Source of the DNA: Hysterangium stoloniferum
Lineage: Eukaryota > Basidiomycota > Agaricomycetes > Hysterangiales > Hysterangiaceae
Direction: 5' to 3'
Length of the DNA stretch: 64,000 bases
Assembly (NCBI GenBank): GCA_015178975.1
Contig: WHVD01000035.1
Coordinates: forward strand, 1-64,000
Shown in pieces: positions 1-64,000 of this stretch (position 1 is the first letter of the stretch; the number at the start of each line of letters is the position of its first letter). A program made the translations under genes and the position numbers. Below the pieces are notes generated by a model that made no database searches, was not told where the DNA came from, and saw only the letters and a list, made by a program, of their open reading frames with translations.

Positions 1-456
1 CTCCATTTCCCATTATGGTTTATGAGTTGTCACGATTCAGACTCTGCTCTGTTCCATCCTGTTCCTAACACCAAATTTGGTATTTACTATTCTTGTTTCA
101 TGTTTTGCTAGTTTCATTTCATCATTACTGGATTTGGTATGTCATTCACTCCACAGTCTATATAGTCTGGCAGATGTTGTACATACAATCCAGTCAGAAA
201 ATTGGCTTAGATTCCCCCAGTAATCTAATACATTTTCCACTCTAAACTCCTACTTGAATTACACTGCTCACACTAGTCGGAGCCCACGGGCTCTGGCACA
301 TCTATCTCTCTTATTTATCTTGACTCCTGACCTCTTGACCCATGACCTCCGACCTATGACCCCTTGACCCACAAACCCTGCCTGGACTCCCCAGGATTCC
401 CATCCACCTGTCTGAAATTGGACAACACAATCTCGTGAGGGTGCAGCCTATAAGCT
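1..456 (+). repeat. Gypsy LTR family A, 3' part (fragment)
   Basis: This stretch matches the 3' two thirds of the LTRs found at 32796-33664 and 52370-53541: the same succession of a 'tggcagatgttgtacataca' block, a 'ggagcccacgggctc' block, a run of 'gaccc' motifs and 'gcagcctataagct'. The LTR stops at about 456, where Tc1/mariner sequence begins, so its last 60-70 bases are missing. The start lies outside the window. There is no coding potential beyond shadows. Confidence 0.8.
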
Positions 457-1127
457 ACTCTTTGGTGCCACTTCATACTCTCCCAGCCTCCTTTTGGGGT
501 AATACCAGAGGTGTTCAATTGGATTAAGGTCAGAAGACTGAGGTGGCCATACCATGATCCCAAATCCATTGTCTTTACACCAATTGGTGGCCTTCTTGCT
601 CTTGTGTTTGAGGTCATTGCCTTGCTGAAAGACCACATCTTCTGTGTTCTTGCCATAATACTCCATGGTTGCTTGAAGTTCATCTTCCAGAATGCTAACA
701 TAAAGGTCAGCATCCATCCTTCCATCAATCTTGGTGGAATATCTTGGTCCTTCCCACAACATACAGTCCCACAACATCAGAGTTCCTCCTCCAAACTTGA
801 CTGTACCCTCAACCACCCTATCACTGAGTCCCTCTCCTGCCCTTTTCCACACCCACTTCCTCCCATCTGACCCCAAATGATTGATTTTTGTCTCATCTGA
901 CCAAACAACCCTCTTCCAATCATCCAGGGTCCAGTCCTTGTGTTGCCAGAGCAAAGTCCATCCTTGCCTTCCTATGCCTTCTTAGTGAGTAAAGGCCTTT
1001 TTCTCTTCACCACAGCCCTCATTCTAGCCTTCTTGAGTGCTCTATGAACAGTCTTCACTGAAATGGACTCTCCAGTCATATTTGGAAGGGTTTTGGTGAC
1101 CTCAGGCATGTTCTGCCTTCTGAGAAG
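448..1127 (-). pseudogene. Tc1/mariner transposase, catalytic part (broken)
   Basis: From 1127 downward the minus strand carries the rest of the transposase split by the copia element. First comes a linker segment (EVTKTLPNMTGESISVKTVH), in a different frame from the N-terminal part. After another frame change comes the DDE domain (954-448): the first Asp in VVWSDETKI, the second in VVFQQGNDLKHKSKKA, and the DLNPIEHLW motif close to the third acidic site. The C-terminal 30-40 residues and the 3' terminal repeat are replaced by an LTR fragment at about 457. At least two frameshifts and the missing end make it a pseudogene. The plus-strand frame at 511-870 is a shadow of it. Confidence 0.85.
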
Positions 1128-1455
1128 TGTTGAATAACACCATCAAAATCCACCCAGCATAAATCGACCGACCCAAGACTTAATCGTCAGACAGGGGTAA
1201 CCGGTATCACCAACATACCTATATTGGTGCCTGATGATATATGCGACAATATATATAAGCTGGAGAATGAAAGCGGTATCACCTCAGTCCATTGTATGAT
1301 ACACGAGACTGAGGTGAGTAAAGACCGTTATATATCACACACATTGTAACTAATAATTGTTTATTAGTTATATTGTTATTAGGTACATAAAATATTAGTC
1401 CATTGTATGATACACGAGACTGATTTATATTGTTATTAGGGTTACTTTTCTAACA
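1128..1455 (+). repeat. Copia 5' LTR (328 bp)
   Basis: The LTR begins TGTTGAATAACACC and ends TTTTCTAACA, giving the TG...CA ends expected of an LTR. It carries two direct copies of a 27-bp motif (1286-1312 and 1397-1423, beginning AGTCCATTGTATG), 111 bp apart. The 3' LTR holds one copy and is exactly 111 bp shorter. The tract AATATATATAAGCTGG (about 1249-1264) could serve as a TATA region. Confidence 0.92.
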
Positions 1456-4260
1456 GGTTATGGGCCTTATTTCATCCATCTGAAACATATTCAACAATTT
1501 AGCAATAACGACGAGTTGGATATTAACCCATATTCCCCAAATTTATTTGTGCAATGACTACTTCTGCGACAGCTTCTGCGGATGACATTGCCCCCTCCAT
1601 TGTCACTCTCCGCACCAATGCCACTTACTGTGGTCCCAAATTAGACAAATTACAATCCAACTATCGGACATGGCTTCGGGCCGCAACCTTGTTCATGACA
1701 TTGACTGGTTTTCATGGTTATGCCAAGGGAACTATTGCACAGCCCGGGCCTGAACATCCTCATGCCCATGCAAACTGGGAGAGCAACAACTCCCTGGCAG
1801 CTGCCCTCATTGCATCGACCATTGAACCCACTGAATGGGAATATATCGACCTCAAACTTGGGCCAAGGCCTGCTGGGACACCCTACTCTCCCGTCACAAA
1901 AGTGAGGGTCCCATCTGCCAGGTCCAGCTGCCGTGCCTATGATATGGGAGACATATCCCGGGACCTCTTCAAGTGTATTGCCCTCCTGAATGCCTTTGGC
2001 ACCGACTTCCTACACTTGTGCTCCCTAGTCACCCGGGACATCTCTCAATCCACGACATCTCAACCTTTTACCTCCACCCAGCTACGGTCTTACCTGGATA
2101 GCGAACAGGCTCTGATGACCTCTGACAATACCAAATGCACCACCAGTACTACCTCCATTGCCCTTGCCACCCTCCCTAAACCTGACACCTCTCCGATCTG
2201 TTCCAACTGCAAGCGGCGTCACCATACTGTGGAATATTGCATTTCCACTGGTGGTGGCATGGCTGGGAAGAGCATTGAGGAATCCAAACTGGCTCGTCAG
2301 TGTGACCACGACATTAAGTACCCCAAACCATCCACCTTCCCTTCCAACCCCTCCGGTCCCGGCCCTAAACCGAAAATATCTGTCCGGATGCAGGGATCTG
2401 ATGGCCAGATGTACTTAGCACAGATGGACCCCTCTGACTTGTCCATCGCTACCCCTGCTGCAGGCATCATTCCTCCGCCACAGAATCCTGGTTCTTCTCC
2501 AATGGAACTTGACACCCTGGAGTATAATGGCTGGGTTGTGCTTGAGGAGGAGTTGACCACGAATGTTGATTGGAACATGCATACCCAATCACACCCTACA
2601 GCCCTAAGTGCAACCAACATACAACCATTATTGCAAATAAAGCGAACTACCCTATCCACTGATACACACCCCTTTTGGCTAGACAGTGGTGCAACTGTTC
2701 ATATATCACCAGAACAAACCAACTTCCTTACCTTGAATGCCATCACACCCCACCCTGTAAAAGGATTAGGAGGTTCTTCCATTTTGGCCATCGGTGTTGG
2801 AGACATCAAAATACAAATAGGACGGGGTGCTCACATCACTCTAAAAAACGTTCTCTATATCCCTGACGCCATCGTCCGACTGGTATCAGTTCAATGCCTT
2901 ACCCGGGACTCTAACCTCATTGCACACTTCGATAATCATTGCTGTTGGCTCAGCGCAAAATCCTTGAATTCTACCATTGCTCACGGCTCCCTACTCAAAC
3001 AAAAAAACCTATACTCCTTAAACTTGCATTCTACCCAAGTGGAACACGCCCTCATTGCACAAAGGACACCTTCACTCGAAACTTGGCACCACCGCCTTGG
3101 ACATGCCAATTACAAGTCAGTCAGTGACATGATCAATAGTGGCCTCATTCAAGGTGCACGACCATCCTCAACTACAGTTCCCTCAAAGTGTGACTCATGC
3201 ATCCTTGGAAAGCAGATGAAGTCTCCTATTCCAAAGATGCGTGAGGAAGGGATAGGGCATAAGGCCACTAGGAAGCTCGGAAAAGTCTGGGTTGATCTGT
3301 CTGGACCACAAGCAGTAACATCACGAACTGGGAATAACTACATCATGAATATAGTAGACGATTTTACAAACTTTGTTTGGACTATACCACTGAAAGCAAA
3401 AAGTGACGCCTTCCCTTCTCTTCAAACCTGGGAGCGAGCTAGAGAAATCGAGACTAGCCTTAAAGTCGGCCTGTATCGTACCAACAATGGTGAACTCAAG
3501 AGCCATGAAATGGCTAATTGGTTGGAGGCACGGGGCACAGATCATCAGTTCATGGCACCCTACACATCAGCCCACATTGGACGTGTCGAGCGAATGCATA
3601 GAACACTTATGGGAAAGGCTAGATCAATGCGCATTTACGCCAGTTTACCCACTTATTTATGGGATGAGTTTTATCTTACAGCCACCCATCTCCATGTAAA
3701 AACTACTACTGCTGCTACCCAAGGCAAAACACCCTGGGAACTTTGGTATGGATGGACTCCTGACTACTCCTATCTGTGTGAGATTGGATGCCGTGCATTT
3801 GTTCTCATTCAAAATAAATCTAACCCCAAAATATTTGAGCGCTCTATAGAATGTATACTAATTGGATATGATTCTAAATTTAAATCCTATCAATGCCATG
3901 ACTCCATAACCCGCCAAATTTACAGCTCCTACCATGTCCAGTTTCTGGAGAGTCATGATGGGTACACCAGATCAAGCCCATCCTCCGATGTCCCTAACCC
4001 CCCTATAGGGATTCCAATCTCCATGTCAGACACCCCAATGCCTCTACCTGTCCTACCAGAAGTACTGTTAGACCCTCCTGCTCCAGATATACCCCCACTT
4101 CGCCGTTCTTCTCATACCACGGCTGGTATTCCACCTGGGACGGACCGATTACAAAGGTCTGTACAAGCTTCGAAGGATAGTGCTGAACGTCTTCGCCTCC
4201 AAAAGATTCAGCAGTCATGTGCCATTGACAATACACAATGTGGCCGCATACCTGAGGAAA

Positions 4261-4274
4261 CCCCCCCCCCCCCC
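4261..4274 (+). repeat. Poly-C tract (14 C) causing a frameshift
   Basis: Fourteen consecutive C within the copia pol region. The upstream frame (from 1554) ends at TGA 4275-4277, while the next frame continues with a Pro run and recognisable pol sequence (DLEQIQHALLSLSF), so the tract has changed length by +1 modulo 3. Confidence 0.85.
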
Positions 4275-4409
4275 TGATCTGGAACAGATCCAGCACGCAC
4301 TTTTGTCCCTGTCCTTCAATCAAGAGCTCCCCAGCATGGATGCTGTGTTAGCCGCCATTTCAGACAACATAGGGATTGATCCTCTCACATGCAATGATGA
4401 GCCAAGAAC

Positions 4410-4593
4410 TTGGCAGGAGGCACTGAAATCTGTTGGCAGGAGGCACTGAAATCTGTTGGCAGGAGGCACTGAAATCTGTTGGCAGGAGGCACTGAAATCT
4501 GTTGGCAGGAGGCACTGAAATCTGTTGGCAGGAGGCACTGAAATCTGTTGGCAGGAGGCACTGAAATCTGTTGGCAGGAGGCACTGAAATCTG
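4410..4593 (+). repeat. 23-bp minisatellite, 8 copies, inside RT coding sequence
   Basis: Eight head-to-tail copies of a 23-bp unit (TTGGCAGGAGGCACTGAAATCTG), with no difference noticed between copies. One copy encodes the WQEALKS segment at the N-terminal edge of the reverse transcriptase, so the array is an expansion of coding sequence. Seven extra copies add 161 bp, which together with the +1 at the poly-C run restores the original frame downstream. Confidence 0.95.
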
Positions 4594-6173
4594 GAGGTGC
4601 GGAGTGTTGGAGGGCTGGCTTTCGAGATGAACTTGACTCCTTGAAAGCTATGGGAGTATACAAACTCATCCATCGGTCAGACATCCCCCGGGGATGCAAG
4701 ATTCGCAAGGGCCGTCCTGTGTTCCGGATTAAACGAGATGAGGATGGTAAGGCTGTCCGTTGGAAGGTCAGACTTGTGTTTAAAGGTTTTGAACAAATCT
4801 ATGGGAAGGATTACCATCAAACTACCTCACCTACTGCACGCATGGAGTCCTGGCGCATCCTCCTCCACATTGCTGCCACTCTTGGATGGGATGCCCAGCA
4901 AATCGATGTAAAGACCACCTTCCTGTATGGTCTACTCCCAGATGATGAAACTCAATACATGGAGCAACCTGAGGGCTTTGTTGAACCAGGACAAGAAGAC
5001 TACATTTGGATGCTCTTACAAGGACTCTATGGTATTAAACAGAGTGGCTGAATCTGGAACAAAACGATGAACGAACAAATGCTACTCTGGGGTTTTACTC
5101 GCCTTGCTTGTGAGCCTTGTATCTATTACCGTCATACAACCACAGGTATTATCATCATAGCTATCCATGTTGACGACTTCCTATCTATTGCAAGCACCCC
5201 TGCAGAAAATGAATCCTTTAAAAATGAAATGCATCGCATCTGGACCATTTCAGACTTGGGGTGTGCCTGTTTCGTTGTTGGCATTGGTATTGAATGGGAC
5301 AGGCCCAATTGCCTCGTTTCTCTCTCACAATCTGCACTCATTGACAAGATTGTTCGTCAATTTGGCCAAATCAACGCTTCCATCATCTCTACCCCCATGG
5401 ACCACAACCTCAAACTTCGTCCTTCCGATCAATCCTCTCTCTCTCCAACCAATGTTACTGCCCTGCTCGCACTACCTTACTGTTCCTTGGTTGGCTGTCT
5501 ACTTTACCTTGCCATATCAACCCGTCTGGACATATCATTCGCAGTACAACAACTATCCCAATATCTTGACAGTTACTCCGCCCCCCACTGGACTGCAGCC
5601 ATCCGTGTCTTGAGATACTTAAAAGGCACACGACTTCTTAAACTCTGCCTTGGGGGTACCAATGACCTCACACTAACTGGCTACACTGATTCTAATTGGG
5701 CTAATTGTTTAGACACACATCGTAGCATTGGGGGCTATGCATTCACCATGGGGTCCGGCATCATTTCTTGGACATCAAAGAAACAAAAAACGGTAGCTAC
5801 ATCCTCATGTGAAGCGGAGTACATTGCAGCTTTCGAAACTGTCAAGGAGGGCGTCTGGCTTTGTAGCCTTCTCACCGGCATTCACATGCCTCCAACCTCC
5901 CCCACGACTATTCTCTGTGATAACAATGCTGCCACTGCCCTCTCCGAAGATCCCCTGCTCCACCCCAGGGTTAAACATATTGATATCAAATATCACTTCC
6001 TTTGTGAAAAAGTCCACATTGGCGACTTCGTACTTTGCTACATCAATACCAAAAACAACCTGGCCGATATTTTTACAAAAGCCCTGGAACCTACTCAATT
6101 TATTACCCTTCGCGGCTTCTTGGGTCTTCAATCGGACTTCCATGTGAGAAGGAGTTTCAACGGTGAGGAGGAG

Positions 6174-6390
6174 TGTTGAATAACACCATCGAAATCCACC
6201 AAGCATAAATTGACCGAACCAAGACTTAATCGTTGGACAGGGGTAACTGGTATCACCAACATACCTATATTGGTGCCTGATGATATATGCAACAATATAT
6301 ATAAGCTGGAGAATGAAAGTGGTATCACCTCAGTCCATTGTATGATACACGAGACTGAGTTATATTGTTATTAGGGTTACTTTTCTAAGA
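6174..6390 (+). repeat. Copia 3' LTR (217 bp)
   Basis: Begins TGTTGAATAACACC like the 5' LTR and ends TTTTCTAAGA, so the terminal CA has become GA. It lacks 111 bp present in the 5' LTR, exactly one 27-bp direct repeat plus the spacer between the repeats. Confidence 0.92.
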
Positions 6391-6606
6391 AGAAGTGATT
6401 TGTTGGATGGAATAATGAATATCTGAGGGAGAAAGCTTGCATGGACAGCCACCAGGTGCTTTGGCAAGTGATGGGCAATGGGTAAAGCAAATTCTGGATA
6501 TAGTAGACAGACCTCCACCAGTGATTGCAAAGATCTGAGAAGCAGACTTCCCCTTATTGAGCAAAGTGAGAATGTGGCTAACCTGAGCAGGAGTAAGAGC
6601 TTTCAT
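6391..6606 (-). pseudogene. Tc1/mariner transposase, N-terminal fragment
   Basis: The 73-codon frame starts MKALTPAQVSHILTLLNKGK and continues with a helix-turn-helix typical of the Tc1 paired-like DNA-binding region (SASQIFAITGGGLSTISRIC). It ends exactly at the copia insertion point. The protein's continuation lies 5.3 kb away, below position 1127 on the same strand. In an intact element this domain binds the terminal inverted repeats. The upstream region to 6955 is a short leader plus the terminal repeat. It is a fragment and not functional alone. Confidence 0.85.
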
Positions 6607-6955
6607 GGTATAGAATGTTGAGTTATGGGGATGTTGTTGAACTAGAAAGTGAACAGCTATATATATATCTAATTTTGATAGGTCACATGATTAAACAAAG
6701 CCTTATTTGCAGATAATCAATAAGGTTTTGTGCCAATCATGTGACTGGGACAAAACCCTTCCAATGTGATTTTGTTATTATTTTATTTATAGTGTGGGAA
6801 ATACTAATGCTTATGTCATAATATTTTAAGGGCATATAGATAACATATGGACCTAACCAACTGCCAAATTTCAGGTCTGTATTTACAGTGGTTCTTGAGC
6901 TATTCAAGAATCTTTGCACAACTAAAAATCATTGGAAGGGTTTTGTCCTTCACTG

Positions 6956-7254
6956 TAGTCATGCATTACAGTATGCATGTTTGGTACTTAGTGGCAAGCA
7001 GAGTTGCCCCAACCATTACTGGGACTGCCACTATGTTGGAATTTATTCATATAGGTTGCAAGCCGTTGAGATTTATAGTCTTGCACTCTTTTTTCTCAAA
7101 TAAGCTCGGCTATGTAGTACATTACAGTAGCTTAGTAATACCAAATAAACCCTGTCTGTTTTCTATAAACCGTGAACATCTAATACACTATGCTATCTCA
7201 ACACTGCAACTAAAGGTGGCATTTCTCTAGTGACTGGTGACAAATCTAAGCAGG
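6956..7254. other. Unannotated spacer
   Basis: Between the Tc1 terminus and a solo LTR. Contains only short open frames with no recognisable motif; I see no gene or repeat boundary in it. Confidence 0.5.
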
Positions 7255-7991
7255 TGCTATGACCATGTCACAACCATGTCACAACCCAATGGTCCCCGAG
7301 GATATTACAGTCGACTGACATTTCAAGTTATTGATCAAGTCATCGCATCAGAAACCATCAGTTGCCCGACACTGACGTATGCCTTCGCGGCGATCAAACC
7401 CTGTTTACGCCTCTATCAAATTATACTTGTACTATCTGGTACTTTGATATGTCCCCTTTTTATTATGATGATCCATTCTACTCAATGTTTCACATATACC
7501 CGTATATACTTGTAACCCTGGGTCTATTTCCTTTTCTCGTAATTCTGCTCTCAGTTAAATCATGGCCTCCAAACTTATTGTAACCTTCCGGTTCCTAGTC
7601 AAGTTTATTTGTCAATAATGTTTCCACTCTTTCCTTAGCTAGTATTTTCTAGATGCCAATAACTCATATATAAATCCGCTGTAGTTGTAGTTACTAGGTA
7701 ATCAGAATATCGACTCGGAACACCCACATACATCTCTATAAGCCTTACATTTATCCCGCTCTCTGCCTCTGCGTGCACTCGCCCACCCTCGGCCTCCGAC
7801 CCCTCGGCCCGACACCCGGCTTATCCTTCATTTCCAATTGGCAACTCACCGTGAGGAATTTGATAGGACTAGTCTTTGCCTGCCCGAAATTTAAGGACAC
7901 CCAATGCTGGTGCAGTACATAAGCTGAAGCCAAGTCCTTCTGATCAGTCCCCGTCAGCCTACTGTCATTAGTCAGTTTTCTGTTCTTAACA
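7255..7991 (+). repeat. Solo LTR, gypsy family B, plus orientation
   Basis: Begins TGCTATGACCATGTC and ends TTCTTAACA. Block for block it is the reverse complement of the two LTRs of element E3 (33869-34594, 40839-41564), including the 'gcgatcaaaccc' block, the internal 'cgcccaccctcggcctccga' stretch and the 3' 'gaagccaagtccttc' stretch. No gypsy coding sequence flanks it. The bordering pentamers are GCAGG (7250-7254) and GTAGG (7992-7996), a target duplication with one transition. This is the usual product of LTR-LTR recombination. Confidence 0.85.
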
Positions 7992-8854
7992 GTAGGGTGC
8001 TGCTGTTGAAGTTTTTGTGGTGCTGTTCCTAGACCGTATAACTTTCCATTTGTCTGACTGGGGTGATGGTACTAGTTGTAAATAGATAAGGATAAACAGA
8101 AACACATAGACCTCATGTAACGCGAAATACACAGTGATGTTCAACTGCAGTGACCCGAGCCCTAATGCTTGTAATCCCTAGCTAACCTAAATATTTGAAG
8201 GGTCAATAGCTGGACCATCAGCCTTCTTTACATAATGAGTGTGTGGAGATAATGAATATAGATTTGTGTTTCAAAAAATAGCCAAACTCAGGACAAATTA
8301 CATTTTCCACATTTAGTAAGAGCATGGTGTGCTGATGTGGACTCCTTGGTGGCTGCTCATATTCTTCTTCATAGCTCTTAGTTTGGATCAGGAATCAAGC
8401 CAATATCAGAACCAGGAGCAACAAATTGAAGGATTCTTTGAAAAAGTGGAATCTCTGCATCAGGACTCACAGACAATTCCTGGGTTTTTCATGTTTTGAC
8501 AACTCCTTCAAGCTGTACATACCTAATACTCACTCTTTGTAGATTTAAATGGAAAGGGAAGCCACCTAAATATCAACTTTAGGCTGTCAGCGGTGCACCA
8601 GTGTGGTCAAATGAATAGTTAGTCTCCTGTCCAAACTTAAATCTATAGTGTGCAAATTGGCACTTAATGAGCTCTTGTTTCCCAGACAGACTGTACTGGA
8701 ATTGATCGCATATGAAGGGACTTATGCCTGTGTGACAAGTTGAAAGATCCAGGACAATGATAGGATTGTACTTATAGCTTTGGAGCTGATGTTGAACTAA
8801 CAGGGGATATATGCAATGTCTGAGTTGGCAGTCATACCTCAGAGAGAGAAATGG
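7992..8854. other. Unannotated region
   Basis: No convincing open frame, repeat or RNA gene. It lies downstream of the CxC1-like gene fragment, where a KDZ catalytic domain would be expected if that gene were whole. I could not find KDZ catalytic motifs on the minus strand here. Confidence 0.45.
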
Positions 8855-10331
8855 TTAATGCAAAAGGGGCAGACAATCCCTCCTCATCTCATGACCCCAT
8901 AAAATCAAACAAAGTCCAAATTGTGTCTCTCTATCGATTAAAGGGAAAATTAGCCCCACCATTGAAGTGGAAGTAGATATCTTACGATGTTTGACCTCGT
9001 TCTTGAATATGTCAACATCCTGCCAGCAAAGATACATATCACTGTTTATTTGACGGCTGTCCATGCATTCAATACTTGGAGAACCAATCATATGGCCTTG
9101 CTCATCCTTTTGTCCATGGTTCCATTCACAGCATTTGAGAGATTCATTACCATCCACTGTAAGTTGCATACTGAATTCAAGAGGCTGTTCATCTTCAACT
9201 ATATATGTACATGGGACACATGCATTTTGCAGTCTCCAGTGAGGGGTATCACGTTTGAGTGCTTCATTAATCGTGATGTCAATACATCAGCAAACTTCAA
9301 GGTAAACATCAAATGTGCTGGATATTTGAGTTCTAAGACTAGACTTATAAGGAACCTAGGAGAATAATTAGATGAGCTGATATATATATTTAAAGACTTA
9401 CTCGATGCAGATCACAAACTCCTTTGACAAACGCCTGAATACTAAGCTGAGGGCATCATGCCATCAGGACAGGGAGTAATTCTAATGTGGATGTCGATAT
9501 GGCAATTGAAGGATGATGAGGGGCATTTCCAAAGTAACCATGACGTGCCATGGTTACATTAGGTGTTTGATCATCTAGAGGGAACATGACATCTTGACTC
9601 TCTAAAAACACAATGTCAACACAGATCAACAATGGAAATAGATCAATAAGTATACCAAAAAGATCAATAACAAGAATAGTACTATGCACCTCAACTTCTG
9701 GTATGACTTTGGGAGGTCCAGTATGCTCCCACTGAAGGTGAGCATCCACGAGCAAAGGGAGTATTAACGCCCATGCTGCATTTTGACGTTCGAGACGATC
9801 ATGGCGATCACGGATATCAGATGTTCTACATAATAGGCCAAGCAATAAGTTAGAGAAAATTTAAAGGAGTAAAACATACTAACTTGATATAATGGACGTG
9901 ATTGGATTCCATATCACGTATACTATCTTCTAACTCACGATAAATCTCATCCGGTTTATCACCCACATCAGTAACCCAATCCCCATCATCGTCATTCTCC
10001 ACTACATCCATAGAGTCCACAGCATCCATACCAACTGCACCACTCCGAGAAGTTGGTGGAGGGGGAGGTGAAAGGGTTGGCACCCCATGCTCTCGCAATA
10101 CTTCTCGTTCAATCACAATCGAACCTGGATAGATGGAGGTAAGCAAGAGTTAATATAGCTAAAAAGATACATACTTTCTATCATAGCTTTGCGTCGAACC
10201 CTAAGGTCAGCCTGTGCTTGAACTATATCGCGGGGACCTCGAGTGGTCTGCACTACCTGTCCAGTTTCATTATCAACCTCAAATGACATTACCTTACGTG
10301 AAGTGGATTTGGTCTTGGAAGCCTTGGGCAT
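8855..10331 (-). pseudogene. CxC1-like N-terminal part of a KDZ-type transposase gene (broken)
   Basis: The minus-strand gene starts MPKASKTKSTSRKV at 10331. Exon 1 (10331-10175) splices with a GT-AG intron (10174-10125) to exon 2, which has a Pro run, an acidic stretch and ELEDSIRDMESNHVHYIK. Another intron (about 9903-9843) leads to SDIRDRHDRLERQNAAW, and a last intron near 9395-9355 leads to VPYKSSLRTQISSTFDVYLE. The end holds NACVPCTYIVEDEQPLEFSM and LTVDGNESLKC, the block typical of the cysteine cluster (CxC1) that precedes KDZ transposase domains in agaricomycetes. Two in-frame TGA codons (before CPQLSIQAF and before CIDITINEAL) stand where the frame is otherwise continuous. The KDZ catalytic part is missing. 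Family assignment is from memory of the motif pattern. Confidence 0.65.
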
Positions 10332-10418
10332 TGTAAAAGGGATAGGGAGTGATGAAAAGAGGGGGTGAGTGATATCAGCAGTGTGGAGGACTCACGTGAA
10401 GTAACATCATGTCACGCG

Positions 10419-10670
10419 TTTGTTGGTGCAGTTCAACACTTCCTGCTTCGGTACAAGTATACAGTCCATATGTAACATCAATTGGTTGGGCCAATAATAA
10501 TTTTATAAAATGAGAAATGTAGATACATGTATGAATAATAAGCTTTTGTTGGTGCAGTTCAACACTTCCTGCTTCGGTACAAGTATACAGTCCATATGTA
10601 ACATCAATTGGTTGGGCCAATAATAATTTTATAAAATGAGAAATGTAGATACATGTATGAATAATAAGCT
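10419..10670. repeat. 126-bp tandem duplication
   Basis: Two adjacent copies (10419-10544 and 10545-10670) of a 126-bp unit starting TTTGTTGGTGCAGTTC, with no difference noticed. It lies about 90-340 bp upstream of the CxC1-like gene start, in its presumed promoter region. Confidence 0.93.
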
Positions 10671-11110
10671 TTTCACACACTAAATCTCAACCAATTTTCT
10701 TTTGGGATCCTCGGTCTGCAAGCTTGTCATTATTTATTGAAAATGGACATAATAAACAAGTAATAGTACTAGAATATGTTTACACGAGGTAGGAAAAAAC
10801 AATGGAATTTTTCGCGGACATTTAGGAAGTGCGGCTGCCGTCACCGTCGGCGACGACGACGCGCAATGATGAGCGCTGGGGTTTGGGACGCGAGTGACAT
10901 GGTGGCTGACGGTCACGTTGGACCATGGTCACAAAGCCAGCGCATGGGTGTAACCGGGAGGATGGTGAGGGGCGAGGTAAATTTTTTTAGGTAAGGCCAG
11001 AGGTATGTAGTATTATTCGTCTGTGAGACATACCCAGTTAGGCGGGTCGGCCGGGGTGTCAGTCCGTGCTACTTAGGTAAGGTATGGTGGGTCCATTAGG
11101 TGGTTCTGTG
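10671..11110. other. Unannotated spacer
   Basis: Holds a CG-rich stretch around 10830-10870 with repeated GGCGACGAC-type triplets. Small open frames on both strands have no recognisable motif. Confidence 0.4.
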
Positions 11111-12350
11111 ATAATTATTCCTGAGGACATTTCATTTATGGAAAAGAACAGGCCTCGAGAGTCCCGAAGCACAGCCGATCTTTCCCTATCAAGGCTCAAG
11201 CTTCTGCTCTATATGACCTTCAATTAGTTCATATCCCCGAAGCAAAATTCAAATTCATGGATCACCAGTTGTTCTGCCACTAACCTCAATTCATATTCAT
11301 GACCTCATTATGGCCCGTTTTCTAAAATGTCGGACGTTCAGTAATGACTTTAGGCAGGCGACACGACCTGCTCAGAATCGGTACGCGCAGTATTTTCCTT
11401 CACATCGTTTTTTGAAATAAATGCCTACTCGGTCTCTAATTATACTTATCGGCTATTATAGTACTATCACCAGAAGGTTATTTCTCTTCCTTGACATATA
11501 CATCTGCGCCCACTGGGTCGGTTCTTCCGAGTTGACCAAATAACACAAACTTGGTGAATGAAATTCCTCACTGCCCACGTTCGACGAATTGCCAATGTCG
11601 CCGTTTGTTAGCTACCCTCTTTGGCTGAAGAGATGTGTCCTTATGACTACGCTAAGGAAACAAGCCGCAGTTTGGAACTAGAAAATTAAAATGGAACGTG
11701 GCTCGAATACACGGCTTAGGCACGCTATTCAGGTACCAATCTTCCGAGGCTGTGTATCATCTGCGTTTCTGCCCCAATGTGTTTTCATGGGCGCCGACTC
11801 TCGTCTAGTGGGTTTTCATTTGTTCATCTCTACTGCTGGAGCAAAGACAAAACTAGGTTATATTCCCACTGGAAAAAAATAGGACGCCAACCTGTTATCA
11901 GCTCCGGTTTGGACAAGCAAATACTATTGCTTACTCCTTCCTTTAGAATAGGTCTGACCATTAGCACCTGATATCAAAGATAACGCAATATAATATGCCG
12001 ATATTCTAACACAGCCCCTATTCCTTAAACATGCGTCCAACATGCCAATCTACTTCTCGAGGCCCAGGTTACCAAAGCCTGAGCCTGAGCCTGAGCAGCC
12101 CATAATGGAAATAGCTGAACGATACGCGCCTTCCACGCACTGCAGGATCAATAGGCCCTAGTTTCCCGTTTTCCATGACCAAATACTAAACAAGGAATCC
12201 TTTGATTTTATAACACAACCCCCAAGGAAATATACATATAAAGCAGCCTGCCATGCGGATGGCACGCAGTGCAAGGCACCGCCATCATTGTCTTGCGACT
12301 ATACACGCCCTTGTCCATTGACCCTGTGGAGTTTCTAACTGCACTCAGAA

Positions 12351-13614
12351 ATTTACACTCCAACACAACCATCCCGATCCCCAACCTCCATTGGCCAATC
12401 CACCACCCCCTATCAAATTGACGCTTCCATGTGGGCCCATCTCAATTATCTACCATCGACCAATTGGGCATGATTGTATAAATACGAAGCTTCAACCCCT
12501 CTAGCATTGGACACAATAATTGTTATGGTAATGGGAGGCCATCTAACGCCGACCACAACATACTAAACGCAGCCCATCACGCCTCGATGTCATAATCGGC
12601 ATATCAAGAGGCTGCGTTCCCTGAAACATCGAACTGGTAAACGTACTCTCGCTCAAAATGGATGCCTACTCATTTTCTTTTCATGTGTGCTAATACTGAC
12701 AGCAATTGTGAACCCAGCCTCTCTGGATAGCCAGTCTGTTCTACACGCAATAGGCCGAAATCTCATGTATGGACTGCCTTGGTAACTTGTGATTGCAGCT
12801 TCACTGGAGTTTAACCACTCGAGTCCCAGTAGTAATGAGACGCAAAATGATACATCATTTGGATCATAGGAGGTATCGGCAAGATTCTGGTTGACGGAGC
12901 ATTGTATGTATTTTAGAAATAAAATATCTGATAGACAGTATTTAACCCAATGTGCCAAAAAATGCTCCATCGACCAATTGGGCGTGATTGTATAAATACG
13001 AAGATTCAACCCCTCTAGTATTGGACACAATAATTGTTATGGTAATGGGAGGCCATCTAACGCCGACCACAACATACTAAACACAGAGCCCATCACGCCT
13101 CGATGTCATAGAGGCTGCGTTCCCTGAAACATCGAACTGGTAAACGTACTCTCGCTCAAAATGGATGCCTACTCATTTTCTTTTCATGTGTGCTAATACT
13201 GACAGCAATTGTGAACCCAGCCTCTCTGGATAGCCAGTCTGTTCTACACGCAATAGGCCGAAATCACATGTATGGACTGCCTTGGTAACTTGTGATTGCA
13301 GCTTCACTGGAGTTTAACCACTCGAGTCCCAGTAGTAATGAGACGCAAAATGATACATCATTTGGATCATAGGAGGTGTCGGCAAGATTCTGGTTGACGG
13401 AGCATTGTATGTATTTTAGAAATAAAATATCTGATAGACAGTATTTAACCCAATGTGCCAAAAAAAATGCTCCATCCGCTGCCAACAAACGTACATTGGT
13501 CATCTCGGACAATCGCTGGAAGAGGAGTTACGCCTTAACAGTGACATTGGGGAAAAAAGCCTTTGTCAGTTGGGTGGGAAAGCGTTTTCAGAGTATAAGT
13601 ATCACAATGAATAG
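12351..13614 (+). pseudogene. Truncated paralog A of the 12-exon zinc-finger-like family
   Basis: The upstream sequence (GTTTCTAACTGCACTC) matches that before the start codon of paralog D, but the start codon reads ATT at 12351. After an exon-1-like segment the sequence jumps to material matching exons 8-9, so exons 2-7 are missing. Sequence like exons 9-11 follows, then an exon-12 start reading LGQSLEEELRL, which stops at TAG 13612-13614, before both C/H modules. The exon 8-11 part is present twice in tandem. No zinc-finger-like domain remains. Copy E has the same lost start and same stop, so these changes predate the A/E duplication. Confidence 0.8.
12453..13475 (+). repeat. 514-bp tandem duplication inside copy A
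   Basis: The block 12453-12966 (starting CCATCGACCAATTGGG) is repeated from 12967 with few differences. Copy E has a single version, so the duplication is specific to A. It doubles the pseudogene's exon 9-11 region. Confidence 0.9.
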
Positions 13615-13820
13615 TTTGAGGCATTGGTAAACAATGGGAAATATTGGTACAGTGGCTACGCTTGTCGGCTAGATGGATGTGTGCCCGTGGCTGCGAGGGG
13701 GGCGAGGGGAATAACATTGGATGGCGTGATATACAAAGAAAGTACACTGTAAGAACATTCAATAAATAAGACAAAAATAATAATGTCGGCTTTAACCTAC
13801 AGACACTCAACCACCACAAA

Positions 13821-15186
13821 GAGGTCTTTTTCAGAGAACTATAATAATAAAGTCATTCTATGCGAGCATCAGTGAGAAGCTTCTGTTCCGTGAGAACTGA
13901 ATCACTGGTAGTTGTATCGCTCTATCACTGTGAGAAACCCAGATTGTCTGAGATTCGAGAAGAGGTGAATGCAGGACTCAAAGGAAAGTTCGCTATAAGA
14001 TCCGGCCCTGAAACGGGCTGATCTTGTTGTATGAGGGGAGAAAGGCGACGTGGCGAGCATTTTTTGCACAGGGAATACAAGAGAATTATTTTTCTTTCCT
14101 TTTTTTCAAATAAAGCCTCCGGACATGAGCGGGGGATCTACCACGTGATGAGCAAGGCAAATATAGTGAAAATAAGAAAACAAAGCACAAGTCACGACGT
14201 CTGATTTAATACCATCACAGACACCCTAAATATCAAAGTATCCATGATAATTCTTCAGGACCGACACATCAGGACTCTAATCTGTGAAATATTTGCCAGC
14301 TTAGACATGAAATATTCACATTTGATGCAAACCACCTAATTGATAAACGAAAACGAGAAGTTCTTTTGACAAAGACGGTAATTCTGTGTAAGACGTTCAT
14401 GTACACTTCGTGCTTCTGAGAAAGGATCCCAGAATGTGGCTACCATCTCATAAACGAAAACTCGAGAGTTTGCAGATCATTAAATCTCACAATACCTAGT
14501 CGGGTGGCTATGCACAAAAGGGAGAAATAATATTTCTGGAAATTAACAGATGCCCCAAACGAGAGCTACAAACGGGCTCCCGCCCCATTAAATAATGACT
14601 CAGACGTTGGAAAATAAATCGAAACATCGCAGAGTTTACATAAAAATATGGTCTGTGATAAATCTAAGATCCCGCATACCACCAAACCTACTCCCACCCA
14701 GGAGTGAACGAGAACGCGCTGCCACCGCATTTTGCTCCTTATGCAGTTGGGAGCCCCTGAGAGATTAACTGATTGGAAGGCTAAATATCATTTCTTGAAT
14801 AATGTGAGAGTTTTTGGTCTTATCCTATGGCACAACTTGAAATAGATAATGAAATCCTCCACGTGGCAACACAAGACGATTCAATCATATACGGGTCAAA
14901 ATGTGGATGACTGGGGGCCGTCAGTTTTTTTATGGAAAAAGCCAAACTACAAGTATATCACAGCTGCTGGTAATTCGATTCTGCATTTCATCTCATCAAA
15001 GTCCGTCTTTGGGAATGCCGCAGTGGCCCCCCTTCCCCACCTACACTCTAGCTGTTGCCTTCTCAAATAGGCGATCGAAGTCTGAGAGAAGTCTGCCTTT
15101 CCGAAGGAATAGTGCAAGTGGTAGGGTGACAGGCAAATCCAATAAGAGACCGCCAGTTCAAAGGGTAACAACTTATTGCCGGGGGG
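13821..15186. other. Unannotated spacer between copies A and B
   Basis: No gene recognised. Open frames at 14849-15200 on the plus strand and 14947-15171 on the minus strand overlap each other, lack recognisable domains and are unlikely to be coding. Confidence 0.45.
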
Positions 15187-16561
15187 GATCTCAGAAATAG
15201 GTTCTGTTGTGTCTTTGCTTACTTGGGGTATTACAGCAATCGATGAGACTATCCGATTACTATTCCACTTGTTTCATAAGTACGAAAAGCCAAGCCCATG
15301 ATAAAAAGAGCAAGAATTTGATATAATAATGCTAAAACTTTGAATGGAAGCTGTAGTGTCGATGCTTCTATCCGCCATTTCTACTGTCAAAATATTTGAA
15401 ATTATTACTGTGAGCTCCTTTGTCCGCTGAAACGTTGGGCTGGTTGCGACTAGCATGACAGATCTAGATTTGTCTGCCCCTTGTCTCTTTCTCATTGTTC
15501 TTTCACTACACTGGGCCCATGGGAATGATGCTATGACGATCTCATGTCGGATCTGTTACATATTCTGATGAGTCGAACATGAGTGAGTATGGCAAATGGA
15601 GCCATCTATAACAAACTGTATTATAGGATCTAACTGGAAATATATTCATCACCAACCAGAATCTTAAATCAAGAACTCCGGGTCGGTAAAAGTACAATTA
15701 GTGGCACCACAGCATGCATCGACCGACCTGGGGGTCATATGAAGGTAGTAAAATTGCCTGCCCCTCGCGATGTGAGATTATTTTTTCGATGTGTTCTTGT
15801 AGCCTCAACGAATTGGTTTCAAATGCTTAGTAGTAACTTGAGCTCTCTCAGCGCCCCAAAAATAAGCGAGCTGAGCTCCGAGAGAAGTTGATGGGAGCCA
15901 GTCATATATAGAGTGGGGCAAAGCATCGATAAATTGAAAAATGCCACAGCGGTTACGTGTGTGAGTCAAAAAAAAGAATGCACATGGTTATGATAAGGAC
16001 CCGAGCCACGGTTAGAACCAGATGGAATGGAGCGTGACTCGAACTGCAGGAAAACATGACTTTCGCGTGGTTCAGGCTCCAATCTTCCCATAATAGGCGG
16101 GTGGCTGTGTATTATCTGCGTTTCTGCCTAAATATATGTTCATGGGCGCCGGCTCTCATCTAGTGAGCTCATCTCTAAGGCTGGAGCAAGCACAACGGCT
16201 GGCGTATATGCCCACCGAAAAATAAAGAGCAATTAGGCAGCCAATTCCTTACTAGTAATGGCTCCGGTATGGACAACCAAATACTATTTCTTCCTCTTTC
16301 CCCTAGAATTGAATTAGTCATTGGTTTTGACAATAAGGATCATGCGGGGTGTTTCCCGATATTGGAACACAGCTGGTTCTCGAAGTATGCATTCAACATG
16401 CCGATCTACTTCTCCAGGCCCAAGTTGCCGAAGTCTCAGGTTGACACATCCCATAATGGAATATCTGAACGACACGTGTTTCACAGCCCTAGCTTCTCGT
16501 GTTCAATGACGAAATCTTAAATAGGCAATTCTTCGATTTCATAATACAACACCTGAGGGGG

Positions 16562-16567
16562 TATAAA
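16562..16567 (+). promoter_or_regulatory. TATA box of gene B
   Basis: GTATAAATCAG lies 64 bp upstream of the chosen start codon. The same block stands before genes C (21615) and D (59232), which supports a core promoter element. Confidence 0.6.
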
Positions 16568-16625
16568 TCAGCGTGCATGCCTTCCACAATCATTGTTTTC
16601 CCTCGTCTTCTAAGTGTACTCCGGA

Positions 16626-19165
16626 ATGTCCGCCCAGAAACAGACATTATCGTATCAAACCTGTAGCAACCAATCCGTGTTGGGTTCCACGCCCTCTCAG
16701 GTTGATGTTGTAACGTAGGCTCGTTTCAATCATCTACCATGATTCACATTTTTTTACTGTCGTTTCACTCGCAGGCTGGGTGACATCGCTTTGTACGAAG
16801 AATTCTCTCCAAATACTGCCCAACCCGAAGAAAGTGGCTTGTAAGTCTCAATTTAACAAAAACGTATAAGTCTTAGAAGATATTTTCAGACCGTATTTCG
16901 ACTTCGGCTTTGGGGATACCTTTCCTCAGGTGGTAGACTGGAATATCAACGGGTATCTGTTGCGCTCTATTAGATTACTGTCATTCTCATATCACTATAT
17001 AGTCAATCAATGGGAGAGTCGAGTTCCGTAATGGACTCTAGTGTTTTAGGCGGGAGTTACCCAAACCCTTCGCCTGAAACAGGTTCACCGTTCGATTTCA
17101 TTCCATCGACATCTCATCCGTTGATGTGAGGTTCATCGCGTACAAATTTGAAGTTGGACTAAACCTGTACAGTGCACTGACAGACCTCTCCCATTCTCCA
17201 ACACCCGAGGTGTCGTCTCCCACCAGGTGCGTCTAGCTATCTGTATCATTACTACATTTCCTTTCCTGACACCACATTGAAGTTACTTAGGATGGTCGTC
17301 TCATATTTCACCGGGCGTCGGTGGTCAGTATCAGCCTACGAGAAGCATTGGTGGTCCACAATCTAGGATGACGGGTGAGTATTGTGACTTGGGTCCCGGT
17401 GCTGGTCATTGTGTTAGGTATTCCTGCATTCGAACCTGCCGTATTTACCATTTGACTGGATTTTGAAGTTCTTCGTTGGAAACTCACTGTGACCGCGAGT
17501 GTGAGCCGTCAACAGGAGTTGACGACGTGTCTGGTTTCCCCTATGGAATAAATGACCATTCACACCATAACCAGGCACCGGGAAGCGGCTATTCGCACCA
17601 TGGGGGATATTCTGAGCGACATTTAGGTAGCTCTATATCCAAAAGGTCGTCAAAAGTACGATTCAATCCAATGGAGAAATACGATTTTCACCAAAGGTGA
17701 GTTTATGTTTCGCAATGGCTGCTGAATCCCTCTCAGAATTATTCTCCAGATCAGCACGAGCTATAATACGTGCTATCCGTACGGCTGGGCCCGGGCCATC
17801 TGCACCCGAGCCATCTGCACATCCGAGTCGACCGATTGGGCGAGATCGCATACATCCGGGGAATTTCAACATCCCTCACATGGGATACAACAGTTGGTCC
17901 GGTAATGAGTAAGCCCTATCTTGAAAATTTTGTTTGATCATTCACTCACGGGTCTCTAGTCCGGCGATACCTCATCCCCAGCAAAGCCATCCTGCTTCCA
18001 TGGAACATATTCAACCAGGAGGAAATTATCAGTCGATGTCGCAGTTGGCATATCAAGAGTTTGTATTGCCTATTACATCGAACTGGTACGTGTGTTCTCA
18101 CTCACAATGAATGCATGCTTATTATCTCTTCATGTTTGCTAGTAGTGACGGAGGAAGTTCAGGATCATGGACCCGGTCTCTGTCTCCGGATAGTCAACCG
18201 GTTATACATGCAGGAAGCCGAAATATGTTGTATGTACTGTACTGGTAACTCGTTATTACAGTTTCATTGAAATTTCACAGCTCAATCCCACATGAGACGC
18301 AAAATGATGCGTCATCTGGATCATGGGAGGTATCGGCTAATGTTTTGGTCGACGGAGTATTGTATGTGTTTTATAAACAAATATCTAATAACCAGTATCT
18401 AACCCTATGTCCGACAGAAATACATCCGCCGGCCAACTAATCTTTTATAAAGATCTCGGACCATCGCTGGAAGAAGAAATGCGTCTCACCGGCGACAGTG
18501 AGAGAATCAACATTTGCGAGCCAGGCGGAAGAGCGTCTGCAGAGCATCTTTCGATCCTACAGTGTCCAAGTTCGTTTTACCAACAACCACAACCACAACA
18601 GAGAGCACAACCGTCACAACCAACACAACCATTGTTCCCAGTTCCATCCTACTCACTTCCCCCCATCTCGTCTGAATCCCTATTGTCTTCTTCGCCTACA
18701 CGGAGAAGAGGCGCAGCACCAGGGCCTTTGCTGCCTTGCCCTTGGGGCATGCTGTACGCAACGAACGGCAAGGAAGACCGCTGCTCACTCAGTGAGAGCA
18801 TGGTGGACAGATATAGAGTGCTGCAGCATTGGGCGCGGCAGCATGTCGCTAACGAGGTGTTCGCAATCCGTCGAAAGATCATCGAAATGAAAGATGCGAG
18901 CATCGTGAACACCCAATGGAAACTGGAGACTGCCGTTCTTCATCTAGGGCTCTGTCCGAATCCCGAGTGCGACACTGAAAGCCCTATGACAGTAGGGGAC
19001 AATAGGTCAAACCTAAGAGAGCAGCATATAAGCAACCACCCGAGCTGCGAGGATTTTTTTGACCAGAGCGTCGGGAAGAGGGAGAAAGGAAAAGCCGGAA
19101 GGCGGGAAATATATGGGAATGGGGAGATGGGGAGGCTTTTGGGTTATGTGTCGCCCAAATTTTGA
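16626..19165 (+). CDS. Paralog B: 12-exon putative zinc-finger-like protein, 652 aa
   Basis: I do not recognise the family by name. Exons: 16626-16714, 16775-16840, 16890-16952, 17003-17125, 17173-17226, 17283-17417, 17469-17696, 17750-17908, 17960-18085, 18143-18229, 18281-18361, 18418-19165. All 11 introns are GT-AG, about 47-60 nt, and in phase 2; the spliced frame is open for 652 codons. An in-frame TAA 18 bp upstream supports the start. Residues encoded by exons 1-11 are rich in Ser, Gly, His and Pro, without a known domain. The last exon has a Gln/Pro-rich stretch, then two modules: C-x14-C-x14-H-x4-H, and C-x4-C with H-x3-H and a following Cys. A basic, glycine-containing tail follows. 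A nucleic-acid-binding role is inference only. Exon 2 is 57 nt shorter than in C. Confidence 0.85.
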
Positions 19166-20206
19166 AGGAAGGATGCCAGCTGGTTGACAAAGGATTGTTC
19201 AAAGTTCCTTGATGCACCAAAACTATTTCTCCTTCGATGGAAAGGAGCGACTCCCAGCCGGCACTGACAGTGCCTAGACGCGTGGCAAATGCGGTACACT
19301 CCGATCTAGGCGCCGAAGGCTCTTATCTTTAGAATGGCTCCATGCTTAGATCGCATGTATATGAACGTTCTGTGGTCATTATTTCTACGGAGATATCGTT
19401 TATGGAAAGAATAGGCCTCGTCTCCCAATGCACACCCGACCCTTCCCTATGGGGGCTCAGCTTTCTTTCCATATGACCTCAAGTGCATTTCCCCGAAGCT
19501 GATGAGTGTTCTAACTGATGGACCATCGGTTATCGCATCACTATTCAGTCGTTGTGACTGCTTTGTGGAATGACCAATGGTCACTGAGGACTGTTAGGTT
19601 CGCGACACGATTCGCACAGAAAGAAATCCGTACCTATAGTGTTTTCCTTCAGCTAACTTTTTGAAAATAATATCCAAACTCTCTAATTCCATGAACATCG
19701 GCTAAGCTGCATCGTCATCACGGTTGTTTGTCTTCTTTGGCATATATTTCGGAATTCCCCCGAGGACGGTCCCTCCGAGTCGGGCACATGAATCCGGCGA
19801 AACTCCTCACCGCCAAAATTCGACCGATTGTCAAAGTCGATATTTATTAATAATATAATTTCTTGACGACATTCAGTTCTCTCTATGTGACCCCGTTCAC
19901 GATATGGTTCTCAGGAGATACGAGTCCCTTTGTATTTCCATTATTAATGACATAGAACCCACTTCTCAGTCATTTTATTTCTTTCGCTGTCGCACTTACA
20001 GGATCCGTACAATCACAAAAAATAGATTTCTGCCTGCTACATCCATCTTGGCCACGTCTCACCTGTGTTAAGAAATGAATTTGGTTATTATGCTGAACTG
20101 TGTTATCGCATTCTCAACTTGGGAGTCGGAGGACAGGGACACCTTCTGTGTGTTGCAGCCATACCAATAGTGCAACAAGTGTACTGAGTGGTATGACCAT
20201 GGCTTT
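19166..20206. other. 3' flank of gene B
   Basis: Colinear with the 3' flank of gene C (24287-25388) apart from small indels. No further gene is seen; it links the two tandem units. Confidence 0.6.
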
Positions 20207-21614
20207 GATCTCAGAAATAAGTTCTGGTTGTGTCTTTGCTTACTTGGGGTATTACAGCAATCGATGAGACTATCCGATTACTATTCCACTTGTTTCATAA
20301 GTACGAAAAGCCAAGCCAATGACAAAAAGAGCAAGAATTTGGTACGATAATGCTGAGACGTTGAATGGAAGCTGCAATGTCGATGCTTCTATCCGCCATT
20401 TCTATTGTCAAAATATTTGAAATTATTACTGGGAACTCCTTTGTCCCCTGAAACGTTGGGCTGGTTGCGACTAGCATGACAGATCTAGATTTTGTCTGCC
20501 CCTTGTCTCTTTCTCATTGTTCTTTCACTACACTGGGCCCATGGGAATGATGCTATGACGATCTCATGTCGGATCTGTTACATATTCTGATGAGTCGAAC
20601 ATGAGTGAGTATGGCAAATGTACCCATCTATAACAAACTGTATTACAGGATCTAACTGGAAATATATTCATCACCAACCAGAATCATAAATGAAAAATTC
20701 GGTCCCACTCATTGTACTTTTACCGACTCCACACGTGTACCAAGCATGCATCGACCGACCTGGGGTATATATAAAGGCAGTAAAACTGCCTGCCCCTCGC
20801 AATGTGAGATTATTTTTTCGATGTGTTCTTGTAGCCGCAACTAATTGGTTTCAAATGCTTAGTAGTAACTTGAGCTCTCTCATCGCCCCAAAAATAAGCG
20901 AGCTGAGCCCCGAGAGAAGTTGATGGGAGCAAGTAATATGTAGAATGGGGCGAAGCATCGATAAATTGAAAAATGCCACAGCGGTTACGTGTGTGAGTCA
21001 AAAAAAAGAATGCACATGGTTATGATAAGGACCCGAGCCACGGTTAGAACCAGATGGAAATGGAGCGTGACTCGAACTGCAGGAAAACATGACTTTCGCG
21101 TGGTTCAGGCTCCAATCTTCCCATAATAGGCGGGTGGCTGTGTATTATCTGCGTTTCTGCCTAAATATGTGTTCATGGACGCCGGCTCTCATCTAGTGAG
21201 CTCATCTCTAAGGCTGGAGCAAGCACAACGGCTGGCGTATATGCCCACCGAAAAATAAAGAGCAATTAGGCAGCCAATTCCTTACTAGTAATGGCTCCGG
21301 TATGGACAACCAAATACTATTTCTTCCTCTTTCCCCTAGAATTGAATTAGTCATTTGTTTCTGATATTAAGGATCATGCGGGGTGTTTCCCGATATTGGA
21401 ACACAGCTCGTTCTCTAAGTATGCATTCAACATGCCGGTCTACTTCCCCAGGCCCAAGTTGCCGAAGTCTCAGGTTGACACATCCCATAATGGACTATCT
21501 GAACGACACGTGTTTCACACGCACTGCAGGATCGATGAGTTTTAGTTTCTCGTGTTCAATGACGAAATCTTAAATAGGCAATTCTTCAATTTGATAATAC
21601 AACACCTGAAGGGG

Positions 21615-21620
21615 TATAAA
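21615..21620 (+). promoter_or_regulatory. TATA box of gene C
   Basis: TATAAATCAG 94 bp upstream of the start codon, conserved in position and sequence with genes B and D. Confidence 0.6.
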
Positions 21621-21708
21621 TCAGTGCCATCCACGATCATTATCTTTTAACTATACAAGGGCCTCGTCCATTGAACGTGGCCTGTTGTCCTTCTAAGTGT
21701 ACTCCAGA

Positions 21709-24286
21709 ATGTCCGTCCAGAAACACACATTATCGTATCCAACGTCTATGAACCAATCCGTGATGGGTTCCAGCCCCTCTCAGGTTGATGTTTCAACGTA
21801 CCCTCGTTTCAATCATCTACCGTGATTCACATTTATTCATTGTTGTGTCATTCGCAGGCTGGGTGACATCGCTTTGTGGGAGGAGTTTTCTTCAAATGCT
21901 GTTTACCCCGAAGAAAACGCCTCAAATCATATTTGCCATCCCGTACACGGGACGGCTTCCTACGCGCGACATAGTGCCATGTAAGTCTCAGTTTATCATA
22001 AACATATAAATCTTAGAAGATATTTTCAGACCGGATTTCGACTTCGCCTTTGAGGATACCTTTCCTCAGGTGGTGGACTGGAATATCAACGGGTACCTGT
22101 TGCGCTCTATTAGATAACTGTCATATCTCATTTCACTATACAGTAAATCAATGGGAGAGTCAAGTTCGGTAATGGACTCCAGTGTTTTAGGCGGGAGTTA
22201 CCCAAATCCTTCGCCTGCAACGAGTTTACCGTTCGAACTCATTGCATCGACATCTCGTCCGTTGATGTGAGGTTCATCGCGTACAAATTTAAACTTGGAC
22301 TAAACCTGCACAGTGCTCTGACAGACCTCTCCCATTCTCCAACATCCGAGGTGTCGTCTCCCACCAGGTGCGTCTAGCTATCTGTATCATTACTACATTT
22401 CATGACACCACATTACAGTTACTTAGGATGGTCGTCTCATATTTCACCGGGCGTCGGTGGTAAGGATCACCCTACGAGAAGCATTGATGGCTCACAATCT
22501 ATGACGACAGGCAATACTGACTTGGGTCCCTGCGCTAGTCATTGTGATAGGTATGCCTGCATTCGAACCTACTGTATTTACCCTTTGACTGGATTTCGAA
22601 GTTCTTTGTTGGGAACTCACCGTGAACGCGAGTGTGAGCCGTCAACAGGAGTTGACGACGTGTCTAGTTTCTCCTATGGAGTAAATGGCAATTCACATAA
22701 CCAGGCACCGGGAGGTGGCTACTCACACCATGGGGGACATACTGAGCGACATTTAGGTAGCTCTACGTTCCATAGGTCGTCGAAAATTCAATTCGATCCA
22801 ATGGAGAAATACGGTTACCGGCAAGGGTGAGTTTATGTTTCGCAATGGCTGCTGAATCCTGCTCAGAATTATTGTTCAGATCAGCACGAGCTATAATAAG
22901 TGCTACCCGGACATCCTGGCCTGGGCCCGAGCCATCTGGACATGCGAGCCGGCCAATTAGGCCAGATCGCATACATCCGGGGAATTTTAACTCCCCTCTC
23001 ATGGGATGCAACAGTTGGTACGGTAATGAGTAAGCCCTATCTTGAAAATTTTGTTTGATCGTTCACTCATGGATCTCTAGTCCGGCGGTACCTCATCCCC
23101 GCGGGAGCCATCCTGCTTCGGCGGAGCATATTCAACCGGGAGGAAATTATCCGTCGATGTCGCAGTTGGCATATCAAGAGTTTGTATTGCCTATGACATC
23201 GAACTGGTACGTGTGTTCTCGCTCACAATGGATGGATGCTCATTATTTCTTCATGTTTGCTAGTAGTGACGGAGGAAGTTCAGGATCATGGACCCAGTCT
23301 CTGTCTCCGGATAGTCAACCGGTTATACACGCAGGAAGCCGAAATATGTTGTATGTACTGTACTGGTAACTCGTTATTACAGTTTCATTGTAATTTCACA
23401 GCTCAATCCCACATGAGACGCAAAATGATGCATCATCTGGATCATGGGAGGTATCGGCTAATGTTTTGGTCGACGGAGTATTGTATGTGTTTTATAAACA
23501 AATATCCAATAACCAGTATCTAACCCTATGTCCGACAGCAATACATCCGCCGGCCAACAAATTAGATTTCAAGATCTCGGACCATCGCTGGAAGAAGAAA
23601 TGCGTCTCACCGGCGACAGTGAGAGAATCAACATTTGCGAGCCAGGCGGAAGAGCGTCTGCAGAGCATCTCTTGATCCTACAGTGTCCGAGCTCATTTTA
23701 CCAACAACCACAACCACAACAGAAACCCCAACCGTCACAACCAACACAACCATCATTCCCAGTTCCATCCTCCTCACCTTCCCCCATCTCGTCTGAATCC
23801 CTGTTGTCTTCTTCACCTACGCGGAGAAGAGGTGCAGCGCCAGGGCCTTTGCTTCCTTGCCCTTGGGGCATGCTGTACGGAATGAAAGGCGAGGAATACC
23901 GGTGTTCATTCAGTGAAAGCGCGGTGGATAACGGCAGAGTACTGGAGCATTGGGCGCGGCAGCATGTCGCTAACGAGGTGTTCGCAATCCGTCGAAAGAT
24001 CATCAAAATGACACATGCGAACATCGTGAAGACCCAATGGAGGCTGGAGACTGCCCTTCTGCATCTAGGGCTCTGCCCGAATCCCGAGTGTGACACAGAA
24101 AGCCCGATGAGAGTATGGTACAATAGATCAAAAGAAAGAAAGCGGCATTTAAAGAAACACCCGAGCTGCGAGAAATTTTTTGGCCATAGCTTCGGGAAGA
24201 AGGAGAAAGGAAAAGTCGGGGGGCGGAAACAATATGGGAATGTGAAGTTGGGGATGCTTTTGGGTTATGTCTCGCCCACGTCTTGA
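21709..24286 (+). CDS. Paralog C: 12-exon putative zinc-finger-like protein, 666 aa
   Basis: Exons: 21709-21797, 21858-21980, 22030-22092, 22144-22266, 22314-22367, 22419-22550, 22602-22826, 22880-23029, 23081-23206, 23264-23350, 23402-23482, 23539-24286. All introns are GT-AG, 47-60 nt and phase 2, and the frame is open throughout. The intron 1 donor (GTACC) was chosen over a later one at 21822 because B and D have a donor at the same place. An in-frame TAA stands 18 bp before the ATG. Exon 12 (residues 418-666) holds LGPSLEEEMRL, a Gln/Pro tract (473-500), module 1 at C525, C540, H555, H560, module 2 at C597, C602, H621, H625 with C628, and a Lys/Gly-rich tail. No signal peptide or membrane segment is evident. 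Function unknown; DNA or RNA binding is a guess from the C/H spacing. Confidence 0.87.
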
Positions 24287-25388
24287 AGGAAGGATGCCAG
24301 CTGGTTGACGGAGGACTGTTCGAAGTTCCTTGACGCACCAAAACTATTTCTTCTTTTTTAGAAAATCGCTAGAAACATAATTTAAAACGTATAGCCGGTC
24401 TCACTATAGCCATCGATGGAAAGGGACGACTCCCAGCCGGCACGGACAGTGCCTAGACGCGTGGCAGATGCGGTACACTTTGATTTGGGCGCCGCAGGCT
24501 CTTATCTTTAGAACGGGTCCATACTTAGATCGCATGTACATGAACGTTCTGTGGTCATTATTTCTACGAAGATATCGTTAATGGAAAGAATAGGCCTCGT
24601 CTCCCGATGCACAGCCGACCCTTCCCCATTGGGGGCTCAGCTTTCTTTCCATATGACCTCAAGTGCATTTCCCCGAAGCTGATGAGTGTTCTAACTCATG
24701 AACCATCGGTTATCGCATCACTATTCAGTCGTTGTGACTGTTTTGTGGCATGACCGATGGTCACTGAGGATTGTTAGGTTCGTGACACGACTTGCACAGA
24801 AGGAAATCCGTACCTATAGTGTTTTCCTTCATATAACTTTAAGAAAATAATATACAAACTCTCTAATTCCATGAACATCGGTTACGCTGCATCGTCATCA
24901 CGGTTGTTTGTCTTCTTTGGCATATATTTCGGAATTCCCCCGAGGACGGTCCCTCCGAGTCGGGCACATGAATCCCCCGGCGAGACTCCTCGTTGTCGGG
25001 ATTCGGCCGGTTGCCGAAGTCGATAATTATTAATAAGATAATTTCTTGATCACATTCAAATCTCTCTTTGTGACCCCGCTCACTATATGGTTCTCAGGAG
25101 GTACGAGTCCGTTGTATTTACATTATGAATGTCATAGAACCCACTTCTCAGTCACTTTATTGCGTTCACTGTCGCACTTACGGGACACATACAGCACTAA
25201 AAAATAGGTTTCTCCCTGCTACATTCATCTTGGCCATATCTCATCCGTTTTATTAAATAAATTCAGTTATTATGCTGAACTGTGCTATCGCATTCTCAAC
25301 TGGCACTCGGAGGACAGGGACACTGTGTGTTGCAGCAATACCAACAGTGCAGCAACAAGTGTATTGGGAGGCATGACTAAACCTTTGA
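24287..25388. other. 3' flank of gene C
   Basis: Colinear with the 3' flank of gene B. No open frame of interest. Confidence 0.6.
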
Positions 25389-25960
25389 TGGTTACACAAT
25401 AGGTATATATATTATTTAAGACGATTTGGTATTTAATTGAGAAAACGGGATGCCATCACACTACTGATTTATGGCTTTGTGCTAACTATAATTGACACTT
25501 GGTATGTACCTTTTAATCACATGATGCATGCTAATATAGTACCTGATCCACTCATTCACATCTGTCACTCACACAAGAGCTCAACAGCTCTCCACTATTC
25601 CTTGTATTCCATTGTTAAGCTTGGGGCTTATGGGCAAAAATCCAGGGAAAACCTGCAAATGTTCTGGGGATGGGTAGGACTTGGCTTCAGCTTATCTGCT
25701 ATGCCCTCACATGATTGTTGGGTCTTAACTTCAGACAGAGGGGGACAAGTAACCTGGGGAGTCTGAGAATATGCAATGAGTTAGAGTTGGGAGACCCAGG
25801 GGCTCTGATAATATGCTATACACCAAAGTTGGGAGACCTGGGGCCTCTGAGCTAGGCACCAAGCAGGTAATTAGGTGGGTGGCAGGTGAGTACTAAGTTG
25901 GTATTCTGATCAGATTGTAAGTACAAATAAATCCTAGACTATATTGATGGGTTATTATTA
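25389..25960 (-). repeat. Old LTR-like repeat D, left half
   Basis: This stretch and 27083-27310 together resemble the sequence around element E3 (33665-33868 plus 41570-41880): both have 'aacttcagacag...gggtacag' type blocks followed by 'tactactaatct', 'acaaaaagacaa' and 'gtgaacaagaaa'. It looks like one decayed LTR-type repeat into which the small copia derivative inserted. The open frame at 25437-25766 has no recognisable motif. Confidence 0.5.
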
Positions 25961-27077
25961 TATTAGATTTCTTGTATTTGTGAACAATGTCACATGTGAT
26001 TAATGGATAACCAGTTATGGTATTACCAGTAGTCAGGTATATAGAGTAGCTACTTTAACTATGTTCTACATACATTTGCAATGCATTATTTGTACTCAAA
26101 CCAAGCCAAGCATATTATGAAACTCATGATGTCTAGCAATTCTAACACAAACATACATATAACCTAGCTTGAAGGGCATTATCAAGCAACACTGGGTGGG
26201 GCCTGAAACCACTAGACTTGTACAGCCTTGACTAGCTGCTCGCTTGATCATCATGGACATAGCACACCAACCCCTTCTGACACTCATGCTATGAAGTCAA
26301 CCCCAACCACTGCCACACCTCTTTGAAAAGCCATGCCTCATTGAAAAGCATGCACTGCATTGAACTCGAACTGAACCATTGGCCACACCTCATTGAAAAG
26401 TGTGTGCTGCATCGAACTCAAACTTGAACTCAAATACACACTTGAAATTCCAACTTGAACTTGAACTTGTGCATGCCTTGCCGAAAAGCATTGCATAACT
26501 GGACTCAGACTGAAACCATGCCAGAACCATTGATTCCAAAACTCAATGAGTACAATTACACTGAATGGGCTTACTTGATGGAAGCTCTACTTACTGAGAA
26601 AGACCTTTGGGATGTTGTTAGTGGTGATACAGTCTGTCCATCTGGCTCTGAACACTCAAAAACAGTCTGTGCCTTTGTGATGAAACAGAAACTTGCCTGT
26701 GCCAAGATTATCCTCCAGTGGTAGGGGGCATTATGCTGTAGATTGTCCATCTGTGTCACCTAAACAAGATCAGAAAACATTGGTTAATGTTATAACCACA
26801 GCAACAGACAAAAATGAGGAACATGATGTTACAGAACATGTTCTGTTAGTCATTTAGTGTGGACTGAGACTCCATTGGAGGAGTATTAGATTTCTTGTAT
26901 TTGTGAACAATGTCATATACATATGTATGATTAATGGATAACTGGTTATGGTATTACTGGTAGTCAGGTATATAGAGTAGCTACTTTAACTATGTTCTAC
27001 ATACATTTGCAACATGTTATTTGTACTCAAACCAAGTCAAGTGTATTATGAAACTTGCAAAGTCTAGCAATTCTAAC
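25961..27077 (+). mobile_element. Internally deleted copia element, 1.1 kb, TSD TATTA
   Basis: LTR-like ends at 25961-26147 and 26884-27077 share most of their sequence (TATTAGATTTCTTG ... CAATTCTAACA). The element is bordered by an exact pentamer TATTA (25956-25960 and 27078-27082). The second LTR is preceded by a purine-rich TTGGAGGAG, fitting a polypurine tract. The first base pair of the LTR looks changed from the usual TG to TA. Between the LTRs only about 740 bp remain, holding a gag start, so protease, integrase and RT are gone. It would need another element's proteins to move. Confidence 0.85.
26518..26724 (+). pseudogene. Copia gag N-terminal remnant
   Basis: The frame beginning MPEPLIPKLNEYNYTEWAYL followed by MEALLTEKDLWDVV matches the start of copia gag proteins, where a 'L-x-G-x-N-Y-x-x-W' segment opens the capsid region. 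The frame also has upstream Met codons from 26455. It stops at TAG 26722-26724, after KLACAKIILQW, and no nucleocapsid knuckle follows. Confidence 0.7.
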
Positions 27078-27082
27078 ATATT

Positions 27083-27317
27083 ATACTACTAATCTAAGAC
27101 AAAAAGACAAAACAGGTGAACAAGAAACAATAGAAGGTAGACTATACTAGGAATAAGGATTGAGATAGAATAGGAAAAGGTCCAGGGGAAACAATAAGCA
27201 AATGAATGAATGCATGTCAAACAGACTCAGGGGTAGATCAGAACACAAGATCTTTAAGTATCTAGAGGGTCCAGGATGTCCAAACAGAGTCTGGATGACA
27301 AATTGTCCTAGACAATA
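27083..27317 (-). repeat. Old LTR-like repeat D, right half
   Basis: Continuation of the repeat interrupted by the 1.1-kb copia derivative; resembles 41570-41700 and parts of 54470-54760. No coding sequence. Confidence 0.45.
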
Positions 27318-27519
27318 GTGCTTGGCCTGACACTCGACTTATCCGTCAGTCCCGATTGGTAACTCACAGAGAGGCACTCGTTAGGACTAGTCTTCGCCTG
27401 TCCGAAATTTAAGGACACCTGACGGTTATTTGCAAGGGTGCAGCATATAAGCTGAAGCCAAGTCCTTCCAATCGGTCCCCATCAGCCTACCAACATTAGT
27501 CAGTTTTCAGTTCTTAACA
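27318..27519 (+). repeat. Gypsy LTR family B, 3' fragment
   Basis: Matches the last 200 bp of the family B LTR, ending CAGTTCTTAACA. The 5' two thirds are missing. Confidence 0.75.
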
Positions 27520-27848
27520 CACCAGAGGTGTGTCAGAATTTAATTGAAAGTATGCCTAGAAGACTAGAAGCAGTTATTAAGGCCAAGGGAGGTCATACCA
27601 AGTACTAGAATTACAATTACTATATTTTTAATATACACACAAAATTGTCCCAATGAGTTATTATATTAAATTGCATATATTTCAATGAATATTGATGGGA
27701 ATTACATAATTCTTTTTTTGTGGTATAACCATGATCAAACACTATGTTTGATGTACCAACACTTTGTTTATATCTGTTGATGCTCTCAAGTTATTCATCA
27801 AACAATTGAAAAGTGTAAAACATTGGGACAATTTTGTGAGTCACTGTA
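27520..27848 (+). mobile_element. Tc1/mariner 3' end fragment
   Basis: Starts with the end of a transposase frame (PEVCQNLIESMPRRLEAVIK then AKGGHTKY and stop) and continues to a terminus TCACTG-TA at 27846. Two inverted copies of an AAAATTGTCCCAATG motif (27643-27660 and about 27820-27838) would fold the last 200 bases into a hairpin, as at the ends near 6955 and 32795. The rest of the element is missing. Confidence 0.75.
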
Positions 27849-28114
27849 AGTCAACTTCAAAGGCTCAAGTCACTGGCATTTTGCTTCTATCTCAGATCTT
27901 GACCTCTGAACCTTTGAGTTCAGGCTTAGATTGGAACCCTTGTCTCAGACATGGGAGTCATAGGATAGAAAAAGGGTAATAAGTAGTTAAACATGAAATC
28001 ATTACTGACTCAGTAATTATATCATAAAATAATTAAATAGTTAAATAATTAGTTATCAAAATGTATATAAGGAGGGCCAGAAATCCACAATAAAATAACT
28101 TACACACACATATG

Positions 28115-28389
28115 AGGTAGTTGTTCACGCATACAACTCGACTGTTCATAGTTCCACAAACTACGCCCCGGCCTTCTTATTAATGGGATACCTCCCAAGA
28201 GGAATGTCTCGAGTCCTAGGAGGTGACGAGCCCCTAGTTCCTAGAGAACTATCAGACAGCCCTATGGCCGACCAATGGATCCTCGAGCTAGAAAATCATC
28301 GGCAGATGGCGCGGGATTCAATCGCTCGAGCCCAAGAGATTCAAGCACGAGCGTATAACAAGAAGCAAAGACCTGTAGAAGATATCTTC
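28115..28389 (+). pseudogene. Gypsy integrase C-terminal fragment of another family
   Basis: The frame reads VVHAYNSTVHSSTNYAPAFL and MGYLPRGMSRVLGG, then HRQMARDSIARAQEIQARAY. That is the end of the integrase core and the helical region after it in Ty3/gypsy elements. The sequence differs from the integrases of E1-E3, so it is a fourth gypsy family. No LTR or other domain of that family was recognised nearby. Confidence 0.75.
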
Positions 28390-28433
28390 TTGGGACCGTC
28401 AGATTGCGACATGGTTACGACACGGTCATAACA
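28390..28433 (-). repeat. 44-bp remnant of gypsy LTR B
   Basis: Matches the outermost end of the family B LTR, including GATTGCGACATGGTTACGAC and the terminal TAACA. It marks a rearrangement junction. Confidence 0.6.
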
Positions 28434-28620
28434 CTGGGTCACATAGAAAGTGACCAATTGAGATGTTCCACATGGGAAACAGATGGATAAATCACAAGCT
28501 TGGGTGACAACCGAATTACTTGTGCCATCAAAGAGGTGGAGATGGATGGGATTTATTGGATAAGTTGACAAAGAATTGTTTTGCGTGAATTTTGTATCTA
28601 AAAAGCAATGAGTCGAGCCA
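28434..28620 (-). pseudogene. Inverted gypsy protease-region fragment
   Basis: On the minus strand the frame reads SGSTHCFLDTKF, then HLFDGTSNSVVTQACDLSIC and FPCGTSQLVTFYVTQ. This matches the protease and following region of element E3 (LRLFDGTSNSVILQACEL). It lies head to head with the E1 gag that starts 40 bp further on, so it has been inverted or joined from another copy. The catalytic Asp of the DSG motif is not preserved. Confidence 0.75.
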
Positions 28621-28657
28621 GAATTGTTCTGACTAAGACTCGCAGATTGTCTTCAAT

Positions 28658-29953
28658 ATGCCACCAAGAAAGAAAGCAAATGCACAGGCATCATTACCTG
28701 GACCGTCGACTCTTCATTCCCCGGTAACTTTGTATACCAGCCAGATGCTTGCGAATCAGTCGGAACCCATGGAAGAAGCCCGTATTGAAGAAGTCCCGGA
28801 AAACCAGGACGAATCCGTGGCCCCTGACAAGGGCAAAGGTGTCAAAAATCCTCTGTCCAACCAACGACTGCACTTGGGGGACCCTACTTCTGAATTTTTA
28901 GCAGGTACTATAGATGAATTTATGACACACCTGCTCAAAGAACGAAAGAAAAAGGAACAAGAACCTCCACGGTCAAAGGTCAATGCTCCGGAACCCTTTA
29001 CGGGTTCCAACCCAAACAAACTCTCTACTTTCCTCATGCAATGTCACTTCAATTTCCGTGATCGATCCACTGCATTCTCCATGGACTCCCGAAAAGTCAA
29101 CTATGCACTTTCATACTTGTCAGGATCCACGTTGAAATGGTTCGAACTGGCGTTTAGCGGAATTTACGAGGAAGAGCCGCTTTGGCTTGAAGATTGGGAT
29201 GCTTTTGTTGAGGAGCTTGAAACCAACTTTGGCCCATATGACCTGACAGGAGAAGCCGAGAACAGTCTCACAAATCTTCATATGAAGGACATGCAGCGCA
29301 TCACGGACTATATCATCCAATTCAATAATCTTGCAGCTCGTTGTCAGTGGGGCTATCCCGCTCTCCACCACCAATTCTACGCCGGTCTGCCATCCCACCT
29401 TAAAGACAAAGTCTCAAAAGGAGAAGATGGCAAGCCAAAAACCCTGTCCCGTATGTGCCTCAAAGCTCAAAATGCGGATGCACATTATTGGGAACGTCGC
29501 GCCGAAGTTGCCCGTGAGACCTCCACGGACAAAGTAAACAAGTCCACGGCCAATAAAAACAACAACAACAATTCATCAACCAGCAACCAAAACTCCATGC
29601 AATCCGACAAGAAGAATGATAAAAAGTCTTCTAACAACAACAACAACAACAACAAGGACAATAACAAGGGTCAACAGTCCGGCAAGCAAGCCGGAAAATG
29701 CAACCTCTCAGGCAAACTCAGACCCAATGGCAAATTGACCCCACAGGAAAGACAATGTCGTATGGACAATAACCTCTGTCTCTTGTGCAGGAAACCTGGT
29801 CATCAAGTCCCAGAATGTCTGCTGGCAAAAGCAAACTCTTCAAAGGGTCGAACAGCCAAGGCCTCCACGGAAACCCCGTTGAAGGACAAACCGGCTTCCG
29901 ACTCGAAAAAGAGTAAGCAACCCTGCAGACTCTGCCGAGGCCTGCTGGTCTGA
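28658..29953 (+). CDS. E1 Gag protein, 431 aa, open frame
   Basis: Starts MPPRKKANAQASLPG 40-50 bp after the leader. It has a capsid-like region (FTGSNPNKLSTFLMQC ... DWDAFVEELETNFGPYD), a long Asn-rich and Lys-rich spacer (about residues 300-345), and a CCHC knuckle CLLCRKPGHQVPEC near residue 380. The frame is uninterrupted, unlike the gag of E2 (stop codons) and E3 (one stop). The C-terminus is altered: after KKSKQPCRLCRG it runs into the deletion junction at about 29940 and stops. It would form the virus-like particle shell in a working element. Whether it is expressed is unknown; there is no 5' LTR promoter here. Confidence 0.85.
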   Translation: MPPRKKANAQASLPGPSTLHSPVTLYTSQMLANQSEPMEEARIEEVPENQDESVAPDKGKGVKNPLSNQRLHLGDPTSEFLAGTIDEFMTHLLKERKKKEQEPPRSKVNAPEPFTGSNPNKLSTFLMQCHFNFRDRSTAFSMDSRKVNYALSYLSGSTLKWFELAFSGIYEEEPLWLEDWDAFVEELETNFGPYDLTGEAENSLTNLHMKDMQRITDYIIQFNNLAARCQWGYPALHHQFYAGLPSHLKDKVSKGEDGKPKTLSRMCLKAQNADAHYWERRAEVARETSTDKVNKSTANKNNNNNSSTSNQNSMQSDKKNDKKSSNNNNNNNKDNNKGQQSGKQAGKCNLSGKLRPNGKLTPQERQCRMDNNLCLLCRKPGHQVPECLLAKANSSKGRTAKASTETPLKDKPASDSKKSKQPCRLCRGLLV

Positions 29954-31660
29954 ATATCTATCTGCTTTCAACATGATTATCCACTTTTGACCTGGCCATC
30001 TTGGCAGCAAACCTGACACTTTAACTAGACGATGGGATGTCTATCCTAAAGAGGGGAGCAATGACTATGCCACAGTAAACCCGCACAACCTGAAACCTAT
30101 TTTCACGAATCAGCAACTTACCGCATCAGTCCATGCAACTTTTCTCATCAATCCCATTGTCCGTGGAATTATCATTATGGATATTGAGAAGTTACATCAA
30201 GATATTCTATTGGAAATTCTGCTAGACCCGATAACTAAAGCTCACCTTGACAATTCCATGGACCCTGATCAACCTCGGTGGTCTCTTGATCAGCATGGTT
30301 TCATCAGACTTGACAATCATATCTATGTACCAGACTCCAATGGCCTCCACCTCAGGATCCTTCAATACAAACATGATCATCCACTCTCAGGACATTTCGG
30401 GTACAACAAAACTCTATCATTAATAAGAGAACACACTTGGCCCAGACTCTGTGGATTCATTAAGCACTATTGTGTACTACTTGTCCCCACTCGAAATCTC
30501 AGCGACACAAGCCATACGGCCTTTTGAAACAACTCCTGGTACCGGAACATCCATGGAATTCTATCTCTATGGATTTCATTGAACACCTACTGGATTCCGA
30601 AGGCTTTTCTGCCATTCTAGTCATTGTTGACAGATTCTCAAAACAAGGTATATTCATCCCTACTTATGATACAATTACGTCCGTGCAGTTAGTGGAAAGT
30701 TTTATTATCCATGTATTTTCCAAGCACGGAGTTCCGTCCCACATGACTTCTGATCGAGGATCAGAGTTCGTATCTCATTTCTTTAGATCCCTCAGGAAAT
30801 CCTTGGACATGACATTACATTTAACATCCGGACATCACCCAGAAGGTGATGGACAAACCGAACACATCAACCAGACATTGGAACAATATCTTTGTGTATA
30901 TTGCAATTACCAACAGGACAATTGGAAATCCTTGTTACCAATTGCAGAATTTGCTTACAACAATGCACCTTCAGCCACTACTGGCATTTCCCCATTCTTT
31001 GCAAATAAAGGATATAATCCAAATATTACAGTACATCCAGAATGAAATCTCACCTCTGCTCGCACTCAAGAGTTCACCACAGACCTCCACGAGCTCCATG
31101 AGGAACTCTGGACTGCAATATTGTCCACCCAAGAGCAATACCAACATTCAGTGGACAAACACTGGATCCCGCCACCAAACTTCAAGATTGGCGATCGTGT
31201 CTTTGTCAAAGCTCAATTCTTCCGGACTACCCATCCATCAAAAAAGCTTGCTGAAAAATATTTAGGTCCTTTTGAAATTATCGCACAAGTAGGTTCAGTC
31301 TCTTGGACTCTATGGCTTCCAGATAGCATATGCACGGTACACCCGGTATTTCATGTTTCTATGTTAGAACCTTGTACTGCTAACACTATCCCGGATCACG
31401 TGTAATCTCCACCTCCTCCGGTCATTATTGACAGAGAACCTGAGTTTGAAATCTCACAAATTTTAGATTCGAAAATTGACAAGCGTTGACACACTTGTAA
31501 ACTGCTTTACTTGGTCAAGTGGGCGGGTTACGAGGGCACTGATGAAGAAACCTCATGGATTTTGGCCACGGAACTCGGTAATGCCACAGAAATAGTTACT
31601 GACTTTCATACAGCTTACCCACTCAAACCTGGACCACTATCGTCTCTCTGACCGCACTCT
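29940..31660 (+). pseudogene. E1 integrase with chromodomain (broken)
   Basis: Begins with the last residues of RNase H and the linker (reading with errors [12 protein letters not shown]), then the integrase zinc region (HDHPLSGHFGYNKTL), the catalytic core (SISMDFIEHL, MTSDRGSEFVSHFF, HHPEGDGQTEH) and the GPF/Y region (KYLGPFEIIAQVGSVSW). A chromodomain follows (LLYLVKWAGYEGTDEETSWI), ending at a stop near 31650. Frame changes occur near 30480 and 31045-31120. TGA in the chromodomain at about 31487 stands where E2 has CGA. Chromodomains in this class are known to guide integration to marked chromatin. Confidence 0.88.
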
Positions 31661-31847
31661 GCAGACCCCATGTTACATTTGGACTCATTTACATTATTCC
31701 CTGTCACCCTATGTCTCTCTTTGCTTTTACAGGTTCTGACATGTTTTTCAAGTCCTTAAGCGGATTTCCCATGGACTTTGATTCTTATGTTTTCACACTT
31801 TACTTTTATGTTCAAAGATTATTATCAAGTTTTCTATTTTACTTTTC

Positions 31848-32213
31848 TCAGTCTACATCTATGGGACTGTGCTTTTTCCCCACCTCCTCAACCATCTCCT
31901 CAGGGAGCTCTGTGACCTCCGTGGCAACCCCGTCCTCATCTGACCCGGCATCCTTGGAACTCCTGACTTGCGGCTCTTCATACACATAGCCGCCATACTC
32001 TGCCAGGAATCTCCAAACCTCCTTGTGGAGTCCACACAGTTCCTTCACCACCACAATGTGGACCTTGTTGCTCTTCTGGAGCAACTCATTTTGGGCCTTG
32101 ATGCCCTCGGCGATCGGTCCCAGGACTTCATCCAACCCGGAAAATCTGTTTGACCCGCTGATGTCTTTTGCCCTGGACCCCATGGCCTGCTCGTGAATGA
32201 GCAAGCACCTCAC
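31848..32213 (-). pseudogene. E1: 3' exon of the opposite-strand Zn2Cys6-type gene
   Basis: The minus-strand frame reads HEQAMGSRAKDISGSNRFSG, then LDEVLGPIAEGIKAQNELLQ and LAEYGGYVYEEPQV, with an acidic end (ELPEEMVEEVGKK). It matches the 3' exon of the E2 gene (51703-51188) closely. Only the last Cys of the cysteine cluster remains at 32213; beyond it the sequence switches to a Tc1/mariner transposase. It lies 200 bp after the chromodomain stop, convergent with pol. Confidence 0.82.
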
Positions 32214-32215
32214 CT

Positions 32216-32795
32216 TGAGGTGCGCACCTTAGAGGGTATTAGAGATGAGGATAAGTGGTACTTCCAACAGGACAATGATCCAAAACATACCTCAAAAAAG
32301 GCAGACCAGTGGTTATATGACAATAACATCATTCCCATGAATTGGCCTGCCCAATCCCCTGATCTAAATCCCATTGAACACCTCTGGCAACACCTCAAGG
32401 CCAAACTCCAACAATATGATATATCACCCAAAGGAGTACATAAATTATGGGACAGGGTGGCAAAGAGTGGACTGAAATACCACCAGAGACATGTCAGAAG
32501 CTAATAGAAAGCATGCCTAAGAGGATACAGGCAGTTTTAAAGGCAAAGGGGGGTCATACAAAGTATTAGATTGTAAAATAATAGAGGGTCAAAAAACTGC
32601 CCCAATGAGTGATTATTTTGTTTGATTTATTGAGCAATGAGTTTTGATTGGAATCACATGATTTCTTAAGTTTAGATAGCCAACATGTGCTAGTATATCA
32701 TGTGAATTTTTCAGAATTTTTGCTGATGTCATTCCTTCACACAATATCAATCTTTCTAAAATGCACAAATATGGGGGCAGTTTTTTGACCCACTG
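32216..32795 (+). mobile_element. Tc1/mariner 3' fragment inside E1
   Basis: Starts mid-transposase with WYFQQDNDPKHTSKKA and continues through NWPAQSPDLNPIEHLWQHLK to a shifted frame ending AKGGHTKY and stop at about 32571. The 3' part contains GGGTCAAAAAACTGCCCC (32585-32602) and its inverse at 32773-32792, ending CACTG-TA. The 5' half of the transposon is missing, so the left junction is a recombination point, not a transposition boundary. Confidence 0.85.
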
Positions 32796-33664
32796 TATGA
32801 CCAGAAATCCCGCCGAACTCTGGGCACTAACTTATATACCCATGCCCTATACGCACCCATTATCAGTTTACCAGAATTCCCACCGGACTCTGTATGTCAG
32901 ACTCATCTACGTTCGTCTTCATTACGTTGTGTTTCAGTCACCAGAATACTCACTGGACTCCATCTCTGTCTATATCCGACCTTGTCCCGCGTGTCAGTCA
33001 CCAGACCCCACTCAGAAAACCCATCACCTCTCTAACAGAGCCCTGTTCCCCTTTTAGTCAAATGACCTGTCACGATTTGGACTCCGCTCCCGCTCCATTT
33101 CCCATTATGGTTTATGATTGTCACTATTCAGACTCCGCTCCGTTCCGTCCCATTCCTAACACCAAATTGGTGTTTACTATTCCCGTGTTATGTTTTGCTC
33201 ATTTTGTTTCATCATTACTGGATTCGGTATGACATTCACTCCACAGTCTATTTAAACTGGCAGATGTTGTACATACAATCCAGTCAGAAAATCAGCTTAG
33301 ATTCCCCCCAGTAATCTAATACATTTTCCACTCTAAACTCCTACTTGAATTACACTGCTCACACTAGTCAGAGCCCACAGGCTCCGGCACATCTATCTCT
33401 CTCACTAATCTTGACTCACGACCCACGACCTCTGACCTACGACCCCTCGACCCACGACCCCTCGACCCACGACCCCTCGACCCACGACCCCTCGACCCAC
33501 GACCCCTCGACCCACGACCCCCACCCAGACTCCCTGGGATTCCTGTCTGCCTGTCTGAAATTGGACAACACGATCTAGCGAGGGTGCAGCCTATAAGCTG
33601 AAGCCAAGTCCTACTGGATATCCCATGGGTTTCTCCAGAGACCCGCCCTGTACATATCCTAACA
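32796..33664 (+). repeat. Gypsy LTR family A (3' LTR of E1)
   Basis: Begins near TATGACCAGAAATCCC, against TGTTACGACCAGAATTCC in E2, and ends CATATCCTAACA. It contains a short tandem array (33441-33521). Confidence 0.85.
33441..33521 (+). repeat. 15-bp tandem array in LTR A
   Basis: About five copies of CTCGACCCACGACCC. The other LTR A copies have one or two diverged units, so this is a local expansion. It creates the spurious frame with repeated THDPS. Confidence 0.9.
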
Positions 33665-33868
33665 TGTATGATCATTGAGTCCTAGCTTCAGACAGGGGTG
33701 GGTACAGTTATCCCAGAAAGTCTGAAAGTACATCGAATGGTCAGAGAGGAGATAGGTTGTATGTAGCTAAGTCAATATGCTGATTGGATTGTGGTTTAAA
33801 AAAGATTAATAGACCATATAGACTAATTTATTATTGTACTACTAATCTGTTGAAACAAAAAGACAAGG
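33665..33868 (-). repeat. Repeat D, part flanking E3
   Basis: Matches 25700-25960 in outline and continues after E3 at 41570. It is the decayed repeat into which E3 inserted. No gene. Confidence 0.45.
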
Positions 33869-34594
33869 TGTTAAGAACTGAAAACTGACTAAATGTCAGT
33901 GGCCGACAGGGACCGATCGGAAGGACTTGGCTTCAGCTATGTGCTGCGCCCTCGCAAATATCCATAGGGTGTCCTTAGATTTCGGGCGGGCGAAGACTAT
34001 TCCTAAAGAGCTCCTTTCGGTGAGATACCGATCGGAACCAAAGGACAAGTTGAGCGTCGGGCCAAGGGGTCGGGGCCAGGAGTGGGCGAGCGCACGCGAA
34101 GGCGGATGGGGGGGATTCTTAGTATGAGACTGTTACAGACATATGAGGGTATTCTGAGTCGATATTCTGATTGCCTAGTAACTACAACTACAGCGGGTTC
34201 ATATACAAGTAACAGGCGTCTAGAAAATACTAATGGGGAGAAGGGTGGAAAACGGCATTAACAATAAGCTTGATTAGAAATGGGAAGTTTATGATTAGTT
34301 CGGAGGCCGATGATAACCGAGAGCGGAATTACGATAGAAGGAAATGGTTCGAGAACTACAAATATAGATAGACATATGTGAAACATAGGATAGGATGGAT
34401 CATGAGAATAAAAGGGATATATCAAAAGTTTAACCAGATAGTACGAGTATTTTTGACTTGGGCGTAAACGGGGTTTGATCGCCGCGAAAGCATACGTCAG
34501 CTTCGGGGGCCGAAGGTCTCCAGTGTGGTAACTTGAATCGTCGATAGGTGGTATTAACCTCGGGGACCAATCGGGTTGCGACACGGTTGTAACA
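33869..34594 (-). repeat. E3 3' LTR (726 bp)
   Basis: Plus strand begins TGTTAAGAACTG and ends GGTTGTAACA. Same length as the 5' LTR, with scattered base differences, many of them C/T or G/A. Confidence 0.95.
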
Positions 34595-34767
34595 GTATCC
34601 CCCCATTTGGCCGAAATCCCAAGGAGGCCGAAATCTAGATCCCGTACGTAAAAACTCGTCAGGTACGGTTTGGTGTGTCAAAACATCATGTGACTCGACA
34701 AAAATTTACATATGAAAATTTGAGGGGTCCTGGCGCTTGAAATTTTGTTTCTCTTCCCTTAACCACC

Positions 34768-35737
34768 ATGACCATAGGCTCGGGGTCGAAACCCTTCCCG
34801 GTTAGGTTAACAGTCACGCCCATGTCGGTCCCGAGTGGTACGGCGAACGCGCAGGAGTGTCGGCGTATACTCGAGCAGAAGAAAAAGGCACATGAAGAGG
34901 AGGAGCGGAAGGAGAAGGAGGAGTTGGCGGCCATCGAGGCCGAGGAGAAGAAACAGGCAGCGGAAGAGGCCGCGCGCAAGCACTGGGAAGCAGTGCTTGC
35001 AAAGAACAAGCAACAGGAGGCTGATCGGGCGCGGGAGGCGACAAAAAAGAAGCGGGAGGGAAAGGTAAGTCGCTCCGGTATCTTTTGCAAATCTTACTGA
35101 CATATATTTGTTAGCGCAAGGCTGCGACGCCTTCGGAGTTGGATGAGGGAGAGGAGGACGAGGAGGATGCACCGGGGCCGTCGAGCCCCAAGGTGGGTTC
35201 GGTTTCCCTAAATAAAAACTTCCCTAAATAATTTTCCTATAGAAACAAAAGCAGGCCCCCAAGGCGGGGCCTGAAAACGACCCTAAGTGCAATCGGTGCA
35301 CGAAATGGGGTGGAACCTGTCATCCCCAGGCCAATGGTTGGGGCCGCACTTGTCAAGAGTGAGCCGATCAGAAGCTTGGGTGTGTCTTCCCGGGGGCCGA
35401 TGGTTCATTCCAGGAGTGACAGGCCGATGCTCTAGAAGAGCAAAACCACCTTATGCGGGCGTACTTCTCGGAGATGAGTCGGTTCTGATACGAGACATTG
35501 CGACAACAAGGGCTCATAACCGAGCAATTGCAACTCTTGGGCGTCGGGCTAGAGAAACAGACCAGTGTTATCGAGTCTCTCAGTGGTCAACTTGAACAGT
35601 ATTTGGAAGTCTCGAGTTGCGATGGGCATGAGATTGGGGTGTCGGAGAAGGTCGGTGAAGCGGTATCGGTGGCTGTCGGTGCGGGGGAGGGTTCGGAGGC
35701 CGGAGAGGAGGGTGAAGTTGTAGAGGAAGAAACTTAG
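34768..35737 (+). pseudogene. E3 opposite-strand gene: coiled coil plus Zn2Cys6-type cluster, 3 exons
   Basis: Exons 34768-35064, 35115-35192 and 35243-35737, separated by two GT-AG introns of exactly 50 nt, both in phase 0. Exon 1 encodes a Lys/Glu/Ala-rich helix of about 65 residues (RILEQKKKAHEEEERKEKEE onward), likely coiled coil. Exon 2 is acidic (ELDEGEEDEEDAPGPSSPK). Exon 3 opens with C-x2-C-x6-C-x10-C-x2-[stop]-x6-C (35288-35383), a fungal Zn(II)2Cys6-like spacing in which TGA 35360-35362 replaces the fifth Cys. A heptad-like helix (LRQQGLITEQLQLLGVGLEK) and acidic tail follow. Two more TGA codons lie in exon 3. The gene converges on pol, whose stop is 104 bp away. The intact ancestor may have been a DNA-binding regulator; that is inference. 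Confidence 0.8.
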
Positions 35738-35840
35738 ATAATAGATATATCATTTTCTCTTTTTTTTTTAAAAAACAAACAAATCATAGCGTGAAAACAT
35801 AAGACATAGTCGGGAAAAGATCGGATACCGCGTGATAGAC

Positions 35841-38800
35841 TTATAAGGAATTGAGAGGACCGGGTTTATTCGGATAAGCTTGGTGAAACCCTAAAACGAT
35901 TTCCAAGGCATTACCGAGCTCGGTAGCTAGGATCCATGAAGTTTCTTCATCTGTACCTTCATAGCCAGCCCATTTGACCAAATAAAGTAGTTTGCATGAG
36001 CGTCGGCGATTGTCAATTTTTGAGTCTAGGATCTCTGATATCTCGAATTCGAGTTCCCCATCAATAATCACGGGTGGAGGTGGTGGTTGTATGTGATCCG
36101 GTATACTGTTAGGAACACAAGGTTCTAACATAGATACATGAAATACCGGGTGCACTGCACGCATGTTGTCAGGGAGCCAAAGTGTCCATGAAAGTGTGCC
36201 GGCTTGTGCTATAACTTCAAAAGGACCTAAATATTTTTCAGAGAGCTTCTTAGAGGGTCTAGTAGTTTGGAAAAACTCGGCTTTAATGAATACTCGGTCT
36301 CCAATCTTAAAGTCAGGAGGCGGAAGTTGGTTCTTATCCGCAGACCGTTGGTATCGTTCTTGAGCCATTGCAATAGTTTTACGAAGTTCTTGATGTAGCT
36401 CGTCAAGGTTTATAACAAAGTCTTGAGCACGGGCGGATGCGAGATCGTGTTCCAGGTGGATTGCGATGTTGGGGTTGTAGCCTTTATTTGCGAAGAAAGG
36501 TGAAATGCCAGTAGTGGCATTTGGTGCGTTGTTATATGCGAATTCGGCTAGCGGTAGTAGTGATTTCCAATTGTCTTGTTGATAGTTGCAATAGACACGG
36601 ATGTATTATTCCAAGGTTTGATTCATGTGTTCAGTTTGGCCATCACCTTCCGGGTGATAGCCGGAAGTGAAGTGTAGCTTCATGTCTAGTGCTTTCCCGA
36701 GTGACCTAAAGAAGTGAGAGACAAACTCGGATCTGCGATCGGATGTGACATGCGACGGAACACCATGTTTGGAAAATACATGGGTGACGAATAATTCAGC
36801 TAACTGTACAGATGTTATTGTGTCATATGTTGGAATGAAAATACTTTGCTTGGAGAGCCGATCCACGACAACTAGGATTGCTGTGTGACCTTTGGATGCC
36901 GGTAGGTGCTCGATGAAATCCATTGAAATCGAGTTCCAAGGTTTTTCCAGTATCGGTAATTGTTTGAGTAGGCCATATGGTTTGTGTTGCTGTGATTTAG
37001 AGCGTAAACACGTAGTACAAGATTTACAATAGTGCTTGACAAAATCTCGGATGCCGGGCCATGTATATTCTCTTCTAATGAGTGAGAGGGTCTTATTGAG
37101 GCCGAAACATCCCGAGATTGGGTGGTCGTGTTTATGTTGTAGGATTCGCAGCCGAAGGGTGTCGGAGTCCGGTACATAAATGCGATTGTCAAGTCTAATG
37201 AAACCTTGTGAGTCTAATGACCATCGGGGTTGATCGGGGTCGGACGGGTTATTGAGGTGTGCTTTGGTGACTGGGTCTAATGGAATTGCCAATAGAATGT
37301 CTTGATGTAATTTTTCGGTATCCATAAGGATAACACTTCGCAAGACTGGATGAATGAGGTAAGTGGCTCGGATAGACGCAGATAATTGTTCCGATGAAAA
37401 CATAGGCTTGAAATTATGCGGATTAACTGTGGCGTAGTCGCTACTCCCCTCTTTAGGATAGACGTCCCATCGTCTAGTCATAGCGTCGGGTTTTCCACCA
37501 AGGTGGCTGGGACGGAACCGAATTACCATGTTGAAAGCAGAGAGGTATTCGGACCATCGAGCTTGTCGACGGGTGAGAAGTTTTGTGGTTGAAAAGTAAA
37601 CTAAATTTTTGTGGTCCCAAGCCTTCCAAATAATGTCGCCATGTCTTGAAAGCTTCAAATATTGCGAGTAGTTCCTTATCGTGAATGTCATAGTTGAGTT
37701 CGGGTGCTGAGAATGTGCGAGACAGAAAAGCTACTGGGTGTACTTCACCATTGGTGTCCAGAATGGACAATATCGCGGCAAGTGCATAGTCTGAAGCATC
37801 AGTTTCCACGATGAGTTGAACGTCTGGTTTCCAGTGCGACAAAATAGGGGCAGATGTAAACACACTTTTCAATTCCTGGAATGCCGATCAGCATTCTTCG
37901 GAGAAAATCCATGGGGCGTCTTTGCGAGTAAGACGAGTGAGCAGAACGGTAATTTTTGAGTAGTTGTGAATGAAACGACAATAAAAATTGGCAAAGCCTA
38001 AAAAGGATTGAATATCCTTAACCTTTTGGGGTTCCAGCCAATCTTGAATGACTTGAATCTTAGAGTTGTCCATGCGGAGACCGTCAGGTCCCATCATAAA
38101 ACCTAAATATTCAACTGTGTCGACATCAAAAGAACATTTTTTACCATTCGCAAAAAGACCATGTTTTTGGAGTCTTCAGAGAACTTCACGAATGTGTTCG
38201 TCATGAAGTGTAGGATCTTCGGAGAATAAGAGGATGTCGTCTAAGTACACAATGACAAAAATGTCGAGGAGGTCGGAAAAGACGTCGTTGATAAAACGTT
38301 GAAAGATCGATGGAGCGTTGGTGAGGCCGAAAGGCATTACTAACCATTCAAAAGAACCATAGCGAGTGCGAAAAGCCATTTTCCATTCTTCGCCTTCGGT
38401 GATCCGAACCAAATGATAGGCATGCTTGAGATCTATCTTTGTATAGATTCGGGCCTTCCGAGGGGCATCAAGTAAATCGGAAATTAGTGGTAATGGGTAC
38501 TTGTCTTTTCGGGTGATCACATTTAGTCCTCGAAAGTCAATGCAAAGTCGAAGGGAACTGTCTTTTTTCCGAATGAATAGGACAGGGGCTCCATAAGGAG
38601 ACTTTGACGGTTGGATGAAACCTATAGCCAAATGTTCGTCCAAGAAATCTTGGATAGCCGATAATTCGGACTGCGAGAGAGGATAAACTGGGCCTAGGGG
38701 CAGATGTGAACCATCTTCAATATCAATTTTCAAATCGTAAGGCCTGTGAGGGGCGAGTTGATCTGCTTTTTGTTTACTGAAGACATCTGCAAATTCATGG

Positions 38801-39503
38801 TATTTTTGGGAACACCTTCCAAATCTGCGATCAGTTTGGCCACTGGGGATGCAAAGCGACCGGTGACTTCGTCAACTTTAAGATTGACTGTAAATGCTCG
38901 GGAGCCATCCAACTTGATGGCTCTCATAAAAGCTGCGGCATTTATTAGAGAGACAGGCGGCGGAGAGCTCGGATTTGCCACGGGGGCCGGAGGTGCTGTA
39001 GAGGCCATATTTGCCAAAACAGGCGGAAATGGACCAGTCATATCGGGTGCCGACAGGGTTCGGAAATGGATATTGCCCAATACCCAATCAATCAACAGAT
39101 TGTAGCGGGTGAGCCAGTTATGTCCTAGAACCACGGAGCAACTCGGGTCCAACTGTGTTACGAAAAACGTAACTGTCTGAAAGGTTCCACACGGGAACCG
39201 AAGTCGGAGTTCGCAGGCTTGCAAGATTACTGAGTTTGAGGTACCATCAAAGAGTCGGAGCGGAATCGGATCTATTGCATAGTTTTTAACTGATTTTTTC
39301 GGGAAAAACTTGTATCTATAAAACAATGGGTTGAACCTGAATCTATGAGAGCTCGAAAAGTGAGGTTTCCGAGAGGTTCCGAAGTAAGATTTATGAACAA
39401 AGAATTAGGATCATACAAGGCGGATGCGTTAAGGTGACAATTTTCCGGTGTGCGAGGAGATTCAACGCAACTCTCCAAATGCACGGAATCCAGAGAGTTG
39501 CTT
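35841..39503 (-). pseudogene. E3 Pol: protease, RT, RNase H, integrase, chromodomain (broken)
   Basis: Reading from about 39500 downward: protease (ALIDSGSTHCFID), linker, RT ([24 protein letters not shown] at 38248-38237), RNase H ([36 protein letters not shown]), integrase (SCTTCLRSK, SISMDFIEHLPASK, DRRSEFVSHFF, GYHPEGDGQTEH), GPF/Y region and chromodomain (LLYLVKWAGYEGTDEETSWI) ending at 35841. Frameshifts lie near 39330-39270, near 38733 and near 37640, where about eight residues are also missing. In-frame stops are TGA at 38176-38178 and about 37888, and TAA at 36606-36608. The gag frame also has one TGA. Compared with E2, the stops stand at Arg or Gln positions. Confidence 0.92.
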
Positions 39504-40800
39504 AATCTTTTTTCGACTCGGAAGCCGGTTTGGCCAGTGGTGAGGCCGTGGCCATATTGGCTGATCGGGCTTTTGAGGCTTTTGGGCATGCAGCGACTCG
39601 GTGTCCGGGATCTGCGCACAACAAACAAAGGTTGTTGTCCATTCGGCGTTGCTTTTCCTGTGGTAGGAGCTTGCCATCGGAGCCGAGTTTGCCAGTTAAG
39701 TCGGGTTTGTCTTTGTCTTGAGACTTATTCGACTGTTTTCCCTTGCCTTTTTTGTCGTTAGCCCCTTTGTTTTTGGACTTTTTATCGGAGTTCGAGTTGC
39801 CACTGTTGTTGGTGTTTTGATTACCAGACTTGTTGGCATTCTTATTGTCCGACGATTTCTTGTCCAAAGGGTTTTTGCGACTAATTTCCGAACGTCATTC
39901 CCAGTATCGGGCATCTGCATTTTGGGCTTTCAGGTGCATGAGAGGGAGGGTCTTCGGCTTGCCGGTCTCCCCTTTGGAAACTTCATCTTTGAGGCGAGAC
40001 GGAAGGCCGGAGTAAAACTGGTAATGGAGGGCCGAATCGCCCCAGTCACAACATGCGGCAAGGTTGTTGAACTGGACGATGTAATCGGTGATGCACTGAG
40101 TGTCTTTCATTTTGAGATTAGAAAGCGCAGTTTCGGCATCACCGGTCTGGTCGTAGGGACCAAAGTTGGTTTCGAGTTCCTCGACAAAGGCATCCCAATC
40201 GTGAAGCCAATCAGGGTCTTCGGAGGTGAGGCCAGAGAATGCGGGTTCAAACCAGGCTGCTACGGAATCCTTAAGGTATGAGAGTGCAAAGTTTACCTTT
40301 CGGTCATCCGTTGCAAATGCAGCCGGGCGGTCCCGAAAGTTGAATCGACATTGCATAAGAAATGTCGGCAATTTCTTCGGGTTTGAGCCAGTGAATGGCT
40401 CGGGCTTGTTGACTCGGGTTTGTCCAGGTTCCTTTTCCTTGATATTGCTTCTAAGGAATTTGTTAAGGGATCCTAGAGTACCTGAAAACAATTCCCATGT
40501 CTCTTCAGGGTCGAGAGCCGGTTTCTTTTTTGCGGACTTCTTGGAACTACTAGCCTGAGGTTGGTCGCCATCCTCGGGTTTGTGTTCCAAAACTGGTTGA
40601 TTGTTAATCTCTTCAGTTGCTTCGGGTTCGGTTGCTTCAGTTACTTCTTCAGCATCGCCGGTAATCTCCACAAAGCGAGATTCTTCGGAGGTTTCTGGTA
40701 GCGGGGTTCTCTGAGTAGCTCGGGCTGTATACAGGAAAGGAGACTTGAGAGTGGAAGATTCTGCTTCGCCGCTTGGCTTGGCATTTTTTCTCGGAGGCAT
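39502..40800 (-). pseudogene. E3 Gag (one internal stop)
   Basis: Starts MPPRKNAKPSGEAESS at 40800, 38 bp inside the 5' LTR. It has a capsid-like region (FTGSNPKKLPTFLMQCRFNF ... DWDAFVEELETNFGPYD), then YWE and a TGA at 39895-39897, where E1 has an Arg codon. The same frame resumes with a Lys/Asn/Ser-rich spacer and a CCHC knuckle CLLCADPGHRVAACP, ending at 39502. About 431 codons in all, the same as E1 Gag. The lack of other damage suggests recent loss. Confidence 0.9.
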
Positions 40801-40838
40801 GATTAAACAGAAAATGTGAGTGTGAAATCAGAATATAC

Positions 40839-41564
40839 TGTTAAGAACTGAAAACTGACTAAATGTCGGTGGCCGACAGGGACCAATCAGAAGGACTTGG
40901 CTTCAGCTTATGTGCTGCGCCCTTGCAAATATCCGTAGGGTGTCCTTAGATTTCAGGTGGGCGAAGACTAATCCTAAAGAGCTCCTTTCAGTGAGATACC
41001 GATCGGAACCGAAGGACAAGTTGAGCGTCGGGCCAAGGGGTCAGGGCCGGGAGTGGGCAAGCACATGCGAAGGTGGATGGGGGGATTCTTAGTATGAGAC
41101 TGTTACAGACGTATGAGGGTATTCTGAGTCGATATTCTGATTGCCTAGTAACTACAACTACAGCGGGTTCATATACAAGTAACAGGCGTCTAGAAAATAC
41201 TAATGGGGAGAAGGGTGGAAAATGGCATTAACAATAAGCTTGATTAGAAACGGGAAGTTTATGAGGAGTTCGGAGGCCGATGATAACCGAGAGCAGAATT
41301 ACGATAAAAGGAAATGGTTCGAGAACTACAAATATAGATAGACATATGTGAAACATAGGATAGGATGGATCATGAGAATAAAAGGGACGTATCAAAAGTT
41401 TAACCAGATAGTACGAGTATTTTTGACATGGGCGTAAACGGGGTTTGATCGCCGTGAAAGCATACGTCAGCTTCGGGGGCCGAAGGTCTCTGGTGTGGTA
41501 ACTTGAATCGTCGATAGGTGGTATTAACGTCGGGGACCGATCGGGTTGCGACATGGTCGTAACA
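40839..41564 (-). repeat. E3 5' LTR (726 bp)
   Basis: Plus strand begins TGTTAAGAACTG and ends GGTCGTAACA. It lies 38 bp upstream of the gag start on the minus strand. Confidence 0.95.
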
Positions 41565-41569
41565 CAAGG

Positions 41570-42748
41570 TATGTGAACAAGAAAATAATAGGATTAACCA
41601 TTCTGGAGTATATGGGTCAAGTTGATATGGGAACAGGTACCAAAACACAATATCAAGTGAATATATGTATGTCAAAACATAATCAGGAACAAACTGGGTC
41701 ACAGATTAATAGGTTTCTAGAGAATATGGGAAGTCCATATGAGGTCCAGGTCAGAAGCCACCCTTATAGCAAGAAAGGGCTATTACTGGGAGGATCTGGG
41801 GCCCAGGTCCTAACAACACAATACAATGAGACTAAGATGGGGAAAAAACAAGAACAATAAGCCCCAATGAGAATGGATATTGGATACTAAGAAGTCAGCT
41901 GAGATATATTGATTGGGTACAATATTATAGCTGAGAATATGGTCAGCATGGTTCTAACAATATTCATTTTCTTAGGTGGTGTTTTTTTTTTTCTGTATTA
42001 TTATAGCTTTCTCTTTGGTTGTGTCATGTAACAGGTAAATTGGATATCAATTACTCAAGCCATCAATTAAACTGTCATGCTACAGTCCATTTTGCCACCC
42101 TCAATACAATCTGGGTTCAATTAGTCTACCTTTCATTCTCTAATCCTACAGAGACAATTGCTATGATGCATGTATTCGACATACAAACATTACTGCTTGA
42201 CCCCTATTGACCTTACTAGCTTTCTAAACTATTGATGTTTGATACATGTAGTTAGGATAGCTATTTGTGAATGAACAGTCAATACTCAAGGTGTATATCT
42301 TTTCGTAGCTAAATTAGTTTAAGACAATTGTAACTGTGTATGCACAGTTATGCACAGCAACACTATATTCTGATCATGTGTAGTTATTGCATAGCAACTA
42401 TGATTTTATACACAGTAATGTGCAGTTGTGCAGCATCATTTTATGTATATAAACAGCAGAGCTGAATTATGAAATATAAGCCTTTTGAACCATCTTAAAC
42501 TACACAGTATCATTCCATTTGCATTCATGCATCTTATTACACATATTCCAGGTTTACAGGATCTTATGTTTCTCAGGTTAATTCTCCTTGTCATTAATGT
42601 GACTTTCCTTAGTTACACAATCCAAATAAAAGCTATTCATTCCCTTTCCAATATTCTATTCTACCTTTAAAACTCACAAATAAGTACCCTAAATTAATAG
42701 ACTACTGACACACTCAGCCCATTCATATATCATAGTTGTTGCCTTTAA
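41570..42748. other. Repeat D remainder and AT-rich spacer
   Basis: The first 300 bp or so continue repeat D (41546-41860 is an open frame without motif). The rest, to the solo LTR at 42749, is AT-rich with no supported gene. Confidence 0.4.
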
Positions 42749-43307
42749 TGTTAAGTGCTGTGTCGGAAACTTATTCTAGAACTATCGGAAAGTCACCGGG
42801 AAGTCGGAACCTATCAGATAGGGTCAGGACATTGGCTTCAGCTTATGTGCTGCGCCTCTATGCAAACGCTCAAAGTCCTTAATTTCAGAGGTGAGACTTA
42901 CGATGGAAGATACAGATATTCAGAGTTCCAAAGAGTTCCGAATATCGAGCGTACAGAAAGACAGAAGAGGGAATAAGAAACTAAGTCGATATCAGATCTA
43001 AAGTAAAGTACAACTGCGCGGAAACTAATATAAGTCTTCTCGTTATTGTACTACAAACTAAGACCATAATAAGATGGAAATAGGAGTATTTCTAAAATGG
43101 AAATACAATAAGACATATTGGGGAGACAATATTCTGAAACGGGAATATAATAGACAAATGAGTGAATACTTGTCAATGGACAAATTACCAAATGTGGAAG
43201 AATGCAGAACAAGGGAAGAATGTGGAAGATACGGTAACTATGATGTTCCGTAGTCAGAGATCGGAAGTCGGATATTGAAACATCCAGGAACGGGTCGTAA
43301 CATTTAA
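42744..43307 (-). repeat. Solo LTR, gypsy family C, TSD TTTAA
   Basis: LTR 42749-43302 (554 bp); plus strand begins TGTTAAGTGCTGTGTCGG and ends GGGTCGTAACA. Exact target duplication TTTAA at 42744-42748 and 43303-43307. On the minus strand it begins TGTTACGACCC, like the LTR starts of families A and B, so it belongs to the same gypsy group. Confidence 0.93.
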
Positions 43308-43718
43308 GTTGCTGCTAAGTACTTAAGGATTCTCAACAAAAGCAATACATCACAGGTTGGGGTGGGGGTGGATCAAGTCTATCAAGTGAGAACTGTGCAT
43401 CCATAGCCCTAGTTTGTTGTAGTTTAGTATCTGTTAGGTATTGTTTTCAGACCTCCTACATGTGATCTCCATTGTAACTCACTTGTGACTTGCTCCCCAA
43501 GTTGACCACATATTGTGCATCAGTGTCTTGTCTTCACCTCATGTATTACTTTTCACCAACCATCTTTACTTCTTGGATATCCATTTTTACACCTTTCCTT
43601 ATTTCCAGTTCAGGTATCAGTTCCCTTTGTTCCTTTCATGATTCCTTTTGCTCCATCTATGATTCTTTATTCCACTTGTGACTTGTTTGCTCTAGTTTAG
43701 TATTTCATTTTGCTCTTT
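43308..43718. other. Unannotated spacer
   Basis: Pyrimidine-rich from 43450 on. Two overlapping short open frames (43490-43700) lack motifs. Nothing supported. Confidence 0.4.
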
Positions 43719-43723
43719 ATTAG

Positions 43724-45977
43724 TGTTACAACTGGAATTCCCACCAGACTCTGGGCACTAACTTATATGCACCCGTGCCTTATACACACCAATTGTCAGT
43801 TTACTGGAATTCCCACCGGACTCCGTACATCAGACTTGTCCACATTTGACTTCGTTACATCATGTATCAGTCACCAGAATACCCGCTGTAAGTTTGTTAC
43901 TAGGAAAAGACCTAATAACCTGTGCGCAACGGTCAAGTCTTTATGACGGTCACTGACACAGTCGTTCTTGAAACCAGTCTATAACCAAACACACTCGGAG
44001 CGAGAGGCTAGAGATCCGACCTTGGATGACATAATAGAAGATGAATACAAAAGGCTGACATAAGCCCAATGTCGTAGAATGTAGAACTTCAACAATAAGA
44101 GACACTACAGTATCCCTTACTGGTTGTAGGAGTGAGACTGAGAGTAAGACTTAAGAGATTGTCCTTAAGAATGAGCTTCGAAATGAGATACAACGAAATT
44201 GCTTGTCCAATAGTGGGCAAAAGAGAGGCCCTTATATACATGAGAGAGCACAGGTCAAATCAAACATCTACAAACAACGACACAATAATGATGCAATATG
44301 GTGTGAGTCATCTCTGAGTCATCACAATAGGAGTGTTAGTAAAGCTGTGAACAATAATAGGGGGAGGCTGTGCTGAACAATAAGAGAATGACAAACAAAA
44401 GATGAGATCAGACATGTGATACAGATAAATGGGGAAACACAATAGAACAATAGGGGAAGTGAGTCAGACAATAGGGATGATGGAGTAATAGAAGTGATGG
44501 CTGATGAAACATTGATGATATGAGCCAGAAACACTCAAGAATCCCATGATAATGTGTCACCCTCAAATGCTATGCTTGATTTCAAAATCTTGACAATATT
44601 ACCAATCGATGAACCGAGATTGGACGTATTGTGTTCCTAGTTTTGCAGTATAAGGAGGGGATGCAATCAATCACCATTTTAGAACCAGGTGGTGAGTAGG
44701 CTCCACAACCATGCAAGGAACACGAAACGACGTCAACGACCTCGACGAGGCTCTACTTGACTTCCCTCTGGAACCGGGGTCCTGAATAACTTGGGTCCTC
44801 TGTGATCTCCTATTGGAGTGAACGTTGCCATGTAACAGATTCCCGATGACGGTGGGGAACAGTCCTGCTGGAACACTCGGTCGAATCAATAGTGGAGGAT
44901 TTTGGAGGAGCCATCATAGTGTTCTATACAAATGAAGGCAGGATCGTCTGGAGCATATGGGAGTCGAATACCTTGTCGACAGAGGAAATGATGGTATTTC
45001 TTGGAGGAGCATGAGTGGGCTGGTAGGGGCTTGGAAATGATGTCTGAGGATGAGGAGAAGCGAGATGTTATTGGCTGGAGTTCTATTTGGGAGTGAAGAG
45101 TCAGTTTTGAGTAGGAACTGAGGGTTACTTTGGAGGACGATGCAGTGTTGAACATGATGGAGTTTTGGTCGTCTGTTTGATGAAACTGATTTGGCTGTGT
45201 AGAAGTCGTCTTGAGTGCCAAAGTATATATAAGAATTTGTGCTGTGACGTGACTTGAAACTATAGCCATATTAGTCTCTTTCCGATTGAACTCTCTACAC
45301 CGCTGGACTCCGTCCCTGTCTATGTCTAACCTCATCCCACATGTCAGTCACTGGACCCCACTTGGAAAACCCGTCATCCCTCTAACTGAGCCCCATTCCC
45401 ATTTTAGTCAAATGACCTGTCACAATTTGGACTCCACTCCCACTCCATTTCCCATTATGGTTTATGACCTGTCACGATTTAGACTCCACTCCGTTCCATT
45501 CCATTCCTAACACCAAATTTGGTGTTTACTTATCTTGTTTTATGTTTGCTAGTTTCATTTTCATTATTACTGGATTTGATATTTTATTCATTCCATAGTC
45601 TATATAGTCTGGCAGATGTTGTACATACAATCCAGTCAGAAAATCGGCTTAGATTCTCCCCAGTAATCTAGTACATTTTCCACTCTAAACTCCTCCTTAA
45701 ATTATACCGCTCTTGCTAGTCGGAGCCCACGGGCTCCGACAGATCTATCTTTCAACCTCTGACTTATTTATCTCAACTCCCTGACCTCTCGACCCATGAC
45801 CTCCCGACCCACAACCCCACAACCCACAAACTCCACCCGGACTCCCTGGGATTCCTGTCCACCCATTTGAAATTGGACAACACGATCTCACAAGGGCACA
45901 GCCTATAAGCTGAAGCCAAGTCCTACAGGATTTCCTGCGGGTTTCTCCGGAAACCCTCCATGTACACACCCTTAACA
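43724..45977 (+). repeat. E2 5' LTR (family A), split by an insertion
   Basis: Begins TGTTACAACTGGAATTCC and ends CACCCTTAACA. The LTR is interrupted at 43886/45300 by a 1.4-kb insertion; without it the LTR is about 840 bp, like the 3' LTR without its own insertion. Confidence 0.9.
43887..45299 (-). mobile_element. Unclassified 1.4-kb insertion in the E2 5' LTR
   Basis: Bounded by TGTAAGTTTG at the left and CTCTCTACA at the right, giving TG...CA ends with TGTA/TACA inverted tips, and flanked by CCGC on both sides (43883-43886, 45300-45303). The minus strand holds open frames (44886 to about 45290 and 44671-44889) with no domain I recognise. No internal LTR pair or transposase was found. It may be a long solo LTR or a non-autonomous element. 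Confidence 0.6.
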
Positions 45978-46011
45978 GTATTTTCTGACTACGACTTGCA
46001 GATTGTTCAAT

Positions 46012-47103
46012 ATGCCACCAAGAAGAAAAGCGCACACACAGGCATCATTACCTGGATTGTCGACTCTTCATTCCCCATTAACTTTGTATACCAGCCAGAC
46101 ACTCGTGAACCAGCCAGAAGTCATGGAAGAAGCCTGTATCAAAGAAGTCCCAGAAAACCAGGACAAATCTGAGCATGAGGACGAGTCCATGGCCCCCAAC
46201 AAGGGCAAAGGTGTCGAAAATCCTCCATCTAACGATCAACTGCCACTTTCGGATCCCACCTCTGAGTATTTAGCAATCACTTTAGAAAGGTTGATGAATC
46301 ATATGCTCAGAGAAGGCAAAAAGAAAGATCTGGAACCCCCGCAGTCAAAAGTCAATGCTCCAGAACCCTTCATGGGTTCCAACCCAAACAAACTCTCTAC
46401 TTTCCTCATACAATGTCACTTCAATTTCCACGATCAATCTGCTGCATTCTCCATGGACTCCTGAAAAGTCAACTACACACTTTCATACTTGTCAGGATCC
46501 ACATTGAAATGGTTCGAACTGGCTTTTAGCGGACTTGCTGAGGAAGAGCTGCTTTGGCTTGAAGATTCAGATGCTTTTGTTGAGGAGCTTGAAACCAACT
46601 TTCGCCCATATGACCTGACCGGAGAAGCCGAGAACAGTCTCACAAATCTTCATATGAAGGACATGCAGCACATCACAGACTATATTGTCCAATTCAATAA
46701 TTATGCAGCTCATTGTCAGTGGGGCAATCCTGCTCTCTGCCACCAATTCTACGCTGGTCTGCTGTCCCGCCTTAAAGACAAAGTCTTGAAAGGAGAAGAT
46801 GGCGAGCCAAAAGCCCTGTCGTGTATGTGCCTTAAGGCTCAAAATGTGGATGCATGCTATTGGGAATGTCATGCAGAAGTTGCCTGTGAGACCTCTGCGC
46901 ACAAAGTAAACAAGTCCACGGCCAATAAAACCAACAACAACAACTTGTCAACCAGCAACCAGAACTCCACATAATCTGACAAGAAGAATGATAAAAAGTC
47001 TTCAAACAACAACAACAACAACAACAACAACAAAGGTCGACAGTCCAGCAAGCAACCAGAAAACCCAACCTCACAGGCAAACTCGGACCTGATGGCAAAT
47101 TGA
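46012..47103 (+). pseudogene. E2 Gag (two stops, C-terminal part deleted)
   Basis: Starts MPPRRKAHTQASLPG 34 bp after the 5' LTR and is clearly the same protein as E1 Gag. Stops: TGA at 46462-46464 where E1 has CGA (SMDS-RKVNY), and TAA at 46972-46974 where E1 has CAA. After an Asn run (encoded by AAC repeats, 47008-47032) the sequence leaves gag at about 47103 without reaching the CCHC knuckle, and joins the linker that precedes RT. Confidence 0.9.
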
Positions 47104-50100
47104 CCCCATGGCCTTCCAGGCACCTGCCTGCAGTCTTGAGGACTCCTGTGATCCCTACAGCACCCATGGCTTCCCTGGAACCCATGGCACCTCCGTCTAT
47201 TTCTCTGATTAATGCTGCAGCTTTTATTAGGGCTACAAAAATGGATGGGTCCCAGGTGTTCACTATCAATTTAAAAATTGATGAAGCAACTGGTCATTTT
47301 TCAACCCCAGTATCCGAATCTGAGCAAGCCACTGACCTGGAAGGTGTCCCAGAGAAATATCATGACTTTGCAGATGTTTTTAGTAAGTGGAAAGCTGACT
47401 GGCTTCCACCCCACAGAGAGTATGCCTTAAAATCGACCTCAAAGAAGGCACCCAGCCACCCCTAGGACATATTTACCTGCTCTCATCCATGGAACTTTCT
47501 GCAATCTGTGATTTCCTGGATGAACATTTGTCCATAGGTTTTATCAGATCCTCAAAGTCCCCTTTTGGAGCACCTGTTCTGTCTGTCAGAAAAAAGGATG
47601 AGACTATGTGTTGATTTCAGAGGACTCAATGCTGTCACAAACAAGGATAAGTATCCACTTCCACTTATATCCGATCTACTTGATGCTCCACAGAATGCCC
47701 AGATTTACACCAAAATAGACCTCAAACACGCCTATCACTTGGTCTGGATCTCTGTGGGTGATGAATGGAAAACCACTTTTAGAACCCACTGTGGGGCCTT
47801 TGAGTGGTTGGTGATGGATGCCCTTTGGACTCACCAATGCTCCGTCTGTTTTTCAACATTTTATCAATGACATTTTCTCCGACATGCTCGATGTATGTGT
47901 CATTGTTTACTTGGATGACATTCTTATCTACTCCGAGAATCCCGCGGAACATGACAAACAAGTCCATGAAGTTCTCTGGAGACTCAGACAACATGGTTTA
48001 TTCACAAATGGTAAAAAATATACTTTTGACACAAACTCTGTGGAATACCTGGGCTTCATAATGGGACGACAGACTTTGCATGGATGAAACTAAAGTACAA
48101 GTCATCAAAGATTGGCCAGAACCCCGAAAAGTTAAAGATATACAATCCTTCCTCGGCTTTGCCAATTTTTATTGATGGTTTATCTGCAGATATTCCAACA
48201 TCACGGTTCCCCTTAACCATCTTCCATGTAAGGATACTCTGTGGAATTTTAATGATAAGTGTCAAAAAACTTTCAACCTTTTTAAAAAATTCTTTTTCTT
48301 CAGCTCCTATTCTGTCGCACTGGAAACCGGACTTCCCACTCATTGTTGAAATGGACAACTCGGACTATGCACTTGGAGCCATTCTGTCTATCCAGGACTC
48401 CAACGGAGAAGTCCACCCCATGGCCTTTCTGTCCCGGAATTTTACTGGACCAGAGCTCAATTAAGACATTCATGATAAGGAACTCCTGGCAATTTTTTCA
48501 GCTTTCAAAATGTGGCGACACTATTTGGAAGGCTTAGGAACTCTGATTGACATTGTAACAGATCACAAAAACCTGGAATACTTTTCTACTACAAAACTTT
48601 TGACCCACCGGCTGGCCCGCCGGTCTGAATACCTATCCGCTTTCAATATGACTATCCATTTTCGACCCGGCCATCTTGGTGGCAAACCTGACACTTTAAC
48701 TAGACGATAAGACATCTATCCTAAAGAGGGGAGCAACAACTACACCATGGTAACCCTGCATAACCCATTTTCACGAATCAGCAACTTACCACATCAGTCC
48801 ACAGAACTTTCCTCATCCATCCCATTGTCCGTGGAATTATCATTATGGATATTGAGAAGTTACATCAAGATATTCTATCAGAAATTCTGCTAGACCCGAT
48901 AACTAAAGCACACTTTGACAATCCCGTGGACCCCGATCAACCCTGGTGGTCTCTTGATCAGCACGGTTTCATTAGACTTGACAATCATATCTATGTATCG
49001 GACTCCAATGGCCTCCACCTCAGGATCCTTCAGTACAAACATGATCATCCACTCTCTGGACATTTCGGGTACAACAAAACTCTATAATTAATAAGAAGAG
49101 AATATACTTGGCCCGGACTCCATGAATTTGTTAAGCACTATTGTAAATCTTGCACTACTTGTCCACACTCAAAATCTCAGTGATACAAGCCATATGGCCT
49201 TTTGAAACAACTCCCGGTACTGGAACACCTGTGGAATTCTATCTCTATGGATTTCATTGAACACCTACTGGATTCCGAAGGCTTTTCAGCCATTCTAGTT
49301 GTTGTTGACAGATTCTCAAAACAAGGTATATTCATCCCTACACATGATACAATTACATTCATGCAGTTAGCGGAACTTTTTATTATCCACATATTTTCCA
49401 AGCATGGAGTTCCGTCCCACATGACTTCCGATCGAGGATCAGAGTTCGTATCTCACTTCTTTAGATCCCTTGGGAAATCCTTGGACATGAAATTACATTT
49501 CATGTCCAGACATCACCCAGAAGGTGACGGACAAACTGAACCTGTCAATCAGACATTGGAACAATATCTCCATGTATATTGCAATTATCAACAGGACAAT
49601 TGGAAATCCTTATTACCACTTGCAGAATTTGCTTACAACAATGCCCCCTTGGCCACTACTGGTGTTTCCCCATTCTTTGCAAATAAAGGATATAATCCAA
49701 ATATTACAGTACATCCAGAATGAAATCTCACCTCCGCCCGTGCTCAAGAGTTCACCATGGACCTCCATGAGCTCCATGAGGAACTCCATGAGCTCCACGA
49801 GGAACTCCAGACTGCAATAAAGTCTTCCCAAGAGCAATATCAACATTCAGCGGACAAACACCGGATCCTGCCACCCAATTTCAAGATTGGCAATTGTGTT
49901 TTTGTCAAAGCTCAGTTCTTTCAGGCTACCTGTCCATCAAAAAAGCTTGCTGAAAAATATTTAGGTCCGTTTGAAATAATCACACAAGTAGGTTCAGTTT
50001 CTTGGACTCTACAGCTTCTGGATAGCATGCATGTGGTACACCCAGTATTTCATGTTTCTATGTTAGAACCTTGTACTGCTAACACTATCCCGGATTGTGT

Positions 50101-50989
50101 GCAATCTCCGCCCCCCTCCAGTCATTATTGACAGAGAACCCGAGTTTGAAATCTCACAAATTTTAGATTCGAAAATCGACAAGCATCGATGCACTTGTAA
50201 ACTGCTTTACTTGGTCAAGTGGGCAGGTGTGAGAGATACTGCGAAATATACTCTGAATTACTGCATAGTCCAGAAGAGCCTACACTATATTTCCATTATT
50301 ATTTCTATTTTCTCTCTATTTTATCATACACATATATTTAGTTCGACAGCCTATGCATTCAGTACATTGACTCTTGTGGGTGCATATGCACCAGACTTAT
50401 GTATTCTAGCACCGGTAGTTAGAACTCAGACACTTTTTACCCCACAACCACGACTTACCCAGACACCCAGTTAGTGTCCTGTAAGTTGTGATTGGGGTAT
50501 TGTCTCGACTGTCACAGATGGGCTTTAACTACTAGCGCAATCAGAGCTTCGAACTATACTAGTTGAAACTCAAACCATTTTCTCAATCTGCGCAGACTCA
50601 TCCACACTACTCTGTTATTTGACTCTCTCATTATTCTCTTCAACACTCAAGCAGTCATTCAGAATCATACTTTACAGTCGATTCTCCTTTATTCATTTTA
50701 GCTCTCTATTCTACTTTAGATAGCTAATTCATATTGAACTAAACAGTCAATAGGTGTTTGGTCTGTATTAGACTTAGATAGTCAATACATTGTCGTGTCG
50801 TACCTAAATGGTCAATATTCTTCGTATATGGAACAGTTAGAACTTTCACCACTCTTCACAGTGGGTTATGAGGGTACTGATGAAGAAACCTCATGGATCT
50901 TGGCCACGGAACTCAGTAATGCCATGGAAATCGTTACTGACTTTCATACAGCTTACCCACTCAAACCCGGACCACTATTGTCTCTCTGA
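47104..50989 (+). pseudogene. E2 Pol: RT, RNase H, integrase, chromodomain (broken, protease deleted)
   Basis: Begins in the linker (PPSISLINAAAFIRATKMDG), then RT ([24 protein letters not shown] at 47908-47919), RNase H (DNSDYALGAILSIQDSNGEV), integrase (zinc region HDHPLSGHFGYNKTL; core ISMDFIEHLLDSEGF, MTSDRGSEFVSHFF, HHPEGDGQTEP), the GPF region and the first half of the chromodomain (LLYLVKWAG). A 633-bp solo LTR follows, then the second half (YEGTDEETSWILATE) ending at 50987-50989. Frameshifts lie near 47815, 48080, 48470-48510 and 49085-49200. There is no protease, so gag and pol could not mature. Confidence 0.9.
50223..50865 (+). repeat. Solo LTR inside the E2 chromodomain
   Basis: LTR 50228-50860 (633 bp) begins TGTGAGAGATAC and ends CTCTTCACA, with TGTGA/TCACA inverted tips. 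The flanking pentamers are GCAGG (50223-50227) and GTGGG (50861-50865). E1 has GCGGG here, so both copies look like decayed versions of one CpG-containing target. A diverged inverted relative lies at 55024-55679. Confidence 0.88.
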
Positions 50990-51187
50990 CCACACTCCAC
51001 GGACCCTGTGTTACGTTTGGACTCATTTTCATTATTCCCTGTCACCTTATGTCTCTCTTTGCTTTTAGAGGTTCTGACATGTCTTTCAAGTCCTTAAGCA
51101 GATTTTCTGCAGATTTTCTGCAGACTTATGATTTTTATGTTTTTCACACTTTACTTTTATTTTCAAATTTATTAAACTTTTATATTT

Positions 51188-52163
51188 CTATTCATCTACA
51201 TTGATGGGGCTGTCTTTTTTCCCTACCTCAGCTTTCCCCACCTCATTCATCTCCTCAGGGAGCTCTGCTATCTCCATGGGCACCCCATCCTCATCCGAAC
51301 TGGCATCCTTGGAATGCCCAATCTGTGGCTCCTCATAAACATAGCCGCCGAACTCTGCCAGGAACTTCCAAAACTCCGAGCAGAGCCCACAGAGTTCATT
51401 CACTATCACTATATGCACTTTGTTGCCCTTCCTAAGCAACTCGTTTTGGGCCTCAATGCCCTCAGTGATCCACCCCAAAACATCATCCAGTCCTGAGATC
51501 CCGTATGACCCACTGATGTCCCATGCCACAGACCCCGTGGGCTGCTCATGAACCAGTGAGCACCTCGCTTTGAGGTGCACACACTGGAAGCAGCCTGGTC
51601 CCTGCCTGGGCTTTCGATTACAATCTGTGTTCTGGTCATTGCAACCGGAACACCGTGGGTTGTTCCGTGTTGGTAGGCGGACTGGTGCTGCTTTCCTTGC
51701 TTTCTGTTTGGTGGTTAGCTTCCCAGAAAATCCTACAGACCTGAGACTCACTTTCTGTGGGCTCTCCGGCTCCCCCTCAGACTCAGACTCGACATCTGCT
51801 GCCTTGCACTGAAAAAAACCAAGTCAGTTAAGTTGATATGTGGAACAGTGGAACTTACCTTTCCCACAGCAACTGCAGCCCTGTCCGCAGCCACTCAGGC
51901 TTTCTCCATGGCCACCATGCAGCCTCCTCCTCATCTCTCTTCCTCTGCCTCTCAGCCTCTTCCTCTGTGGCCAATGCTGCCTGGTACTCTCTGTCCAAGG
52001 CCTCCTCAACCTCCTTGGCCTCCTTTTCTGCTTCTTCTCATTGTCAGTGCTGTTCCTCTCACTGTGCCAGAATCTGGGCCGTGGTGAGAGGCACCCGATA
52101 TGGAGTGCCTGTGGAAGGCCTGGCGATCAGCATAGGTTTTTGCGGCATCGGTTTTGGTCCCAT
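51188..52163 (-). pseudogene. E2 opposite-strand gene: coiled coil plus Zn2Cys6 cluster, 3 exons
   Basis: Exon 1 from ATG 52163 to 51859, intron 51858-51809 (50 nt), exon 2 51808-51752, intron 51751-51704 (48 nt), exon 3 51703-51188; introns are GT-AG. Exon 1 encodes ITMGPKPMP-like sequence matching E3, then a Glu/Ala/Arg-rich helix (EALDREYQAALATEEEAERQ) with three TGA codons at Arg-type positions and one frameshift. Exon 2 is acidic. Exon 3 is open and holds C-x2-C-x6-C-x9-C-x2-C-x6-C (51652-51560), the exact fungal Zn(II)2Cys6 spacing, then helical segments (GLDDVLGWITEGIEAQNELL) and an acidic tail. It converges on pol 199 bp from the chromodomain stop. Same arrangement and intron positions as in E3. 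Likely a regulator or DNA-binding partner; unproven. Confidence 0.82.
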
Positions 52164-52717
52164 AGTGATGATGGGGGTAATAAAGAAGAAGAAAATTCAT
52201 TTTTTCAATTTTTTATATAGGCTTGTCGCGTCTGAACCTTACCTTCTAGATCATGTGACTCTTTGACACAAACGTGTAACTAACATCACTTTTGACACAT
52301 GTGCATAGCCAATAAAAACCTTATCAAGTTCTAGAGCCTCTTTGGGACTTCAGCATAAAGGGAGGGTACTGTTACGACCAGAATTCCTGCTGGACTCCGG
52401 GCACTAACCTATACGCACCTGCACCCTATATGCACCAATTGTCAGTTTACTGGAATTCCCGCCAGACTCTGTACATCAGACTTGCCCACATTCAACTTTG
52501 TTACATCATGTATCAGTCACCAGAATACCTGCCAGACTCTGTCCATGTCTATGTCTGACCTCGTCCCACACATCAGTCACCAGACCCTGCTCGGAAAACC
52601 CATCATGTTAAATGTGACCTGTGACTTACTGTGACACGTGACACACTCAAGTCTGAGGAAAGTTGTTACTATTCAGGTCACTAACTACAAGCTTATATAT
52701 GTTATATATCAGTAGGC

Positions 52718-52832
52718 TTGTCAGCTGTCAGAAGTGACAGCTGGTTGACAGCTGTCAGAAGTGACAGCTGATTGACAGCTTGAATGGAAACTGACAGCTG
52801 GAATACAAACTGACAGCTGATTGACAGCTGTC
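52718..52832. repeat. Cluster of CAGCTG palindromes
   Basis: At least seven CAGCTG palindromes, most within TGACAGCTG and some in the longer palindrome TTGACAGCTGTCA, in about 115 bp. It could be a protein-binding cluster or a decayed tandem repeat. Confidence 0.75.
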
Positions 52833-52868
52833 ATGGGAAATGAACAGGGAATACTCTGGAACATGCTG

Positions 52869-52903
52869 GAAGCTTCTAGAAGCTTCTAGAAGGTTCCAGA
52901 AGG
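52869..52903. promoter_or_regulatory. Heat-shock-element-like array, 7 pentamers
   Basis: Seven consecutive 5-bp steps alternate GAAnn and TTCnn without a break. This is the arrangement bound by heat shock factor trimers in eukaryotes (established for the family). It lies in the short insertion inside the E2 3' LTR. Whether it is bound here is unknown; the stretch is also a short tandem of a palindromic decamer, so chance origin is possible. Confidence 0.5.
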
Positions 52904-53546
52904 TCTTGGAGACAGTGGAGGCAGTTTTAATACATCATCCCTCTAACTGGGCCCCATTCCCATTTTAGTCAAATGACCTGTCATGATTTGGACTCCGCTC
53001 CCACTCCGTTTCCCATTATGGTTGATGACCTGTCACAATTCGGACTCCACTCCATTCTGTTCTGTTCCTAACACCAAATTTGGTGTTTACTTATCTCATT
53101 TTATGTTTGCTAGTTTCATTTTCATTATTACTGGATTTGGTATGTTATTCATTCCACAATCTATATAGTCTGGCAGATGTTGTACATACATACAATCCAG
53201 TCAGAAAATTGGCTTAGGTTCTCCCCAGTAATCTAGTACATTTTCTGCTCTAAACTCCTCCTTAAATTATACCACTCTCGCTAGTTGGAGCCCACAGGCT
53301 CTGACGCATCTATCTCTCAACCTCCAACTTATTTATCTCGACTCCCTGACCTCTTGACCCACAACCTCCTGACCCACAACCCCTCGACCCACGAATTCAA
53401 CCCAGACTCCCCGGGATTCCCGTCTGCCTGTTTGAAATTGACAACATGATCTCACGAGGGCGCAGCCTATAACCTGAAGCCAAGTCCTACCAGATTTCCC
53501 GTGGGTTTCTCTGGAAACCCTCCGTGTATACACCCTTAACAATTAG

Positions 53547-55023
53547 TACAAATCCTGTATATCACTTCTCTTCAGTTTGAATATTGACTTAGAATCCCTC
53601 CTACAGTATTTCTCTCACATACATAGTGTGGGTGGCTTACATAACCCTGAACTCCATAAAGTACAAGATTTACTATGAAATTTCCAGGAAATACTCTGGG
53701 AGCTTTCAGAATGTTTCCAGGTACAGGAAGGGCTTGGCTTCACCATATGCTTCGCCCTTGCACAAATGTTTGTTTGTCCTTATTTCAAGTTGACAAATAC
53801 TTAGCACATTTTCGGAGCTGAGAACAAGTGTGAGGGTGAATCTGAGGGATCAAAGAACAAGCAGAGGTCAAGGATGTCTGGAAGGCTATCAAGCAAGGGA
53901 TGACAGACAAGGAGAGCAGATCAGACAGTGTTAAGATTCACATTAGAGTGTAATTACATCTCTATGGGTGAATATAGCTCTTCTGTTAATTGCAGTACAA
54001 TTTGAGAAAACAATAAAACACACTCAAAACCATTTTCCAAAACTAGAATATCATAAAAACATTTTAAAGCTATTTGTAGTTATCAGATTTCTACTTGATT
54101 CAACATACCCAGAATATATAGGGGATTTTACTTAATACATAAAGACAGCTGTGATATGAAAAATGTCCAATAATATTTTACATATTTTACATGGAAATAA
54201 CTACATTACAACTTTTAAAAAACAAAGTACTAATAAAAGTATTAGTAGGCATCTGTAAAAGGAAGGAAATTATATACAATGGAATTTGTTAAATAACTAT
54301 GGATTGTACATGTATAAGATGTAATATGGAGAACTATTTCTGATGGTTGTTTTTTGATGATATAATTGTTTCAGAGTAGATATCACTATTTAAAGATGGA
54401 GTTTTGTAAAAATAAGACTTTTATTAGTAAATATTTGAGATTATAGTAATTATAAACACCCTCCATTGTACTACTTATTCAGACATACAAAACGACATAT
54501 CAGGAATACAACAAAACAATAAACCAGATTACAAACTAAACAGGAACAAGGGACAAACTAAAATCAGATGTCAACTGGCAAAGCCAGATTGAGAACAAGG
54601 GGATCTGGAATGTCTGGATGGAGTCTGGTGTGCCATTCATGCATTACAGAGAGTCAGGCACATACTGTATATACTGTAAGCTGGTGCCTGGAGACTGGCA
54701 GGTTTTCCAGTCATAACACAATGGTGAGTGTTGTCCTGGTGGACTGGGAGAATTGTTAGTCAGCTGTTTAGCTTCAATTTGAGGGAACCTTCAATAGAAG
54801 CTGGCCTTTGAAAAGTCAACAAAGCATTTCTCATTGTGACAATACTGGGCAGTTCAAGCCCAGGGGGTCATTGTCATGGAAGAGAACTACTTGGCATCAT
54901 TGACAATCTTGCAGCCTGTTCCCTACCCATAGTCATTTTTAGTTACCTAGAGATAGATACATACATACTAAATAATAGAATGTTTTCTTCATAGGAAAAG
55001 AATGGTCTGGCCTGGATCACCAC
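53547..55023. other. Decayed LTR-like sequence and AT-rich spacer
   Basis: At 53720-53800 the 'gaagggcttggcttcac...gcttcgcccttgcacaaa' block resembles the 3' part of gypsy LTRs B and C in minus orientation. At 54470-54640 sequence like repeat D follows. No gene; open frame 54568-54759 has no motif. Confidence 0.4.
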
Positions 55024-55679
55024 TGTGAAGAGTCATAGAAGTTCAGACCATTCAATATATGATGAATGTTGACCTTCTAGGTATGACTAAGTTATATTGA
55101 CTATCAAAGTACAATATAAGTAAAAGGGGAATAATCACTGTAAGCAACCATAAGGGAGCTGGAAGTGATTAGGACAAATGAAGGAATTGACCCTTACAGT
55201 ACAATTCAGATGAAAGACTCCAATAGAATAGAGTCAAGTACGAGTGATTCACAAGAAAGAAGTAAGAAATTACAAAGAGGTGCAGGCAATGATGAGTGAG
55301 TTTGAATGGATGACTCTGGACTTCAATGGTAAGTATAAAGCTCAGAATAGATGTAGCTAATAGCTGTTAGAGACAGTTGAGATGATACCCCAATCACAAC
55401 TTGCAGGACACTTAAGATAATGTCTGGGCAGTTGTGGTTATGGGATAAAAAGTGTCTGAGTTTCTATTTGGTGCACCCACTAGTGTACAATAAGATGATG
55501 GTAAGTGTGTGTCCCCAAGAGTCTATCTACCTACAGGTGTACATAGATCTTGGAACTAATATAAGCACATATAATTGAAGAATGACTTAATCAAAAGTAT
55601 TAAAAAAAATGAGTAAAAAATAGAAAGAATATAAATACGATTGAACAGTTACATTCCCCAAAGAGAGGTACCTTTCACA
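55024..55679 (-). repeat. Diverged solo LTR related to 50228-50860, inverted
   Basis: Begins TGTGAAGAGTC, the inverse of the end of the LTR at 50860. The block 55385-55480 is the inverse of 50400-50510 (CCCCAATCACAACTTGCAGG against its complement). The far end is poorly conserved and no target duplication is evident, so the right boundary is approximate. Confidence 0.6.
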
Positions 55680-56367
55680 CTTTCCTTTGGCTTTCCTTTG
55701 GCTTTCCTTTGACACTCCTTTGACTTTCTGACTCAACTTCTGACTTGACTATCTTTCAACATTATTTGACTTATCTTTGACTTGTCTCAGTTTGATATTA
55801 TATTATCATCATAGTTAAATGATAAATGTAAAAGGGCAATGATAGGAGTGAGGGAAGTCAGTCAGAAAACCTGTATTATAATTGTATCCTTATTTTCTGT
55901 ATTCCTAATCAAGTCACACACTCTCTATATATCTTACATAATGTCATAATACTTTGACATAATTATTTGTGTACTTCTGTGTCCTATATTTGCCTCACAC
56001 TTTATCAACAAGATGAATTAATGCTTCATTGAACAAGGCATCCAGACTCAATATTGTTGAATAATCTTCAATCATTATTTGAATTTATTGAGTGAAATTC
56101 AGTTCATGTCAGATTGGATCAGTATATATTGTCAACACAAGATGCATGTTGTCCCATCTCATTTCTTCCCACAGTCTTTAAGTCATCTTGCTTATTTGCA
56201 CCCACCCTTGCTGCATTCCCAGTTTAGGTTCATTTGTTGTTTCAGTTTCATGTATTTTCACTTCTACCGGTGTGAGCATGGCCCAGTTGTGTTTCCAGCC
56301 ACACAAGAGAGTAGTGGCAACGCAATATAGCTTACTTGCCCATCTCACACACGAAGACCTGTGATGC
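55680..56367. other. Unannotated spacer
   Basis: Opens with a few CTTTCCTTTGG repeats (55681-55715), then AT-rich sequence. Open frame 56079-56330 has no motif. Confidence 0.4.
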
Positions 56368-56522
56368 AGACACAGACATGCCTACTCACCCTGGCATCTA
56401 CATACATTTCTCTACCTACCATTAGGGTCCCTGTCCCCAACCACTATGTATCTTAGTTATGCGCAGTATATAAATGTATTAAAAAGAAAAAAAAAGAAAA
56501 AAAAAAAGAAGACACAGACATG
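56368..56522 (+). mobile_element. LINE-a: 5'-truncated 129-bp insertion, 13-bp TSD
   Basis: Body 56381-56509 ends in the 3' tail motif TATGTATCTTAGTTATG, then CAGTATATAAATGTATT and an A-rich tail with G interruptions. It is flanked by exact AGACACAGACATG at 56368-56380 and 56510-56522. The tail matches that of LINE-b, so it is the last 130 bp of the same LINE family. Confidence 0.88.
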
Positions 56523-56539
56523 TGATCTGCAAACACATT

Positions 56540-57662
56540 GACTCTTTCCTAGTTGACCCATCCCACCATGTCTCCCTCTCCTGGATCCCTGGCCACAAGG
56601 GATTCCAAGGCAATGAAGAGGCCAACTTCCTTGCAAAAGAAGCTGTTACCTGCCCCCCCATCATCCACTCCTCTGTCTCCTGGGCCCTGGAATGTGCCAA
56701 GTCCCACTCCCTAAAACTTTGGTGACAAGACTGGCTCTGCCTTCCCCACACCAACCAAGCTGCTGTCATGCTCCACAAACCCCCTGCTGTGAAACTCTCA
56801 AAGTTCCACAAGGAATATGGTGGTCCCCGCCACGTCCACACACACATCATCCAGGCTATCTTGGGCCATGGCTTCTTCAGCACCTACTACCAACATTTCC
56901 TCCCCAACCTCCCCACCTCCTGTCCCTGTGGCACAGAAGACATCCAGTCCCACCTCCACATCCTTTCTGAGTGCCCCCTTCATGAGGAGCACTGCCACAC
57001 CCTCCACACTGCCTCTCAAGACCTATCACTCCCCATTATCCTTGGCACTGTTAAGTACCGTGTCGGAAACTTATTCCGGAACTATCGGGAAGTCACTGGG
57101 AAGTCGGGAACTGTCGGATAGGGTCAGGACGTCAACTTCAGCTTATGTGCTGTGCCTCTACGCAAACGCTCAAAGTCCTTAATTTCAGAAGTAAGGCTTA
57201 CAATGGAAGATACAGATATTCAGAGTTCCGAAGAGTTCCGAATATCAAGCGTACAGAAAGACGGGAGGAGGAATAAGAAACTAAGTCGATATCAGATCTA
57301 AGGTAAAGTACAAATTCGTGGAAACTAATATAAGTCTACTCGTTATTGTACTACAAACTAAGATCATAATAAGACAGAAATGGAAGTGTTCTTAAAACGG
57401 AAATACAATAAGACATATTAGGGAGACAATATTCCAAAACGGGAATACAACAAACAAACGAGTGAATACTTGTCAACGGACAAATTACCAAATATGGAAC
57501 AAGGGAAGAATACAGATGATACGGTAACTATGATGTTCCGTAGTCAGAGATCGGAAAGTTGGATATTGAAACATCTGGGAACGGGTCGTAACAGGCACCT
57601 ACAAGGGCCTTGAAGCCCTAGCTGAGTTCATCACCACCTCTGATGCTTTCCAGAAAGCATAA
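56540..57662 (+). pseudogene. LINE ORF2 C-terminal part: RNase H and CCHC-like tail
   Basis: Frame 56522-56725 shows VSLSWIPGHKGFQGNEEANF, LAKEAV, the C-terminal motif of LINE RNase H domains (Tad/I-like clades). TGA at 56723-56725 interrupts a frame that continues QDWLCLPHTNQAA; after a shift comes YGGPRHVHTHIIQAILGHGF and CPCGTEDIQSHLHILSECPL, a Cys/His zinc motif. It is cut by a solo LTR at 57049 and resumes after it with TYKGLEALAEFITTSDAFQK, stopping at about 57662. The endonuclease and RT are missing. Confidence 0.82.
57044..57598 (-). repeat. Solo LTR, gypsy family C, inside LINE-b, TSD GGCAC
   Basis: LTR 57049-57593 (545 bp), TGTTAAGTACCGTGTCGG ... GGGTCGTAACA, with exact GGCAC at 57044-57048 and 57594-57598. 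Same family and orientation as 42749-43302. Confidence 0.95.
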
Positions 57663-57826
57663 CCGGCCCACCATCCCTGCTCTTCCCCACCCTACATTTG
57701 ACCCTCTTGCCCATACCAACCAGCTACATACACATCCTGCTGCCCCCACCTACCATAGGGTACTTTTCTCCCAACCGCTATGTATCTTAGTTATGTGATG
57801 CAGTATATAAATGTATTAAAAAAAAA

Positions 57827-58402
57827 AGACACAGACACGTGACAAGGCTCTCTTGTTCCGTGACCACCACCTGCCTCTGGGGTTGGGACCCCCATGCTTA
57901 TGGTGGAAGGGCAGAGAGGCAGATGACAGTGAACAGGCTTGGGGAGCCTCTGAATTCACTGCTCTGTCAAAGTCGGCAGCCTTCAGCCGCGCACCAGTGT
58001 CGCCTGCGAAATGTCACTGGCACCTCCTAACCATGACTGCAGCCTGGCAACGGTCTATTCTTCCTACCCACCCCCAACTCCAGCATTCACTTATGCACTG
58101 GCACTGTAAGGCTTCGGTGTGTCTGCAGCCCTTGTCGACGCCTGCTAGTAGGATCTCAGGCTTTCTTGGGGCTTCGGCCCAAGGCCTCGTGGCCTCAGCT
58201 CTATACCATGTATATGTATATCTACATGCCCCCCCTTTGCTTACTAAAATCCCTTCCACGCACGTAGCTCACTCGGAACTTCGTACCACCGTAGCATAGT
58301 TTCTCTGGGGGGCCTTTTCACCCCCTAGCCGCAGTTAGCCATTGTTGCTTGAAGCGGGATACAAATATATCAAAAAAAAAAAAAAAGGACACAGGCACGT
58401 GA
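57827..58402 (+). mobile_element. LINE/SINE-c: poly(A)-ended insertion at the same target
   Basis: Body 57843-58386 ends GGGATACAAATATATC and 14 A. Flanks AGACACAGACACGTGA (57827-57842) and GGACACAGGCACGTGA (58387-58402) match at 14 of 16. No RNase H motif seen; open frame 57853-58299 has no domain. It may be a LINE 3' end of another subfamily or a SINE. Confidence 0.7.
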
Positions 58403-58589
58403 CCCAGACGCGTCGCGCTGTGTTTCAAGGACCAACCGGTACAAGGGTGAAGCACAAACGGCTACCGGAAGATAGTGTTTATGTAAAATGACAAAAGCCT
58501 TGTCACCGCTGTCCTATTCTGTGTTTAAGCTGTACTGAAGAGCTGTAGGTGGCTATTCAGGGTTCAATCTTCCCATGCCAAGCGGAAAG

Positions 58590-58816
58590 TTGTGTATTAT
58601 CTGCGGTTCTGCCTGAGTACGTTGTGTATTATCTGCGATTCTGCCTGAGTACGTTGTGTATTATCTGCGGTTTTCTGCCTGAGTACGTTGTGTATTATCT
58701 GCGGTTCTGCCTGAGTACGTTGTGTATTATCTGCGGTTTTCTGCCTGAGTACGTTGTGTATTATCTGCGTTCTGCCTGAGTACGTTGTGTATTATCTGCG
58801 GTTCTGCCTGAGTACG
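58590..58816 (+). repeat. 32-bp minisatellite, 7 copies, upstream of gene D
   Basis: Seven copies of a 31-34 bp unit (TTGTGTATTATCTGCGGTTC then TGCCTGAGTACG) with small length changes at a T run. Units B, C, A and E have one version of the same sequence at the matching site (for example 16108-16140), so it is a local expansion about 500-730 bp before the gene D start. Confidence 0.93.
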
Positions 58817-59231
58817 TTGTCATGGATGGTTGCTATCTGCGGTTCTACCTCAATACGTTTTCGAGGGCGCCGACTCTCGTCTAGTGAGTTTTCCTTTGTT
58901 CATTTTCACTACTGGAGCAAGGTCAACAATCAGCTCTTATGAACACGGGAAAAAAAACATAGGAAGCCAATATAATAGATCTGGCCATTGGTACCTGATG
59001 ACAATTATCACACACAAGATATCTGATCCTGCCAGTGCTCGAACATAGTCTTATTCTCTAAACGTACACTCAACATGCCGATCTACCTTTCGGGGCCAAG
59101 TTGCCGACGCCGGGGTTTGCAAAGCCCGTAAAATGAAATACCGTTTTACATCCGCAGAATCCACAGCCACAGCTTCATTTCATTACCAAACCTTAAGTGG
59201 ATCCTTTGGATCCACACAGTGCCGAAGGAAG

Positions 59232-59237
59232 TATAAA
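59232..59237 (+). promoter_or_regulatory. TATA box of gene D
   Basis: GTATAAATCAGC 86 bp upstream of the start codon, the same block as before genes B and C. Confidence 0.6.
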
Positions 59238-59317
59238 TCAGCTTTAAGCCATCCGTCATCGTTGTCTTGCCTCTATACAACCCCGGCAACCTGTCGTGTT
59301 TCTAACTGCACTCTGAT

Positions 59318-61935
59318 ATGTCCATCCAAGCACAAACATCCGGATCCCCAACCTCAGTGGGCCAATCCGTGTTAAGTATTGACACCACCCCATACCAAGT
59401 TGATGCTGCCACGTAGGGCCATCTTGATCATCTACCATGATTCAAATTTATTTACAATCGCTTCATTCCCAGGCAGGCTGAAATCGCTTATTGGGAGGCT
59501 ATTTTCGCAAATGCTTCCCAACCCGAAGAAGTCGTCTCAAATCATGTCTACCCCCCATTAGACGGGACAGTTCCTCACTCGCGGCATGATACCATGTAAG
59601 TACCAATTAATTATACACTTGTGAGGACTTAGAAGATATTTTCAGACCGGATTTCAACTTCCACTTCAGGAATATCTCCCCCCAGGCGGTAGACCAGAAT
59701 ATTAACAGGTATTTATTGTCTTCTGTTAAATAACTGTCATCTTTCTGATCACTATATAGTCATTATATGGGAGCATCAGGTCCGCCGACGGACGCTAGTA
59801 TTTTTAGTGGGAGTTCCTCAAACCCTCCAGCTGCAATAGGTTCACCGTTCGAACTCGCTGCATCAACGTGTCATCCGTTGAGGTGAGATTCATCGCTCAT
59901 CGCGTATTAATTCAAATTTCGACTGAGCCTGCGCAGTGCTCTGGCGGACATGTCCCATTTTCAAGCCACCGAAGTGTCGTCTCTTATAGGGTGCGTCTGG
60001 CTGGCTGTCAGTGTCTTTGCTGCATTTCTTTAAACCAGATGGCAGTCACTCGGGTAGTTCCTCTCAAACTCCACCGGGGTTAGGCGGTAGCAATCAGGCC
60101 CCTAGGGGCATTAACGGCTCACACTATGGAACGACAATTCAGTATTGTGATTTGGGTCCCGGAGCCGGACATTGGAATAGGTATTCCCGCATTTGAACTT
60201 ACCATATTTCCCATTTGACGGGATTTTGCAGCTCTTCGCTAGCAATTTACCGCAAACGGGAGGGTGAGCCTCCAACAAGAGTTTACAATCAGTCGAGCTT
60301 TCCCTCCGCAAACCAACATCACGTCCATAGTTATATAGCTGGAGGCGCCCATGCACAGGATTGGGGATATTATGGGCCACATTCAGATGACTCTATGTCC
60401 AACCGGTCGTCCGAAATACGATTTGATCCAATGGACAAATGCGATTTTCGCCAGAGGTGAGTTTAGGTCTCGCATTTCCTGTTGAATATTGTTCAGAATA
60501 TCTGTAGATCAGCAGGAGCTATGATAAATGCTGTCCGGACACCCTGGCCTGGGCCCGAGCCATCCTTCCATGCGAGTGGGCCTGATTGTGTACATCCGGG
60601 GAATTTCAACTCCCCTGGTGTGAGATACAACAGTTGGTACGGTAATAAGTAAGGCCTATTTGTTTATAAAATTTATTATCGTTCGCTCATAGGTCTCCAG
60701 TCCGGCGCTGCCTCATTTGCAGGAAATATATCCTACGCGAACACAGCGTATTCATCCGGGAGACCGTTATTCATCGACGTCGCACTTGGCATATAAAGAG
60801 TTTGCATCTCCCGTGACATCGAACTGGTATGTGTGCTCTTGATCCCAATAGATGCGTGCTCATTATCTCTTCACGTGTGCTAGTACTGACGGCAGAAGTT
60901 CACCATCATGGACCCAGCCTCTATCTCTGGATAACCAGCCGATTATACACGCAACAGGCCGAAATATCTTGTATGCACTGTACTGCTAACTCGTTATTAC
61001 ACTTTTGTTGAAATTTCACAGCTCTAGCCCAGATGAGACGCAAACTGATGTGTCACTTGGATCATCGGAGGTATCGGCTAATACGTTGGTCGACGGAGTA
61101 TTGTATGTGTTTTGTAAATAAAATATCTAACAACAAGGATTTAACCTCATGTCTGAACAGCGATACATCCGCCGGCCAACACAATTTACCAAAAAATCTC
61201 GGACCATCGCTGGAAGAGGAATTACGCCCTTTCGGCGACAGTTGGAGAAAATATTGTCAGCCAGGCGGAAGACCGTCTGCAGAGCATCTTTCAACCTCAC
61301 AATGTCCGATTTCAATACAACCACAACCACAAGCAACACAAGCATTATCCTCTGTGCTACCCTCTTCAGCTCCCCCTATCTCGTCTCGATCCCTATCGTG
61401 TTTTTCCCCTACGCGGAGAAAAGGTGCAGCATCAGGGCCTTTGCTGCCTTGCCATTGGGGCATTCTGTACGGCAAGAACGGCGAGGAATATCGCTGTTCT
61501 TTGAGCGAAAGCATGGTGCGGAATGGCAAAGTGCTCCAGCATTGGGCATGGCAGCATGTCGCAAACGAGGTGTTCGCAATACGTCGAAAGTTCATCGAAA
61601 TGAAAGACGCGAAGATCGTAAATACCCAAGGGAAACTAGAGACTGCCGTTCTACATCTAGGGCTCTGCCCGAATCCCGAGTGCGACGCGGTATGTCCCAA
61701 GACAATATGGTACAATAGGTCGATTATGAGAAAGCGTCATCTCAAAACCCACGCAAACTGCGAGGGTTTCTTCGAGTGGAGAGTCAGTAAGAAGGGGAAA
61801 GGAAAGGCCAGGAAGCATGAAAGATATGGAAATGCAGAGATGGGGAAGCTGTTAGGTTTTGTGTCGCTGGTGCGACCGAAGGCCTCGCACGTTTTGAAGG
61901 AAGGATGTCAGCTTGTTGACGGAGGACTTCTTTAA
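59318..61935 (+). CDS. Paralog D: 12-exon putative zinc-finger-like protein, 675 aa
   Basis: Exons: 59318-59412, 59473-59595, 59646-59708, 59760-59882, 59937-59990, 60046-60180, 60232-60456, 60508-60648, 60701-60826, 60884-60970, 61022-61102, 61161-61935. All introns are GT-AG and phase 2; the frame is open. For intron 1 the first of two nearby AG acceptors (59472) keeps the frame. An in-frame TAA lies 18 bp before the ATG. Exon 12 has NLGPSLEEELRP, a shorter Gln/Pro tract than B and C, then both C/H modules with all eight metal-type residues kept (LPCHWGILYGKNGEEYRC ... HWAWQH; LCPNPECDAVCP ... HLKTHANC), and a basic tail. It ends 26 nt later than B and C, adding a C-terminal extension. Function unknown. 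Confidence 0.85.
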
Positions 61936-62146
61936 CGCACCAAAACCATTTCTTCTCCTTAACGCTGCCCTTACAAATAGTTAGAAATCTAATTTTTAAG
62001 AGGCATGGCCTCACTTTGAGCCGGCACTGACAGTGACCGTCAAAACTTCCAGGCGTGCTGGACGTGCGGCATAGGCGGTTCACTCCGATCTAGGCGCCGA
62101 AGGCGGCACAACTCCATACTTAGACTTAGTTCGCATGTATTGTGGT

Positions 62147-64000
62147 AATTATTCCTGAGGACATATCATTTATGGAAAGAACAGGCCTCGAGAGTCCCGA
62201 AGCACAGCCGATCTTTCCCTGTTCTTCCGAGTTGACCAAATAACACAAACTCGGTGAATGAAACTCCTCACTGCCCACGTTCGACGAATTGCCAATGTCG
62301 CCGTTTGTTAGCTACCCTCTTTGGCTGAAGAGATGTGTCCTTATGACTACGCTAAGGAAACAAGCCGCAGTTTGGAACTAGAAAATTGAAATGGAACGTG
62401 GCTCGAATACACGGCTTAGGCACGCTATTCAGGGTCCAATCTTCCGAGGCTGTGTATCATCTGCGTTTCTGCCCCAATATGTTTTCATGGGCGCCGACTC
62501 TCGTCTAGTGGGTTTTCATTTGTTCATCTCTACTGCTGGAGCAAAGACAACAACTAGGTTATATTCCCACTGGAAAAAAATAGGACGCCAACCTGTTATC
62601 AGCTCCGGTTTGGACAAGCAAATACTATTGCTTACTCCTTCCTTTAGAATAGGTCTGACCATTAGCACCTGATATCAAAGATAACGCAATATAATATGCC
62701 GATATTCTAACACAGCCCCTATTCCTTAAACATGCGTCCAACATGCCAATCTACTTCTCGAGGCCCAGGTTACCAAAGCCTGAGCCTGAGCCTGAACAGC
62801 CCATAATGGAAATAGCTGAACGATACGCGCCTTCCACGCACTGCAGGATCAATAGGCCCTAGTTTCCCGTTTTCCATGACCAAATACTAAACAAGGAATC
62901 CTTTGATTTTATAATACAACCCCAAGGAGATATACATATAAAGCAGCCTGCCATGCGGATGGCACGCAGTGCAAGGCACCGCCATCATTGTCTTGCGACT
63001 ATACACGCCCTTGTCCATTGACCCTGTGGAGTTTCTAACTGCACTCAGAAATTTACACTCCAACACAACCATCCCGATCCCCAACCTCCATTGGCCAATC
63101 CACCACCCCCTATCAAATTGACGCTTCCATGTGGGCCCATCTCAATTATCTACCATCGACCAATTGGGCGTGATTGTATAAATACGAAGCTTCAACCCCT
63201 CTAGCATTGGACACAATAATTGTTATGGTAATGGGAGGCCATCTAACGCCGACCACAACATACTAAACACAGGGCCTATCACGCCTCGATGTCATAATCG
63301 GCATATCAAGAGGCTGCGTTCCCTGAAACATAGAACTGGTAAACGTACTCTCGCTCAAAATGGATGCCTACTCATTTTCTTCTCACGTGTGCTAATACTG
63401 ACAGAAGAAGTTCACCATTGTGAACCCAGCCTCTCTGGATAGCCAGTCTGTTCTACACGCAATAGGCAGAAATCACATGTATGCCTTGGTAACTTGTGAT
63501 TGCAGCTTCACTGGAGTTTAACCACTCGAGTCCCAGTAGTAATGAGACGCAAAATGATACATCATTTGGATCATAGGAGGTATCGGCAAGATTCTGGTTG
63601 ACGGAGCATTGTATGTATTTTAGAAATAAAATATCTGATAGACAGTATTTAACCCAATGTGCCAAAAATGCTCCATCCGCTGCCAACAAACGTACATTGG
63701 TCATCTCGGACAATCGCTGGAAGAGGAGTTACGCCTTAACAGTGACATTGGGGAAAAAAGCCTTTGTCAGTTGGGTGGGAAAGCGTTTTCAGAGTATAAG
63801 TATCACAATGAATAGTTTGAGGCATTGGTAAACAATGGGAAATATTGGTACAGTGGCTACGCTTGTCGGCTAGATGGATGAGTGCCCGTGGCTGCGAGGG
63901 GGGCGAGGGGAATAACATTGGATGGCGTGATATAGAAAGAAAGTACACTGTAAGAACATTCAATAAATAAGACAAACATAATAATGTCGGCTTTAACCTA
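62147..64000 (+). repeat. Segmental copy E (close copy of A)
   Basis: Colinear with 11115-13870 at an offset of 50,700 bp over 11691-12900, lacking the 333 bp at 11188-11520 and the 514-bp tandem copy. It runs to the window edge. Plain base differences are few in the parts I compared. Confidence 0.87.
63051..63815 (+). pseudogene. Truncated paralog E of the 12-exon family
   Basis: Same structure as pseudogene A, without its tandem duplication: start codon position reads ATT (63051), exons 2-7 are missing, the exon 9-11 region is present, and exon 12 begins LGQSLEEELRL and stops at TAG 63813-63815 before the C/H modules. Small indels relative to A (for example near 63405 and 63480). Confidence 0.8.

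What the first reader, a model, noticed from the sequence alone, without database searches (positions are those of the whole stretch)
34768..52163. Spliced opposite-strand Zn2Cys6-type gene carried by chromodomain gypsy elements
E2 (52163-51188, minus) and E3 (34768-35737, plus) both carry, between the integrase chromodomain and the 3' LTR and convergent to pol, a gene with two introns of 48-50 nt at matching places. The product is a Glu/Lys/Ala helix, an acidic linker, a cysteine pattern C-x2-C-x6-C-x9/10-C-x2-C-x6-C, a second helical region and an acidic tail. E1 keeps the 3' exon. E2 and E3 are different LTR families, so the gene is an old or shared passenger. An intron-bearing gene must be transcribed from its own promoter, since introns would be lost if copied through the spliced antisense RNA. 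It may regulate host or element chromatin.
Basis: partly seen in the sequence, partly recalled or inferred. Interest (0 to 1): 0.9.

Follow-up and report, generated by a model that had tools for sequence, protein, structure and literature searches.

The report
Antisense zinc-cluster gene in fungal retrotransposons
Two families of jumping DNA in a truffle-like fungus carry, on the opposite strand, a small gene with two introns that evolution has kept working in many copies, and the elements are peppered with paired CGG motifs of the kind that such a protein might recognise.

Summary
The window lies in the Hysterangium stoloniferum assembly. E2- and E3-type elements exist in many copies, with the gene antisense between pol and the 3' LTR. 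A complete young E2-type element (L039: LTRs 821/821 identical, gag and pol open, chromodomain over the Pfam cut-off) carries it intact: TATA box, ATG, three exons, two GT-AG introns, 294 aa. Between subfamilies the antisense frame has dN/dS 0.10-0.28 (one of 13 E3-type pairs 0.39), dS up to 2.1; two of three overlapping sense frames look neutral, the third partly constrained. No intronless copy was seen among the copies scored. All six Cys are kept in 26 of 26 aligned E2-type rows (two rows left out beforehand have a broken motif). Pfam Zn_clus stays below cut-off, so Zn2Cys6 membership is not met. New lead: CGG-N3-CCG (both types) and CGG-N5-CCG (E2-type) inverted repeats are about tenfold in excess across the elements, also in pol against synonymous-codon shuffles; some direct CGG pairs are in excess too. 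Best reading: an accessory DNA-binding regulator of its own element, comparable to the antisense genes of plant Grande/Retand and of Boty (brtn). Expression and binding are untested. New variant of a known kind.

The parts
34768..35064 (+). E3 antisense gene, exon 1 (Glu/Lys/Ala-rich, helix-like)
35065..35114 (+). E3 gene intron 1, 50 nt, GT-AG, phase 0
   Evidence: 22 of 22 copies keep GT and AG
35115..35192 (+). E3 gene exon 2 (acidic linker)
35193..35242 (+). E3 gene intron 2, 50 nt, GT-AG, phase 0
35243..35737 (+). E3 gene exon 3 (Cys motif, second helix-like part, acidic tail); three in-frame stops in this copy
34697..34720 (+). Place of the E3 gene's TATA-like box; CATATAA in 15 of 17 aligned E3-type rows, changed in the window copy
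33869..34594 (-). E3 3' LTR
   Evidence: 95.2% to the other LTR
40839..41564 (-). E3 5' LTR
35841..40827 (-). E3 gag-pol remnants (gag, integrase, Tf2-1-like SH3, chromodomain just under the Pfam cut-off)
51859..52163 (-). E2 antisense gene exon 1; three stops and a length change in this copy
51809..51858 (-). E2 gene intron 1, 50 nt
51752..51808 (-). E2 gene exon 2, 57 nt
51704..51751 (-). E2 gene intron 2, 48 nt with the AG acceptor
51188..51703 (-). E2 gene exon 3, open, with C-x2-C-x6-C-x9-C-x2-C-x6-C at 51652-51560
52205..52222 (-). TATA box of the E2 gene, about 50 nt before the ATG
52370..53541 (+). E2 3' LTR; its U3 begins next to the gene's promoter
45303..45977 (+). Main part of the E2 5' LTR (a first part matches at 43721-43886)
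31525..32227 (-). E1 relic of the gene (part of exon 3 and the stretch after it)
34301..39607 (.). 13 CGG-N3-CCG sites dispersed over E3 (34301, 34504, 35391, 35694, 35822, 37048, 37163, 38075, 38981, 39044, 39192, 39519, 39599); about 1.3 expected

Best explanation
Shown from sequence: an accessory protein-coding gene of chromodomain gypsy elements, on the strand opposite gag-pol, between pol and the 3' LTR, with a TATA-type promoter stretch just inside the 3' LTR, two short introns and long-standing purifying selection. The introns lie in reverse in the gag-pol RNA and so cannot be spliced from it, which explains why copies keep them (inference from general knowledge). Inferred: the product is nuclear (basic clusters near the exon junctions), pairs through its N-terminal helix, binds DNA through a zinc cluster of six cysteines and recognises the CGG..CCG inverted repeats scattered over its own element and present in U3. 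In the young E2-type LTR, U3 lies upstream of the sense TATA box in the 5' LTR and next to the antisense promoter in the 3' LTR, so one array could control both. The likely effect is activation of the element or its protection from silencing.
For: Many copies. Young element L039 with intact gene, gag and pol. Of 40 young pol ends found without regard to the gene, 30 have an exon-3 match without stop at the expected place and 2 more have a fully open gene. dN/dS 0.04-0.28 in 15 of 15 E2-type pairs and 0.10-0.22 in 12 of 13 E3-type pairs between subfamilies, third positions dominating. Six Cys in 26 of 26 E2-type rows. E2-type promoter flank 0-7% diverged against 6-45% for introns in the 13 pairs that are not both young. 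No intronless copy: 0 of 37 and 0 of 30 full-length matches. CGG-N3-CCG 23 and CGG-N5-CCG 23 in L039 (2.4 expected each), CGG-N3-CCG 14 in L023 (1.6) and 13 in window E3 (1.3); in L039 pol 11 vs 1.75 and 15 vs 1.99, none of 1000 synonymous-codon shuffles reaching, in all three frames. Public gene models P0001, P0002 and P0004 join exons at one or both of these introns (by eye).
Against: No expression data. Zn_clus below cut-off (best 15.2 of 21 bits). Structure model useless (pLDDT 42.7). Within the E3 subfamily there is no excess of silent changes among shared variants (transitions N:S 38:19 and 22:13, 577:290 possible), and dN/dS is 0.39, 0.45 and 0.86 for three pairs: expected after insertion, but no support. 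The E3-type flank is less conserved (5-22%). Motif classes were chosen after looking at the LTR. The CGG excess is not limited to N3/N5 inverted pairs: L039 also has direct pairs at N4, N6-N9 and N15, inverted N7 and N14, and CCG-N0-, N8- and N9-CGG in excess; E3 also direct N4 and N7. Inside the gene itself N5 sites are not in excess (2 vs 1.65). In 59 kb of other sequence CGG-N2-5-CCG (23 vs 12.5) and CCG-N2-5-CGG (31 vs 13.5) are both about twofold up. The ORF controls are weak: five window ORFs outside E1-E3, 2 seen, 3.4 expected.
Confidence: 0.58

Rival explanations
1. The protein works on RNA or cDNA: a small nucleocapsid-like or coiled-coil chaperone for packaging, reverse transcription or nuclear import, and the CGG..CCG repeats are small RNA hairpins.
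For: Cys modules and basic clusters also occur in RNA-binding proteins (general knowledge). CGG-N3/5-CCG can pair in RNA. The sites lie in the genomic RNA, in gag-pol as well.
Against: The stem does not extend: the bases next to the triplets pair in 5 of 23 N3 and 4 of 23 N5 sites (by eye), about chance. CCG-N3/N5-CGG would pair equally and is not in excess. The gag already has a weak CCHC match.
Confidence: 0.16
2. The protein is directed at the host: it changes expression of host genes or host chromatin, and the element benefits indirectly.
For: Transcription-factor-like make-up; this model needs no sites in the element.
Against: Dense CGG..CCG sites lie in the elements themselves. Host genes could not be examined, so this is not excluded.
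Confidence: 0.16
3. The functional product is the antisense RNA (double-stranded RNA, self-limitation of copy number), and the reading frame is a by-product.
For: Convergent transcription would give double-stranded RNA; proposed for plant antisense ORFs (PMC7264820, passages).
Against: dN/dS 0.10-0.28, conserved Cys codons, phase-0 introns and open frames point to selection on a protein. A double role is possible.
Confidence: 0.05
4. Chance open frame opposite a sense gene or a GC-rich stretch.
For: L039 has overlapping sense ORFs of 202, 156 and 166 aa. One of them (1500-1997 in gene orientation, overlapping exon 1, intron 1 and exon 2) has dN/dS 0.34-0.53 and is unbroken in 5 of 9 rows.
Against: The other two have 0.8-1.2 and 1.3-3.6 and are unbroken in 2 and 4 of 9 rows. 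The antisense frame is constrained over its whole length, with matching splice sites in two families.
Confidence: 0.02

Closest known systems
Antisense accessory ORFs of plant gypsy elements (Grande gene23, RIRE2, Retand TRP28)
   Same: Antisense gene between pol and 3' LTR, kept in most copies; Grande's product is nuclear and has its own promoter; Retand's TRP28 is predicted to bind DNA (PMC11963269 abstract and passages; PMC7264820 passages).
   Different: Retand is a non-chromovirus lineage. The word 'intron' does not occur in either main text. TRP28 is another domain. Here: chromodomain elements of a basidiomycete, two conserved introns, a six-Cys motif, dispersed CGG inverted repeats.
brtn of Boty-like elements in Botrytis cinerea (Zhao et al. 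2011, Virology; paper not held; known from citing passages in PMC7264820, PMC8365987, PMC4227169)
   Same: Additional antisense gene in a fungal gypsy element whose gag-pol has a chromodomain (PMC4227169 passage); closest precedent by host kingdom and element type.
   Different: Ascomycete host.
HBZ of HTLV-1
   Same: Antisense gene of a retroelement with a nuclear product (PMC11963269 passage); its splicing and bZIP nature are recalled.
   Different: Retrovirus; the antisense promoter lies inside the 3' LTR (PMC7264820 passage). No homology claimed.
VANC anti-silencing proteins of Arabidopsis VANDAL elements
   Same: Element-encoded, sequence-specific protein whose targets differ between related elements and often form tandem repeats; it induces loss of DNA methylation (PMC5735166 abstract).
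   Different: DNA transposons (recalled); VANC21 sits in non-coding regions (section heading). Anti-silencing is only a hypothesis here.
Fungal Zn2Cys6 transcription factors (Pfam PF00172)
   Same: Cys spacing fits the class, and pairs of CGG triplets are its classic target (recalled).
   Different: Below the Pfam cut-off; no PDB relative by sequence.

Membership tests
Antisense accessory ORF (aORF-3R) of LTR retrotransposons | Coding region between pol and 3' LTR, antisense to gag-pol | tested here: met
   L039: pol ends 6748, gene 7944-6962 minus, 3' LTR 8155-8975
Antisense accessory ORF (aORF-3R) of LTR retrotransposons | Present in most copies of the family, conserved like other element proteins | tested here: met
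   40 pol ends examined; dN/dS 0.14 for the gene, 0.24 pol, 0.41 gag in the one pair compared
Antisense accessory ORF (aORF-3R) of LTR retrotransposons | Transcribed from its own promoter | not testable with these tools
   TATA stretch and conserved flank only
Fungal Zn2Cys6 family (PF00172) | C-x2-C-x6-C-x5-12-C-x2-C-x6-8-C spacing (recalled) | tested here: met
Fungal Zn2Cys6 family (PF00172) | Score over the Pfam cut-off (21 bits) | tested here: not met
   best 15.2 bits, E 0.024; for exon 3: 11.9, 8.3 bits and no match for two E3-type copies
Fungal Zn2Cys6 family (PF00172) | Six Cys bind two zinc ions; the domain binds CGG triplets | not testable with these tools
   indirect only: CGG..CCG excess
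Chromovirus (chromodomain gypsy) | Ty3-type gag-pol with C-terminal chromodomain | tested here: met
   L039 pol: protease, RT, RNase H, integrase, Tf2-1-like SH3, Chromo 27.7 bits, cut-off 25.1
Boty brtn | Homologous protein | not tested
   sequence not held; three protein searches returned only H. stoloniferum
VANC-like anti-silencing system | Protein binds dispersed motifs in its own element | tested here: inconclusive
   motifs in excess; binding untested
VANC-like anti-silencing system | Loss of DNA methylation on the element | not testable with these tools
   needs methylation data

The most novel reading that the evidence does not exclude
The gene encodes an element-specific DNA-binding protein whose targets, CGG-N3-CCG and CGG-N5-CCG in E2-type and mostly YCGG-N3-CCGR in E3-type elements, have been spread by selection over the whole element, coding parts included, and protein and targets have diverged together between families. 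It would be a self-recognition system of an LTR retrotransposon, acting as activator or as protection from silencing, built independently of Arabidopsis VANC and kept with its introns because it is copied only as antisense.
Probability: 0.32. Interest if true: 0.88.

Novelty: new variant of a known kind. Interest (0 to 1): 0.73.

Why it matters
Why some LTR retrotransposons keep antisense accessory genes is open; the passages read say that their roles are not known. Here the gene is at least as constrained as gag and pol in the one pair compared, has a definable DNA-binding-like core, many open copies and a candidate target motif. The question becomes testable with one binding assay and strand-specific RNA. 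If true, it adds an LTR element to the few mobile elements known to mark and manage their own copies.

Tried and rejected
Chance ORF and sense-strand gene: rejected (one sense frame is partly constrained, told above). Antisense RNA as sole function: rejected by dN/dS. Recent capture by one element: rejected, E2- and E3-type share the gene. Processed (intronless) copies: none among the 40 places scored of 546 and of 254 candidates, so splicing itself is not shown. Relatives in other organisms: none in three protein searches; the search needs shared 5-letter words, scored only part of the candidates in two of them, and element genes are often masked. Within-subfamily variation: no sign of constraint. 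AF2 on three rows failed. PDB by sequence: only weak matches to the helical part, none for the Cys region. NCBIfam: weak helix matches. Rfam: none on L039. Literature: 10 searches. Those on Zn2Cys6 or zinc-cluster genes in LTR elements (11: no paper; 49: 11 listed, judged by listing) show no such case. PMC5408684, PMC7550596 and PMC2864245 were only searched for terms.

Rows dropped before counts: one search left out duplicate loci, L034 and matches under 1000 bases. One search left out L010, L012, L013, L017 and L018 by script; L013 and L017 have a broken Cys motif, so 26 of 26 overstates. One search left out three copies. The 11 young copies (11 of 11 open) were picked mainly from rows without stop in exon 3 and so are biased; the pol-end census was made without regard to the gene. 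Its matching to one search was by eye. In one search, 110 of 150 rows show no stop (by eye); these are the best 150 of 1272 candidates.
Full report
What was checked. The two genes were read directly. E3: exons 34768-35064, 35115-35192, 35243-35737. E2 (minus): 52163-51859, 51808-51752, 51703-51188. Introns are GT-AG and 48-50 nt. Both window copies are damaged, E2 in exon 1 and E3 in exon 3; E1 keeps part of exon 3. E3 has LTRs at 33869-34594 and 40839-41564, 95.2% identical.

Where it is. The genome has 111 Mb in 554 contigs. Proteins P0003 and P0004 of H. stoloniferum come from contigs of 1976920 and 991917 bases, exactly the lengths of contigs C334 and C135, so the window is from that assembly (Hysterangiales).

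Copies. DNA searches scored 40 E3-type and 40 E2-type copies out of 272 and 694 first-look candidates. In 22 aligned E3-type copies both introns keep GT and AG in 22 of 22, the ATG is kept in 21 of 22, and 5 of 22 are open from end to end. An E2-type exon-3 search scored 150 of 1272 candidates, 110 without stop (by eye).

A complete young element. L039 has LTRs of 821 bp, 100% identical, flanked by CAGCT on both sides, a gag ORF of 437 aa, a pol ORF of 1304 aa with protease, RT, RNase H, integrase, Tf2-1-like SH3 and chromodomain, and the antisense gene of 294 aa (exons 7944-7618, 7568-7512, 7462-6962). Eleven of 11 young copies, picked mainly for an open exon 3, have the whole gene open, the TATA stretch and all splice sites; of 26 aligned E2-type rows 23 have the TATA stretch. 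A search with the pol end, made without regard to the gene, gave 40 places. At 30 of them one search lists an exon-3 match without stop at the expected distance. Of 9 others fetched 2 are fully open, 2 carry the gene with indels and stops, 3 are cut by contig ends, 1 has only the 3' part and 1 has lost most of the gene; 1 lies off its contig. Gene-less derivatives therefore exist, but no gene-less lineage was seen here.

Selection. Pairwise Nei-Gojobori values for 15 E2-type pairs are 0.04-0.28; L039 against L011 has dN 0.147, dS 1.37 and changes by codon position 38/45/126. Of 13 E3-type pairs between subfamilies 12 are 0.10-0.22 and one, with a shifted exon 3, is 0.39; three pairs inside the subfamily are 0.39, 0.45 and 0.86. 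Variation inside the E3 subfamily shows no excess of silent changes among shared variants, as expected for decay after insertion. E2-type flanks between LTR edge and gene are 0-7% diverged, introns 6-45% in the 13 pairs that are not both young; for E3-type pairs the flank is 5-22% and introns 5-62%. For L039 against window E2 the gene gives 0.14 (dS 1.06), pol 0.24 (dS 0.34) and gag 0.41 (dS 0.50); the unequal dS makes this a rough yardstick. Of three sense ORFs that overlap the gene, two look neutral and one is partly constrained.

Homology of the two types. BLASTP E-values for one comparison are 5e-6 and 2e-5; hhalign gives probability 95.1, E 3e-8. In the five-row alignment six Cys and 46 other columns are invariant. 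Intron 1 falls between Gly-Lys and Arg-Lys, intron 2 right after Ser-Pro-(Gln)-Lys, in both types (by eye); the aligner sets these low-complexity stretches several columns apart, so the match rests on context, order and phase. The six Cys are kept in 26 of 26 E2-type rows (five loci left out beforehand, two of them with a broken motif) and in 14-15 of 16-17 E3-type rows.

Introns. A spliced query found 37 full-length E2-type matches of 333-338 bases for 237 query bases and 30 full-length E3-type matches with 75-103 extra bases: no intronless copy among the 40 places scored each time. This fits copying through the sense RNA but does not show that splicing happens. Public models join the same exons: P0001 across both introns, P0004 across intron 1, P0002 across intron 2 (by eye).

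The protein. Charged helix-like N-terminus, basic clusters on either side of an acidic linker, Cys motif, second helix-like part, acidic tail (read from sequence). Pfam Zn_clus is the best family for the E2-type Cys region and for one of two E3-type ones but below cut-off, with a C-x2-C-x6-C half aligned to the second half of the profile. Membership is not claimed. The structure model failed.

Candidate targets. CGGACTCCG occurs 8 times in one LTR plus the internal part of L039, more often than any 9-mer in 100 shuffles (largest 4), and related stretches recur in U3 of young and old E2-type families (by eye). L039 has 23 CGG-N3-CCG and 23 CGG-N5-CCG where 2.4 each are expected; L023 (E3-type) has 14 CGG-N3-CCG (1.6 expected) and window E3 13 (1.3); CCG-N3-CGG counts are 4, 0 and 0. 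In L039 pol, 11 and 15 sites stand against 1.75 and 1.99 in 1000 synonymous-codon shuffles, none reaching; in gag 2 (19 shuffles reach) and 5 (none); in the gene 5 (11 reach) and 2 (529 reach). Sites lie in all three pol frames. An ORF of 1108 aa in L023 has 8 CGG-N3-CCG against 0.86; of 13 long ORFs in six E3-type loci all 13 exceed expectation for N2-5 and 9 have at most 10 of 200 shuffles reaching.

Limits of this lead. The motif class was chosen after a look at the LTR. A full spacing profile shows that inverted N3 (both types) and N5 (L039) stand out most among inverted pairs, but also an excess in L039 of direct pairs at N4, N6-N9 and N15, inverted N7 and N14, and CCG-N0-, N8- and N9-CGG; in E3 of direct N4 and N7. 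So CGG triplets are arranged at preferred distances, not only as one palindrome. Control sequence of 59 kb has a symmetrical twofold excess (N2-5: 23 vs 12.5 and 31 vs 13.5); the orientation ratio of the elements (56:14, 28:5, 24:6) differs from it with Fisher P 2.7e-5, 1.1e-4 and 1.2e-3. Window E1 and E2 have lost most CpG and show 1-2 sites per class. In L023 sites prefer T or C before and A after the pair.

Mechanism. Binding of CGG pairs by zinc-cluster dimers is textbook knowledge (recalled). With such sites over the element and the gene under selection, recognition of its own element in the nucleus is the most likely role. In the young E2-type LTR a sense TATA box lies at position 463, downstream of the U3 sites; the same scan found none in the E3 LTR. 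Activation, self-restraint and protection from silencing cannot be told apart. Stops in old copies are mostly TGA, which would fit C-to-T decay, so methylation of the elements and a use for protection are plausible but untested.

Known kinds. [quoted passage not shown]). What seems new, within the searches named, is the combination: basidiomycete chromodomain elements, two conserved introns, a six-Cys core and dispersed, regularly spaced CGG pairs.

Noticed in passing
window 45977-50228 against 50863-52370; L039 3518-6628 and 6625-8376: Between the young element and window E2, pol has dS 0.34 but the antisense gene 1.06, with a step in identity near the end of pol. Gene plus 3' end may have been exchanged between families.
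   Followed up: partly
window 43887-45302: The 5' LTR of E2 seems split by an insertion of about 1.4 kb.
   Followed up: no
window 7266-7991 and 27321-27519: Relics of an E3-like LTR (75% and about 80-83%).
   Followed up: no
window 15187-20209 and 20207-25389: Head-to-tail duplication of about 5 kb, about 89% identical, with a further partial copy at 59290-62220 (72%).
   Followed up: no
G000 contigs such as C16, C25, C33, C103, C545: Several copies of the young E2-type family lie within 2 kb of a contig end, as if this recent family breaks the assembly.
   Followed up: no
L037: One stretch carries an open E3-type copy and an E2-type copy of the gene about 2 kb apart.
   Followed up: partly
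P0001-P0004: Copies of the gene were annotated in public as host hypothetical proteins, some apparently joined to unrelated sequence.
   Followed up: partly
L039 877-8154: CGG pairs at other spacings (direct N4, N6-N9, N15; inverted N7, N14; CCG-N0-CGG) are also in excess; meaning unknown.
   Followed up: partly
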